The notes beneath the pieces are model-generated. The model was not told the DNA's origin and searched no databases. It saw only the letters and a program-made list of their open reading frames with translations. Shown piece by piece: positions 1 to 64,000 of a stretch of 64,000 nt of DNA (the stretch's first letter is position 1; the number at the start of each line of letters is the position of its first letter). Where the stretch lies: NCBI GenBank assembly GCA_037042915.1, contig CM073193.1, positions 1,054,001 to 1,118,000 on the forward strand, given 5' to 3'. Origin of the DNA: Auricularia sp. M13. Lineage: Eukaryota > Basidiomycota > Agaricomycetes > Auriculariales > Auriculariaceae. The translations under genes and the position numbers were made by a program.

Positions 1-1
1 C

Positions 2-3000
2 ATGTTCTCTGTCGACAGCTGGCTCAACGTCTCGCCGTCGCCGTCAAATCCCGCTCCGGCGGACAAGATCAACGTGAGCGCGCCCGTGGGGCCCGACAGC
101 GAGAGCGACGACGAGGAGCAGCTCAACGATGAAGAGAACGCCGCGTTCGACGGGATGATCAACGAACTCGGGCTTAAAGGCCCGCAGCGCTCCGCCATGC
201 AGGACCTGCCCGTCGTGCGCAAGCGCTACCTGCTGCGGCAGCACCAGCAGATGCGCTCGAGCTCCAACATCAAGGACATGGCGTCGCACCGGCACTCGCA
301 AGTGGACTCGCCCGCGTACTCGCAGAGCTACGGCCCGGCGAGCGCGACGACGCTCCTCCCGCGCCTCGTGCCGCAGCTGACGGGCGACGCGGGCGTCTTC
401 AAGCGCTTCTCCATCGTCGGCTGGGGCGGCGGCGGCGGGGCGGCGACGCCGACGCAGTCTTCACCGCTCGCGACGCATTCGGAGAGCATGGAGACCGTCG
501 GGACGCTCAAGACGCGGTCCCTGTCGCCCGTCCAGCGCGCGCAGTCCCCACCGCCGCAGCCCGAGGCGCAGCCGCTCGTGCCCCAGTCTACGGGCGGCCT
601 GTGGGGCGGCTGGTTCGCGAGCAGCAAGCCGAAGACGGCGGACAAAGCTGCCGGCGACAAGTCCAAGGGCCAGTCGCCCGAGTGGTATGTCGACGGCTTG
701 AAGCTTGGGTATGTATCGCTCTTCCCGGGGATACTCGAGGATTATTCGCTGACGCTTGTATAGGAAGGGTGCGGACGAGCGCCTCGCGAAGCACCTCATC
801 TCGCTGCGCGTACACCTGTCGACCGCAAAACTCGCGTGGATTGAGAAGTTTGTCTCGGATGCGCACGGGATGGAAGAGCTGGGCACATTGCTCGCGGGGC
901 TGCTCGCGAAGGCCGGGACGCGCAAGAAGCTGAATGAGACGGAGACGATGGCGATGCTGGAGATCATCAAGTGCCTGCGTGTGCTGCTCAACACTGAGCC
1001 GGGCTTCGGGCGCGTGCTGACCGCGCCGACGCTCATCACGCACATCGCGTTCACGCTGCACTACGCATCCTCCAAGCTGCGCACGCTCGCCGCGGAGGTC
1101 CTCGCGGCGCTCTGCGTACTGAGCGTCAGCGAGGGGCACCGCCTGGTGCTCGCTGCGCTGAGCGACTACAAGGTCACGTACGAGGAGAACTTCCGCTTCG
1201 AGGAGCTTGTGGCGATCCTGAGGGTGCCGGACGCGTTTGGCACGGGCGAGCTTAGCGACGCGGAGTCTGGTGCGGAGGACGCGCTCGACGACGGCGTGTG
1301 GGAGGCGCGCGGCGCCGTCATGGCCCTCGTCAACGCGCTGACGAATTGTCCGGAGTCCGTGGAGGACCGCGTGGCGCTTCGCGAGGAGTTCGGGAGGAGA
1401 GGGCTGAACGAGGTCATCGTGGTGCGTTTTCGCGACTAGCCTGCCTATCCTCGTAAAACGTGAAGACTGACTGATGGACAATCTTTGGCGTAGACGTTGC
1501 GGTACATCCAGCCGCCGGAGGGGCTGCTAAAGCAGCTGAATGTCTACACGGAAGAGAAGTTCGAAGACGAGGAAGACCTGCGCGAGCGCGCGCTGGCGCA
1601 TTTCCGCGCGTCGTCGCACGACCGCGGGGCCTCCGAGTCAGAGCTCGCGCTCGACGAGCTCATCCGCATAGCGCGGCAGCACGACGAGCTGTACCCCGTC
1701 ATGATCGATGTGTTGAAGCGCCTAGGTATCATTATCCAGCGTGATATAAGCAAGTGCGTAACCTGCGCATACCCGTTGTCAAAGCGCGATGGCTTACTTG
1801 GATCTTTTGCAGCAACCTCAAGAGCGACCTCTTTACTGTTCTGGATAAATTCGTAGAGCATGCAGCACACCTTGATAATTTGTGAGTCTCCTACTCGTCG
1901 TCGTTCGTTGCAGCGATTGACTCCCAGGGGAAAATAGCGATGACAGCTGGCGGATCTTTATGAAACGGTTCGGATCGTCCGTGCAACATATCACTGGACA
2001 GCCGGCCGACTCTGCAGCTCTTGCCGAGGAGGAGCTCGAAGTTCTTCGTGCCAAGGTCGATGAATTGAGCGCGGAGGTATAGACTGCGATTTCCTATTGG
2101 TTTGTCGCTGATTCGTGTTGTAGAAAACGGAGCTCAAAAACGAAGTCAATCAGCAGTTGGCGGAGATCATCACTCTCAAGGCGTTGCCGAACCATACGTC
2201 CTCCGGACCGATGCGCGCTCCCGGCAAAGGCGACGTATGTTTTTGTACTCTCCGGTTGGCTTGTGTCGTGCTTATTTGGCTGTGCAGTCCAATCAGAATT
2301 TCCACGGATTGGTGCAGCGGTTGGTCCAGAAGGAGAAACAGGTCATACAACTGCAGTCCGAAGTCGATCGTTTGAAAGCGCAAAATCCAAGTGATGGGCG
2401 GGAAGCGGTTCGTATCGTAGTACACTACGTGTTTTAGACTCTGATTTTATGTCATGACAGGATGAGCGGGCTAGACGAGAACGTGATCGGGCCAAGTGGA
2501 ATATTTTGAACGATGAGATCGCCAATTTGAAGACTCAGGTTCGTTATTTTGAACTTTCTATGATTGGTTACTCACGTAGGGCGGTAGATCACGGAGCTTG
2601 AGAGTGCGGCGGGTCGCAAAGACAAGGAAATACTCTACTTGAAGCGAGCGCTGGAGTCCGTCTACTCTCGGTTTCAAACTTCGTTCCAGTCGTCGCGGTC
2701 TCTGGACGCGGAGGTTGATGCGCAGGCTATTGCTACTCAGGCCATCGACAGTCTCACGCGCAAAGACGAGGAGATAGCGAGTCTGAAGGTCGAAATTTCC
2801 AAATTGCAGGAGCAAGTGGCAGCCTTGATTGCGAAGGCAGCGCAGGCAGCGCAACCTACGAGCGAGAAGGAGTTCAAGGCGCGCAATGCGCCCCCACCTC
2901 CACCTCCAGTGAAGCCTAAGCGGGCATCGACAACAGCACCGGCGATCAACGGTGTTAAGGACGGTTCAGCGTCGTCTGCCCCTCCACCTCCGCCTCCGCC

Positions 3001-5070
3001 TCCACCTCCGCCGCCCGCTTCAGCGTCGAATGGCGCAGATTCTTCACTCCCACCGCCTCCTCCTCCGCCCCCTCCACCTCCACCTGCATCGTCTACGGCT
3101 TCCGATAATTCTTTAGCACCCCCTCCTCCCCCGCCTCCTCCTCCCCCCGGCCAGTCCTCCTCTCCAGCACCTCCGCCCCCTCCGCCGCCGCCGCCCTCGG
3201 GTTCATCTGCCCCGCCTCCACCTCCTCCGCCTCCCAGTGGAGGAGGGCCTCCACCGCCCCCGCCACCCCCAGGAGTTGGACCTCCTCCGCCCCCTCCGCC
3301 TCCAGGCGGCCTGCGCGGAGGACTCAGAATTGTGAAGTCCAAGCCGACAAAGCGCCTGAAGCCTTTCTTCTGGAACAAACTTCCCGCGCCCGCTGTCACC
3401 TCGACTGTCTGGTCAGAAGTTGGCTCGGGCTTCCAGTTAGACCTTTCGGATCTAGACGACACGTTCTGCATCGACAACACTCCACTGTCTCCTTCCGCGT
3501 CGACAGGTGCGCAGAAGAAACAGCAGAAGCAGGCCGTTACGACGCTTCTCGATATCACGCGGGCGAATCATGTCGGTGAGTGGGCCCGTTCAGATCTATG
3601 GAGCATTATCTAAGTCCTCCATCTTAGCGATTATGTTGTCACGAATTAAGCTATCCTTCCCTGACATTAGACGAGCACTGTTGGAGATTGACGATGCGCG
3701 ATTATCTATGGACGACTTGAAAGCGATCGGGAAACACTTGCCAACGAACGACGAAATCGCTCGCATCCGCGACTTCGGCGACGTGAGCAAGCTTGCCAAG
3801 GCCGACCAATACTTCAGCGAGGTGCGCTTCACATGTTTCGGTTCGCCGTTAACGCTGATATCTCTTTTTCCGCCAGATCATAATCATCCCTCGCTTGTCA
3901 CAGCGAATCGACTGCATGCTCTACCGTCGAAAGTTTGAGTTGGACATCGAGGAAGTGCGTCCGGACCTGGACGTCCTTCATCACGCCGCCAAGGAGCTAC
4001 GCACGTCTATGCTGTTCAAGCAGTTGCTGCAAGCTGTTCTGTCTGTTGGTAACGCCTTGAACGGTTCCACCTTCCGCGGCGGTGCGCGCGGCTTCCAGTT
4101 AGAGGCGCTGCTGAAGGTAGTTATATTGGTAAACTCTTACCGCTGGAATTCACCGTGTCTACAGATGAAGGAGACCAAGACCGCGAAGGCTTCATCGGAC
4201 TGTCCTACGCTTCTGCATTATCTAGCGCGCGTGTTGATGCGCACCGATGAGCATATAATCTTCTTTTTGGACGAACTTCCACATGTTGAAGCTGCGGCAC
4301 GGGGTTAGTCCTTGCATCGAAGCATCCCGCGCAGCTAATATGTTTCGCAGTTTCTGTTCAAACTGTGTTATCGTCCGTTTCTGCTGTCGCAAATGGGCTG
4401 GAACAGGTCAAGGAAGAAATTGAAACCCTCAAGCAGACTCGTGCCTTAGGAGCCGGTGACCGCTTCAACCTCGTCATGGAGGTGCGTGCGATATGGGTCT
4501 GCCATTACAGTGGCTGATACCAGCGCAGCCTTTCATTGCCCAAGTCACTCCTTCGGTCAAAGCTCTGCAGAACATGGGCTCGAAGGTTGACGAGGAGCTT
4601 AAGACTCTTCTCCGCTATTACGGCGAGCAACCCGACGCCGGCGCGGACAGCATGAAGCCAGAAGATTTCTTCGGCCTCGTCATGTCCTTCTCTTCGGCTT
4701 TGCAGGTATGTTGAAGTTGCTCTTGTATGACAACATATACCCACTGCGCGTACAGAAAGCCGCGCTGGATATGCAGATCGTCAGACCGAAGCACGAGAAC
4801 GTGTCACCGTCAACAATGCTCGTGGACGAAACAACGTCTACTACAACGTCAGAGCTCGGCCCGAGCAAGAGCACCAGCTCTGGCATGCTCAGCGTCCCAG
4901 GTTCTCAAGGCCGCGCCGCTGGCCAGAGGACCATCGGGCGCGGCGATCTTGACGAGGCCATCCGTAGTTTGCATAATGCGCATCGGCGAGAACGTACCGA
5001 ACGCGCTCGCCCGGTCAGCAAGATCTTCCTCGACGGGTCCAATAATCGACAGAGTCGCATGTTCGATTAG
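2..5070 (+). CDS. Formin (Bni1/SepA/Cdc12-type), 5' end cut by the window edge
   Basis: This protein nucleates and processively elongates unbranched actin filaments for cytokinetic rings, septa and hyphal tips under Rho GTPase control. Reading the exons in order shows a Ser/Pro-rich N-terminal part, a GBD/FH3-like helical region (about 755-1760), and coiled-coil segments (about 2140-2870). These are followed by an FH1 of some nine proline runs separated by short Ser/Ala/Gly linkers (about 2890-3310), then an FH2 domain (about 3340-4700). The FH2 shows the hallmark GNALNG and FRGGARGFQLEALLK stretches and an MKETKTAK stretch. A basic DAD-like tail (AIRSLHNAHRRERTER, about 4940-5010) supports autoinhibition. 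About ten short GT..AG introns interrupt the frame, and the stop is TAG at 5068. The first exon is incomplete because the window starts inside it. The family assignment is firm; individual splice sites are by eye. The next gene is convergent. Confidence 0.95.
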
Positions 5071-5392
5071 TACTCACCATTCCCCACTTTGCATATTGTC
5101 ATCTCTGGTCACGGACGGAAAGCATTTCGCGCTCTGCATTGTTGTATCTATCCTCGCACTGTTAGTTCTTGCATGTCACTCACGCTCTCGTCGCAACGTC
5201 ATATCACGACGCATCATGTCTTCATATACACATCGTTTATCCTGACTGGCTGCCCCGGACAAAGTCGTCAGTTCAGACGCTTTACAATTACACGCACACT
5301 AGACCCTAAAAATAACAGTTAGAGCTACAGGAGCAAGAAACGAGTGACTGCTGGCAACTGCAAAAGAATAAGTTGAATGAGCACAAGATACG
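5071..5392. other. Convergent intergenic spacer
   Basis: This 320-bp gap lies between the stop of the formin (+) and the stop of the WD40 gene (-). It should hold both 3' UTRs and polyadenylation signals. No ORF, repeat or RNA gene is evident in it. Confidence 0.6.
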
Positions 5393-7608
5393 TCAGGATG
5401 CTGCAGATTGAAGCAGCTTCGAAATGTCAAAGAGAGCTACTTGACTGCCAACACAGGCAGTCATGCGGAATTGCCCATCGGGTGTTCGACGCCAGGATAA
5501 GTCGTTGATCTGACCAGCACCTGTAGGAGATTTCGCGAAACTCCATTCAAAGACTAACTGGCCGGTCTAAGGCAATGGCGAACATGAGCACAAGTAAATG
5601 CGCTAACGGCCACTCACCTTGATAGATGTGACTCGAATTGTAGAGTCCAAACCACCAGTCGACAAATAAGCGCCATCGGGGCTGAATGTCGCGCTTAGAC
5701 ACTTGTCATGGCCATGGATAACGCGAAGACAAGTGCCGGCGACGACGTCCCACAAACGTGCGGTGTGATCGTGCGACGCACTACGCAAGTCATGATCATC
5801 GCTCAATGGGTACAGCAAAGTTCTTACGTGACAATGAAGGTCTGCTCTTTGCCCTCGCGCGCAGGAATCCAATTTAGGCCCGAAACGACATCTTCGTGAC
5901 CTCGAAGAACGCTTATAGCATCACCCGGACCCAAGCGGACGGTCTGCAGGGCAGAAGATGCAGAAGACCATGCCGCGGCGGCACCTTTGAGGTCGCGCGT
6001 GTTCCAGACGCGCGCCGTGCGGTCATCCGAGCACGTCGCCAACATCTTCCGGTTCGCGTTGAACTTGACCTGGTTCATGTCCTGCTCATGCCCCGTATAC
6101 TGCCTGAAGGGGACCTCCGAGACGCGCGAGAAGACGTTGATACGCAGGTCCGAGCCGCACGACACGAAGGTGTCGTCGTCAAACCAATCGATGTCCAAGC
6201 AACTTCCTGTGATGCCAAAGTTGGTTTGTTTGGTGATGTTGACGCGACTGGCTCGTCAAGCTGCTGACCTTCATGGCATCGGTACTCCCGGATAAGCTTT
6301 TTCGCGCGCACGTCCAGCATGGCCGTCGTCCCGTCCAACGAAGCTGAAAGAAGGTACATGCCCGAAGGCGAAAATTTCACAGTAAAGATCGGTCCCTTGG
6401 AAGTAGCACATTAGAATGCCACGAGGTGACTATCCGCCCGATAAGGCAACATACTGAGTGTTCGGAGTAGGTATACCCCAGCGTTCCGTCCTTCTTCCAG
6501 ACGCGTAAGGAGCCGTCATAGCCGCCTGTTGCGATGAGCGTGCCATAACGATTCCAATCCAAACTGATGATATCCTGCCGCACGGGCTGTCCATCTGGCG
6601 CAGTCACAGGACTCGCTTTCAGGATGGTTGTGCACTTTATCGGTTCTGACGCATTGCTCGGCACATCCCAAATGCGGACAGTGCCATCTTCGGATCCGGT
6701 TGCATACGTTCTGGGGTCGGCGAGATTCCAGGCCGAGCAGTGAACCTAGGCAATATTAGCCAACCGCCGCGGACAAAAGATACTATGCGCACTTCGCCAG
6801 CATGAGGAGGCGTAAACAATCGAAATGGCTCTTTAATCGGACGTGAAGGTGGTTCTGGGGCTTTCGACGAGGCGACGGGTTCAGCACTACGACCTTCAAA
6901 ATGACACAATAAGCGCCATCCATGTTACGGGACGGTTTTCAATGATTAGCATACCTATCTGAACCGGAACAATTTCTTGAACGTTGCTCGAAGGCGTATA
7001 GGACGGTTTTGGCTGTGCAGCAACCGCGGGTTTAACTATACCTACCACATGATAAATCAGCGGAGGAAGGAAGCGATTTAGATACGAATTACTCACCTGG
7101 AATGGCAGTCGGGTTACCGTCGTCCATGCGTGCGCGTTTTCCGCCTCTGTCCTCCTGCACCGTCTGACCAGCTTTGCGCTTGTTCCCTTCCGGCACGCCA
7201 TTCGTGCCATTCGCGAGCGGGGCAGCCTGTTTCTGGGGCGTGGATTCCACGGGCGTGCTATTTGTACTCGGTCGTTTAGACGGAGCGGACGCGGAACAGA
7301 CGTGCTTCTTCAGCAACGAGAACGGCGCTCTGCACGTCACGGGCGCAGCGTCGTCGTCCTTCCAATGCGTCTCGACCTCAATATATAGTAGGGCCTTGGC
7401 GAGCAGCTCGACAAGAAGGCCGTGTTTCACGAAGGTTTTCGCGAACGGCGACGAATCAATGCGGGCCTCAGCGCGCAGAACAAACGCAGCATGCTCGAAG
7501 CCTGCTGGGTGCGTTAGGAATGGGCGTGCGACGGCTATAATCGCAAGTTATCATGCCTGAGTCCATCAAGTATGAGTACAACAGACGGTTGATCTCGTCT
7601 GCGGCCAT
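5393..7608 (-). CDS. TBL1/Sif2-like LisH-WD40 corepressor subunit
   Basis: This looks like the fungal counterpart of TBL1/TBL1XR1 and yeast Sif2, the WD40 scaffold of the Set3/SMRT-type histone deacetylase complex in the nucleus. The chosen start at 7608 gives MAADEINRLLYSYLMDS, then after an intron GFEHAAFVLRAEARID, a LisH dimerisation motif. A short F-box-like segment (HGLLVELLAKALLYIEVE) follows, then a Lys/Arg-rich linker (RKAGQ...RGGKRARM) that could be a nuclear signal. WD repeats then follow, with readable blades around SEDGTVRIWD, GGYDGSLRVWK, SASLDGTTAMLD, SDDRTARVWN, SASHDHTARLWD and GGLDSTIRV. The last exon runs TGQLVFEWSF to DISKLLQSAAS and stops at 5393. At least six short introns are needed. 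Domain order and length fit the family well. Confidence 0.9.
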
Positions 7609-8287
7609 GGATACGTTGTGGTTGGGTGTTCGCGTGGCCGGCATGCCAGCTGCGAGGGATGAGCAGAGCGTGAGACGGCGAGAGACGGTTATTGTTGATT
7701 GGAACGGACCTGGAACAGTGTGAGAGCAGTTGCGGAGTTTGCTTTGCTTTTCCAGAGGCTTACGCCTTCCAGTCGCTCACCTACCCCGACAATGCCACTG
7801 AGCCTCCCAGTGGCACCTAGTCGGCTGCAGTCATTCATGGCACCCTATTAGCTTATCGCTAGTCTCTACTGGATGTTGTCCCGGTCCTCAAATAATCCCA
7901 GTCGTCACCGCCCAGCGTGGGCGACAGCAGCTCATTCTGTGCGTGACGCTCGCTAATTGCTGTGTCTGGGGCTATATGAACGTGCTCTGCCGCATCACTT
8001 GCGACTGGAGCCTCTGTGCTACCTGGACCTGGACGATTCGACACCACCTTGCCTGGAAAGGTCCTCTGTGGAATTGCCCCACGAACGAAGCACACTCGCT
8101 CGCTCATGGCCGAACAGCACCCTTCAACGCGCCTACATAGCTTCCTATTCCGCGTATAGCATCTAGAGTTGCCTGACGGTCTCGAATTCTGTCGAACGAT
8201 CTTGCTACTTGCAAGTTGACTGTCAATTCATCGAACTCTTACTTCCTATTTCACGGAGGGCGCTGTTTGTGCCTAGCTAGACACTAT
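7609..8287. other. Intergenic region upstream of the TBL1-like gene
   Basis: About 680 bp separates two tandem minus-strand genes. It should contain the promoter of the TBL1-like gene and the 3' UTR of the nucleoside hydrolase. Short ORFs here have no recognisable domain, and I see no repeat or RNA gene. Confidence 0.5.
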
Positions 8288-9628
8288 CTAGGCGACACGG
8301 GGTTGCTTAGGGGCGATACCTTGTCGCATTTGTCTACGCATTCGAAAAATAACTCAAAGAATCCGGCCACCTGCACGTGTCAGACGCCCGTTATGTTCAC
8401 GTGCCATGGCGTGGAGACTCACATCGACCGAATCGAGGACAAGGCAGTTCTTCCCAGTCTTGCCCCACGAGTCATCGCTCCGCTGATAGTCCCACACGTC
8501 GACGATCGTCTCGCCCGCAGAGTGCTCGCCGCGAAGCTCGATGTCCACATGCTGCCGTCTGCCTTTGAACAGTTCTGGCCGCGCGAGGTACGCGATCGTC
8601 AGCGCGTCGTGTAAAGGCGGGCCCTCGACGAAGCCAAAGACGTCGCGGTAGGTGTGCGCAAAGAACGACAGTAGCGTCGACAGTGTGTGGCGCAGCGGTG
8701 TGCGCGACGGGTCGAGGCGCTCCATGTGCTCGGCGGTGAATATTGCGGTGTGTGTTATGTTCAACGGTATCATGACTGTGGCATTAGTAGCTTCCAGTCA
8801 ATATGGTTCATGCGCCTTGGTCTGGATGGCCTACCTTTCGGGATGGGGAGCTCGACGACGATCTGCGCCGCCTCGGCTGCTCTGCAAATGAGTGTGCGTT
8901 CCATCAAGGCGCGCAACTAGGCTCACGGTCACAAAGGATGTTATATTCTGCCGCGTGTGCGTTAGCAAGCCGCGCCGGACGAACTGTCCGCAGCGCTCAC
9001 CTGCAACAGCGCTCCGATTCCCACACCGACGCCACCACCCATGAACACGTGCTGCTTGACCTTCGCGACCAGGTCTGGGTACATGCTCGCGAAGAGCGCG
9101 AAATTCGTCACGGGGCCGGTCGTAACCACCGTCACCTCTCCGGGCGCAGCGTCCGCCAAAGCCTTGCGCATTCCCTCGACAGCATGCGCATCACTTGGCG
9201 CGCGTCCGACGGCTGGGAGGCCCTGGACGCCGCCCAGCCCGTCGATGCCGTATCTCCAAGTCTACGCGCCCGGGCCGGAGCAGCGGTTTCGGTGCGCCGC
9301 CGTGCAGCGCGATGGTGGACGGCGCTGCGAAGGCGTCCATGAGCCGCGCCGCATTGGCGAGTGTCAAATGCGCGTGAGCGTTCCCGTGCACCTGCGGTGC
9401 CCACATTCCTGCCATGAGCATGTACATTCAAAGCCCGAGCAGTGCGCGCGTGCTGACCGTTGACACGCCGATGAGCTCTATGCCCGGTGCGTGCAGCGCG
9501 AGCAGGATAGCCAGCGCGTCGTCGTGACCCTGCGCATGTTGCAGTGAGCTTGTTCAGTCCATGATGGCACGGCGAGGTCCCTGGGAGCACGAAGCACGCA
9601 CTGGGTCGCAATCCAGCCAGACTTTCAT
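8288..9628 (-). CDS. Inosine/uridine-preferring nucleoside hydrolase
   Basis: This enzyme hydrolyses the N-glycosidic bond of ribonucleosides in purine and pyrimidine salvage. Exon 1 starts at 9628 and reads MKVWLDCDP; exon 2 completes the Ca2+-binding DPGHDD signature (GHDDALAILLALHAP). After a further intron comes the VHGNAHAHLTLANAARLM block. Then follow VVTTGPVTNFALF, MGGG, and, after small introns, DPEAAQIVVELPIPK and VMIPLNITHTAIF. The late catalytic-site segment PLHDALTIAYLARPELF is present. The last exon reads VAGFFELFFECVDKCDKVSPL and ends at a TAG at 8288. Six or so small introns fit; one junction, after the MGGG block near 8950-9020, could not be fixed by eye. All expected family motifs are present, so the gene looks functional. 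Confidence 0.9.
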
Positions 9629-10165
9629 CCTGCGTGCACGCGCGATCAGCGCAAGCTGGGCCAGGGCAGGCTCCGTTATCCGTTGGTCTCCGCTGCCAGG
9701 TGGAAGCGTCGGACCGGTGACTCCGGACAGTGGCCACTAACCTGACATGCAGTGCAGGGTGAATAAGAAGTAACTGGAATTCTTTTCCCTATTGCCTCTG
9801 CCTATCGGCAACTCGACCGGCGACATGGCGTGAACGAAGATTCAGTGCGATCCTTACAGACACCGCCAGAGACTAACTGTGACAGCAGGTTAACACAGGG
9901 AGCCAGGGTCAAGAAATGCCCTGGTTAACCACAACTTCATGACAGTAAACCCAACATGCAGTTCCTTTCCCACAGGTCAGGGTGCCCGAAGCGCCACGCA
10001 GCGGGGCACTGGGTTGCGGTTCTGTCATCCCGGACGAGACGGTGCCGTGGGGAACATGCGGCCACGACCTCGATGTTTGTGGACGCATGAACTGTCTCCG
10101 TAACCAGGAATATACAGAATTATTCAATAGAGGGTCCATAATAACATATAAAGCCGCCAGTCCAA
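9629..10165. other. Intergenic region
   Basis: About 540 bp lies between the GNAT gene and the nucleoside hydrolase, both on the minus strand. It presumably carries the nucleoside hydrolase promoter. No coding or repeat structure is seen. Confidence 0.5.
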
Positions 10166-10840
10166 TTACTCTTGAATTCCCGCGGTCTGCGAGTTAATAA
10201 ACTTGTCCATGAACACGATCGTGAACCCCGCCTCGCTCCCCAAGAAGCCGCTCGGCAGCCTGCGCTCCTCCGCGACACAGTACCCACGACGGGCGTAATA
10301 CGCGCCGTTGTTCTCCTTGATGCAGCACAACATCACGCGCACCACCTTGCTCGAGTCCTTGCTTTGTGCGATAACGTAAGCCTCGGCGAGCGCGAGCAGG
10401 CGTCCCGCCAGCCCTTGCTTCTGCACGGCCGGGCTCACAGCGAGGCAGCAGAGCAGCCAGCGCGCCTCCGAGGCGGGCGCCGGCCCCAGAGGCGGCCGCG
10501 TGAACTCGCGCTGCGCAGGATGCACATGCGCCAGTGCGTCCAGGTCTACGTCCACGTACTTCCTGATGGACACCGCGCCGTATATCTCCTCGCCGGACTC
10601 GGAAGCCAGGACGAACGTCGTTGCGCCCGCGCCGGTGTCGCTGAGGTACTGCTCGATGCTGTAGTAGCGCGTGCTGTTCTCCGGGAGGATGGGCTGTCGG
10701 GACCCGCTTGCGAACGCGCGGTTCTGCATCTGCACGATCGGTTGGAGTAGCGGCGATTTCGATAGCTCTTCGTGGCTGAGAGTGTGTAACGTGCATTTCT
10801 GGCCGTTCACGACGAGCGGGGCGGCGTCCAGCAAGGCCAT
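10166..10840 (-). CDS. GNAT-family N-acetyltransferase
   Basis: This single uninterrupted ORF of 224 residues starts at an ATG at 10840. The core matches the acetyl-CoA-binding GNAT fold. Strand beta4 with the motif-A region reads WLLCCLAVSPAVQKQGLAGRLL, where Q-K-Q-G-L-A-G corresponds to the Q/RxxGxG/A pyrophosphate loop. A following helix (LALAEAYVIAQ) and a beta5 to alpha4 segment (VMLCCIKENNGAYYARRGYCV) complete it. In that segment N-x-x-A-x-x-Y-Y-x-x-x-G-Y is the typical C-terminal signature. Length is normal for a stand-alone GNAT. The substrate cannot be inferred; small-molecule amines or protein N-termini are both possible. No introns are needed. Confidence 0.85.
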   Translation of the reverse strand: MALLDAAPLVVNGQKCTLHTLSHEELSKSPLLQPIVQMQNRAFASGSRQPILPENSTRYYSIEQYLSDTGAGATTFVLASESGEEIYGAVSIRKYVDVDLDALAHVHPAQREFTRPPLGPAPASEARWLLCCLAVSPAVQKQGLAGRLLALAEAYVIAQSKDSSKVVRVMLCCIKENNGAYYARRGYCVAEERRLPSGFLGSEAGFTIVFMDKFINSQTAGIQE

Positions 10841-11806
10841 GGTCAGTGTAAAAGGATGGAAATTGGAACTGCATGACTCGCTGCGCAGTGAGCACTGACA
10901 CAGACTGACACTGACAGCAGGCGCTAGCAGCCATGTGCTACATGATCAGGCCTTATACTATCCGCTAGTAATCTCCATCAGAGTATAAATTCGAAAAAAC
11001 AGAGCTGGCCTTAGTATGCGCATGAGAATGGCCAATGGCGCAGGCAGAGACGAGGAAAGGTACGTCCCACTCCGCAGACCCGGGGGGCCCGGCCTCACGG
11101 CCGTGCATGTCCTTCAGACAGCGACTGAGACGCTCTCATGTTACTTTACCCAGGGCCTAGAGGGGGCCCAGGGATCCGCGCGAAGTTTGACCCACGAGGC
11201 TGGCACGTGTGGAACTGAGCAATTACATAGCATTCGAATTTGATCAATTGAGATGTCCACACTTCGACAAGCCATAATCATCATCAGCAGCAGACCGAGG
11301 CTTTAATCCAATTTCCGAACAACCAACAGAGCAAAGAAACAGCACAAAGTAAAGGAGTAACTGAAAGAGGCTCTGAAATATATGTAACCCAGGATCCAGA
11401 AAACTACAACCGAAGAAAAAAAAGAGACAATAAAATGTAAGGGGACCTGGCGAACGGGATGGGATGGGATAGAGTCGTGACTCGCTACAAACACACAGCG
11501 CTCAGCAGAAATACAGGCGGGACAAACGAAGATCGTGACGGAGACCGAGACGCGAGGGGGAGGGAGAGCGAGAAACCTACCTAAAAGACAACTTTTTGTT
11601 TTCCGCGGAGGCATGGGATCGGGCGGGAAAGCAAGGGCGGGCAGCGACGAGGGGGGTAGACAGCAGCAGCAGCAAGGGTTCTTCTATAGAGGGCGGGACA
11701 TTCCATTTTCCGGGGACGACGTGAAAGTTTGACGCATAAAGAGAAAGGCGACGGCGCGAAGGTCCGACAGCACCATCGACGCAGCGAGGACGGGGTGGCG
11801 TCCGCG
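10841..11806. other. Intergenic region
   Basis: Nearly 1 kb lies upstream of the GNAT gene and downstream of the next minus-strand gene. It includes a short GGGAT(G) microsatellite near 11456-11472 and a purine-rich stretch. The small ORFs are not supported. Confidence 0.5.
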
Positions 11807-13559
11807 TCAGCGCGCCTCGGCGTCGCGCGCGAGCGCCAAGAACCGGTCGACGAGCGCGCGCTTGCGCTCCTCGCCCGCATGCGAGAGGTCGAGCAGCTTC
11901 TTCAGCCGTTCCACAAGGCCGCGCGGGCCGAGCAGCGGGAACACCTGCGCCTCGTACTGCCTGACATCTACAGTTCAACACATCAGCGTCCATCCTCTAT
12001 ATCACACCCATGAAGAACGGAAAAGCGAAACGGCAGCAGCCCACTCACACTTCTCAAAAACGACAAACGCATCGTCCCCAACGACGCGTCTCAAGTCCGC
12101 GCAAAACGCCGCATAATTATTGCTGTTCGCGCCGGGGTCGTCGCGGAGCCGGTGCGCCGGGATCTCGGGCACCTTGAACACGACCTCCCGTTCCTCTGCG
12201 AGCTCCCGCCCGTCCCGCGCGAGCGCGCGCTCTCGGGCGTCGCGGCGCGCACCGCGGGCTCCGAACGCGAACGCCGGCAGCTGCGCCGTCACCGCCACGC
12301 GGCGCCGTCGGTCCTGGCTGTGGCTGCTGTGCGGGAAGCCGGTCGCGTTGGGCGGGACGACGGTTCCGCCTGTTGGTGCTGGTGTTCTCGTTGCCGCGAG
12401 CGCGAGTGCGAGCGCGAGGGCGGCTGCGAGTGCGCGGGCGGGATGACGATGGTGGACGCCTGGCTCGCGGGCCGTGCGGCGCACAGCACCTCCTTGGTCT
12501 TCTGCAGCCACAGCCGGCCGAGCGACGAGCACGACGTCTTCTCCTTCGTCGTCCGGCCCTCCTTCTCCCTGTCTCCCCGCGCACTGCGCAACGACGTGGC
12601 CCGCGCGAGCCCGCGGCCTTCTCGTCCGTTCCGCCGAGTCCACGCGCGGCCGGCGCTCATCGAGACTCATGCGCCCGCGGCTCCGCGTGCTCCCTGAAGC
12701 GCGCGTCCTGCGGGCTCGCAGGCACCGACACCGACACCGCGCCGCCTGCAGTGCCGGGCCGGAAGGTCGGCGGCACGGGCGCGAGGCTGGACCCGAACGG
12801 CGGCGGCGCGCGGCGGCAGCGGCAGCGGCGCGACCGCGGGCTTCTCGAAGCTGAACGTGCCGTGGCTCACGCGCCCGCGGCTCGAGATCTGCGAGCGCCG
12901 CTGCCCCGGCGCCGGCGGTGTCGACGCTCAGCCGGCCCGTGCCGTCCGTGCTCACCCTCTGCGAGTGGGTGGGGTGCGAGTGGTGCGAGGACGCAGACGA
13001 GTTGGACGCGTCCATCGGCCGCGAAATGTGCCGGCGCGCCACGCGCTCCCCTCGCGTTCGCGTTCACGCAGCTCGCGTTCGCGTTCGCGCTCGCGCTCCC
13101 GGTCGCGTCCTCGCGGTCGCGGTCACGGTCGCTGGCGAACGCGACGCGCCCGGCGGACGCCTTGCTGACGGTCGAGATCGGCGTCACCTTGCGCGGAGGA
13201 CGCGGAGCTGTGCGACACCGCGGAGTACGGCGACGGCGCGCGTCCCGCGGCCTCCTTGAGTGCTGAATTGGTCGTTGCTGATGGGTACGATGACGGTCCC
13301 GACGCGAGGTTGGCATGCGCGTGTGCGTGATCGGGCATGATGGAGGTGACCATCATGACCTTGGTGCGCGTCGAGCCCTTGCGCGCGAGTCCGAGCCGAG
13401 TCCCAAGCCCGAGTCCGCATGCGGTTCACGGTCCCGCCCTCGCATACTGCTATTGCCCAGGTCGAGCGATGGTCGGTTCTTTTTAGGGATGGGAATGCCG
13501 AAGAGCGCTCGGCGTCGGTAGAGGGGTGTTGACGGAAGATGAGCTTCCGGAGGTCAGCG
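11807..13559 (-). pseudogene. Unidentified low-complexity protein gene with a disturbed reading frame, beside the assembly gap
   Basis: The product is not recognised. Read on the minus strand, protein-like sequence continues across the region but jumps between frames every 100-250 bp. Segments include GIPIPKKNRPSLDLGNSS, SGPSSYPSATTNSALKEA, VTPISTVSKASAGRVAFAS, FSFEKPAVAPLPLPP, LGRLWLQKTKEVLC and FKVPEIPAHRLRDDPG. A better-behaved C-terminal exon pair follows (NNYAAFCADLRRVVGDDAF, then after an intron DVRQYEAQVFPLLGPRGLVERLKKLL), ending at a stop at 11807. Composition is Ser/Pro/Ala/Arg-rich with a globular, probably helical C-terminus. The frame changes lack splice consensus around them. Either the sequence carries indel errors near the gap (the GC is very high) or the gene is decayed. 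Its 5' end is lost in the N run, and the exon at 13660-14180 may belong to it. Confidence 0.45.
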
Positions 13560-13659
13560 NNNNNNNNNNNNNNNNNNNNNNNNNNNNNNNNNNNNNNNNN
13601 NNNNNNNNNNNNNNNNNNNNNNNNNNNNNNNNNNNNNNNNNNNNNNNNNNNNNNNNNNN
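13560..13659. other. Assembly gap (100 N)
   Basis: Exactly 100 undetermined bases, a conventional placeholder length, so the true gap size is unknown. It falls inside or between minus-strand coding exons. Confidence 0.98.
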
Positions 13660-14125
13660 CAACAGGCTGCCGAGCGTCATCAACGCGTGCTGTAATTGAA
13701 GAAACCTTCAAGCTGTGAGACGTTACCCATTGCCACGGATTTCCGTCCGAATTCACTACGAGCATGCCGTCGTACATCTTCGTATGTATGGGCAAGAGGT
13801 CTTCGAAAACCGTAAGCATATCCTCCTTCTTGATCAGCCTTTCTGCCGGACCCTGCTGTCTCACTCCGTTCCTCGTGTCGTTTGCAAGAAAGCGATAAAG
13901 ACTCTTGGCTAGCGCCAGAGTTTCCTTCAGTAGGGCCTCACGGGCAAGGACGTTCCGGAGACAGTATGTGTCAACGATCTCAAACATGCCCATGCACGCC
14001 GGGACAGTCGCCCAGGACTGTAATGCAGAGAACGATGCTTTGAGCGAAAGAATGTAGAGTCCGAGTTCCCGCGGCCCGGGCGAACGTCGTCGTAAGCGTT
14101 ATAGGCGGCCGAAAGTTCCGGTGGA
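13660..14125 (-). CDS. Exon of an unidentified protein, truncated by the gap
   Basis: An open minus-strand segment reads MGMFEIVDTYCLRNVLAR, ALAKSLYRFLANDTRNGV, IKKEDMLTVFEDLLPIHTKM and MLVVNSDGNPWQW. It is followed by a plausible donor (AAG/gtttct) just before the N run. The helical, charged character is protein-like. The same frame stays open upstream of the first ATG at 13993 (ELGLYILSLKASFSALQSW), but no clear acceptor lies ahead of that stretch. The real start is therefore unresolved. I do not recognise a domain. It could be the N-terminal part of the gene on the other side of the gap, or the tail of the protease gene upstream. Confidence 0.4.
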
Positions 14126-14238
14126 AAGCATATAAATGGTGTGTCAACCTTAGCCCGGCATAAGAATCTGAGGCCCATATCGCGAAAATACAGCCGCCTC
14201 CACGTATTGGCTTAAAATGACAACCATGGGCCAATCTG

Positions 14239-15020
14239 TCAAAGACTGAATTCTGCGTAGCGGAAACATAGGTCAATATCACTCACTCTCTGCGACAACA
14301 AGAATAGGTCCACGGTTCCCTGCTTCAACGATTTTTGGAGCCCAGAGAGGATGGAGCTAATCCCAGTGAAGGGCAGTCGTACAGGCGATATTGTCTGGGG
14401 ACATATGAACGCCTCGAAATTCAACGATGGTTCGTTCGTAGGGCCTGTGACCACATCGATTCTGAAGCTTTCGCCCAGTGTGGAAATGATGTGAGGGTTC
14501 AACGGGCGCTCCACTGTGCGGTCCAACACAAAGCAGTAATCGCCCATTTCCTCTTGAATCTCAGGATCTCCCAGTCTAGCATGTTGTGCATTCCGCCAGG
14601 AGGCGCCAGTAGACCTTCAGCCGAATCGTGTACGAAAATAACACGTGTGAAACCGTGATTCTCGGGTAAAACTGTGGTCTTTCAGACGTTTGGAATTCTG
14701 CTAGTATGGTCTATTCCTTACTTTTTGCAACGTTTAAGCCGGGAGAGACCTGTACGGTGACTTGCCGATGTGTTCGCAGCTGGATGAGCACTGAAATTTG
14801 GACAATTATCAGCTAGCGACAACGAGGACGCAATAGTGGATTACCTGCCGCTTGATCTTTACGCAACGCCGTCGTTCTAGATTTTTCTTTTGCTTGTATA
14901 TCATCCAGTTCTCTCAATCCTGAAGCCTGTTAGATGGCAGATGATGATTGGAACCGCGATTACCAAGTTGAAGGGCTGGGTCAGCTGTTATTTCAAACGC
15001 GCCTAGGTCGCTTCCTGGTT
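14239..15020 (-). CDS. Probable C-terminal exons of the USP-like protease gene, or a separate unidentified gene
   Basis: Several short open segments on the minus strand can be joined by good splice sites. They include SQPGSDLGAFEITADPALQL; a Lys/Glu-rich helix GLRELDDIQAKEKSRTTALR; VLIQLRTHRQVTVQVSPGLN; ARLGDPEIQEEMGDYCFVLD; and FEAFICPQTISPVRLPFTG, ending LFLLSQR at a gtgagt donor. They follow the protease domain in the same direction within about 30 bp of its last open codon. I therefore read them as a C-terminal extension of that gene. The phase at the junction after the protease domain did not resolve cleanly, so a separate gene is possible. No domain was recognised. Confidence 0.4.
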
Positions 15021-15039
15021 GACTTCTGATTTGGGAGGC

Positions 15040-16496
15040 TCAGTTCAGCAAGTGCGGGAATCCGACTGTCCAAGGCCTGAATCGGTCAGCATTTGCTAGG
15101 AAGAACATATTTGGCCTCACCGTTCTGTCAGCTATGCAGAACAACATGCCTGCATCCTTGAGGACCTTGGCAGGCTGTACGGCCTTGGCACGCTCTGCGT
15201 CATCCAGGAGAATCCAATCTGGACCTTTGCGAACGTGTGCAGTCCAGTGTCCTGCGGCCACCGTTGGGCCAGCATGATTTGCAACAGCAAATGCCCGGTA
15301 GTGTCCGTCCACCTAACCAGCTCAGAGACCACGGTGGCAGATACGGGACATGCTTACCGAGGGGATTATGATGTTATCGAGATCAGAGATGAATTCCAGT
15401 TGCGAGGAGTCTTTCCTGTTCCCGACGTTGCGAATCACATCTATGACGAGGATTTGGGGAGGCTTCGACACCAGGCGTATCTTGTATTTCGGCCCGCCGC
15501 AGTTTCTGAGAGTGTGCCCATCAATGGAACTCATTAGATGGTATATTGAACTTACGCAACGGAACAACTTTCGCCCATGTCGAGGACGGTGGCGTCCAAA
15601 TCGTTGAATGGCGTTGCACGACGTACTTGGATCGTGAACAGCGTTTCCTTTACGGTCGACAGGGCGGCAACATGTTTCTGTCCACATATCTCAGCTTCTA
15701 TGTATTGGGCCTCGAACATAGAAGCAGGTGTGGATTCCTCCGCGCCGCATTTTCTGCGAGACGTGAGTAACAAAGAAGGCAACGGAGATTCTCTGCGGAC
15801 CTCAGAGCTCCGAAAAAAGACCTCAAAGGCCTCCCGCACGTCCTGCTGCTGGTTGCTTCCTAGCATCTGGTGGATTCGGCCTTGAAAGGCTAAGATGAGC
15901 GAACCGCCTTCAGCCAGAGCAGCGTACCAAGGCCACAACTGTGCAAAAAGGCCTCTGGAGGCGGCCAGTCAAGCACGAGTGCATTGTGCAGCGGGATGCT
16001 GCGGTCAATTAGGCACGTTATATTTCTTGCCATCCTGTCTTCTTCCTTGAGCTCATGCAGGCCGACTCTCAGGGGCACACAAGCCGACAAGCATTGGACG
16101 AGGGCGTTGAACCAGCAGCCGACGGCCGGATTGCGCAACCTCGAGAAGCCTGTCGGAGGAGGCCATGTCAAGTGTGCTGGAGAGACCTTCAGCCTTGAAA
16201 AGGCGCAAAGCCTAAGCTAGAATTTCAGTTTATGCAACCTTGCAGAAGAAAAAACTAGGGCTACACGTCATAAACTTTGGATGCCTCCTGTGGAGCGAGG
16301 CGTGACGTGGGATTATTTTTAAGCCTTCCTCTGCAAGCAATGGCTGCCAATGCGTCGTCAGGCATCCCAGCAAAATGTAGAACCGACCCACCTTCCAATG
16401 CTTGCACAAGCCTCGAGCATCTGTCATCTGGGTGACCCGGGTGATCATCAATGACATGGTATCAACGTCCACAACATTTGGTGGGTTGTTGGTCAT
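15040..16496 (-). CDS. USP-fold (peptidase C19-like) cysteine protease
   Basis: This is a likely ubiquitin or ubiquitin-like hydrolase. Exon 1 (MTNNPPNVVDVD..., start 16496) splices at a gtgggt donor. After one or two short introns comes the Cys box: GFSRLRNPAVGCWFNALVQCL, aligning with the USP consensus GLxNxGNTCYMNSxLQ, catalytic Cys about residue 55. Next are GSNQQQDVREAFEVFF (the QQDxxEF region), NCGGPKYKIRLVSKPPQILV, and after an intron VDGHYRAFAV. The His box is GHWTAHVRKGPDWILLDD, with catalytic His and the downstream Asp. The domain ends KDAGMLFCIADR, like the usual AYxLFY ending. It is compact (about 380 residues) and lacks the paired CxxC zinc fingers of most USPs. It is divergently transcribed from the TET/JBP-like gene at 17542. 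The fold call is good; the substrate is unknown. Confidence 0.7.
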
Positions 16497-17541
16497 TGCG
16501 CCGCCGCGGTCGTTATTTTGCGCCTTTGTGGACGTGAAGGAAAGTTTGAACTCCGCCGAGAAACTAAGGAAGTGTACCTAGCGAATCCGAATCCAAGAAA
16601 GCCTAACCGGCCGTTCGAGATCATGCATGGCTTCAAGTGTACCCCAACCTAAATTACCAAGGAGTGAGCGAAGCACCACTTGTCAAAGAGGGAAGATATG
16701 AAAGCTGGCCAGAACTAGAAAAGCCTTGATGACTTCGATGATCGACCTTCCAGAATCCGTCGAATGTAGGCGCTTGGATGTAAGACTAAGCCTGGATAAT
16801 CCAGAGCTCAGCGCCCCTGGCGGATAATCCGCACGGCGGGGACCTATGGTCGCAAATCGGATACGGTAAGTGTCGGCTGGTGGTTGAAAGACTGAGCCTA
16901 GATAATCCAGAGCTCAGCTCCCCTGGCGGATAATCCGCACGACGGAACCTATGGTCGCAAATCGGATATGGTAGCCAACAATATAGAGGCACATCGGGGT
17001 TTGCCGCTGCATTCAATTGCAGCGGCGCGCAAAAAATATTCCCGAGACATGTTGCAGAGCCAGTTCCCCCGCCGGGAGTCCACGACGCATTCGACGCCAA
17101 CGTGAAAAAGCGAATCCCGGCAGATACGCCGCCAGAGCATTGGTCCTGCGCATCACAAAGACGGTCAGGTAGAGCTCCAAGACATCCGGCTAAACGAACC
17201 TCTGATAGTCTCCAGTTCACTCGTTCGAAGCAGCCTGTGAAAGCAACACCCAAGGCGTCAGTAATATCTGAGCTCCGCTTACCTTCATTGACCCTCTCGT
17301 AGTCCGACTGTTGTCCTGGATAAAGAAATTATTTTGAGGTCGCCAACCGAGACTCAAAAATGCTGTGACATTCGTCACACTCGCCCAGCGGCCGCTACTT
17401 GTAGGGTGCGAATCTGCCTAAGAGACTTGAAGACGTCTCCTGATGGTGTAAGCTCGAAATCGTTGGTAGTAGCCACTACTGATAGCCCTGCAGCGTTCTG
17501 CAAAACATTCTCCGATCGAGTATAGGAACACGAGGCGAGCC
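16497..17541. promoter_or_regulatory. Divergent promoter region between USP-like and TET/JBP-like genes
   Basis: About 1.05 kb separates the presumed start codons of two divergently transcribed genes. It contains the paired palindromic repeats at 16784-16973. Short ORFs here mainly translate the repeats and are not supported. No TATA box can be assigned with confidence. Confidence 0.45.
16784..16973. repeat. Two direct 84-85-bp repeats rich in short palindromes
   Basis: Copies at 16784-16868 and 16890-16973 are about 90% identical by eye. Each contains the dyads GGATAATCC and GCGGATAATCCGC, plus a shared ATGGTCGCAAATCGGATA tail. They sit in the shared upstream region of the protease (-) and oxygenase (+) genes, so they are candidate binding sites for a dimeric regulator. 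This is inference from position and symmetry. Confidence 0.75.
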
Positions 17542-19257
17542 ATGGCCTATCATTCCACTAGGCCACGCAATATCTGTGTCCCGGTAGAGGTCGGGTTCAA
17601 TGGAAGCCTCAAATACAACGCCGCTGTCGATGATGATTTACCTGAGAACGAGGACCAAACTGCTGCCTTGCCCAAGGTGCAATTCTTTCTCCCGGGCCAC
17701 TTTTCGATGACCTCATTTTTTAATAGGCCCCACCCCCCAAGAATGACTTACCAAAGCCTGCCGTAGGCCACGAGAAGAAAAGGTCGATGAGTCGCACCAA
17801 CGAGCGCTGGCGCACCTTCCAGCAGGACCGCAGACTTTGCAATTGGGTGGAGAGTGCTCGTGAGTGTGCCTTTGGTATGAATACACTCGAATAACCTTCA
17901 TAGCCGAGTTCACTGCGGATGTGGACGTCCAGCAGTTAGCGGCCCGACCGGCAACGGACTCAGAGCGTCAGAAGGCCGAGGACAAGATCGCATCTATGCG
18001 CGATCTTCCTGCAACCTGCTGGTCAGGCAAATGGAACGACAAGAACGGCGAGCGATTAGTCTCTTATTTTGCCGCGGATCGCGATCTACTGGAATCACTT
18101 ATTGCCCAGGCTCAATCTGAGAGCGCGGGTAAGAGCGATGATCAAATCTTCGAAGAGGTATATGCGAGGTGTCTTCAGGAGGATGGTGTTCATGGTCTTA
18201 TTGTATGTCATATTTATTCATCGGTGTCATTTCACACTTAACTTAACGGCGAATAGCCTGAGCTTTTAGACGATTTCTTGGCCAAGACGCAGCTGCTTGT
18301 AGCTAGTCTTGCGCCCACTACCTGGGCAAAGGTTGACGACAGCTCACGCCATGGTGGTGGCTCTGGCCCGTACATGCGCTATTCACTATGTGCGGAGACT
18401 GTAGACATTCTGCAAGCTTTGCGGAAGGCTCAGTCCAACGACCATTTCGTCCGCTCCGATCTGTGGATTCGGTTCCGCGAGAATGTCACGACGTTGCACC
18501 TGATTCATGCTTGGCACATGAGTGGTCACCGAGAAACTGTGCGTGATATAATTTCCCATCTGCGAAATTTTAACCAGCACTAGGAACGGTTATTTGTCTC
18601 GAAAGAGATGATTGGGTTCGGAAACTGCCACAAGAAGATGTGCGTGGACGCGTACTTCAAAAACACAGTTCTTCAGCGCGCATGGCTACGCAAGACATTT
18701 CAGGCCGCAGTCCCTGAGGAAGACTTTAGGCTATACGAGGCATCATACCTTGCAGGCAATGTCATCGACGGGGATATGGGGCCTTTTCTTGCACAGGTCA
18801 TTGTCTGGAAGTGCCAGAGCCGCTGTCACAGGGATACTCTGGATCGGAAATGGTGCCTATTGCTCAACGGTGGCTACTATGACGGTGGTGCATTCTACCT
18901 TCCAGACCTTGGTTTGAAGCTTGCGTGAGAACCATGTCCTATGTTTACGCCTCTCTACTGATCTGTTTATGCAGCTATAGGCCTGGTGACATCATCATTT
19001 TTCGATCAGCAGCACTCTGGCATTTCGTCGACGACTGGACTCCCCACGATTATCACATCGGCGATGAAATCACACCTGGTCGTATTTCATTCGTTTTTTT
19101 CTCTCCCGATGCTTCTGTGCGGGTATTGCAGGAAAGGCCGCCCGACTGGTTTAGAAACACCGCAGGTGGTGTCTTTGAGCCCGGCGAGACCAGCGTTCCA
19201 GATATCTATCAGGCATGTTCATTTGTAAACCCCCTTTCGACGTCTCTTGATGTTTAG
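17542..19257 (+). CDS. TET/JBP-like 2-oxoglutarate/Fe(II)-dependent oxygenase
   Basis: Members of this superfamily oxidise the methyl group of thymine or 5-methylcytosine in DNA, and Agaricomycetes carry expanded sets. The C-terminal catalytic core reads SRCHRDTLDRKWCLLLNGGYY, then GGAFYLPDLGLKLAYRPGDI, FRSAALWHFVDDW and ITPGRISFVFFSPD. This supplies the HxD metal pair (H-R-D), the GGxFxLPxLGL and YxPGD strands, the distal metal His (LWHFV) and the 2-oxoglutarate Arg (R-I-S-F). Introns confirmed by frame are at about 18203-18256 (gtatgt..aatag), 18539-18582 (gtgcgt..actag) and 18925-18974 (gtgaga..tgcag). The N-terminal half (SVQ/R-rich, KDRDLLESLIAQAQ) has no known domain. The start is either MAYHSTRPRN at 17542 or an ATG near 17788. 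All catalytic residues seem present, so it may be active. Its nearest neighbour is a divergent protease gene. Confidence 0.8.
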
Positions 19258-19606
19258 CCGAAATGTTGAGCCTGGCGCCAATACTTCTGTTGCAGTTCTT
19301 CGCAGCGTGGAAACCCTGTTGCAGTTTCTTCTCAGCGTGGAGAGATTCATGAAGCGTGGAGAGATTCATGGTATTCCTGCAGTTAGTAGGCAAGATATGC
19401 AATCACGCCTGTATTATAAGGCAATATCGGGCGGAGGTTTTGCCCACGTAACTTCGATTTTCGACATCGGACCTGGAATGAACTTAGCCGGGAGACTCCA
19501 GACAGCTCCTCACTGGAAAGGTCGTAGATGACCGCATTTGCCTCCTGCGTCATCGTCTGCGACAGCTCGCTGAGCACCATGCCCAAAATTAGCCATCTAT
19601 CAACAA
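19258..19606. other. Intergenic region with short tandem duplication
   Basis: Between the oxygenase stop and the next plus-strand gene. It contains a short direct duplication of GTGGAGAGATTCATG around 19337-19370. Nothing else is supported. Confidence 0.5.
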
Positions 19607-20764
19607 ATGTGCAATCCTTGGTGTTGGTATGAGTACCAATACATGCCATACATTTTTTGGAGGGGGAATGCTGTTCCGAATGCCAGGTGGCCTATCTGGC
19701 AGGATGCGTTGCCGTATGCTTTGGACTCGCCCGAAATAGCACCCGTCCAGACCGTTACCGCCGGTCGCAGACAGCCATACAACGACGTGACGCCCAGGGG
19801 AAGACCCCATGGAAAGAGGAGAGTTAGACCCAGCTCCTCGCAATCGTCCCTTTCCTCCATCACACATTCGTCGTACACGCAGCGGCCCTCATTTTCGCGT
19901 GGACGCACGAAAAGCAGAATGGTGTCTACCTTGAGCCTCCTCGACGAGCGGTCCAATGCATCCACGGAGCGCCTGCCACCTCTCCGCCGCTCGTCCACAA
20001 ACGACGTCTTCCCTGGTGCCGCATCCACAAACCCGGTGTTCAAACCGCGGTCGCTGTCGACTCATAATGCGCCACGCGATCCGGATTCCGTTCTGCTGTC
20101 CGCGCTCGGCGCGGCGACGTCCCTGCTCGCAGCTCCCGTTATGCATGACAGCCCGCGCCACGCGCCGAACGCACGCCGGCAGGCGGGCTCGCGCTCCTTG
20201 CCGTCCTCGCCCTGGGCGCGCTCGCTATCGCTGGACCGCGACGAAGAGCCCATCAGGCCGCCGCGACCGAGATCCAGGATGTCGATGGGCGGCCCGCCCC
20301 CAGTGGTCGCCCCGCCCGCCACCGTGCGCCAGCCGAAGCTCAAGTACTACGTCCGCACGCACTCGCAGCCCGCGCTCTCGCGTGCACCCTCGCAGCAGGA
20401 CCTCTTCGGGCTCCCGGTGGCGCCGGCCGAGCCAGACGTTATCTTCATACGGACTCGCAGTCGTCCGAACTCCATCAAGATGCAGAGCGCGGAGCGGCCC
20501 GACAGCGAGAGCGAGAGCGAGGATGGCGCCTCGAGCTCGCGGCGCGACGACGACGACGACGACAGCACGATCTCGCAGCTCATGTTGTCCAACGACGACG
20601 AGGACATCAACAGCCTGCTCGTCGGCCCTTCGGTTCCCATGGACGCGGACCTCAGAGACATGGACGCCGAATCGCAGGAAGGCTCAGAGGAGGCGAGGGC
20701 ACTGGATCCCGGGAGATGGTTTGACTCAGAAGCGCGTATGTATTCCAAGGTCGGCAATACGTAG
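19607..20764 (+). CDS. Ser/Arg-rich acidic protein of unknown function
   Basis: This intronless ORF of 385 residues ends at a TAG at 20762. No domain is recognised. The N-terminus is aromatic-rich (YEYQYMPYIFWRG). The middle is disordered and full of RRSS/RSxS basophilic phosphorylation-like sites (RPSFSRGRTKSRM, RSLSTHNAPRDPDS, ARSLSLDRDEEPIRPPRPRS). A Lys/Tyr segment PKLKYYVRTHSQPALSR follows, and the C-terminus carries long acidic Ser/Asp/Glu tracts (DSESESEDG, RRDDDDDDSTISQL). Such composition suggests a regulated, unstructured nuclear or cytoskeletal adaptor, but that is inference. The true start may be a later Met (MVSTLSLLDE, about 19919) or an upstream exon. Codon use is GC-rich and host-like. 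Confidence 0.6.
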   Translation: MCNPWCWYEYQYMPYIFWRGNAVPNARWPIWQDALPYALDSPEIAPVQTVTAGRRQPYNDVTPRGRPHGKRRVRPSSSQSSLSSITHSSYTQRPSFSRGRTKSRMVSTLSLLDERSNASTERLPPLRRSSTNDVFPGAASTNPVFKPRSLSTHNAPRDPDSVLLSALGAATSLLAAPVMHDSPRHAPNARRQAGSRSLPSSPWARSLSLDRDEEPIRPPRPRSRMSMGGPPPVVAPPATVRQPKLKYYVRTHSQPALSRAPSQQDLFGLPVAPAEPDVIFIRTRSRPNSIKMQSAERPDSESESEDGASSSRRDDDDDDSTISQLMLSNDDEDINSLLVGPSVPMDADLRDMDAESQEGSEEARALDPGRWFDSEARMYSKVGNT

Positions 20765-20773
20765 AGCACAGAA

Positions 20774-21492
20774 TTATATCATATGCATATGGATGCTTAG
20801 AGACATGGGATTGTTACGGCAGCGCTTGCAGAGCACACCGAGCACGTAGCCGCCGCACAGGCGGGGCACGCGAGCTGCATGCGATCGCGGCGCCGGGCTC
20901 GCGGTCTGCGCGCCGAGGAAGCACACCCGGCGCAGGGTGCGCAGCTCCGTGTCCTTGGCTTCGAAACGCTGCAGCAGCGTGGCGGCCAGCAAAGGCCGCA
21001 CGCTTTCGACCGGGAACTCATGCCGGCAGCAGCGCGGCGGGAAGAGCAACCCGTCCGTCATGGATGCCTCGAAGAGGTAGGCAGGGGTGGGGGAGGGATC
21101 AGGTTTAACATGAACTCAACAAGGCTGGCTCAGTCGTCGCACGTCTTGCAAATATCTCAGCGGCAAAGCACAACGGCACGCGGTCTATTTTATATTCTAA
21201 CCGAGTAGAGCTCCAGGGTTGCGGTCACTTCTGGTAAGACCAGACATTGCGCAGGACTGAAAAAAATCAACGTCAGCACCAGCTGGAGTAGACAGAAGGC
21301 ATCCAGCTTACGGCCGGCCTTGGTGGCAAGGCGGTTGAGCGAGTCATCGCTCTCGCCCATGGCGCGGACCTGGCCGCAGAGGGCGAACGAGGTCGAGGTC
21401 GGCAGCGCGCGGCCTTCGGCGTCGACGTCGACGATGCTGATTTGGACCGAAGCGTGGTCCTTTGCCGTGATAAGGCGGTCTGCAGAGGCCAT
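20774..21492 (-). pseudogene. RBR-type E3 ubiquitin ligase fragment (copy 1)
   Basis: Minus-strand pieces match the Agaricomycete RBR (RING-in-between-RING) ligase pattern. An N-terminal part (MASADRLITAKDHASVQISI, SDDSLNRLATKAGRK) is followed by a RING1 tail (LFPPRCCRHEFPVESVRPLL, then RFEAKDTELRTLRRV). An IBR-like Cys cluster (ACPACAAATCSVCSAS) comes next in another frame. The catalytic RING2 is missing. The frames do not connect through obvious introns, so this is a decayed copy. A second copy lies directly upstream at 21499-22262, and a further piece occurs near 25.1 kb. Confidence 0.6.
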
Positions 21493-21498
21493 ATATGA

Positions 21499-22262
21499 TC
21501 AGCAAAACCACAGCTCATAGAAAAACATTGACGCACTCGCCGCCGCGCACTTCCGGGGCACGGGGCTCACGCAATACACCGCGCGCAGGGTGTGCAGCTC
21601 CGTCACATTGGCTTCGAAACACTGCAGCAGCACGGCGGCCAGCAAGGGCCGCACGATTTCGACGGGGAACTCTTGCCGGCAGCAGCGCGGCGGGAAGAGG
21701 TCCGCGAGGCAGTGGTGGTGGCAAGGAACGGCGACCAGGGACATAAGAGGTTCAAGACTAACTCAACAAGGCCATAGCAGTCCCAGCCGTTGCACATTTC
21801 CCAAATATTGCGTGGGCAAAGCACAACGGCAGGGTCTATTGCATGTTCGAAGCTAGTAGGATCCTGGACAACCAGCGTCGCGGCGCGGTCACTTTTGGTA
21901 TGACCACACATTCCGCAGCACTGAAGAAATTCAACGTCAGCACCAGCTTGGAGTAGACCGAACGCTGGAGGCTTACAACGGCCCTCGGCGTCGACGTCGA
22001 CGATACTAATCGGGACCGAACGCGATTGGCCGATACTTGAACAATGATGCACGGACAGTAGCAGCAGTAAGATCCCGAGCAAGTAAATCCGGGAGACACA
22101 AGCGGCAGTGCAGGATGGCAGTCGAGAAGTGTGCATCCCGGCGCTCCGAACTGCGTGTACGGGCCGTGGACACATAGGCGCTACTGAGCAGAAAGCACGG
22201 GCATCAGCAACTGGCACCGCAGAAAGCGGGAACACAGGCCGACACATACAGCATGCACACAA
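21499..22262 (-). pseudogene. RBR-type E3 ubiquitin ligase fragment (copy 2)
   Basis: A paralogue of the fragment at 20774-21492, head-to-tail with it. The RING1 tail reads FPPRCCRQEFPVEIVRPLLA, then CFEANVTELHTLRAVYC. The upstream part shares the ISIVDVDAEGR block with copy 1. RING1's first Cys pairs are not clearly preserved, and no IBR or RING2 follows because copy 1 begins there. The tandem order suggests duplication followed by decay. Confidence 0.55.
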
Positions 22263-22659
22263 TACTCATTTTGGTAGCTCGGACAGCGTAGGCAAGGATG
22301 GGCGAGCCCGCGGCGGCCATGGGCGCGAGTGGCGGCGGTCGTGGGGATGGGAGTACGAGGGCAAGAGTATGTGACGGGTCCGTCCGGCAACCTTGGACCG
22401 GACAACTCCCGCGCAATCACACGCGCACCGTGCTGTTTGCTATGGGAGAATACGCTGTCCAGTGGCAGAAATCCCCAGATTGCACCATAGTTCGTTGGGA
22501 AGCCGCTGGTGCTCTTCATGGGCAGGTCGTGCAACATTTTAAGGCAAAGAGGCAGCTATCTCATCTCAGTCCAACTGACCGCCGTTGCTTCCAGATCAGC
22601 GTGGCACAAACGTTCTGTAGCGGACAACGGCCAAAGTTACGGTCGACTACCCTCCATGA

Positions 22660-23099
22660 TCTCCTCTGAAGATTTTCGACTGCAAGACGACGACGGAGAC
22701 GTCGACTTTGACATTGCCGCACTTGACCGTCGATTAGTGGCCTTGGCTCTCTACGACGCTGAAGACGTGGCTGAACAGCGCATGGGCAAGGCGCGATCCG
22801 ATAACAGCCTCACAGATGAAGAGCTGGCCTTCGCAATCTATGGGCAAGAACTCGCTGATCGCCAACTGGCTTACCGTCTCGCTGTAGCTCTGGACGGCGA
22901 TGCCGATCTTCTCGCCCAGATCGAAGAGGATGAGCGGATAGCACGCAGAGACAGAGAGCTTGCTCAGGCAGCTGCTTTTCGCGTCCCCCTGCCTGCCACG
23001 ATTGTCACGCCCGTTCGATCCCCCGTAAGGTTCCCGGCGCGTTCTGGCCTTCACACGCCTGCGCTCTCCGGAACGCAGACACCAGTGCGCGGTCTGTAA
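22660..23099 (+). CDS. RBR-ligase-like N-terminal protein (short, possibly truncated)
   Basis: The ORF from the ATG at 22660 (MISSEDFRLQDDDGDVDFDI) is acidic and helical. It contains DEELAFAIYGQELADRQLAY and DADLLAQIEEDERIARRDRE, resembling the variable N-terminal region that precedes RING1 in Agaricomycete RBR ligases. It ends in a Pro/Thr-rich tail (RFPARSGLHTPALSGTQTPV) and TAA at 23097, with no RING. It stands opposite in strand to the two RBR fragments upstream. Its 3' end (about 23080-23250) is duplicated near 25818-25985. Either it encodes a short relative of the ligases, or it is the broken-off 5' half of one. Confidence 0.5.
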
Positions 23100-23319
23100 A
23101 CTCCAGCACGCTCAAGTCGCCGCTCCACCATCACTCAACAACCATCATTTGGCCAAGCCTTCCAGTCGACGTATGGGCACCTGTAAGGGTCACACTGACG
23201 CCGTATGAGACTGCACATCGACGAAGAAGATGAAGACCGTCTGGGAAGGTTCGTCCGTTCATGATGGGCGACCCTCTCGCGTTCGTCCTTTCATACAGCT
23301 CGTCCCGCGTCGAATGCAC

Positions 23320-23770
23320 AGCTTGTGGGAGCCGCATCCTGGGCGACAGGAGCCCGCGCGCGCCGTGCAGCCACGTCTTATACTATTCAAGTACTATTAC
23401 GGCCCTTGCCCCCGGCGGAATGGGTATTTCCCTTAAGCCTCTTTCGGAACTTGCCGACGCAAACGCCAGCTGGCGTTTGCGTCGGCAAAATCCGATACAG
23501 CGCATTCTAACAGACCATTTTTCCAGATAAATAGGCCCTTTCAAATATGGTGCAGTCCCAGCTTGTGGGAGCTGCATCCGGGGCGGCAGGAGCCCGCGCG
23601 CGCCGTGCATCCACGTCTTGTACTATTCAAGTACTATTACGGCCCTTGCCCCCCCTCTTTTCGGAACTTGCCGACGCAAACGCCAGCTGGCGTTTGCGTC
23701 GGCAAAATCCGATACACCGCATTCTAACAGACCATTTTTCCAAATAAATAGGCCCTTTCAACTATGGTGC
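23320..23770. repeat. Tandem pair of ~220-240-bp repeats, each carrying a 38-bp perfect palindrome
   Basis: Unit 1 begins at 23320 and unit 2 at 23560 (both at CAGCTTGTGGGAG). Unit 2 lacks about 20 bp in its middle. Each includes a perfect 38-bp inverted repeat without spacer, at 23451-23488 and 23668-23705, centred on CCAGCTGG. Each unit ends with an AT-rich stretch followed by AGGCCCTTTCAA. No coding function is apparent. Confidence 0.85.
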
Positions 23771-24039
23771 AATGCGCACCGCAATCCGAGCCGCAAACGC
23801 GCCGCAATCCGGCGCCAAGAAAAGTGAAAATCGACCGTCCCGTCAGTCGGAGGCCTCAGTAGCGCCAGCAAACACGACAATCCGGCTTGATTGCAAACTA
23901 AAAAGCACCTCCGGAGGTCCTTTCCGGATTGCAAGCAATCGGACGGTTTTCACGAAATCAAAAGGGCGGTTCCGGGGTCCGTTTGCGCCTCGAATTGTGG
24001 CTCGGATTGCTGATCGTTTGCATCATATTTAAAAGGGCC
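23751..24039. mobile_element. MITE-like element with ~45-bp imperfect terminal inverted repeats
   Basis: The left end (GGCCCTTTCAACTATGGTGC..., 23751) matches the reverse complement of the right end (GGCCCTTTTAAATATGATGC..., ending 24039). The match runs about 45 bp with several mismatches and includes a shared GCAATCCGAGCC block. The interior of about 190 bp has no ORF and carries further GGATTGC/GCAATCC copies. The 289-bp size, inverted ends and subterminal repeats are those of a non-autonomous DNA element. A target-site duplication was not clear, which lowers confidence. Confidence 0.5.
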
Positions 24040-24298
24040 GAATGAGACACTGCAGATCAACGTAAATCCCTTCCTGCAATCATTAATGCTGCAAGTGAGT
24101 AGTAAGTCCCTGGAAAAGGCGCAGGGGATGAGGTTAAAAGAGGCTGGCATTACATAAACTGACGATATCAGTATCAGTCCACAGCGGGCACTAACGAGCG
24201 TTCTGGTAGCACTGTCTCGCACCCCATTTGCTTAGTTATCATTTCTGCTGTATGGCGATCTTGCTCAGGGAGCATTGTGCCCGGAATTTTACCATATT

Positions 24299-24314
24299 AA
24301 CCTAACCTAACCTA
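24299..24314. repeat. (AACCT)3 tract
   Basis: Three AACCT/TTAGG pentamers in an otherwise unremarkable stretch. The same tract recurs at 27421-27435 and 29595-29614, each time at the edge of a repeat block. Confidence 0.9.
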
Positions 24315-24563
24315 CTTATGCGCCTTCTCGTGGCAGGACCTTTCCACAGGATTGTTATCCGTGGACATTTGAAGATGATCTCCGGCCGGACTTGTGGATT
24401 TAGGCCTGAAGCTTGGAAGTCCTGTATTCTGTAATTCCCTCTTACTGTACTGGGAGATGTGGTCCAAGTCTAAACCCTTTGTTGTAGCACTATCAAATCA
24501 TTTTCGCCGATTTTCTACTGCAAGGGAAGTTTATCTGAGGCTTGACATTGCTATGCAAAAGGC

Positions 24564-24765
24564 ACAAATAGGCACATTGGTTCAAAGGACACATAACTGT
24601 ACATCAGAACCGAGCTGCAGAGTTGCTATGCGAAAGGCACAAAGGCGCTTGAAGCTCGTCTGCTTGTGCTTCTCCAAGGGACATAGGTTCAGCACGCGCT
24701 CCGTCGAGGGCGTAAATAGGCACATTTGTTCAAAGGACACATATCTGTACATCAGAACCGAGCCG
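24564..24765. repeat. Direct repeat of ~50 bp
   Basis: A segment starting AAATAGGCACATT and running to CATCAGAACCGAGC occurs at about 24564-24614 and again at about 24714-24765 with few differences. The flanking AAAGGCACAAA words repeat too. The function is unknown. Confidence 0.7.
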
Positions 24766-24881
24766 CTGAGTTCCCAACTTCCGCCATGGAGAACGATCAA
24801 GGTACCGCTCCGATGACGTCCTTGGCTGGAAGCCAGGACATCTGTCCATCCAGAGTCATCCATCGAGAGTAGCTAATGAGG

Positions 24882-25464
24882 AATCAAGAAGCAGATAGCA
24901 TGGTGCAGACATACCCTGGAGCCCTTGCACCCGATGACGAAGCAAATTGCTGCCGTGGCTGAGGGCGCTTCAGCGTCTACAGACGATCTGCGCCGCCAAG
25001 CGCAATCAAACAAGCGCGACTCACCAGCTTAGTTGGCCGGCACTTGAACAATGATCCCTGTCCTACGGGGGGAGGGATCAGGTTTAACATGAACTCAACA
25101 AAGCTGGCTCAGTCGTCGAACGTTTTGCAAATATCTCAGCGGCAAAGCACAGCGGCCCTCTGCGTCTACGTCGACGACGGTGATTTGGACCGAAGCGTGA
25201 TCTTTTGCCGTGATCAGTCGGTCTGCAGAGGCCATATATGATCAGCAAAACCAGCCACAGCCCATAGAAAAGCGTCGTATCAAGAAGCAGATAGCATGGT
25301 GCAGACATACCCTGGAGCCCTTGCACCCGATGAAGAAACAAATTGCTGCCGGGGCTGAGGGCGCTTCAGCATCTAAAGACGATCTGCGCGGCCAAGCGCA
25401 ATCAAACAAGCACGACTCACCAGCTTAGTTGGCCGGTACTTGAACAATGATCCCTGTCCTACGG
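24882..25464. repeat. Direct duplication of a ~187-bp segment flanking an RBR-family remnant
   Basis: Copies at 24882-25068 and 25279-25464 (from ATCAAGAAGCAGATAGCATG to GATCCCTGTCCTACGG) are about 93% identical. Between them lies about 210 bp that repeats the RBR fragment noncoding and N-terminal sequence of 21081-21180 and 21400-21505. It includes GGGATCAGGTTTAACATGAA and the ISIVDVDAEGR-coding stretch. A likely unequal exchange duplicated part of a ligase gene. Confidence 0.75.
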
Positions 25465-25817
25465 CACAGGCAGCAGCAGCATGAGTGCGACTATTCCGCA
25501 TGATCGCAGTGCTCTGGGACATACGTTTCATCGACTGAAGGTATGCAGTACTGTGACTTGCAAGCGTAGAACCATGGAGAGAGGATTCAAGACCGAGGGC
25601 TGGATTTTGCCCTCGTCTCGAGTTCAGCTGCATGGCCGTCCTGGTGAGAGATTGAAAGCACCCGGTACCGGTACGCACCAACCTCGTACATGCCGGGCGG
25701 GGTTCCGGCCCCCCAGCACCGGTAGGGCACCGGCCTCGTACATGCCGTGTTCCGGTATATTGACACGCACTGAGCACTGAGCAGGGAATGGTAAGTAATC
25801 AACCCCTGCGCGCTGCG

Positions 25818-25985
25818 GCACCAGTGCGCCGTCTGCAAACTCCAGCACGCTCAAGTCGCCGCTCTGTCAACAACCATCAATTTCCCATGCCTTCCGGGGA
25901 ACGTATGGGCTGGTCATGCACCTGCAAGGCTCACACTGACGCCGTGTTAGACTGCACATCGACAAAGAAGATGAAGACCATCTGA
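25818..25985. repeat. Duplicate of the 3' flank of the RBR-like ORF
   Basis: This segment (ACTCCAGCACGCTCAAGTCG ... GAAGATGAAGACC) is a diverged copy of 23080-23250, directly downstream of the RBR-like ORF stop. It shows that pieces of this family are scattered across about 5 kb. Confidence 0.65.
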
Positions 25986-26958
25986 GCATACAACTTCTTG
26001 TATGCTTCCGACAGCCCGGAAGCATCCAAGTTGAGGCATTGGGGTCAGTCCGCTGGGCCGGGGACCGTGGTATCAAAAGCAAAGACCCCAGCAAGCAGAA
26101 CATGTCCTCTGGATGACACTTGAGTCAGTCTGGCCAGTGGCATGATGAGCCAACAGCGGTCATGTGTGGGCGGCGGCCCGGAAGCATACAACTTCTTGTA
26201 TGCTTCCGACGGCCCGGAAGCATACAACTTCTTGTATGCTTCCGACGGCCCGGAAGCATCCAAGTTGCTGCTCCAGGCTGAAGTCCGCTGGGCCAGGACC
26301 CTGGTATCACAAGCAAAGACCCCAGCAAGCAGAACATGTCCTCTGGATGACACTTGAGTCAGTCTGGCCAGTGGCATGATGAGCCAACAGCAGTCATGTG
26401 TGGGCGGCGGCCCGGAAGCATACAACTTCTTGTATGCTTCCGACGGCCCGGAAGCATCCAAGTTGCTGCTCCAGGCTGAAGTCCGCTGGGCCAGGGACCC
26501 TGGTATCACAAGCAAAGACCCCAGCAAGCAGAACATGTCCTCTGGATGACACTTGAGTCAGTCTGGCCAGTGGCATGATGAGCCAACAGCAGTCATGTGT
26601 GGGCGGCGGCCTGGAAGCATCCAAGTTGCTGCTCCAGCCTGAAGTCCGCTGGGCCAGGGACCCTGGTATCACAAGCAAAGACCCCAGCAAGCAGAACATG
26701 TCCTCTGGATGACACTTGAGTCAGTCTGGCCAGTGGCATGATGAGCCAACAGCGGTCATGTGTGGGCGGCGGCCCGGAAGCATACAACTTCTTGTATGCT
26801 TCCGACGGCCCGGAAGCATCCAAGTTGCTGCTCCAGGCTGAAGTCCGCTGGGCCAGGGACCCTGGTATCAAAAGCAAAGACCCCAGCAAGCAGAACATGT
26901 CCTCTGGATGACACTTGAGTCAGTCTGGCCAGTGGCATGATGAGCCAACAGCGGTCAT
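25986..26958. repeat. Nested minisatellite: 163-234-bp units with variable 36-bp hairpin subrepeats
   Basis: The junction CATGTCCTCTGGATGACA recurs at about 26101, 26335, 26534, 26697 and 26896, giving unit lengths of 234, 199, 163 and 199 bp. The length classes differ by 35-36 bp. They correspond to two, one, zero and one copies of a 36-bp subrepeat containing the hairpin GGAAGCATACAA-CTTC-TTGTATGCTTCC. Long minus-strand ORFs over this array are only the repeat translated; the 199-bp unit is not a multiple of three. Confidence 0.9.
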
Positions 26959-27420
26959 GTGTGTCTGCATGAACTATGTTAATCTATTGTCATCAACATT
27001 CACCATAGTTCGAATTCCTGTTTCTCATATCTTCTCAACCTGATTAAAATATTTTATTCAGTCTGCTGCTGCTCCTATAGTTCTCCAAATTCACATTGTG
27101 AACATGTAATGACATAACAGTGATGCATACCATCCCAATAAGGAAGGTACAATCAATATCCCGGCATCCAGTGGTCCCCCACCCATGATACCTTGGGGAT
27201 ACCTTTCCACCAATATTCCCCCAATTTAGCATATTTTTACGAAGCCGGATCATGCCGGGTCCATCGGGAACTCTATTTCGCAATTTCCCATCCCGGCGCT
27301 TATCAAAATCCCAGTCTTGCTATACCATCGTGACCGCATTGAAAAGGGCTATCTGGCAATATATCACTTCGAATTATTTCGTCGAATAGCCTAGCCAGAT
27401 TCTAGGCATCTATGAGCATT

Positions 27421-27435
27421 AACCTAACCTAACCT
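27421..27435. repeat. (AACCT)3 tract
   Basis: A pentamer tract placed immediately before the 74-bp minisatellite array that starts near 27437. Confidence 0.9.
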
Positions 27436-27436
27436 G

Positions 27437-28125
27437 ACCGAGGGTGCCGCACACAGAGGTCCGACTTTTTCATAGGCGCAGTCAACTCCATCAGAAAGCT
27501 GTTGATGGACACTGAGGGTGCCGCACACAGAGGTCCGACTTTTTCATAGGCAGACACAAACCCATCAGAGGGCTGTTGATGGACACTGAGGGTGCCGTAC
27601 ACAGAGGTCCGACTTTTTCATAGGGAGACACAAACCCATCAGAGGGCTGTTGATGGAGACCGAGGGTGCCGCACACAGAGGTCCGACTTTTTCATAGGCA
27701 GACACAAACGCATCAGAGGGCTGTTGATGGACACCGAGGGTGCCACACACAGAGGTCCGACTTTTTTATAGGGAGACTCAGACAATGGCCAGCAGGACAG
27801 TGCAAGGTTGGTAGGTAGGTAGGTAGATAGGTACAGGAATTGTGACCCTATGCAGACAAGTGAACAGGAGATGATACTACCTGGTGCAACTTAGCCATCT
27901 GAGGCTGTATGTATGGCAGGCAGGATATCCAAGCCTGTGCAGACCAGGCAGGAGTTCTTGTGCAGGCCAGGCAGGAAGTCCTGGCCTGCGAAGGCCAGGC
28001 AGAAAGTCCTAGCCTGTGAAGGCCAGGCAGGAAGTCCTAGCCTGCCAAGGCCAGGCAGGAAGTCCTAGCCTGTGCAGGCCAGGCAAGATTTCCTGCCTGG
28101 TATGCCTGGAACCCCCTCTATAACC
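27437..28125. repeat. Composite repeat block, copy 1
   Basis: About five units of about 74 bp (GAGGGTGCCGCACACAGAGG ... GCTGTTGATGGA) run to about 27772. Then comes a single-copy part with a GTAG microsatellite (about 27810-27830) and about five 28-bp units built on GGCCAGGCAGGAAGTCCTAG (27943-28085). The block ends GGAACCCCCTCTATAACC. Everything from 27773 on recurs almost unchanged at 29244-29597. Confidence 0.9.
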
Positions 28126-28744
28126 TTAATTGGGGGTAATATAGCACCTGCCATCCTACCATGATACTGGGCCACAGGAGGACTGGGAGACTCTTTACAT
28201 CCGGCTTGCCTGCAGGTCCCCTCATTCTGTTCCTTCTGATCCTCTTCAGGTCACATTTCTGAAGGAAATGATATGAGGTATCTCTTTGAAGCAGGAGGAA
28301 GTTGGACCGAATTTTCTCTGTGAAAGATTCACCTTTCAAAGAATGAGGAGCTGACCTAAGGATGGTTTTACATTTGAAACTGCTCCCCTGAAATGTAGTC
28401 ATATGGCTAGGTTATATTGCAGCACAGTCAGCAAGGCAGGGTGACAGTAAAACGGACAGTCAGAGGTTGTTCAGTCAACCGATGAAACTCTTCAATCATG
28501 AATGGGGTATTTAAGGCATATTTCGAAATTGAAATTTGACTAATGGGCGGTTGCACATGAGTCTAGATAACACTAACCATTCAGATGGAGCAGAGGAGTA
28601 GTGTGCACATCCCAAGCCTGCTATTATAGCTGGGTATGAGAAAGATTTGAATATTGAGAGTTTGGCAGATCATAGGGCCAAAGATATATAGTGTACAGAG
28701 AGGTCACAATTGTTGTTGGGCAGGTAACCCGCATATAAGAGCCT
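28126..28744. other. Spacer between the two composite repeat blocks
   Basis: About 620 bp with lower GC. No ORF of note, no repeat and no RNA gene was recognised. Confidence 0.5.
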
Positions 28745-29614
28745 GTGATGGACACATTGATGTACATTGAAGGCAAGTCCAACTTTTTCATAGCCGGGGT
28801 CAACTCCAAGGCCGCTGATGGGGGATCAAAAGGGCCCCACACACAGAGGTCCGACTTTTTCATAGCCGCAGTCAACTCCATCAGAGGGCAGTTGATGGGG
28901 GATCAAAAGGGCCCCGCACACAGAGGTCCGACTTTTTCATAGCCGCAGTCAACTCCATCAGAGGGCAGTTGATGGGGGATCAAAAGGGCCCCGCACACAG
29001 AGGTCCGACTTTTTCATAGCCGCAGTCAACTCCATCAGAGGGCAGTTGATGGGGGATCAAAAGGGCCCCTCACACAGAGGTCCGACTTTTTCATAGGGAG
29101 ACACAAACCCATCAGAGGGCTGTTGATGGAGACCGAGGGTGCCGCACACAGAGGTCCGACTTTTTCATAGGCAGACACAAACCCATCAGAGGGCTATTGA
29201 TGGAGACCAAGGGTGCCGCACACAGAGGTCCGACTTTTTTATAGGGAGACTCAGACAATGGCCAGCAGGACAGTGCAAGGTTGGTAGGTAGGTAGGTAGA
29301 TAGGTACAGGAATTGTGACCCTATGCAGACAAGTGAACAGGAGATGATACTACCTGGTGCAACTTAGCCATCTGAGGCTGTATGTATGGCAGGCAGGATA
29401 TCCAAGCCTGTGCAGACCAGGCAGGAGTTCTTGTGCAGGCCAGGCAGGAAGTCCTGGCCTCCGAAGGCCAGGCAGAAAGTCCTAGCCTGTGAAGGCCAGG
29501 CAGGAAGTCCTAGCCTGCCAAGGCCAGGCAGGAAGTCCTAGCCTGTGCAGGCCAGGCAAGATTTCCTGCCTGGTATGCCTGGAACCCCCTCTATAACCTA
29601 ACCTAACCTAACCT
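28745..29614. repeat. Composite repeat block, copy 2, ending in (AACCT)4
   Basis: It opens with about four 77-bp units (CACACAGAGGTCCGACTTTT ... GGGGGATCAAAAGGGCCC), then two of the 74-bp type seen in copy 1. The same 350-bp tail of GTAG microsatellite and 28-bp units follows. Where copy 1 continues into ACCTTAATTGGGGG, copy 2 has four AACCT pentamers (29595-29614). Confidence 0.9.
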
Positions 29615-30064
29615 TGTCCATCATTTGTTGGCCATCGGTCGGGCTCACGTCTGGAACGTGTTTTGGTCTTCGTCCCGCGGTTTCGGCTGCACTCCTCGTC
29701 GAGATACGGCTCCTTGTCGACGCCTTGTCCATCATTTGTCCATCATTTGTCGGGGATTTGTTGGGCTCTCGTCCAGGATGCGTGTGCTCGTCGTCCCGCG
29801 AGTTTAGCTGCACCCCTCGCGGAGATACGGCTCCTTGTCCGGGTTTCATGACATCGGCAGGTATTCCGGGTTGCTTTGGCAACGGACGGCCGAGGTAGCG
29901 ACACCATCGCGTAGCCACGATCGTCAGCCTTCCGGAGATATATGACTGTCGGGGTGTCTGCTCTCATGTGGAGTCCCTGGAAGCTCTTGACGGTCTCTTG
30001 TCTGACAAATGATGGACAAATCACGGACAAGTGATGGACAAATGATGGGCAAGTGATGGACAAG
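29613..30064. mobile_element. Candidate non-autonomous DNA element with short inverted ends and subterminal repeats
   Basis: The left end reads CTTGTCCATCATTTGT and the right end, reverse-complemented, CTTGTCCATCACTTG. Words of the type TGTCCATCATTTG recur inside both ends (29736-29760; 30003-30064). The left half also holds two diverged copies of a ~100-bp unit ending GAGATACGGCTCCTTGTC. At 452 bp with no transposase, it resembles a MITE. No convincing target-site duplication was found. Confidence 0.4.
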
Positions 30065-30273
30065 ACCAAAACGCGCTTTGCACGCAGAGTGCCGTGGGGC
30101 TCGCAAAATTCCGGCACCAACCCTCAATCGGACTGCCGGGCCCAACATAATTTTGCAAGTCAGCGCCAAGCCCCCCTTCCTCGTTTCCGTGGCGCAGGAA
30201 CCTTTTGGATCTCATACCATGAGATCCGGGCGACATATTAATAGGCCGTCTGAAGTTGTTGCGCATGACAGGG

Positions 30274-30519
30274 TCACCCATCTATCAGGCGTCGGATATT
30301 GTCCTTGAGGGCGGCCGAGTTCTCACTCTCAGATACAAGTGATCTGACTGCCCGCAGTGCAGTGAGCTTGCGCCTTTCGTCCTCGGGCTTGAGCAAGTCA
30401 TCCACAGTTAGGCCCGAGGTCTTTGTCATGGCTGCGGACATCCACTGCAAGACGGCTGGCTGCGTTTGGAAGGTACGCCGATTGGGGACTGCATGCTCAG
30501 AGAGTGCTGGTAGTGGCAC
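30274..30519 (-). other. Short unidentified ORF, possibly a gene fragment
   Basis: 81 residues with host-like composition (VLQWMSAAMTKTSGLTVDDL, then KLTALRAVRSLVSESENSAA). It could be an exon of a decayed gene. There is no start context, domain or partner exon that I can identify. Confidence 0.25.
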
Positions 30520-31315
30520 TGACCTTGGCCAACCACAATTAGAAGAGGGCTAGATCGACAGGGCACCCACAAGGGAGAAACTTGTCATTGTGAGTCGAAG
30601 CTTCTTGGGGCCCTTGTATGGAATTCCGTCCGGAAGCCGTAGATGGCTTTTCATATGGTGTGGCCGATACTTGAACAATGCTGCGCAGATGATGACCAGG
30701 CCCCCAGTCAAGCTGACAGTGACACAGCGGCAGCCAGCCTGGACGGCATGGATGCGGCTGGGAACATGGGAACCAAGCCGAAAGGCCGTGGGATGGGGCG
30801 GCGATGGCGGATGAACTGTCGGGACTTAACCAATCCCAATTGTCAGCCCAAGCCCCGAGGTTTGCAAATCAGACAACAGAGGGATACATACAGCATACAC
30901 ACATAGCCCATCGGGTTCAGCAGCAGAGAGAAACAGGACAGCAGCATTGCACGACGACGACTGCGACGGGGGTCGTGGTGGTTCAAGGCCAAAGTCATTC
31001 TCCGGCTCCGGCTTGCACATCCGAGCCGGACTGTACCCGTACCGTCACATGCTTAGACTTATCAGACTCTATGCGCAGGAACAGAGGCATTGCACGCGCA
31101 GCAACAGGCCACAAGGACACCGAACCGCGATGGCGGCCGGCACATCTCCCCCATACACCGGATCGTAGTTATACCGACATCCGCCCCTTCCGTGCCGCGC
31201 ACACAGTGCGAGCACTCAATACGCCACAGCCAGCAGTTCAGGGCCTGCGCAACAGTGGCGGCCGCGCATCTAGAAGACAATCAGCAACATTGTATGGCGC
31301 CGGAAGTACACGCAC

Positions 31316-31955
31316 TAGGGCTGTCAACCGTACCGTATACGGGTGACGGCCGTACAGCAGACGGTTGGATACGGGTTACGGACCGTACCGTATACGGGCC
31401 TCGGGAAGCTCTCACGAGAGCCATACGGTACGGGTGGAACCCGTATACGGCCGTCAACGGCCGTATACGGGGAGCATGCAATTTCAATGTGCCTTGACCG
31501 CTCCAGATCACTTGAAAAACACATCTGGGTCATTAGTGAGCAGTTCTATGTGCCCTCGTGCAATTATGGAGCTCTGAAAGGCATAGTTTCAGTGTTGGCG
31601 ACGTCCGCGGCGGTGTTGATGCCCAATCTCCGGCGCATCAACAGCACTAAGTCCGTGAGATCCGGGCCTCAGGTCACAGCATCAGCATGAAATCCTGTTT
31701 TGGGCTATGTAGAGGGTATTAACAGCGGTGAGATAGCCTGTATTCTGCAGCCTGAGCAGCTTCCGATCCCAGAGCAGACCGTTTTCACGATACCTGCCCG
31801 TATCCCGTACACGGACCGTATACGGCCGTAGACATTACGGGCTATACGGGATGACTCCGTACCGTAGGCCGTACCGTACAGACCTCTCGCGCAGGCCCGT
31901 ACCCGTATTACGGGTACCGTATTTACGGTTTTGACGGCTACGGTTGGCACCCCTA
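31316..31955. mobile_element. Non-autonomous hAT-family element (MITE-like), 640 bp
   Basis: The element starts TAGGGCTGTCAACCGTA and ends with the reverse complement of TAGGGGTGCCAACCGTA, a 17-bp terminal inverted repeat with two mismatches. It is flanked on both sides by the identical 8-bp target-site duplication ACACGCAC (31308-31315 and 31956-31963), as expected for hAT elements. Both subterminal regions are packed with CCGTATACGG-type palindromes (about 31330-31480 and 31795-31920), which resemble transposase-binding subterminal repeats. The middle of about 300 bp has no transposase ORF. The intact duplication suggests a fairly recent insertion. Confidence 0.85.
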
Positions 31956-31963
31956 ACACGCAC

Positions 31964-34700
31964 CACACGGCGCGCGACGTACAACGGAAATGACGCAGAA
32001 GAGCGCACTTTGTGGCATATCCCCCGCTGACGCCCACGCGCCAGACGTTCGGACTCGGCACGATGCCAGCCGCCCCGTACACTCCCAGGCTCCATAGAGC
32101 CCGAGGGCGCGCAGCGCAAAGCAATCCTATCCGATGCCCGCCGCACCCGCAGCGGCTGGCAGAGCTTTGGCGCGCGCAGACGCACACACACAGGGCTCGC
32201 CCAGCGACACTGACGCGAAGCCCGAGTTTTTCTTGACCATATCGCCTCGGCATCGACCCCTTGCGCGCGCGGATATCGCCCTCACAGATGTTGTCTGGCG
32301 CGACAGTCTGCGCTCGATTCGTCGCCGCGCGGTTTGAACGCGCGGCGGCGAAGCATGAGGGCAGACTGCGTGTACCAGACCGCACCACCGCGTCGAACCG
32401 TGATCCTGCGCGGGCATCCGGAACGATTGAATCCCCGGACCTCCACGACGCTGTGGGAAGTGGGCGGCAGCGAGCACCGCCCGCGCCGATGTCTTGCTGT
32501 CCGCGCCCCCGTCTTGCCGGTCGAGAAGGGCGTAGAATACAGCCGTGCTACGCCAAGGACGACGGCGACGAGAGGGGATAGCGCAAAGCCGGCGCGCAGG
32601 CTGCAGTCGTCGTCCGCAGTGACAAGGACCCCGCAGCGATACCGCCTCCAGTAAAGTGAGCGCGCGCACCACGGCTCGCGGGGATCGGCGCACCCGCACA
32701 TTCGCGCCGTCCGCGAGCTGGTCATGATGGGAAAGCCAAACGCGGATGCCGAGACATAGCAAGCACGAGGGGTAGCGCAGAGCTGCGGGAGCCCCGCCGT
32801 GAGCGCGCGCTGGGGCACTGGCCATCGAGCAACCCGCTCCTCACGTTCGCGCGCGCACACAGTCGCGCGTGGACCCTAGCCCTCGATGCGCGTCATAGCG
32901 CCGTTGCGCGCGCGACACATAGAGCGCGTACTGCGTGGCTTGGGGGGACGTCGAACTGGAGCCAACGTCACCACCCGCGCGCTGGCAGTCGCGCCTAGAC
33001 CGTGGATGCCTGTGTGCGCGCGCACAACCTTGCGCGACCAGAGGATGGGGAGCGCACAGCGCAGCGCGGTGCCAGGGCGTACTGGTTCGGGTCGTCGCCA
33101 GCAGCAGTCGTCTGTACTCCAGCGACGATGGTGCTGGTGGCGAGCGAGCATGTTACGATGCAGGTGCCGCGACCGGCGACGACGTTGATGCTGCTGGGCA
33201 CGGGCACGGCGCGCGTCGTCTGATAAGGGATAGACGAGGTTGGTTGGCCGCGGTGTCACGAACGGGCACTCCGCGCGCAAGCGCAAGCGCCATTCGACCT
33301 TGGTTCAGCAGTCGCGCGTGCGGGGCGACGCGCGCGTTTCGTTCGACCCGACGGCGTCGGACTGCACGGCGAGCGCGAACAGATTGAGCGCGATAGCCGG
33401 CAGCAGCTCGCGGCGCAACCTGCAGCTTGCGTAGGCGCCCCGCCTTGGTTGCTTCCGGCACGGTGCACTCCTGGCGGATCATTGCGATCCGGTGCTAGCT
33501 GGGCAGCACGGGCGCGCGTGACGGAGACGGAGAAGAGCAGGCTGGTCGCACAGGTACTCGGGCGCTCGCGGGGCTCTTGTCGACGGTCGAACGGGGATGC
33601 GGACGTTCAGCGCCGCAGACGGGGAGGCGGCACGCGCGCCCGGAGTTAGGCACAGCGCCGGAGACTCCATCATGTCCTGCGTGCCGAAATCTCGTTGCGC
33701 GCTGTACGAAGTCGCGCGCAGCCATGCTCGAGGCTAACCAACGACGCCCTCGTCATTGCGCGAGATGCGGGCTCGTGGTGAGCATCCCGCGTCGCAGGCA
33801 GCGCCACGGCACGGGATGCCATCCTCTTCGTTGTTGTCGGTACGGCTGCGGGGCCGGCTGCTGTCGGCACGGCGGCGCTGCAGGGCATTGTCGGTATGGC
33901 GGCGCTGCCAGGGCCTGGAAAACTCGCGTCGGCGCCGACGCTGCTGACGCTGGATTGCGGAAGCATGACATCTGCGTAGGCACCGCATGGTAGCGCCGCA
34001 TGCCGCGTTGTCCGTAGCGCTGTAGAAGCGCGACATTGCCGCGCGAGATGAACGGCATATGAGCACTGCGCGAGCAGCGCGTGTCTCTTGCTCTTGCTCA
34101 GGCCCGCTCACAAGGGCTGTTGTAGGCATCGCATCGGTAGTCTGAGCGAAGACCCCGACGATGCCGCGCTTGGGGCGACAGCAGCGGGCGTCGGGGCTGC
34201 GACGTCCGCTCGTTGACCCGTCGACAGGATGAAGTCCACACAGACTATACAAAACGAGCAGTCAGCATCTCGAGACGTTCCAGCTCGCGCAGCGCAACGT
34301 ATAAAAGAATACTTACATTCGGGAGTCGTGGATTCAGCGTCGGTAGACGACGCGCGGCCAGCAGGCCGTTGCTGAGGCGACGAGCAGGTCGGACGCCGCG
34401 CACGTCGCCGCGCCGCTCGGTAGAGCCTGCAAGGAAAACAAGGAGTCAGAGCCGCCCGTATATGTGTCAATGTACAGCACATACCGTCAATTACTGCAAC
34501 ATATTATCCAGGCGGCGTGCGCTCCGCCCTCGAGTTGAGTGGAATATTCAGCGCGAGTCCTGCGCAAACGCGTCAGCTTCAACTCTGATTGGCGTGAGCT
34601 AGCCTACCGGCACAGATAATCGCGAGCGCAGGCTCAGCGGGAGACGCGCGGGCTCTTGGTGAACGGCGCAGCGGGCGCGAGTCGTGGTCGAAAGCAGAAA
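31964..34700. other. CpG-dense region without a recognisable gene
   Basis: About 2.7 kb very rich in GCGCGC and CG dinucleotides. ORFs on both strands are Arg/Ala/Pro-rich mirror shadows of that composition, and none shows a domain. The character resembles the two giant introns at 39373-42095 and 58784-61443, so this may be the same class of DNA. No flanking exons could be identified. Confidence 0.45.
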
Positions 34701-36907
34701 TGCGGAGCCGGCGCTTCGGTCCGGTCCCGCCGCAGTCAGGAAACCTCTGCGGAGATCGTACATTTATAATTTCAATTCAATGTCCCTGGAGTCGATATTC
34801 AGCCCTTTCAAAGGTTCTCCCACTCTATGGACAAGTCTTCGTCCCGACTAGATCATCAGCGAAGCTCCGCGAGGTCGGGTCTATTCCTTCGGTCAATCAC
34901 AACACGAATCAGACAAGTACAGAAACTCATATTACTCAAATTAATGCTACAAAGAACTCTGCGTCAGAGTCCATCCCAGCTTTTGGTTGGCGGTCGAGCC
35001 TTGGGGATGCGTGAACAGCTTCATCATTCGCTAGACAAGCGGCAACCTCGCTGGCACGCGTGGGGGTCTTAACAAGCTCGTGTAGGCGTCCTCGTAATCG
35101 GGCGTAGTATACCGTTAACGAGACCGCCGTTCTATCTGACTGCAGACAATGACGATGACCGGGTCAATCGGACGTGTCATTCTACGCTGGGCGGTAGCCA
35201 GCCCACCATTGCGCGGTCCTCGCCCACAAGGAACTGCGGCATCATGCGGGACCGCGCGCACTCAGATCTCCACAGTTGTGCTGTACGGGCGGCGTGTCGA
35301 AGGCACTGGCCGCGGCGCGAGGATGCACGGTGGGCTCGCGTCACCACCCCTCTGACGACGGCCTTCGTATCTGAGCAGGCGGCATTTCGCCAGCGTTGGA
35401 CCATTTAACGGCCGTTCGAACGTGTCCGTGGGTCGTGCTCGGCGTGACACTCGTCGTTAATGCCGCCGACGCAAGCGCGGGGATGTGCGGGACGAGCTCC
35501 CGGATCCGCTGCATGCGCTCGAGCGCGCAAGGTGTCCATGGACGTGGTACCGGACGCGATGCTGGTCGGGCGCGGGATAGCGGGCGACGAAGGCGAGCCT
35601 GCATCCCCGACTTGAGCACGCAGTTGTCAGCGTTCAGAGTGCAGAATGGCGCAGACTCCGGGCGAGCAAGAACTGGAACGTCTACGACTCAGAGAGCCCG
35701 CGCAGTGGCCTAGACGGAGCGTCACAGCGTATCTTGACGCGTCGTACTGGATGTGCCGCGCTGTGCAGAATTCCGCTCGACAGAGCGGTCGTTTGACGAG
35801 CGCTGAACACGAAGTTCCGACGACTGTAACAGCTGTAGCAGATACCGTGTCAGGACTGGAACGCGCAGTCAGCTAATACGGCGCACTGGTTTGGGTGACG
35901 CACGAAATTCAGCCCTGGGGCCGATGCCCGCCAGTCAGGACGGAATAGCGTAGGTGCATAGCTGCACCAGATATGGGGTCAGACCCGGAGCGCTGAGAAG
36001 GCATATAGAGCGTACCGGCCTGCCGCCTGCACGAATGCTCGGGGGCCGCCGACACTGTTGCTGGGCGAGCAGTGGCTGATGGCGAAGCCGGCGAGCGACC
36101 AGAGGTGAACAGCGGGCTCGTACCGCCCGACTTTCGAGCACAAAACGTTCTTGTCGAGTACCCAACCCTTTTCCACATGATCAGCAAGCAGAATAGCGCA
36201 GTTTCAGCCAACTCGACACACCGCAGGTCGGAGACCTGCGAGCCAGATGATAGACGGCTCGGTGCGGCGCCTACACGCTCCGCGCGCTACATGATAAGGT
36301 GTGATTGTTGCGTGGAAATGAATCCAGCACCTCAGCTCGGGCGCGCGAGCGCTGGGCGGCAAGTGGACGGTGCGGGGTCAAGCCTGCTTCGCGCTTTGGA
36401 ACTCAGCCGGGGGTTTGGCAGGAGTGCTCGTCTTAGACTCGCCTTCAATGCTTCATGGCAATCAAGGACATTAATCTCTCCTCCGTGCGCTGCGAGAAGC
36501 CTTTACAAGATCGGTAAAATGCTTTTAAGACGCCTATCCAAATACTGTAGCTCAAGAGAAATGATCCCAGGGACATCATTGAGACACTGGCAGCATGTCC
36601 CCGGAAGTCAGAGGATGTGATTCTTGCGACTCACGCACCGAGCAGTGATTAGCGGAGTGCGGTTGTGGTATCTACAGTATCGTGCAGGCAAACCGCCCGG
36701 GCTCGAACAGCCAGTGGTCTTGAGAGTAAAGGATTGGTTATACAGCATGATTGAGGAGTAGATGGACGTTGGAAGGCTGAGCAATGTCCGAAATTTGATC
36801 GCCGTCGATGGAATAGTAAACTGCCTGTCGAACCGCGGCGGGGTTCGACTCGCCGCCGCTCAGCCTCTTGCCGTTTTTCCACTGTCTCTCGTGTCCTCTG
36901 AACTCCA
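34701..36907. other. Intergenic region upstream of the small Zn2Cys6 gene
   Basis: Short ORFs here have neither domains nor consistent splicing. The distal part presumably holds the promoter of the regulator starting at 36908. Nothing else is supported. Confidence 0.4.
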
Positions 36908-37671
36908 ATGCCCTCTTCCTCCCACAACGCTCGTACGGAGCGCACGCCGCGGAACAACAGCCACATCCCCAGCGCCTGCACCAGCTGTCGCGACAAGTTA
37001 GTAAGCCCGTCTCGGCATCGTAGTTGAACATGACGACGGCGGCTGACGAAAGCGTAGAAAGACGAAGTGCGACGGCGGGAAGCCCTGCGCTCGCTGCTCC
37101 AGAAGCGGCAAGCTGGTACGCCGTTTTTCTGATACAGTGACTCGGGATGGCGATTGAACGCGCACGTCGCAGTGCACGTACACCGTCGACCAAGACCGCC
37201 GCACGGCGCGGGGACGCGAGTGCAAGCGCTGTACTCACTACCGCACCTACGTCTCCCAGCTAGAGGCAGAAATAGCGGCCTTAAAAGCGCGCCCGCCGGC
37301 AGCTGAGGCGCAGGACACTCCAGCATCGGAGGTGACTCCATCATCAACAGCGACTCGCCGTTCAGCTCATTTTCTGGCAGCGAGTCGACAGCAGCGACTC
37401 GCAGACTGATTCACCTCCCGCAGCCGGCGAAGAGCCTCTCTTTGACACGGGCAACGCGCAGCCCGAGGCGACCGGGTTCTTCAACTTTACGCTTCCCGCG
37501 GTCGCCACCACCGGCAACGTCCATGACGCGCAGTTCCTCGACTGGATGGGCTACGCTCAGAATCTCGGGTACTCAGAGCCTTGCCAACCTTCATCCCTCC
37601 AATCGACCGAGCCGCAGAGCACCTTCGCGTACCTTGACACGCTCCTGCTCGTTGACAACGCGGTCCTATAA
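36908..37671 (+). CDS. Small Zn2Cys6 transcription factor
   Basis: Four exons give a protein of about 200 residues. Exon 1 (ATG 36908, MPSSSHNARTERTP...) ends ACTSCRDK at a gttagt donor. Exon 2 (after gcgtag) adds KTKCDGGKPCARCSRSGKL. Exon 3 adds QCTYTVDQDRR. Together they make C-x2-C-x6-C-x5-C-x2-C-x7-C, a fungal binuclear zinc cluster that binds DNA in the nucleus. A short coiled coil (RTYVSQLEAEIAALKARP) follows for dimerisation. The last exon (after a gtgact..tggcag intron) is acidic and aromatic (EEPLFDTGNA, FFNFTLPAV, FLDWMGYAQNLG), resembling an activation domain. It ends with TAA at 37669. There is no fungal_trans middle-homology domain. A second, large Zn2Cys6 gene faces it from the other strand. 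Confidence 0.8.
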
Positions 37672-38041
37672 CACTGGCAGTGATTTTGTCATGCTCTCTT
37701 CGTTATATGCCTTCCATAGCACCAAGTCTCTGTCTCGTTAACCGGCTCTCTGTATCTAGGGAGTCTCGAGCAATTGCATCTCCTACACATGCCCACGCTC
37801 CAGCTCCAAGTCAAAGTGCTACAATTAATTCCAAGACCAAGACGCACAAAAGAAAATCGTATAGAAACAATTCTGAGGCCACGACCGCACCCTGTTATTA
37901 TATCCTACTGTACCACTCACCATACCAAACCAAGAAACACGAAACACGAATCACGAATCTCTAAGCGCGGACGAGAACCCCAAGAACTACAGTACAAGCC
38001 AAGACCGACACACCGAACGCCCACCAAGACCACACGACGTG

Positions 38042-41000
38042 TTATTGCTGCTGAGGTGGCCACGGCCACGGCTGTTGTTGTTGCTGCTGATGGTGCTGGA
38101 GGAAGACATCACGCTGCTCCTGCTGCGGCTGCTGCAAGAACGGATCATGCTGGTCCTGCCCGTGTGTATGCGAATGCGCCGCCTGCAAGAACAGCGCGCC
38201 CCCGTCGTCCGGCTGCTGCTGCATGAACACATCATGCCCGCCGCCGGCCCCGAACAGCGCGACGCCCGCGCCCGCATCCGGATTCGCAGACAAGCCCAGC
38301 ATCGGCATCGGCATGTCTCCACCATGCGGCGGTTGCACACCGAGCATCGGGTCTCCACCACCGGCGAGGTCGAACGGCTGGAAGGCCCATAAATCGCCCG
38401 GCCCGCCAAACGGGTTGAACAGCGGGTCGAGCGCGGCGGGCGGCGGCGCGACGGCGAGCGCCGCGCCGTTGTTCGCGTCCTGGACGACGACGGCGGGCAC
38501 GGAGTGCGAGTGCGCGTGGCCGAGCATGGGCGGCGTCGTGATGGAGCCCGACGAGGACGCTGTCGTATTGCGCACGGGCGACGCGACGCTGCTCGTGCGC
38601 GAGTGCGACTGCACGTGCACGTGGCTCGCGACGACGCCCGCGCGCCGCTCGAGCGCGTCGGCGTACCCGCGCGCGCACCCCGCGCCGACGCTCATGGCGC
38701 GCAGCGCGTCGCGTGCTTGATGCGCGAGCGCGATAGCTTCTTGGCGCCGCTTGTTCGCGCCCGCGTGCAGGCCCTCCGCGCGCAGCAGCGCCGCTGCGCC
38801 ACCCACGAACGCAATCTGCACCAAAGCGAGGGGCGCCGCGCGGAAACCGTACAGACGCTCGAACGTGCCGAGTGTCCTCAGCAACTTCGTACACGCGTCG
38901 TCGAGGAACTGCATCGCAAACCCGCGTCAACGTCACAGATACATCGGATTAAAACGAAACAGCGCACCTTGCGCGACTCATCCCTTGCCGCATTCCCCGC
39001 ATAAAACGGCCGATGCAACAGAATCGTAATCCAATTAAGCGCCATATGCATAACGAGCACATGGGGCGGCGCCGAGCTCGTGCTCGCGCGGTGTATCTGC
39101 AGCGCGTCCGGCAGATCCGCATGCCATCTCGCCAGCTCAGTCTGCAGCGCGCTGACGCCCGACGCGGGCGGCGGCTCCGTGCGCGCGAGCAGCTGCATGA
39201 CCTGCGCGGCGATGGCCATCAGCGCGCACGCGTGCACGAACGTCTCGCCCACGAGGTGCGCCTCGCCCGGCGCCGCGGACGCCAGCGCGGGCGACGACGC
39301 CAGGCTGCGCGCGTCGAAGCGCGGAAGCGGCATCGTCAGCTCCTGGCCCACGTGTAGCGAGATGTCGACATCCTATACGGGTGCAAGGCGTCAGCATAAG
39401 GTTTGGGAAGGCGCAAAGGAGGAAGAAAAATGTGAATATGAACTGAGGAAGAGCAGGGAACGATCTTCAACAGCTAGCAGGCAGCTGCGAGCGTTGCGCC
39501 CACAGACACTAGCGTGAAGGAGAAAGCGCGGGGTGGACGAATGGGTGGATGCTCGGGCGACCAACCACGACGCCCGTGCGCCCGAGTCAGGGAAGCGCGC
39601 TGAGGAACAGGCAGAGCAGCATAGCGCGACGCCAGGAGTGCTGCTCGTCCAGAAGAGCCGGATCGCCCCGCGCGCAGACCCGCCAGTCGCTCTGACAAGC
39701 TGTACGAGCGCGCGTGAAGGTGCAGCCGGCCAGCGGCTTAGGCATGATGCGCGCGCGCAAGCGCAGACGCTGCAGAGCGCGGCAAGGACAGCGCGCGCGA
39801 GGAAGGGCTGCGCAGCCCGCCCAGGCCAACCGGGCGCGCGCAGTGTGGTGGAGCTGCAGAACCGGAAGGGCAAGGACGAGCGCGCGCGCAGGGAGGGCTG
39901 TCTCGCCGCCCGTCCAAACGCGCCGAGCACAACGCGCTTGGGGTACCGCAAAATGGCGAAGAGACGACACAGCGCGCGCAGACGCTAGCCGCCCTGGTAA
40001 TCTGCAGGAGCGCGCGCGAACGTACAGCCGGCACAAAACGAACGGGTCAAGCATGGTGCGCGCGCGAATGGCCACCTCGCCGCTACTTAGACAGACGCTG
40101 CAGAGCGCGGAAGGGACAGCGCGCGCGCGGCCGGCAACTGCGCAGCCCGCCCAGGCCAACCGGGCGCGCGCGCAGTGTGGTGTAGCTGCACTGCAGAACC
40201 GGCAGAGCAAGGACGAGCGCGCGAGCAGGGAGGGCTGTCTCGCCGCCCGGCCAAACGCGGCGAACACGACGCGCTTGGGGCACTGCAGAACGGCGAAGAG
40301 ATGATGCAGCGCGCGCAGACGCCTGCCGCCCTGGGAATCTGTACAAGCGCGCGCGAACGTACATCCGGCGCGGAACTCCCGCGGCAAGGATGGTGCGCGC
40401 GCGGACGGCAACCCCTCCAACACTTAAACGAATGCGCAGGCAGCAGGAACAGCGGGCGACGACGGCGACCGTACAGCCCGCCAAAACGAATAGCGCACTA
40501 CGGCGATGGAGCGGAACGCGCAGGGCGACGAAGCACGCGTGCAGGGAGGGCCACTTGGCCGCCCATCGCGGCCCACAGAGCTCGGCGCGGAGAATGGAGC
40601 AGCTGCAGAACACCGCGCGCGCCCGGCTGTGACGAGCGCAGAGAGAGAGCGCGCAGATGCAGTCACCGTCCTAGAGCGGCACACGCGCCGCTGCAGCCTG
40701 GAAGACCCGAGCCACGGCGCGCGCGGATGGATATGATGCAGAATGGGCGTGCGCGGGAAATTGGAGTGGCAAGGAGAACAAGCTGGTGCGGGCGCAAGAT
40801 GCAGCGGCAGAGATGGGACGGGGGTGCGGCGTATCGTGCGAGGTAGCAGCAACGCGGCAGGCGGATGGGCAAGGACGGCAGCCTCGCCTCTTGCAGCTGC
40901 GGCGCAGGAGAGGGACATGCGCGGGCAGACGCGACCGGCGCGACAGGTGGAATGACAGGAAGGGCAAGCGAGCGGGGCGATGGGTACGCCAGAAAGAGGA

Positions 41001-43673
41001 CAAGAGTGGGAGTGAGGGAGCGGGGCGCTGAGAATGGGATACGTTGACAGTAAACGAAAGGAAACGTAGCGCGCGCGCGGACGGCAGTGGCGCTACTCGT
41101 GCAGACAAGACGGACCACGGCGCGCAGCAGCTGGATGGCGCGCGCGCGCAGACGCCAGCCGCCCTGGCGAGCTGTAATAGCGGGCGTGAGGCTACAGCCT
41201 GCACTAGAGCGTCGTGCGCGCGCGGACGGCATCCTCGCCGATGCTCAGACGAACGCAGAGCGCGGGGGGGACAGCGCGCGCAAGGACGGAGACTGCGCAG
41301 CCCGCGCAGACGACGAGGGCGAGCGCGCAGTGCAGGCCGCAGCGAACTCGGCGGGGCGAAGAAGAGCGCGTGCGAATGGAGGGCAGCCTTGCCGTCCGTG
41401 CCAAGGCACCGCGACGCGCGGAGCTGCAGAACGGCCCAGCAGGGATGGCGCGCACGCAATGCTAGCCGTTCTGACGAGCGTGTACAGCGCGCGCATGGTG
41501 CTGTATCGCGCGCGAAGAGAGCTGACCTCGCCGGCCATCCTAGCGCGCAGCACGCGTGAGCTGGAGCAGTCCCCACAGCGTGCGCGCTGGGCGCAGATGT
41601 CGTGCAAGGACAGCGTACGCACCGCAGCAGCCTGGACAAATCGCCGCCGCGGCACGGTACGCGCGAACGGATATGGCGCAGAACGGGCGGGACACGACGC
41701 GAGAAAGCAGAGTGAGGACAAGCCGGGGCGCAGAATGGAGCGACGAAGACTGGACGGGGGCGTAGCATGCAAGACGGGGGCAGGCTGGCGGCAGGGCGGC
41801 AGCGAGGAGTGCGCAGTGACAATAGCCTCGTCTCTTGCCCAGATAGGCGCGAGTGCCCGGGCGCGGAGATAGACCAGCGCGACAGGCCTAGCGTGCGCGC
41901 GAGTGGGCAGACGCGACCGGCACAACAAGTGGAATGACAGGGCGGGCGAGCGTTCGGCGGGTACGCTGGGAAGAGGGCAGGAGCGGATGAAGGATTGGGA
42001 GTGTGACAACGCGTGGGGAGCGTGCTGAACGGCATCGCGGAGCGAGCATGGGGATATCGAAAACAAAAGAAGAAAAGCAAAGAGCGCGCACCTACCTGCA
42101 CAAAAAGACTCCAATAGCACCACTCGCGATCCCATCTGGCCTGATCATCCACCACCACATCCCTCGCATCAATATTCAAGCCCGCACTGAGCGCCACGCG
42201 CACGGCCATCCCAAGCACCGCAAACGCCAGCCGTGCGCCGCGCTCGCGGGCAAGATGGTACTGCGCGAGGACGGCGAGCGCGGCGACGGCGGGGATGACG
42301 GCGCGGCCGGCGCACTCGGCCTCTGCGAGGTCGCGCGCGTGTCTTGCGAGGGCGTCGCGCGTCTCGGGGCTCGCCAGCGCCGAGGCGGGCGCGGCGAGCT
42401 GGGCGGCGTCGGCGAGGACGGCGTTGTGCAGCGCGGGGGAGTAGTGTTTCCATTGCGCCTGGTGCGAGGGGGAGTGCGGTTGGGAGAGGCAGGCGCGCAT
42501 GTCGCGCAGGAAGAGGCGCGGGACGACGCGCAGGCCCCACGCGGCGACGTGCGCGAAGTAGTCGGCCAGCAGCGCGTCGTGCTCCGCGCGCGGGAGCGCC
42601 GCGGCGACGGCGGGCGGGAGGTGTTGCGCCCAGTCGCACGGGCAGTGCTCGTCGTGCTCCGGTTCTGGCTGCTGTGGATGCTGCTGATGGTGTGGATGCG
42701 GCGGCGAGCTGGGCGAGGACGCAGCAGGCGACGGCGGGAAGCGGAACGCGCCCAACCCGCTGGCACCGGCGTCCGAGCGGAAGCTGGACGCGCGCGAGCG
42801 CGCAGGCGTGCGCGGCGGGCTGCACGAGAGCGCGAGCGGGCTCGAGCCGGTGAGCGCGATGACGTCCTCGTCCGCGCCCTCGCCGAACGTAAACAACCTT
42901 TTGCGCGTGGCGACGAAGGGCGCCATGGGCGCGTCGTTGTCCGAGTCGCTCAGCACGCTCGCGCTGCGCGGCTCGTCGTCGTCCGTGCTGGAGCCGTACA
43001 CGCTGGGCTCGGGGCTGGGGCTCGGGCCGCGCGAGGGCCCGAATCCGGGCACAGTGAGGAACTGCGAGCCGGCGGGCATGGGCGAGGGCAGCGACGATGC
43101 GACGCTCACGGGCGAGTGTGCGCCGAACGAAATCGGGCTCGGGATGCCGAGGTACTGCGGGCCGGCGCCGCCCTCGCTGTGTGCGCGCTGGTGGGAGTGG
43201 GTGTGGGGGATGGTGATGGAGAGCGGCGGCGGGGTGGCGGCGTCGGGGTCGTGGCCGAGCGCGCGCAGGCGGTCGCGCAGGCGGTCGATCTGGGCGCTCT
43301 GGCGGTCGCGCTCGTCTTTGAGGGTGCGGATCTCCATCCCCATCGCGTCCACCTGGGCCTTCGTCGCCGGCCGCCGGCCGTCCTCCTCCGTCGTCCACGA
43401 GCACTGCAGCGCCCGCCCATCGGTCACTCCGGCCCGAACAGCGACCACCAGCGTTACGCACCTCGTGTTTCTGCGCGGCGCAGGTGCCGCATACAGGCTG
43501 CACCCCGTCGCATTTGCTCTTCCTGCAACCCGTCATCGTCAGCGTCATCGTCAGCAGCAACGGGCACGAGCGCACCGTCTACGACAGCCATTACACGCCC
43601 GACTGACGTGCTTCTCCTTGCGCCTGCTCGGGGCCGAGTCGGACGTCGGGCTGCGCTTCGTCGTGTCCTTCAT
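38042..43673 (-). CDS. Large Zn2Cys6 transcription factor with fungal_trans-type domain
   Basis: A nuclear regulator of about 900 residues. The start at 43673 gives MKDTTKRSPTSDSAPSRRKE. Exons 1-3 assemble ACNGCRR/RKSKCDGVQPVCGTCAAQ/KHECSW, giving C-x2-C-x6-C-x6-C-x2-C-x6-C. A coiled coil (MEIRTLKDERDRQSAQIDRL) and a long disordered Ser/Pro region follow. The middle homology domain begins PALHNAVLADAAQLAAPASA. Its core, RWDREWCYWSLFVQ/DVDISLHVGQELTMPLP, is split by an intron between Q and D. Helices FLDDACTKLLRTLGTF and Gln/His/Pro-rich activation sequence end the protein, stop at 38042. The middle intron is 2,723 nt (39373-42095, gtaggt..tatag, phase 0), while the other introns are about 50-60 nt. 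Position-specific targets cannot be inferred. Confidence 0.85.
39373..42095 (-). repeat. Giant CpG-rich intron made of diverged tandem repeats
   Basis: This lies entirely within the large Zn2Cys6 gene and is bounded by a gtaggt donor and tatag acceptor. On the plus strand, units of about 330 bp start at CAGACGCTGCAGAGCGCGG at 39764 and 40092, with a more diverged unit near 40432 and a related one near 41247. A second repeat relates about 40700-41050 to about 41650-42020 (shared GCAGACGCGACCGGC and TGGAATGACAGG words). Long ORFs crossing it are read-through of this composition. Confidence 0.8.
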
Positions 43674-45888
43674 CCACCGGCAGCCGCGTCGAGGCGGTCG
43701 AGGTTAGAGTTTGCCCCGGGCGCGGCCATGCGAGCACCGCCTCACCGTAGCCGGCGCTCATCCCGCTGCAATCCCGGTCACAACCCCACAACACACAAAA
43801 AAACTCCGCTATGTATTTCCCTTATCCCCGTCTGCTTGTCACGACGACAGCGGACACTGCCCAGCGTGACGTTGGACGCGCACTGCACAGCCCCTAGGAT
43901 ACTCAATCCGCGTCGCGCTCGACACCATCACCGTCGCCAAGGCACCCGCTCCATCCTTGTCGATCCCGCGCATCCGCGTCCGGCCCAATTGGCAAGAGAT
44001 CTCTCCAATCCCGTCCTCGGCATTTCCTCGTCGTGGCGCGACAAGAGCTCAGTACTCAGTCCGTGTCCGAGACGAGAGCTCAGCCCGTACATCACGGCGT
44101 ACCCTGCCTCGCCCGATTCGTACTCGTTGAAACAGGTGCTCGCACTGCAAATGCTCTGGTGTTTCCTGGTCCTGCTTCTTGGCTTCTTCGCGCTCACTTA
44201 TCGCCATGCGCCATGCGCCTGTGCTCACGGTTCGACTTCCCGCGGCCCTCCTTCGCCGCGTTTGGCTCTCACATAACTCCCATGGACACTTCGCCAATCA
44301 TGCTATACACTCCTCGCTCCCCGCACAGTGCACATCTCCGAATCTGTGAGATGCAATGCCTGGTCCGCAGGCCCGAGTCCCGTCGCGCGCCGCGTAATCC
44401 GAGTCCATCTCGCTCTCGTTACTCTGCATGCGAAGCACGCGCTCATCGATACAGTATCATGTCTCGAGCCGGCGTGTGCTCCCTACGCCGCAGTTCCCCT
44501 TCAAACCACTGGCACTCAAGCCTGCTCCGAGTGCCCCGACTCTTGATAAATCCCCGGCGCCCGGAGCAAGACTGCACAGGGACGCGTTTCGCCATCTACT
44601 GAGTCGACTGAGCCTCCGCGCCTCCACCGAGACATGGAAGACTCCCACTTAGTGCGCGCTACCGCCTACTTGTCTCGCACACTCCGCGACTCGAAGAATG
44701 CCCGGTTCGTCGCGTTCTTTTCCAATGACGTCTTGCCGCCTCAGGCTGCACATCGAAGGGAGATGGGAGTGCGCATTACGACACTCAGCATACTCGACTG
44801 AAGTTCCTCGGCGTCGAGTCGAGCCACAATCGCGCGTTCACAACACGGCCGCATTCCAGCATTTCCGCCGCTACGCAGCAAAAGATACCTACAGTATATC
44901 AGGGGACCGAACGTGCGTTGAATGAGGCGCCGGCTTCCCTGCACCCGCCAACACGTCGCCAACTCGACTCCATACTGCTCCCGGTGCATGTATATTTCAG
45001 ACTCGCGAAACGGTGGCCGACTTGCGTCTGGCGGTGTTGCGCATCCAGTCGACCGCGCAGCCTTGTCGGTTTCTCGCCATTCTTCAGCCCGGGCGCTAAA
45101 CCCTGCCCAACGTTTCCTCACCGCATCGCAGGAAGATGGAAGATGCGTCCTCTCTGCTCGTGTGCAGTCTGATGTCTGCACCGTACATTCCGTTTTCACG
45201 CCCTGAACCCTCACACCTAGAACTCCAGCTCCGCGCCCCGGGACGACTCAGGAAACACAACAGAGTGCCTTGTATATGCTGACATTCGATACGCGCATTT
45301 CTGAATGTATGTGACGCTGGGGCCAGAGAGTTGTATATCCGATACAATTGTCACATCTCGCAGGGCGTTCTCCATATTAATCCAAAAGTGATCATAAGCC
45401 TATTCTGATACCGCGCAGCAACTGTAAGTAGACCTGTCCCGCTCAATATCTGACTTCATTCTGAGAACAAAGGCAGACAGTGCCGCGCAAGTTCAAGGTC
45501 GCATTGCAGGGCCAACCTAGTCTCCTTCGCAGACTTTGAAGTTCGAAGATAATCGTTACCGGCACGGCGAGCGAAGGAGAACTGGGGGCAAGCAAGAGTC
45601 CGTTGGTTGGCACGAGACTTCAAGGGGTGCACGACTTGGCGTACGAACGCGCGCTGACTCGAGCAGGGACGTGGATAAAAGCGTGCACGTGTGTCCGGTA
45701 GGGCGTGAGACGAAGTGCGAGCGCGCGAGGCTACGGGAGCCGTTGTTCCGCGCCGCGGAAGGGACGAGCGCTGAATCTCGCATGCTCCGTGAGCGACGCG
45801 CGACGCGGTGCGGGTGCATTGCCAGCGTCGGTACCAAGTATAGCGCGCGTGGTTAAAGGCAGGCTGCGAGCGGAGTTCCAACTCGTTC
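43674..45888. other. Intergenic region
   Basis: 2.2 kb between the divergent Zn2Cys6 gene (-) and the first F-box gene (+). Both promoters should lie here. ORFs on both strands are short, overlap each other and show no domains. Confidence 0.45.
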
Positions 45889-47626
45889 ATGATCACGATG
45901 TCCTCGATCGTACCGGAACCATTGGCTGCCGACGCGCGCATTGCGCTTTCGAATCTAGTTTTCCGGGCTTGCGAATCGTCCATGGAGTCGCAAGGTACAG
46001 CTGCGCGGTACAAGATCCAATCCTGCGCTTGTACCAAGCTGATCAGGTATTCACAGCACAGACGCCTTGCGCCAGGCGACAGAAGCCTTGAATACAGCAG
46101 TGAAAGATACTCTATTGCATTCTTCGCGCAGCTCAAATGATGCGGCGCCGATCAACCAACTGCCGCGCGAGCTTTTTCTGCAGATCTTGCTGCACTTGTC
46201 GTTACGGGACCGGATCTGCTCGACGCGCGTCTGCAGCCATTGGCGCATCGTGGCTTTGGGATTTCCTAACCTGTGGAGCGACTTCAAAGGCGGGTCTACG
46301 AGTCCTGGAGGGCTAGATGCGGCTGCTAGCATCCTCGCGCGGTCAGGTATCGCACCGCTATCTCTGCATCTCTTCGCGTCCGACTCCTGCGATGCCCTGG
46401 CCGACTTACTTCTCCAGCACATACACCATACACGGACTCTGACTCTCCTCGTCGATTTCGAGTTCACGCGCGGCGACAAGGCCGTGTTGATCCTGCCGCT
46501 TCTGCGCGCGCTGGAAAAGCCCGCGCCGATGCTCGAAAACTTCACCCTGCGACTGAATCGTTTGCCGCGCATCCCTAATGCGGATATTTACGTTCTCGAC
46601 GAGCTATTTGCGCACGCTGCGCCGGCGCTGCGCGCGGTCCGCCTGAGCGGCGTCGCGTTGCGCATGTCGCGTCCGTTCCCAGCGCTATCCGCGGTCCGCG
46701 TCCTCTCGCTGGGCCAGCTCGAAATCGACCTCCTGCACATCATCGAGATGTATCCCCACCTCGAGCAGCTGCAGGTCAGCATGACCAGCCTCGTATCCAG
46801 TACCGCACAGCACGTGACCGCTCACAACCTCGGGCTCCTCAACATCTATGGGAAGTTCGACGCAGCCACAATGATCACCACGCAGGTAACTTGCGTAAAA
46901 CCGCTACAAGTCTGGATGGACCTCGCCGACGAGGATCTGCTGCGCTACATCCTCGCGAGCGCGCCCAAGCGCTCGTTGCGCCGCGTCCGGCTGTACATCC
47001 ACTTTCCCATCCTCTCGCGCCACTTGGAACTCGCATACGATACGGGTATGACATGGGTGCTGGGCCCGACGGTCGGCACGCGCATCACGCAGCTCGTGTT
47101 GCAGGACGGCGAGCTCATGTCTGGCGTCACGCACTTCGCGCTACACGAGCTCCATTGGCCGCTTCAGCTCCCCGAGCTCACGCTTCCGCGTCTGCAGAAG
47201 CTCGATGTGGTGCTCGACAGCTTTGCCGAGCCCATGAGCACGCACATGACGGAATTCTCGCTGCAGCAGCACGCAGGGCTCTTCTACGAGTGGGAGGACG
47301 CGCCGTCGGTCCTGAATTGCCCGAAGCTCGAGGAGCTGCACATATCCTATCCTACGCGCAACCTGGCGCTGCTAGACTTCGCTGCGCCGATCCTGAGTGT
47401 CGATGTGCACGATATATACAGGTTCGTCGCGACGCGACTGCGCTGCGGGCGCCTGCGACTCGTTCTGCGGAACGTACACTTGGAGGACCCGACGCGGGGC
47501 GCGGGGATGCAGGCGCTCACGGACATCGTGGAGGGCATCGAGTACCGCGTTGTGGAAAGCCTGACGGTGCCGGAGTTGCATCGGGCGGGGAATATGATGA
47601 CGTGGGCGTATTCGATGTATGAATGA
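45889..47626 (+). CDS. F-box/LRR-like protein 1
   Basis: A substrate-recognition subunit of an SCF-type ubiquitin ligase by family. Exon 1 (ATG at 45889 or 45898: MSSIVPEPLAADARIALSNL) ends MESQ at a gtacag donor. Exon 2 begins after ctgatcag and continues GIHSTDALRQATEALNTA. The F-box reads INQLPRELFLQILLHLSLRD, then RICSTRVCSHWRIVALGFPN (about residues 70-115). The remaining 400 residues are leucine-rich with irregular LRR-like strands (VLSLGQLEIDLLHIIEMYPH, LTLPRLQKLDVVLDSF). The frame then runs uninterrupted to the TGA at 47626. This architecture is typical of the expanded F-box families of Agaricomycetes. Substrate unknown. It is followed in tandem by another F-box gene. Confidence 0.85.
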
Positions 47627-48474
47627 GGTGGTGTGCTCCCGAATATCTGTGAGATGCAACAGAAATCATGCGAGCGCATAGCGTATGACGGGGTCGGGAC
47701 AATGAATTCTGATCCTCGGACTCCATCCACGCGCTGCAATAGGAAGAACAACGCGTCCACATTCATCCGTTGACGTGCTACTAGCAGGAACGCGCTGAAT
47801 GTTGCAAACCGTGATAGACGTCACCATTATGACTTCCCACTCTTGCTCAGCTCCATCTCGCGCGAATGCAGTGATTCCTGAGAGGGATTCGTGCAAACGT
47901 CAAGACTGTTCTCAGCCCGAGCTCGCCGGAGCGTACTGATGAAGAGTCTGTATTCGCCTGCGGCGCAGCGCTTTCTAGATTTAGTGGTAATGACGGCAGC
48001 CTCTGTCGCATTGTGCTGGCTACGGCGAAACTCCGCCTCGCGTCGAGCAGCATTCTAACGATGTCTGGATATGCGCTGCGCTCTGCTAATCCAGGTTTGA
48101 ACAACTTTGAGGATTTTTCGCGCGATTAGAGAATCGGGCTCAGCATGCAGACCGTAGTCTTGGTCTAGTACTTTACTATGCACCTTACTGTAGCCAGAGA
48201 TGTCCTCTTGGCCATAATCGCGTTGTGCAGGCCCTTCCCAAACCTGCAGGCATAGCGACTCGCGAGTCTCAAGAGTCGCTCGCTAATCGCATCTAGCTTA
48301 CAGGTATATTTTAAATTAAATATTGACGTTGTCGACGTGATGCGCAGTGAGGTTCGTGCCTTTTCACCGACGTCAGCTTTGGGCGTTGTTCTTTTTGAAG
48401 CTCCGCTCCCATCATTTGTTCCGGACTTGCTCTCTTGCTCTGTCAGCGTTGCGGCTCTCTTCGTCGCTTGCACC
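47627..48474. other. Intergenic region between F-box genes
   Basis: About 850 bp. It contains the presumed promoter of the second F-box gene. An open extension of that gene upstream of 48475 exists (from 48337) but looks like untranslated sequence. Confidence 0.5.
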
Positions 48475-50106
48475 ATGGATGGTCGACGATGGCATTTTAA
48501 CCGGCGCTTTAAGGATTGGCTGACCAGTTGCGGTATTACGAAACAGTCGGACGTTCAACATCCTCCCGACGAGCCATCGCCCGAAGCCAAGGCCAGCGAG
48601 CAGCCTCGCGCGCTCGCACAAAGGCTACCGGAAGATATTCTGGTCAACATCGCAGCTATTCTGCCTGTCCGCGACCGCGTTAGCGCCGCCTGTGTGTGCC
48701 AACATTGGCGCTTCATTATCAGGCGTTGCGCCGTCTTATGGACGGATCTGGATCTATGCTCCGAAGGCACCAAAGCGTTGCCCATGCTTTCCGAACTGCT
48801 GTTACTATCTGGGCCTGCTCCACTCGACTTGTCGCTCATATTTACGGGATCGAGTGCATATCCGATTGCTAAAGTAGCATCTGTCCTTGCGCCGCATCTG
48901 CACCGCGTCCGATCACTCTCCGTCGTCTGTCCTTTCAGAGATCTGTATACCCCGCTGTTCGCGCTTTTATCCGGGTGGGCTCCGCTGTTGCGTGTGCTGG
49001 ACGTTTCTCATGGGCGTAAGTCTTCGGCCGCGTTTGAATACGAGGCGGATGTCCCCGTCGGCTTTCTGAGTGCTGCACCGCTGCTCGAAACGGTCGAATG
49101 GGGTGCACATCCTCTTCCTCCAGTTATGGGCCGGCTCACAGACGTGCGCAACCTGCGCATTGCTCCTTTGCGCGTTGCTCAGGACCGCATCTTCACTCTA
49201 TTTCCGCGCCTACACACCCTCTACATGGACAACTACAGGGCCACTCGTGATCTTGAGAGGCTTCCTGACTCTCATCCTGTTCATTCTCTGGAGCTCAGTG
49301 TGAATCCGTTGGAAGACTCGCCGAACTATCTGTCGTGGGACAGCCTAGTCGCCCAGGGCTACACGCGCGTCGACATGTTTAGTTTACGCAACTACTGCCA
49401 GACAGTGCTGTTTCAAGCATGTGGCGATCCTGCATGGTCCCTCCGCTCTCTAACTATCGACTACGACGACTTTCTTGACGCAATTCTCGTTGCTGGCGCA
49501 CGGGAGTGCCGTATGTCCGAGATGGCGCCAAGTCTCAGCAGAGACGAGAACGTGGGAAAGTTGATGGGTGAGACTGCTTGGCTGCGCGGCCTCACCAGCT
49601 TGACGATCTCGCTTGCGCTGTCGCACCGTCAGTCGCGCCCGGCTCTGCTCCTGCCGCGAGGTTGCCTGCCCGCATTGACGACTTTCAACATTCTGTGCGG
49701 CGCGCCGCTGACGAACGAATACGGGCATGCACTTCATCCCGCCATGGGAACTCTGCTCGACGATGCATTGTTCGAGGAATGTGGTGTCCTCGACGCCCCA
49801 AGCCTGCATACCATTTGCCTGCTCCAGCGGGGAACCCACCCCGATCGGACAAGCAACGATAAATTCAGCATTGTCTCGCCATCTGCTCTGGCGCGGTTCA
49901 TCTCCGCGCACGTGCAGACTAAGGCCAGTCGCGTACCAGTGCTCCGCATTGAAGGACCGGGCGTTAGAATCGCCAACGACGAGATTGGTGTGACAGCACT
50001 GGGCGAGCTGGTGGGGAGATTGAATGTAGTGTGTGATTGTGTATCGACGGTGCGGAACGAGCCTGTCAGCCCGAAGGTATTTAAGTCTCTCAAGCGGAGC
50101 TGGTGA
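48475..50106 (+). CDS. F-box/LRR-like protein 2
   Basis: An intronless ORF. I prefer the ATG at 48475 (MDGRRWHFNRRFKDWL) because of its good ACCATGG context; an in-frame ATG at 48337 would add 46 residues of unremarkable sequence. The F-box is AQRLPEDILVNIAAILPVRD followed by RVSAACVCQHWRFIIRRCAV (about residues 47-95), then LWTDLDL. The body contains leucine-rich strands (LHRVRSLSVVCPF, FPRLHTLYMDNYRA, LTSLTISLALSH). The C-terminus is basic (SPKVFKSLKRSW). It is probably an SCF adaptor. It is only distantly similar to its tandem neighbour, so this is a family cluster rather than a recent duplicate. Confidence 0.85.
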   Translation: MDGRRWHFNRRFKDWLTSCGITKQSDVQHPPDEPSPEAKASEQPRALAQRLPEDILVNIAAILPVRDRVSAACVCQHWRFIIRRCAVLWTDLDLCSEGTKALPMLSELLLLSGPAPLDLSLIFTGSSAYPIAKVASVLAPHLHRVRSLSVVCPFRDLYTPLFALLSGWAPLLRVLDVSHGRKSSAAFEYEADVPVGFLSAAPLLETVEWGAHPLPPVMGRLTDVRNLRIAPLRVAQDRIFTLFPRLHTLYMDNYRATRDLERLPDSHPVHSLELSVNPLEDSPNYLSWDSLVAQGYTRVDMFSLRNYCQTVLFQACGDPAWSLRSLTIDYDDFLDAILVAGARECRMSEMAPSLSRDENVGKLMGETAWLRGLTSLTISLALSHRQSRPALLLPRGCLPALTTFNILCGAPLTNEYGHALHPAMGTLLDDALFEECGVLDAPSLHTICLLQRGTHPDRTSNDKFSIVSPSALARFISAHVQTKASRVPVLRIEGPGVRIANDEIGVTALGELVGRLNVVCDCVSTVRNEPVSPKVFKSLKRSW

Positions 50107-50700
50107 AGTTCCATCTCCTCTCTCATCATCTGCTACTTATACCTTTGAGCCGGCATGCGTTTGCTGGGTCTAGACTGGTTCTGGACCAGGACCCAGAAGC
50201 AGAAGCCCTGGAAGAAGTTCAAGACTTGAAGAAGCCGAACGTAAATACCGGACTCTGTCTGATATCGATGGTTTCTCTGTATGTAAGTTAGTCGGACACA
50301 CAGCTCGCTCAAGGCTCGAGGACTTCTGTGCACGAGAGAGACCTCCACGGATGTCCTTCAAGCCCCAATGGCCATGATGGAAGAATGGGCCACGCGACTC
50401 TGGGATCTCAAGATGTCAACGACCGACAATAGGTCTACCGTTCGCGGGCGGGCATTTCTTAGGAGCCAGAAGCGGAAGCCCTGCTGGAAGAATTTCAAGA
50501 AGCCACACGTAAATGCCGGCGGGACTCCCGCTCGCCGCCAGTGATTTAGAGCATGAATGTTCTGCGATGTGCGAATGACTCCAAAAATTATCTGGTAAAC
50601 CTAGACGACAATGATTTCAACCGGGAACGCCTGGATTATGCCATGACGAGTGCCCGGAATGTTCCGATTCGTGCAGACCTGGCAATCACTAGAGGATGAA
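50107..50700. other. Convergent intergenic spacer
   Basis: About 590 bp between the second F-box gene (+) and the kinase-like gene (-). It holds a weak direct repeat of CAGAAGC(A/G)GAAGCCCTGG-type sequence (about 50203 and 50467). Nothing else is seen. Confidence 0.45.
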
Positions 50701-52070
50701 TCAGTTGGATTGTAAACGCAGAAGGTAGAAATGTATGCACCAGGTCCTGCCCGGCACGACGGTTCGGAACCAACGGATTTGGTCGGTCGGAATCGCATTC
50801 AGGGCATCTTCAGACGCCGTCTGACGGATGGCGCGTAGTCCAGCAAGAGCCTCTGATGCAGTAGGTCGGTCTTCGGGGTTGTCGCTTGCCATTGCGACAA
50901 AAAGCTCCTGCAGACCCGCAACGTTGTCGACGTTCTAAAACGGAAGCGTTGGTAGTCTCTAGATTACAAAATTTCGCACGCACTTCAAAGACATCTTGAG
51001 CATGCTTCCCGAACTGGTATATATCCATCTTGAACGGGCAATACGGCGTCTCGAGGAGAGCTTCGGGTGGGAGCGGCTTGTTGTAAATTTCAGCCGTGTC
51101 ACCATAACGCGCCGTTGGAATGCCGGTGACAAGACGTGTCTTGGGATCCGACTCGGGCGCGAACTGGACTGACAATTCGAAGTCGTTGATCAGGTAGCGC
51201 AGGCCCGGGCAGAGTGAGCGAAATTCGTCTGGTATACGGACGCAGCCGCCGCCCCAGCTGCGAAACTCCCAGTCGCGGCCATAATTCATAAAGACCTCGC
51301 AGAGTGAGAAATCCTAAAATGTCATCAATGAATTAGCACCGAAAACAGCAAGAGAACACAAGGTCCATACCCGATGAGCAATGAGCTGCTGATGTAGGTA
51401 GGTGAAGCCCTGATATAGCGATAAAAATCAGTCGGGCGTGTGAATTGCTAGAGTGATCGACGTACTTCGAGGACTTGCTCCAAAGCCTCCAACACTTCTC
51501 GAACTGTTCTGAACCAGGGTCTTTCCATGCTAGGGGGCCACATCATCGGAAATATTCCAAAAATCACGTCGTCCTTCTGCAGCTCGGCCACCATGGGAAC
51601 TGTATGATTCTCGGGGACCCGTGCGTCCGGCCTGGAGAGCGCTCGCATGATGTCGAGGTGTTCTTTACCCTCGTCCCCGATGGCCATTATACGTATGACG
51701 ACGTCGGTGTTCCTGGGCGAGCGCGCAGCGACATGAATGCCGGTCTACAGTAACCAGTTCAGGCGGGCACAATTCAGTTGGAGGGGCGTGTACTTACCTG
51801 TAGAAAGAAAATAGACCGCTTGGGCTTCATCTGGAGACATTCCGGCGCGAAGTGATCGTATTCGTTTTCGCAACGAATGGCGCTCCAGTCGCCGGCGGGC
51901 ACCAACTCGTTCATGCGGCCGGGGACGGCGCTACGTTCAACAGTGTCCTGCACAAAGAGCTTATAGCCATGCTGCTCGAAAAACGGCTCAAACTGTTCCC
52001 AGGCAGCTCGAGCTGGACCTTCAACATCCATGTCACGCCATGCGCCCAGGGAGGAAGGATATGTAGGCAT
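50701..52070 (-). CDS. Agaricomycete protein-kinase-like protein, probably a pseudokinase
   Basis: The start is MPTYPSSLGAWRDMDVEGPA at 52070. After an intron comes RNTDVVIRIMAIGDEGKEHL, occupying the place of the VAIK strand, with Arg where the ATP-binding Lys is expected. Then come the hinge region FGIFPMMWPPSMERPW and the catalytic-loop segment GFTYLHQQLIAHRDFSLCEV. HRD is kept, but the Asn five residues on is replaced by Cys. YLINDFELSVQF has DFE in place of DFG. The C-lobe follows: YCPFKMDIYQFGKHAQDVF, then FVAMASDNPEDRPTASEALA. The stop is TGA at 50701. This matches the kinase-like family expanded in Agaricomycetes. Three altered catalytic positions argue for loss of phosphotransfer. 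Four or five small introns. Confidence 0.75.
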
Positions 52071-55000
52071 CGCGGGGGCCTGAGGTAGGTAGGTATGAGT
52101 GCGAGAGCCGCGTCCGGCTAAGTCCGGATCTCAACAGGCCGTCGGCGTGGGCCGTTTGCTTATCAGAGCAGTATCCGTTCCCGTGATGCAGTATGCCACG
52201 CGGTGAATCTTCGCCGCACCATGGCCAGCCAAACGCAGCGTGCGGGTAACGCTCACCCAATACTGGACTGAGACTGCCGTCAATTCTCAGGGCAATTGCA
52301 TACAATAGACCGGGCTTGATACACCGGAAGTCGAGCTCCCTAGTTTTGTTGCAGTATTTCTGTAGAAGACTCAGAGGGTTACTCATGGTTATCATCTACG
52401 TGTGCGCCGTGCTATGTATATCCGTCGAGGCCCGGGATGGCCAATTTTGACCTCTTCGCATATTTGATACGTGCACAGAGTAGCGGAGACATAGCAGATG
52501 ATGAGAGCGGACGTCGGAGTGCTGCGATGCTGCATGTATCTGGCGGTTGAGATGAGTTCTCTTATAGCAGTTGCCCAGGCATTCCGGCGCTGGTCCGAAG
52601 TTTCCTGCATAACGGTCTCTGGAGCGAGTTGTTTACACATTATCCGCTGTGCGGGCCGAGCCTGGTAGCATATTCTGCAAGGTATTCAAGTAAGTCTCTC
52701 ATGCGCCTCTGCAGAAGTCCCATCTTCGCTCTCATCATCCGCTGTCTAACCTCTGGTCCTCAACGCCAAGCCCAAACATGCGCATCGTACCCGAGCGGAC
52801 TGTGAGGTGTGGCCACCGCGCATCCCGCAACTGGCGCTACCACATTGAAATGCTCTCTGCCTCAGGGGGTTTCTTTCCCCAGCTGAAAGGTAGTCGATTT
52901 GGGAGCGATAGGTTCTCGCACAGTCTAAAACTGCATGCCTGGGAGGAGAGCACAAGAGGGAGCCCCGAAGGTGATTGATAGCGTGTTATAAAAAGCTATA
53001 TGCGATTCGCTAACCCGCAGGGGTCAGTATAATCCACGTGCGAACGCGCCGTGGTATCGGGAAGACGAACGGACGAAGTATGGGGTAACTCCGCGCGATT
53101 AGGGCTCGCGCAGAACGGGTACGGTAGCGCAGACGGAGCTTTGGGGACGCTGCGTCGACGAGAGTGGGACCAGGGAGCAGCAATGTCGTCGGTAGAGTGT
53201 TCATACCAAGACTAGCGCGTATATCCTGATAATCGGAGATAGGAAGCTGTGGGTCGCTTAGGCAGCAGCCGATCGAACGCCGACAATGCACTACGAGCGC
53301 GCTGGGCTGAGCGCTATGAACCAAAGCACGCACCAAGAATAGAGCCTCAGCAGTAAATATCACATCCAAATAGTTATACGGCGATGGGTGCCCACAGTTG
53401 GCGGGTGTTGCTGCAGAATCCTATCGGCTCGACGGAAATTTAACCCGATGAGCTGCAAAGCAGCGTCCAGAATGTGACAGCCAGGAATTTCTCGCAGCAC
53501 CAGTTTGGGCATATGATTTGGGGGTAGGAAAAAGCAGAGCTCGCGGTCGGGCAGCGCGACGGTTGGATTTGAGGACACGATGCGAATCGGGCCGAAACTC
53601 CGCAAACTGCTCTCTTCCTACTCCGTGCTCGTGCGCTCACTGTTCGAGCCACTTGGCGCAAAATGTGCGTCGCACCACCCTGCGCGTATTCTAGGACGCG
53701 ATGAAAGTCAGGACGACATGTCGCGCCGCTCATAAAAAACGGTTATGCGTGCGCATTCCGGAGATGTCTTTCCGCGAGCGCATGCTGACTCCTCTACAGT
53801 CTGCACATCACGCACTACGCGCGGACTCGTCATTGATCGGACAATTCCCCCGATTTCCTTTGTCTGGATCCCCAAGCGCGTCAATCTCGTGACAGTCAGC
53901 TCAGAGCAGGCCGCCCCGCGAAGCGCGTGAAGCTAGCAGCTCTTGACCGTTCTTTGTGGCCTGTGAGGTTACGACGCTGCTCTTGAAATAATTACTATGT
54001 GCAGCTCGCCGCCCGCTCGGCGCTCGCTGACTGCTCCTGAATTCTGTGTGTGCGCTCTTTCCCGACGGACTACTGATTCTCGCTCCGGATCGAGTGTTGC
54101 GCGCAGTGGACGCAGCCCGCGAATGCGACCTCACTGCTCCTGGATTCGCATGTGCGCGCTTGGTTGTCTAAGCCACTCGCGACCTCTTGCTGGCGATTAT
54201 CCAGTTCGATGTCGCGCGCCCTATGGCTTGGATACGTCTGCTGCATCTCCTCACGATTTTGGACGTCGTTGAGCTAGTTGCGCGAGCGTTCGACTTCGTC
54301 ATTATCTTCGGCCGGCCATCGGATGCGCATGCGCGTGCACCATCCCGCGGCATCGTCCTCCGCGCGCTGCAGATGGTCGTCAGCGCCCGCTTCACGGGAA
54401 GCACCCGTACCGCGACCACTGCAACTTCACTTTTTACTCAACACCGCGTGCTGACATGGCACTGTGTACTCTCTGGGTCGGCACCATCTTCGCACGGTTG
54501 CCGGACACGAATGACGTCCGGTATCCTGGCTTCCATCTGCGATTCTGAGCTCGCCACGTGTCGTAGGCTTTGACGTCGCGCATGTCGCAACGCAGCGATG
54601 TGGATTGAGAAGCTCTCGCCTAGGACACGGTGTTACAACGCAGTCGACGCTGCGTGTTATCCTGGAGCGTCTGTCCGTCCTGCGGGACCCGGGGTCCGCT
54701 CTCCTCTCTGTCCCTTCGCCCCGCTTCCCGTGTCAATCCCCATTGGTAGCCTGAACTCAACCTCCTTTACCTCCAGGGAACCACGGTGGTGGGTTCACAG
54801 TAATTTTCCCGATTAGATATCTTTAAGGTCGAACTGCGTGCCGAAGTAGAGCAAGATAGGCGCCGTGCAGGGGTATAATTTACTGTCTGAAAATCTGGTA
54901 CCGACTTTGTTCCCATGGTGGATGAAACTGTATCAACAGCGCCGGGGCACTGGGAGCCGATGTAGGTGCTGTCGGCAGCAGAAATCTCAGATGACAAACC

Positions 55001-55578
55001 GCGGTGGCTCATCCATTCTCAAAGGGTACTTAAGCGTTGCACGGGACTCATCAAATACTCACACAATCCCTTCTCATCATCTACTATGCCGTTCTCACAG
55101 CTATCTGACTCGCGTCATGCGGACAGTCGGCGCCGCCGCCAAATCGGCGTGATTGAGGATGCAACTTACAGGGAATAGATGCCAGCATATATCCCAACCG
55201 CGAGGGACGTCGCAGGCATTGAGAACGAGCCAGGGTACGCATAACGGAAAATGACATACGCCTGCTCGAAACTGGTTGCAGCAGGATGCACAGGCAGCCA
55301 ACTGCGCCGCTTACGACTCGGACCGCTATCTGTCCTGCTGTCAGTATGAGGACTGCGGAACCGAATTTGGAAGCGGGGGAGTGGGCGAGAAGGCGTGTAT
55401 CAGACACCCCAAGCGTCCAAACGTACTGTTCATTGGGTACCATCTGATTTTCGTCTTACCTGTCGGAAGCGACCTATCGCCGTTCTGATCTGAGCTCGTT
55501 TTGCACGAAGGCGAGGATGGGAGCTAGTATATTAGCACGCGACGTTCATGTTCCCAAGCTCCGCTCTATTGGTACATC
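52071..55578. other. Long intergenic region with possible gene remnants
   Basis: No gene is supported over 3.5 kb. A minus-strand ORF at 52033-52395 (MSNPLSLLQKYCNKTREL...) overlaps the kinase 5' end in another frame. A fragment at 53360-53605 (ELCFFLPPNHMPKLVLREIP) has F-box-protein-like composition and may be a remnant. The ORF at 54187-54573 is hydrophobic in part but without a domain. Confidence 0.35.
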
Positions 55579-57070
55579 TCAAACCTCGTCGAACGAAAGG
55601 CTGGCTTTGAGGCGAGCCGGAACATCGACTTTCGCGACCACAGCTCCCGCAAATCCACGCACGGAAATGGTGGAGCGTCCCGGATCCCCGATAGAGGAGG
55701 ACGCAAGTGCAGCGAGCATGTCACGCGCGTCCTTCTCTGTGGGCCCGGCGTTTTGCTGTTCAACTCCCTGCGGAGCGCGCACCTCTCCAAACACATCGTC
55801 CTGGACACGATCTCCGGCGCGGACGACGTCCAGTACAACATGCTGCACGCGGACGTCCGAAAGCGCGTGCAGAAGCCCCCACGGGAAGCTATCGGTCGGC
55901 CAGCCACCGAACTCGAGGCGCATCCCAGACGCAATATGCAGACGGAGTTCCGTGAGCGCGGGAAGCGGCGGTGCGTCCGCAACGAAAGTCGCCAGAACCG
56001 TAATGGGGATGCTGAGTATCTGGAGCTGCGCCAGACACGCCGCGCTCTGCGCGAAGATCGGCGGGAACGCGCGGCGGGCGTTGCGGTGGCGGTAATGGTG
56101 CTCTATCAAACGGTCGATTGAGATCGTGTGTCGGCGCCCGCCCGCGAGAATCGCGGTGAGAACGATGAGGTCGGGGGAGAACGTTGCTTCTACACGGAGG
56201 TCAAGCACGCCATAGAGCAATGGGCCCAAATCACGATCCGTGCCCTTGACCGGAAATCGAAGCACGACATCCCGCAGGCTGTCGACGTTGCACGCACGGT
56301 AAACGGGAAGGAGATCGCAGCGGGGACTGAACGTTTCCAGTTCGAGTTTGGTGAGAGATGGAGGCGCACGTTCGAAGAATTGGGGACGTGCAGTGTCACT
56401 CGTCGAATTCAGAAGCGAGAGCGACTGCAAGCGCGGACAGAGAGAGAACAGATTTCCCTCAGGACCCTGGATGACAAATGATCCGCGAAGCTCTGTAACT
56501 GTCGACAGAGCCAGGCAGGTAGAGGGCAGTACCAGGTAATGTGCGTGAAAGGATTTAAGCTTGCCGATTTGGCCACCGAGAAAGTCCTCTTGAATGTGCG
56601 CGACGTGCGTGAGATACACTAGATATTCCAATAGCGGCGCAGGATTATGTAGCAAGCCGGAATCCACAGTAAGTTGGATTGTGAGGGATCCGATGCGGTG
56701 GATGAGGGAACGCAGGACTTGTTCATCTGCCCGGGTCGGAAAGCCAGGATACCTGAGGCGAACTGGGATAGTGCCGGCGCGACTAACTGCCATCTTTATG
56801 AGGGTGGAAGATGGAGGCTCTGAGCCATCCCAGTGACTGATGTCGGCCCAAATCGCGGGAGATTCCAGAGCCGCAGTCCGCCATGCGCGCGAGACGTGTG
56901 AAGCGGTAATACGGGACTCGAATGGAAGAAACGAGAAGCACATGGCGAGAACCTCGGGCGGAAATATCAAAATCGGGTTCGAAGCGTTCCATTGAGAGCG
57001 TATGTCGGCAACAATGGCCGTTGCCTGCGCAAGAATGTCGGCCGTTATGGTTTTGATGGTGTCCGCCCTG
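55579..57070 (-). CDS. F-box protein 3
   Basis: Minus-strand coding with a long last exon that ends FDEV at 55579. The F-box reads ILIFPPEVLAMCFSFLPFES, then RITASHVSRAWRTAALESPA, then IWADI. Upstream of it the frame stays open through DTIKTITADILAQATAIVAD (about 57060), so the ATG at 56970 is internal. The real start lies in an upstream exon I could not define; a candidate acceptor is ccgcag near 57073. The body has LRR-like strands (LFSLCPRLQSLSLLNST, LTELRLHIASGMRLEFG) as in the other two F-box genes. An SCF role is inferred from family. Confidence 0.75.
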
Positions 57071-57073
57071 CGG

Positions 57074-57769
57074 CCATAAATATGATCAGAAAACCCCGCC
57101 GCTTTGCATGGAGTAATGCATACTCAGCAACACAGGAGGCTTGTCTGTCAAAGATAGAAAACAACAGGCCTCGAAGCGCCTGGCTGTCGCTCGACATCAT
57201 CGGGACGAACGAGGACGGCGGACTTTGATTTCGACTTGTTTACATTGTTTACATTCTTGTTCCCCGACCCCACGATTTGAAATCTGAAATTCTGAATGAG
57301 CAACTCATCCGCACATCGCTCTCACTTGCAGCTTGATATCTGCGGCAGTGCTCCCAGTTTCGGCTGTGACAGCGGATATTTCCCGCAGGGTCACGGTGTC
57401 AACACAAGGGAGGGAAGGCGCAGCAGGCCGCATTATCAAACGCACCGGCTCATTTCCGCTGGGCGGCCAGGATTTTAATGGGTAGCGCGAGACGGCGTGT
57501 CAATTGATCATGAGTCGGCCTGACAGCGGCGAGCGTGGCTTTTGCGTGGGGCAGCTGTCGCGGTCAAATCTCTTCCACATAAACCAAACAGACAAGCCAG
57601 ACCAAGGGCTAGCGCTACGCAGTGTGTTCCCCACGGGTCACAACCGGCTTCGTTCCGCCAACTGCATCTCGTTCAGACACGAACATCACGCCTCCTGATT
57701 TGATCTGAAAATACACGGCATCGATGCACGAAGTTTTCCACTAGTAGTAGCACACGTCAAGCAGCATCA
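57074..57769. other. Intergenic region
   Basis: About 700 bp upstream of the third F-box gene, probably containing its first exon and promoter. No further gene is seen. Confidence 0.4.
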
Positions 57770-58258
57770 TTATTCTGCATTCTCCGCGGGCGGAATGATA
57801 ACCATGCGGTCGGAGCGAATCTTGCCGGCGTGGAGGTCGCGCAGAACGTCGTTGACCTTCTCCAGCGGCGCCTCCTCTATCTCCAACTTCAATTTCCCGT
57901 GCATGATCGGCATCACCATCGTAAGCAGCGGAATTGAAAGCAGATTGAAAATAGTGTACATACGTCGGCGATGAGCTGCAAGACAGTCGCTGGACACGAC
58001 CTCCCCGCTGATCTCGTGCCCTGGGATGAACGGGTTCGGGTAGTACTCGCAAACTTTCAACACGAACAGCTAAGGGAATTTAACAACATAGAGCGCCTCT
58101 GAAAACGCGCTGTCAAACTAAAGAAAAATCGTACGCACATCCGAATGACACGCCCGCACGCGCAACAGCACCTCGTCGTCGCGCGGCGTCGGTCTGGCGA
58201 CGCGCTCCACGACGAGGTGTTCGCTGTCTGGTTTGTACACGGCAGCCAGCATCGACAT
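57770..58258 (-). pseudogene. Zinc alcohol-dehydrogenase remnant lacking the Rossmann domain
   Basis: The 5' part reads MSMLAAVYKPDSEHLVVERV, VLLRVRACHSD, then after an intron YPNPFIPGHEISGEVV. This is the GroES-like catalytic domain with the zinc-ligand Cys (CHSD) and the GHE motif. It then jumps, through non-coding-looking sequence, straight to an ADH C-terminus (KLKLEIEEAPLEKVNDVLRD, KIRSDRMVIIP) and a TAA at 57770. The structural-zinc loop and the NAD-binding Rossmann fold (some 180-200 residues) are absent. An internal deletion of the parent gene is the simplest explanation, and the product would not be an active dehydrogenase. It sits downstream of the hydroquinone reductase on the same strand. 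Confidence 0.7.
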
Positions 58259-58379
58259 CGTGCCAGACAGCGAGAAAAGGACTGCGAAGATGTGAGAGTT
58301 GCGCATGTACTAAGACAACGGCCAGCGCACTAATGCGCCTCAGGTAATGTGGGAACCTGTATGACAGTATCGCCGTTAA

Positions 58380-58640
58380 CAACTGTTCGGACAGCAATAG
58401 CGCCAAAAACCCTTCAAGTTGGCCGGTGCGTTCGATAGTTACTCTTCGACAAGTTCTCACCAATCACCAGTGAAAAACTGACGACTGAGACTAGGGTGAG
58501 ATCGCTCCGACCGACCATGCAGATTTCATAACGAGGAATCGAACCTACTCACAGCGAACCCAGGACCGGTGGTGCGCTTGCAGTGCGACACGCCGCAGTG
58601 CAGGTGAATCAAAAAGTTCGATTTCCACGAGCAGCATACA
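58380..58640 (-). pseudogene. Possible GFA-domain (glutathione-dependent formaldehyde-activating-like) fragment
   Basis: A short segment FLIHLHCGVSHCKRTTGPGFA, followed by a gtgagt donor, resembles the Cys-rich core of GFA-domain proteins (CHCxxCRRTTGSxFA), though Cys spacing differs. Downstream an out-of-frame WRYCCPNSC could be the second Cys pair. No complete gene can be assembled, so this is tentative. Confidence 0.25.
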
Positions 58641-58726
58641 CTCGCGCTCTTGACACAGTACAGGCAGAGTTACATTTGAGTTTAATTTCAGGTTATCTCA
58701 ATACACATTTTTTCTCCTCTTGAGAC

Positions 58727-61700
58727 TCAGAGCGGTTGGATGTGCGGCACAGGCCCAACGGGTACAATGCGCGTCGGGTTGATCTGCGGAGAACAGAGCA
58801 CACGTGAGCATACGATGATTCAAAAGGAAACGGTGCAGAAGAGGGAAGGAGCACGAAACCGAGCGGAATGGGAGACCAAGACGAAGATGAACCGAGAGAG
58901 AGGCTCATAACTGGGGACTGTGTCGGCGGGCGACGGGGATGGGGAGCAGCGACGCGCATCTCAGCAACACATGCGCAGGACCCGGCGACGCAATAGCGAC
59001 GCCAGATGCAGGGCGTGCAATGCGCATGGGAAGCCCGCGCGCAAAGGGCGCTCGCTTACTTCCACGCCAGCACAGGCGACAAGAAAAAATAACGGCCAGA
59101 TGCAGGGCAGGCTGGCACGAAGAGACACCACAGCATGCACCGCGCACGAGACGCCACTGCGTACCATCCAGTACCACGCCCACGCCAGCAGAGACCGCAG
59201 GACAGAAAATCAAACAAGACTAGAGTAGAGCCACGGATGCTGCGGGCGCGTCGGATTCCACAGCGAGCGCAAACCGGCTCCGCGAGCAACATACGCGCTG
59301 ACGTCCACCAGCTGGATGCACGGCCGTACGGCGGTGCTGAAAACACAGGACGACAACAGGCCCGCACGGCATGTGGCAGTACACAGAGAGCAATACGGCA
59401 ACGCGCGCGCGCCCATAAAAGGGCTCGCGCGAGCAGCGAGTCAGCCAGGATGCGCTGCGAGACGAAAGAAGCGGCACCGCGCCGATGCAGACCGCGCGTT
59501 GCACAACGACGCGTGGCCGGGCTCCGCCGTGCGCGCATGCGCGCGCACGGGAAGGCCGACCCCAGCATCTGCCTGTAACGCCCGCGCCAGCATCGGCAGC
59601 ACACGCCATATGCACGCCGCGCGCGTCCTGACCCGCACCGCAGTTGGAACGGCACCGAGCCATGCGGCGTGGAGACAACAGAACGACGTCCAGTATCAGC
59701 ATGCGGGCGCGCCAGCCACACGCGACTATGTCGCCCTCCAGCGACATGCAAATCGGCGCCCGCTAGCGCAGTGCCCCTGGACGCCCGCGCCTGCCTCGCA
59801 AACGTCACCGCGAGCCGTATGCGCTCCAACGGCATACAAGTGGATGCCCGTCAGCGAGGCGCGGGTCGACGCCCGCCAGCATGCCACTTGCCGCTCGCCA
59901 GCGGCATGCAAATCGGCGCCAGCTGGAGGCAGGCGCGTCAACGCTCCCCAGCAGCATGCTCCTCGACAGCCGCAGAGCAACGCTTGTCAACGGCATGCAC
60001 GTCGCCGCTAGCCAGCCAACAGAACCAGAGACGCGTAGACACTCGCAATCACGTCCAGCTTCTCTCCAGCGTCAGCGAGTGTCGCAGCAAGACATACGCG
60101 TCGAGACCCACACAGCACCATCTGCAAGCAGCCCCGACGCCGAGCCCTGGTCGAGCGGAGCAGCACCAGTGTGCGCGGCGACCACAGAGCGCGCCGGGCA
60201 TTCGCGTCGGCGGCGAGCGCGCACAGCAAAACGGCCAGCGCGCTGCGCACACACTCGCCGCCGTCTACGCCAGCGCAGCCGCCTTCTACCTGCGCTGGGT
60301 GTACGCGCTCGCCCGTCTGCGCCCGCAAACGCGCGCCCGCCCTCGCAGACGCGCGCCGTCTGTCCCGTTTGCGCCCTCATCATCGCGCCGTCCGTCTGCG
60401 CCCGCATCATCGCGCTGTCCGTCTGCGCCCGCACAGACGCGCTGTCTGTCTGCGCTCACGTACGCGCGCCGTGTGTCTGCGCTCACGTACGCGCGTTGTC
60501 CGTCTGCGCTCGCAACGTCGCGCGGTGCGTCTGCGCACACAAAGTCGCGCCGCCCGTCTGCACCCGCAACGACGCGCCGTCCGCCTGCGCTCAGCGCTCG
60601 CGTCCGCACGCCGCCAGTCTACGCAAATCACGCCGCCCGTCTGCGCCCGCAAAGTCGCACCGCCCTCTGCGCCCGCAAAGTCGCACCGTCCGTCCGTCTG
60701 CGCCCGCAAACGCCCACCGTTCCGTCCGCGCCAGCATACGCCCACCGGTCCGTCCGCATCCACGAACAGCGCCTCGGCAGCAAGGACGCGCTGCTCATCT
60801 GCGCTTGTCTGTCTCCATCTGCGCAGAGAAGAACAATGCTGCGCGATCCCCCGCCCGCGCACGCGACAATCCTCGGAGAGTCGCGCGCGCGAGAGGGGGC
60901 GCATCGTTGCGCGAACGTACGCCACCGAGCGCTGCAGAGCGCGCGCGGGGCAGCGAGGGCACGGCTCGCTCCCTTAGGCGGTGCAAAATTCACGCGCGGC
61001 ATACGGGGGTAGCGGAGTCCAGTACGCGCGCGAGGGCCAGCACGGAGCGGACAGAGCGTCACCTGGCCCGCGCGCGAGTAACGGGGGCGTGGACAGACCA
61101 CGGCGAGCCAGGGAAGAAAAAAGGAAAAGGAGAGGGGAAGCAATATGCAGGCGACGGGCAGAAAAGCGAGCGACGGGCAGAATTGCGTGCGACGGGCAGA
61201 AATGCGAGCGAGAGCAAGAGCATGCGCAGGCGGCATAAACCACGGTACGCGACGATGATGGACGAGCGGTCGCGCGAAAACGGCGGCTGCATGGATAAAG
61301 ATAGAGGGCGAGGGCGCGAGCGGGCCAGTATATAATGGCGCTCTAGAGCCCGCGGATAGAACCGCGCGCGCATGACAAGGAAAGAAAGAAAAAAAGACAC
61401 GAGGGGGCGAGGCGACACCACGACCTGGAAGAACGATACGCACATGCGGATGGCTCCAATAATAATGCGTCTTGATATGGTCGAAATTCGTCGTGCTCCT
61501 GAACGCGTCCTCGGTCCAATACAAATTCTTCATCCACCTATCCCACCATATGAACATCAGCATCATCACCCCACTCGATCCCGCCGTAACGCGCACCTAT
61601 TAAGCTCAGGATACCCATCGCGAATGGTGCGGATGTTGCACTTGAAATGGCCCACATACACGGGGTCGAAGCGGACCTACCATGGCCGCGTCGTCAGCGT

Positions 61701-62696
61701 GCCAAGTAGAAGTGGACGGAGATGAAGAGGGACGTACGAGCGTGACGAAGAGCCTGATATCAGCCTCGGTCAACCGATCCCCAACGAGATACTTCTTCCC
61801 GCCGGCAAGCATACCCTCCAGCCTATCCAGCGCAGCAAAGAGCTTGGTGACAGCAGCCTCGTACGCCTCCTGCGTCGCCGCGAAGCCCGAGCGGTACACC
61901 CCATCTACCGCACACCGGGGCGTCAGCAAGACTTCTCCAATCGCTGGTAGGACGGCATGCGCACTGTTAACATCGCTATAAACCCACTCATTCACTGCAT
62001 CGATCTCCGCGCGCAGCTCCGCGGGGTACAGGTCAACCGCAGCCTTCTCGGGCGGGAGGATGGCGTTAAACGCGGAGTTGAAGATCCTGATAATCTCGGA
62101 CGACTCGTTGTTCACGATCGTCCGCGCGTGCGTGTCCCACAGCACCGGCACCGTAAACCTATACAGGCGTCAGCCTGTATATCCTCCAGCAACAGCGTCA
62201 CGCCACACAGCGGCGCAAAGCAGACTCACCGGCCCTCATAATCCGGCGCAGCCTTCAAATACAGATCCTTAATATGCTGCGCGCGCTCGTGCGGGTCGGC
62301 GGTGGCGCCGGGGAACGGGTCCGCGTCGCCCAGCGGCCAGCCGTGCGCGCCCATGCGCGGGGAGACGACCGTCAGCCCGACGTGCGCGTCCAGCCCTTTG
62401 AGCGCGCGCACGATTAATGCGCGCGTCGCCCAGGCTGCATCGCGGTGCGCGGTGCGTCAGCATCGCGTTCAAAGCGGGGTCAGCATCGCGCCCGGAGAGG
62501 CCCAAAGACGCGCCGCAAAATAGGAGGAAAGAGACGTACGACACGCATAGGACACATATAAATGGTACCGCCCGCTCGTCACCTCCTCGGGCTTGAGGAA
62601 ATTGCGGAAGGAGGAGGGCGCGCGCTGGAAGGAGCCGTCGGGGCCGTGGAACTTGGACTTGGAGATGTCCGCCTGGGTCGACACGTCGCGCGACAT
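58727..62696 (-). CDS. S-glutathionyl-(chloro)hydroquinone reductase (YqjG/ECM4-like, GST superfamily)
   Basis: This enzyme uses glutathione to reduce S-glutathionyl-hydroquinones, formed during breakdown of quinones and lignin-type aromatics. The start at 62696 gives [20 protein letters not shown]. The active-site exon junction yields [18 protein letters not shown], with the catalytic Cys in CPWA (donor gtacgt, acceptor gatgcag). Next are [62 protein letters not shown], and the helical domain with [20 protein letters not shown]. Then follow [20 protein letters not shown] and [12 protein letters not shown]. The final exon is only 57 nt (58727-58783) and encodes the conserved end [18 protein letters not shown]. 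It lies beyond a 2,660-nt intron. All family landmarks are present in order. Confidence 0.9.
58784..61443 (-). repeat. Giant CpG-rich repetitive intron in the hydroquinone reductase gene
   Basis: It runs from a gtgcgt donor (61443) to a tccgcag acceptor (58784), in phase 0, and separates the last 19 codons, including the stop, from the rest of the gene. On the plus strand about 60290-60690 is a minisatellite of 22-30-bp units of the type CGTCTGCGCCCGCA. Other parts contain ATGCAAATCGGCGCCAGCTGG-like repeats (about 59745 and 59908) and pairs of CGACGGGCAGAA near 61150-61200. The plus-strand ORFs of over 400 codons here are Arg/Pro/Ala-rich products of this composition. Confidence 0.8.
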
Positions 62697-63683
62697 CGTC
62701 AGGGGGCGTAGAGTGGGTGTGCGGGCACGGGCGAGAGGGTGGAGAGCTCGAGCAGTAGATGAGCGCAGGAGGACAAGCGTCATATACTTCCGGCTGGACG
62801 GGCGCTTGATCGCTCAGCTGCGCGCTGCATGGGCGATCCCGGTCCGAGATTTCCGGCGGTTGGTCTTTGACCACGACGGTGACGCTCTTCTGCTCGCGGC
62901 GACAGCGCCTGGTTATGGGGGAACCTTGCTCGATTGTGTCCTCGCCTGCCTGCTTACGCGCCCTGCACTCGACAACCGTATCCAACCCGCGACAAGTACC
63001 GCTGACTCAACGCGTCTTCGCGCGCTCGCCGACATTGGCACCCCTCGCCAAAGCATAATGACATGATATTCTGGATTCTACTCGCGCCTGCTAGCGCCGT
63101 CGGGGCTCTCGTCATTGCCCGTAGGTCATCTGCATGGCTCTGCTCTTTGAATGGTACCCGTCTCATACCTGGACCTGACACCCCGTTTCGCTCGCCTTGC
63201 TCTTAGATCCGCGTGCGCGATCTTCTGCTGACCCATCGCCATACCCATGCGCGCGCACCTCTTCCAATTGGCAGTTCCATCCATTCATCCAGTCGCGCAC
63301 AAATTCACAGGCGTTGCTCATACACTGCAATTCTGTCCTTCCTCCCATTTGACATACAGTATGCACTACATTCCCGACCGCCGCAGACAATACGCCCCGC
63401 TTCGGATCGTTCTGAGTACAGACCACCCTGCATATCCTTCCCCCGACTCTTCGACTGGTAGCCCGACGCGGCTCAAAGTGCGGTCGCAACAGCAGCTGCC
63501 ATGTCCAGCATGCTATATCTGTGTGCCTTCCAGATCGCAAACCCGCGCCTGCTCTAATTCCGATAACTTCCCTCGTTCCTCTAACCGTGACGCATCTCCA
63601 AGCACGCCCCCTTTACGTCTCAGGCTACTAAGCTAAGCCAGCTCGCTACTGTCCATCTGCTGCTGCTCTGCGACTCCGACTCC
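62697..63683. other. Intergenic region upstream of the hydroquinone reductase
   Basis: This should include the reductase promoter. Short ORFs have no domains. No RNA gene or long repeat is visible. Confidence 0.45.
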
Positions 63684-63824
63684 CTGCACTGCTCACGCCC
63701 GCCCGAATCGCGCTGAACTGCTTACGCCCGGATGGCTCTGAATTGCCCCCGCCCGGATCGCTCTTAATTGCTCATGCCCGGATCGCGCTGAACTGCTTAC
63801 GCCAGAATCGCTCTGAATTCATAG
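63684..63824. repeat. 25-bp tandem repeat, about five units
   Basis: Units of the form CTGAACTGCTTACGCCCGGA plus TCGCT start at 63713, 63738, 63763, 63788 and 63813, with a longer first unit from 63684. Substitutions between units are few. Function unknown. Confidence 0.85.
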
Positions 63825-64000
63825 CTGCATACATAGTTCTTGCGCCGCGCTTCAGCAACGTCGAACACCACGGCGCAGTTGCCGCTTCATGATCACCACT
63901 CGATATCTTCGATCTGTGCCATCGTCGCCTGCCTGCATTCTTCTGCATGCGTACGATTGATCTATCTACGGACGCGCCTTGAATGCTGATGCACTGCTTA

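Follow-up and report, generated by a model that had tools for sequence, protein, structure and literature searches.

The connection of TET/JBP genes with fungal transposons was reportedly first made in a paper of 2014. AG-type TET/JBP genes reside in Kyakuja and Zisupton transposons, and in the available parts of PMC12730594 protection from methylation-based silencing is proposed for the known TET-carrying fungal transposons; the same parts describe PE-type TET/JBP dioxygenases, which are marked by an HxE motif, are reported in some Agaricomycetes and are very distant from known TET enzymes, and present Asp337 of the Coprinopsis cinerea enzyme CcTET (PDB 7vpn, 8jkk) as essential for activity on 5mC. 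No report linking a TET/JBP gene to a USP-type protease was found in the literature searched (titles and the starts of abstracts), and the main text of PMC12730594 uses none of the terms ubiquitin, protease, peptidase, Ulp1, OTU, and hydrolase. A described case of gene copies at fungal chromosome ends is that of the RecQ helicases of Agaricus bisporus var. burnettii, similar or identical copies of which are concentrated near several telomeres (available parts of PMC7473861).

The window analyzed here is the whole stretch of 64,000 nt of Auricularia sp. M13 (GCA_037042915.1, CM073193.1:1,054,001-1,118,000); coordinates without a contig name are positions in this window, which is part of contig C1. 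An earlier note on this DNA had described a C19/USP-type protease on the minus strand and a TET/JBP-like oxygenase on the plus strand, diverging from a region of about 1 kb. Spliced models of both genes, assembled from GT-AG introns, confirm this arrangement and correct the extent of the protease gene, which had been drawn as far as 14239 and ends at 15040; the open reading frame at 14239-14547 is part of a third gene on the minus strand. The features discussed below are:

13560-13659: assembly gap of 100 N, beside the block, apparently a scaffold join
13660-14630 (limits approximate), minus strand: third gene, family unassigned, truncated by the assembly gap
13660-27440: part of the block common to contigs C5, C8, C9, and C12; identity about 96-99.5% except in the tandem repeats near its right end
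15040-16496, minus strand: USP/C19-type protease gene, 6 exons (16496-16392, 16211-16187, 16149-15928, 15889-15556, 15505-15358, 15312-15040), 368 aa, active-site residues in the canonical boxes
16497-17541: intergenic region of 1,045 bp shared by the protease and oxygenase genes, with three GGATAATCC motifs
17542-19257, plus strand: divergent TET/JBP-like 2OG-Fe(II) oxygenase gene, 6 exons (17542-17676, 17727-17859, 17904-18202, 18257-18538, 18584-18924, 18975-19257), 490 aa, HxD...H...R kept
27437-30001: further repeats, common to at least C2, C13, C6, C4, C5, C7, and C11, mostly near contig ends

The most probable reading of this locus is that the pair represents two ordinary genes, likely to be working, inside a subtelomeric segmental duplication. 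The protease matches the Pfam UCH family (PF00443) with an E-value of 4.5e-17 and 62.9 bits, against a curated cut-off of 23.9, over positions 3-253 of the 254 in the profile; no other credible Pfam domain was found in the protein, and a search of NCBIfam gave no match. Aligned to human USP2 (3v6c), it keeps N50, C55, H300, and D315/D316 as Asn, Cys, His, and Asp, which we take to be the oxyanion Asn and the catalytic Cys, His, and Asp. The Asn and Cys of the Cys box are shared with deubiquitinases of the USP2, USP21, and USP12/46 type, and the His box GHWTAH...W..DD of the USP2-type enzymes is also kept in this alignment; unlike these enzymes, the window protein is compact, and it has AVGC where USP-type deubiquitinases have GNTC. 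Its active-site residues suggest that it would act as a deubiquitinase, removing ubiquitin from a substrate. The least certain parts of the model are the first exon and two introns of 37 and 38 nt.

The predicted oxygenase is a divergent relative of the TET/JBP enzymes. Its HRD...H...R signature (H365, D367, H413, R433) is invariant in three of three homologues and agrees with the HxD...H...R of CcTET and of the AG-type TET/JBP enzymes of Kyakuja and Zisupton (available parts of PMC12730594). The match to the Pfam family Tet_JBP (PF12851) has an E-value of 0.006 and 16.2 bits, below the curated cut-off of 34.9; core pieces of all three homologues reach the same family with E-values of 0.1 or lower, down to 1.1e-4. 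Searched as a single sequence the oxygenase reached CcTET at an E-value of 0.6 only; a profile of the three homologues reached CcTET at 4.4e-4 and Naegleria Tet at 0.08-0.1, and was aligned by hhalign with a probability of 96 to nine AG-like proteins of the same genome. Unlike CcTET, the window oxygenase scores far below the Tet_JBP cut-off and has a Cys at the position of Asp337; as this Cys is invariant in the three homologues, the substrate may be other than 5mC. Like the PE-type enzymes, it is very distant from known TET enzymes, but it keeps HxD in place of their HxE, and a PE-type identity is ruled out by the HRD found in all three homologues. From the active-site residues, the enzyme may be expected to oxidize a modified DNA base with Fe(II) and 2-oxoglutarate. 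No relatives of it were found in viral contigs.

The pairing does recur, as the earlier note had envisaged: both genes are found together at five places in the 52-Mb genome, always in divergent order and about 99.5% identical. These places, on C1 (the window), C5, C8, C9, and C12, comprise every match to either protein at more than 80% identity, and that both genes share the same five is more than chance. All five pairs, however, lie in one near-identical block (DNA identity 99.4-99.5% over about 6.6 kb); they record one pairing event, a single arrangement in five copies, and do not count as separate evidence for a module. Compared with the four other copies, the window shows 42 indels and 26 substitutions, summed over the four comparisons, so that any difference found only in the window enters each of them. 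As assembled, the TET-like frame is uninterrupted in three of the five copies and the USP frame in the window only; most protease copies would be dead if the indels in the copies are real rather than sequencing errors.

The repeated unit far exceeds the pair. In the window it starts at the assembly gap and reaches about 27.4 kb, interrupted by tandem repeats, and in C5 it runs 11.7 kb further, up to a telomere-like array. The block measures about 25 kb and is near-identical in four contigs, the window holding a fifth, partial copy that starts at the gap; C5:300-9000 is common to C9, C12, and C8 at 99%, and the 2.7 kb between this stretch and the part found in the window, compared by length, is equal in all four. 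Apart from the USP and TET-like genes, the block contains an F-box-like gene and genes of unassigned family. An AACCT array opens C5 and the same array closes C2; AACCT arrays are also internal to contigs C1, C2, C3, and C4, so that an array alone is no proof of a chromosome end, and in the sequence read a telomere-like array next to the block was seen in C5 only. The copies on C9 and C12 are 38 kb and 27 kb from the contig ends, and these contigs extend 25 and 14 kb past the point matching the start of the C5 array. Counted from the contig end, the order of USP followed by TET-like is identical in C5, C9, and C12. Two of the five copies are away from contig ends as assembled: in C8, which is 3.84 Mb long, the copy is at 1.87-1.89 Mb, and in C1, of 9.42 Mb, it is at 1.07 Mb. 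The repeats at 27437-30001, listed from 39 scored candidates of 241, take in part of a satellite whose units recur about every 1.56 kb at the ends of C4 and C5.

Ectopic recombination and break-induced copying of chromosome ends are common for subtelomeres. By either process the block could have spread among chromosome ends, carrying the USP and TET-like genes along; both were probably copied together because a chromosome-end segment was duplicated. The repeat suspected in the earlier note is real, but it resembles such a duplication. As with the RecQ helicases of A. bisporus var. burnettii, similar or identical gene copies would then be concentrated near several telomeres, the cargo being RecQ helicases there and USP, TET-like, F-box-like, and other genes here (available parts of PMC7473861). 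Common expression of both genes could follow from the one 1-kb upstream region that they share, and the likeliest benefit, if any, would be that genes at a silenced chromosome end stay expressed. A working partnership of protease and oxygenase is possible as a hypothesis; when one recent duplication yields several copies, the linkage seen in them does not argue for a functional module. If the duplication reading holds, TET/JBP-like enzymes occur in two settings in Auricularia sp. M13, an AG-like set, some of it close to KDZ transposases, and a divergent subfamily, one member of which sits next to a deubiquitinase at chromosome ends that were duplicated. The locus would then be a definite place at which DNA-base oxidation in the subtelomeres of a fungus could be tested.

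That a large mobile element inserted near chromosome ends (KDZ, Plavaka, Helitron, or a giant element) carries the pair as cargo, the oxygenase shielding the element from methylation-based silencing and the protease deubiquitinating silencing or repair proteins, appears unlikely. Fungal transposons with TET/JBP genes are known (available parts of PMC12730594), and five near-identical copies of the pair would be compatible with such an element; moreover, 5 of 23 AG-like TET loci in this genome have a listed KDZ match no more than 15 kb away, compared with a random mean of 1.24 and a maximum of 6 in 1000 draws (one start per cluster, 96 of 154 matches; draws on C1-C12). The five copies themselves, however, have no KDZ match within 88 kb among the matches listed, the nearest being at 89 kb (C1), 146 kb (C8), 232 kb (C9), and 637 kb (C5), with none listed on C12. 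This list rests on 150 scored candidates of 163, KDZ being the sole transposase family searched genome-wide; the Pfam scan of the block covered ten selected open frames. Like the AG-type genes of Kyakuja and Zisupton, the window oxygenase is multicopy in a fungal genome; unlike them, it adjoins a USP and has no listed KDZ match in that range, and a KDZ identity (Kyakuja, Zisupton, Dileera) was rejected with the nearest listed match 88.8 kb away. Inverted repeats, which the earlier note had suggested looking for around 13.5-21 kb, do not bound the pair among the longest 25 of 42 repeat pairs at 12-24 kb, which together with the KDZ distance speaks against its proposal of transposon cargo, as does the extension of the common block to the telomere-like array in C5. 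Also rejected was a small element with its limits near 13.5-21 kb, given the lack of bounding inverted repeats among those repeat pairs and the far larger common block.

Slightly less likely still is a functional anti-silencing cassette at subtelomeres, in which the TET-like enzyme, oxidizing bases, and the USP, removing ubiquitin, would act jointly on heterochromatin at chromosome ends, with the head-to-head order under selection. The two genes diverge from a shared 1-kb region, which holds two tandem copies of a stretch of about 105 bp (16765-16868 and 16871-16973); they are both present in five of five copies, the catalytic residues of both enzymes are intact in the window copy, and matches to C-5 DNA methylases in the genome make methylated DNA plausible. 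Against this, the copies resemble one recent duplication, so that their linkage says little on selection; the USP frame is open in a single copy as assembled, and the Cys in place of CcTET Asp337 leaves 5mC in question as the substrate. The two diverged TET-like homologues, at C6:4.03 Mb and C6:1.52 Mb, had no USP match nearby in protein and UCH family searches, in which upstream DNA was hardly read; the UCH search recovered one of the five copies of the window USP (C9), so that its negatives are weak and the protein search is the better test.

An assembly artefact, in which the assembler would have multiplied one chromosome end and scaffolding placed copies of it in C1 and C8, is very unlikely. 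The gap adjoining the block is exactly 100 N, two copies and several AACCT arrays are internal to contigs, and the excess of indels over substitutions is as in error-prone reads; yet the copies do differ by substitutions and by about 426 bp absent from the window copy only, and C5 has a telomere-like array of its own. Equally improbable is a selfish subtelomeric cassette, in which a distinct TET/JBP-like subfamily outside transposons and a deubiquitinase, together with the F-box-like gene of the block, would open silenced end chromatin and so favor the spread of the block among chromosome ends.

The sequence left of the gap is matched at 98% by a second copy at C1:4.57 Mb, where no copy of the block is among those listed; this side observation is in keeping with the duplication reading. 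The third gene had no Pfam or PDB match. In its window copy about 426 bp found in the four other copies are missing between 14156 and 14159; read in C5, this stretch has a 4-bp CGGC at the junction. An element inserted in the other copies was rejected as the source of the stretch; its ends in C5 do not form inverted repeats and its sequence appears to be coding in the third gene, so that the window copy more likely lost it by deletion through the 4-bp CGGC than the others gained it by insertion.

The best explanation for the recurrence of the protease-oxygenase pair is a subtelomeric duplicated block carrying both genes. With each protein as the query, the pair was recovered at five loci of the genome (52.1 Mb in 14 contigs, the window lying on C1): in the window and on contigs C5, C8, C9, and C12, divergent at each. 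Both gene models were spliced by hand at GT-AG introns, using translations of the coding strand in its three frames, and are placed together with the neighboring assembly gap as follows.

16496 to 15040, minus strand: USP-type protease gene, six exons, 368 aa, hand-spliced model
17542 to 19257, plus strand: TET-like oxygenase gene, six exons, 490 aa, hand-spliced model
13560 to 13659: scaffold gap, 100 N

The joined pair loci are 99.4–99.5% identical over ~6.6 kb with no repeat end inside, and the sequence in common with the other four contigs, interrupted by tandem repeats, reaches ~27440 in the window (39 of 241 candidates scored for the query 20000–30000). On its other side the block starts in the window directly at the gap; on C5 it extends 11.7 kb beyond, to a telomere-like AACCT array at the contig start. 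C5:300–9000 is common to C8, C9, and C12 at 99%, and the intervening 2.7 kb, compared by length alone, is equal in all four. Because the shared sequence runs to ~27440 and the C5 continuation to the array, the block measures ~25 kb or more. The search for inverted repeats around 13.5–21 kb that the earlier note had proposed gave none bounding the pair, among the 25 longest of 42 repeat pairs in 12–24 kb; this interval is the wrong unit for such a search, the repeated unit being far larger.

The block copies lie at the end of C5 and <40 kb from the ends of C9 and C12, with the comparison covering these two contigs up to their last 25 and 14 kb, respectively; the C8 copy is mid-contig. The array of the C5 start also terminates C2. 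It should be noted that AACCT arrays are also present inside C1, C2, C3, and C4 (e.g., C3:2317627–2317990, among the 100 of 156 places listed), so that an array alone is no proof of a chromosome end; these interior occurrences suggest possible chromosome misjoins or else interstitial arrays. Window 29615–30001 is part of a satellite with units ~1.56 kb apart, found near the C4 and C5 ends. Outside the block, C4:3722058–3723964 matches window 19693–21563 at 81–88% and is possibly the source, or an older copy, of the neighboring 385-aa open frame.

To the left of the gap, window 5000–13559 is a 98% copy, in reverse, of C1:4574635–4583319, where no copy of the block was found among the matches listed. 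The gap is accordingly read as a probable scaffold join between contigs that do not belong together rather than as an insertion point. A reverse copy of this identity within the 9.4-Mb C1 suggests a misjoin or an unpurged duplicate.

Fungal DNA transposons carrying TET/JBP genes are known, as described in PMC12730594. The one transposase family searched for genome-wide, KDZ (Kyakuja, Dileera, Zisupton), gave at least 154 matches, the nearest of those listed lying 89 kb (C1), 637 kb (C5), 146 kb (C8), and 232 kb (C9) from the block copies; none of the matches listed is on C12. PF12851 has 23 loci in this genome, labeled AG-like by analogy alone, and five of them have a listed KDZ match within 15 kb (random mean 1.24, maximum 6 in 1000 draws). 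The contrast with the pair is only modest, because the other 18 also have no KDZ neighbor within 15 kb among the matches listed. Together with the short introns, the abundance of KDZ transposases and the presence of AG-like TET genes would be in keeping with a mushroom-forming fungus. Among ten selected block frames scanned, the sole credible match was F-box-like (C5; E 7e-5, 22.9 bits, just below the cut-off of 24.3). This open frame, at 6831–7226 of C5:1–9000, sits on the telomere side of the block that also carries the USP gene.

A functional module of USP and TET-like proteins is an open hypothesis. The recurrence that the earlier note asked about does exist within this genome, but as copies of one recent duplication the five pairs count as one observation. 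For the two diverged oxygenase homologues on C6, UCH matches come no nearer than 640 kb and 1.08 Mb, searching with the USP protein gave no hit on that contig, and no USP was seen in the flanks read; this test of linkage is limited, because the UCH search found one of the five known USP copies and the upstream side, where the USP would be expected, was covered for a few hundred bases at most.

The block copies on C5, C8, C9, and C12 differ from window 14700–19600 by 5, 9, 5, and 7 substitutions and 13, 9, 10, and 10 indels, respectively, window-private differences entering each comparison. The excess of indels over substitutions suggests, but does not prove, sequencing error. In the assembly, the USP frame is open throughout in the window copy only (one of five), and the TET-like frame in three of five (window, C5, and C8), shifting near its end on C9 and after the Arg motif on C12.

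The reading of a C19-like protease diverging from a TET/JBP-like oxygenase was right in substance. Protease residues 48–336, most of the protein, match Pfam UCH (E 4.5e-17), and alignment to human USP2 shows the Asn and Cys of the Cys box (RNPAVGCWFNALVQ) and the His and Asp of the His box (GHWTAHVRKGPDWILLDDAE) to be kept; the model is least secure in its first exon and in two introns (37 and 38 nt). For the oxygenase, the sole Pfam family named was Tet_JBP, at 16.2 bits under a cut-off of 34.9, and as a single-protein query it reached Coprinopsis cinerea TET (CcTET) only at E 0.6. Its core is 45 and 47% identical to the two C6 homologues, in one of which the match is interrupted at residue 396/397, an intron position of the window gene. 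A profile of these three proteins matched CcTET at E 4e-4, Naegleria Tet at 0.08–0.1, and, with an hhalign probability of 96, an alignment built from nine of the genome's 23 PF12851 loci; given also the HRD, second His, and Arg invariant in all three, the oxygenase is a divergent TET/JBP relative. The PE type is ruled out, since that type is marked by HxE (PMC12730594, section 23), whereas the window oxygenase has HRD, an HxD motif. Asp337 of CcTET, named as essential for 5mC in the same source, aligns in the profile with a Cys invariant in all three homologues; the substrate may therefore be other than 5mC. C-5 DNA methylase matches are present in the genome, so a methylated-DNA substrate is possible.

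The ~1-kb region proposed to separate the genes measures 1,045 bp. Of the span 14239–19257 assigned to the pair, the oxygenase end holds, but the protease ends at 15040, and the ORF at 14239–14547 is part of a third minus-strand gene, for which a family match was looked for and none found. Approximately 426 bp of this gene are absent from the window copy and present in the other four. Relatives of part of it, ~40% identical, lie at C9:3720638–3720907 and C12:1238577–1238735, ~18 kb closer to the end of the contig; older, diverged duplicates may thus be present at these ends as well. The intergenic region contains a tandem duplication of ~105 bp (window 16765–16973) and palindrome-like GGATAATCC motifs.
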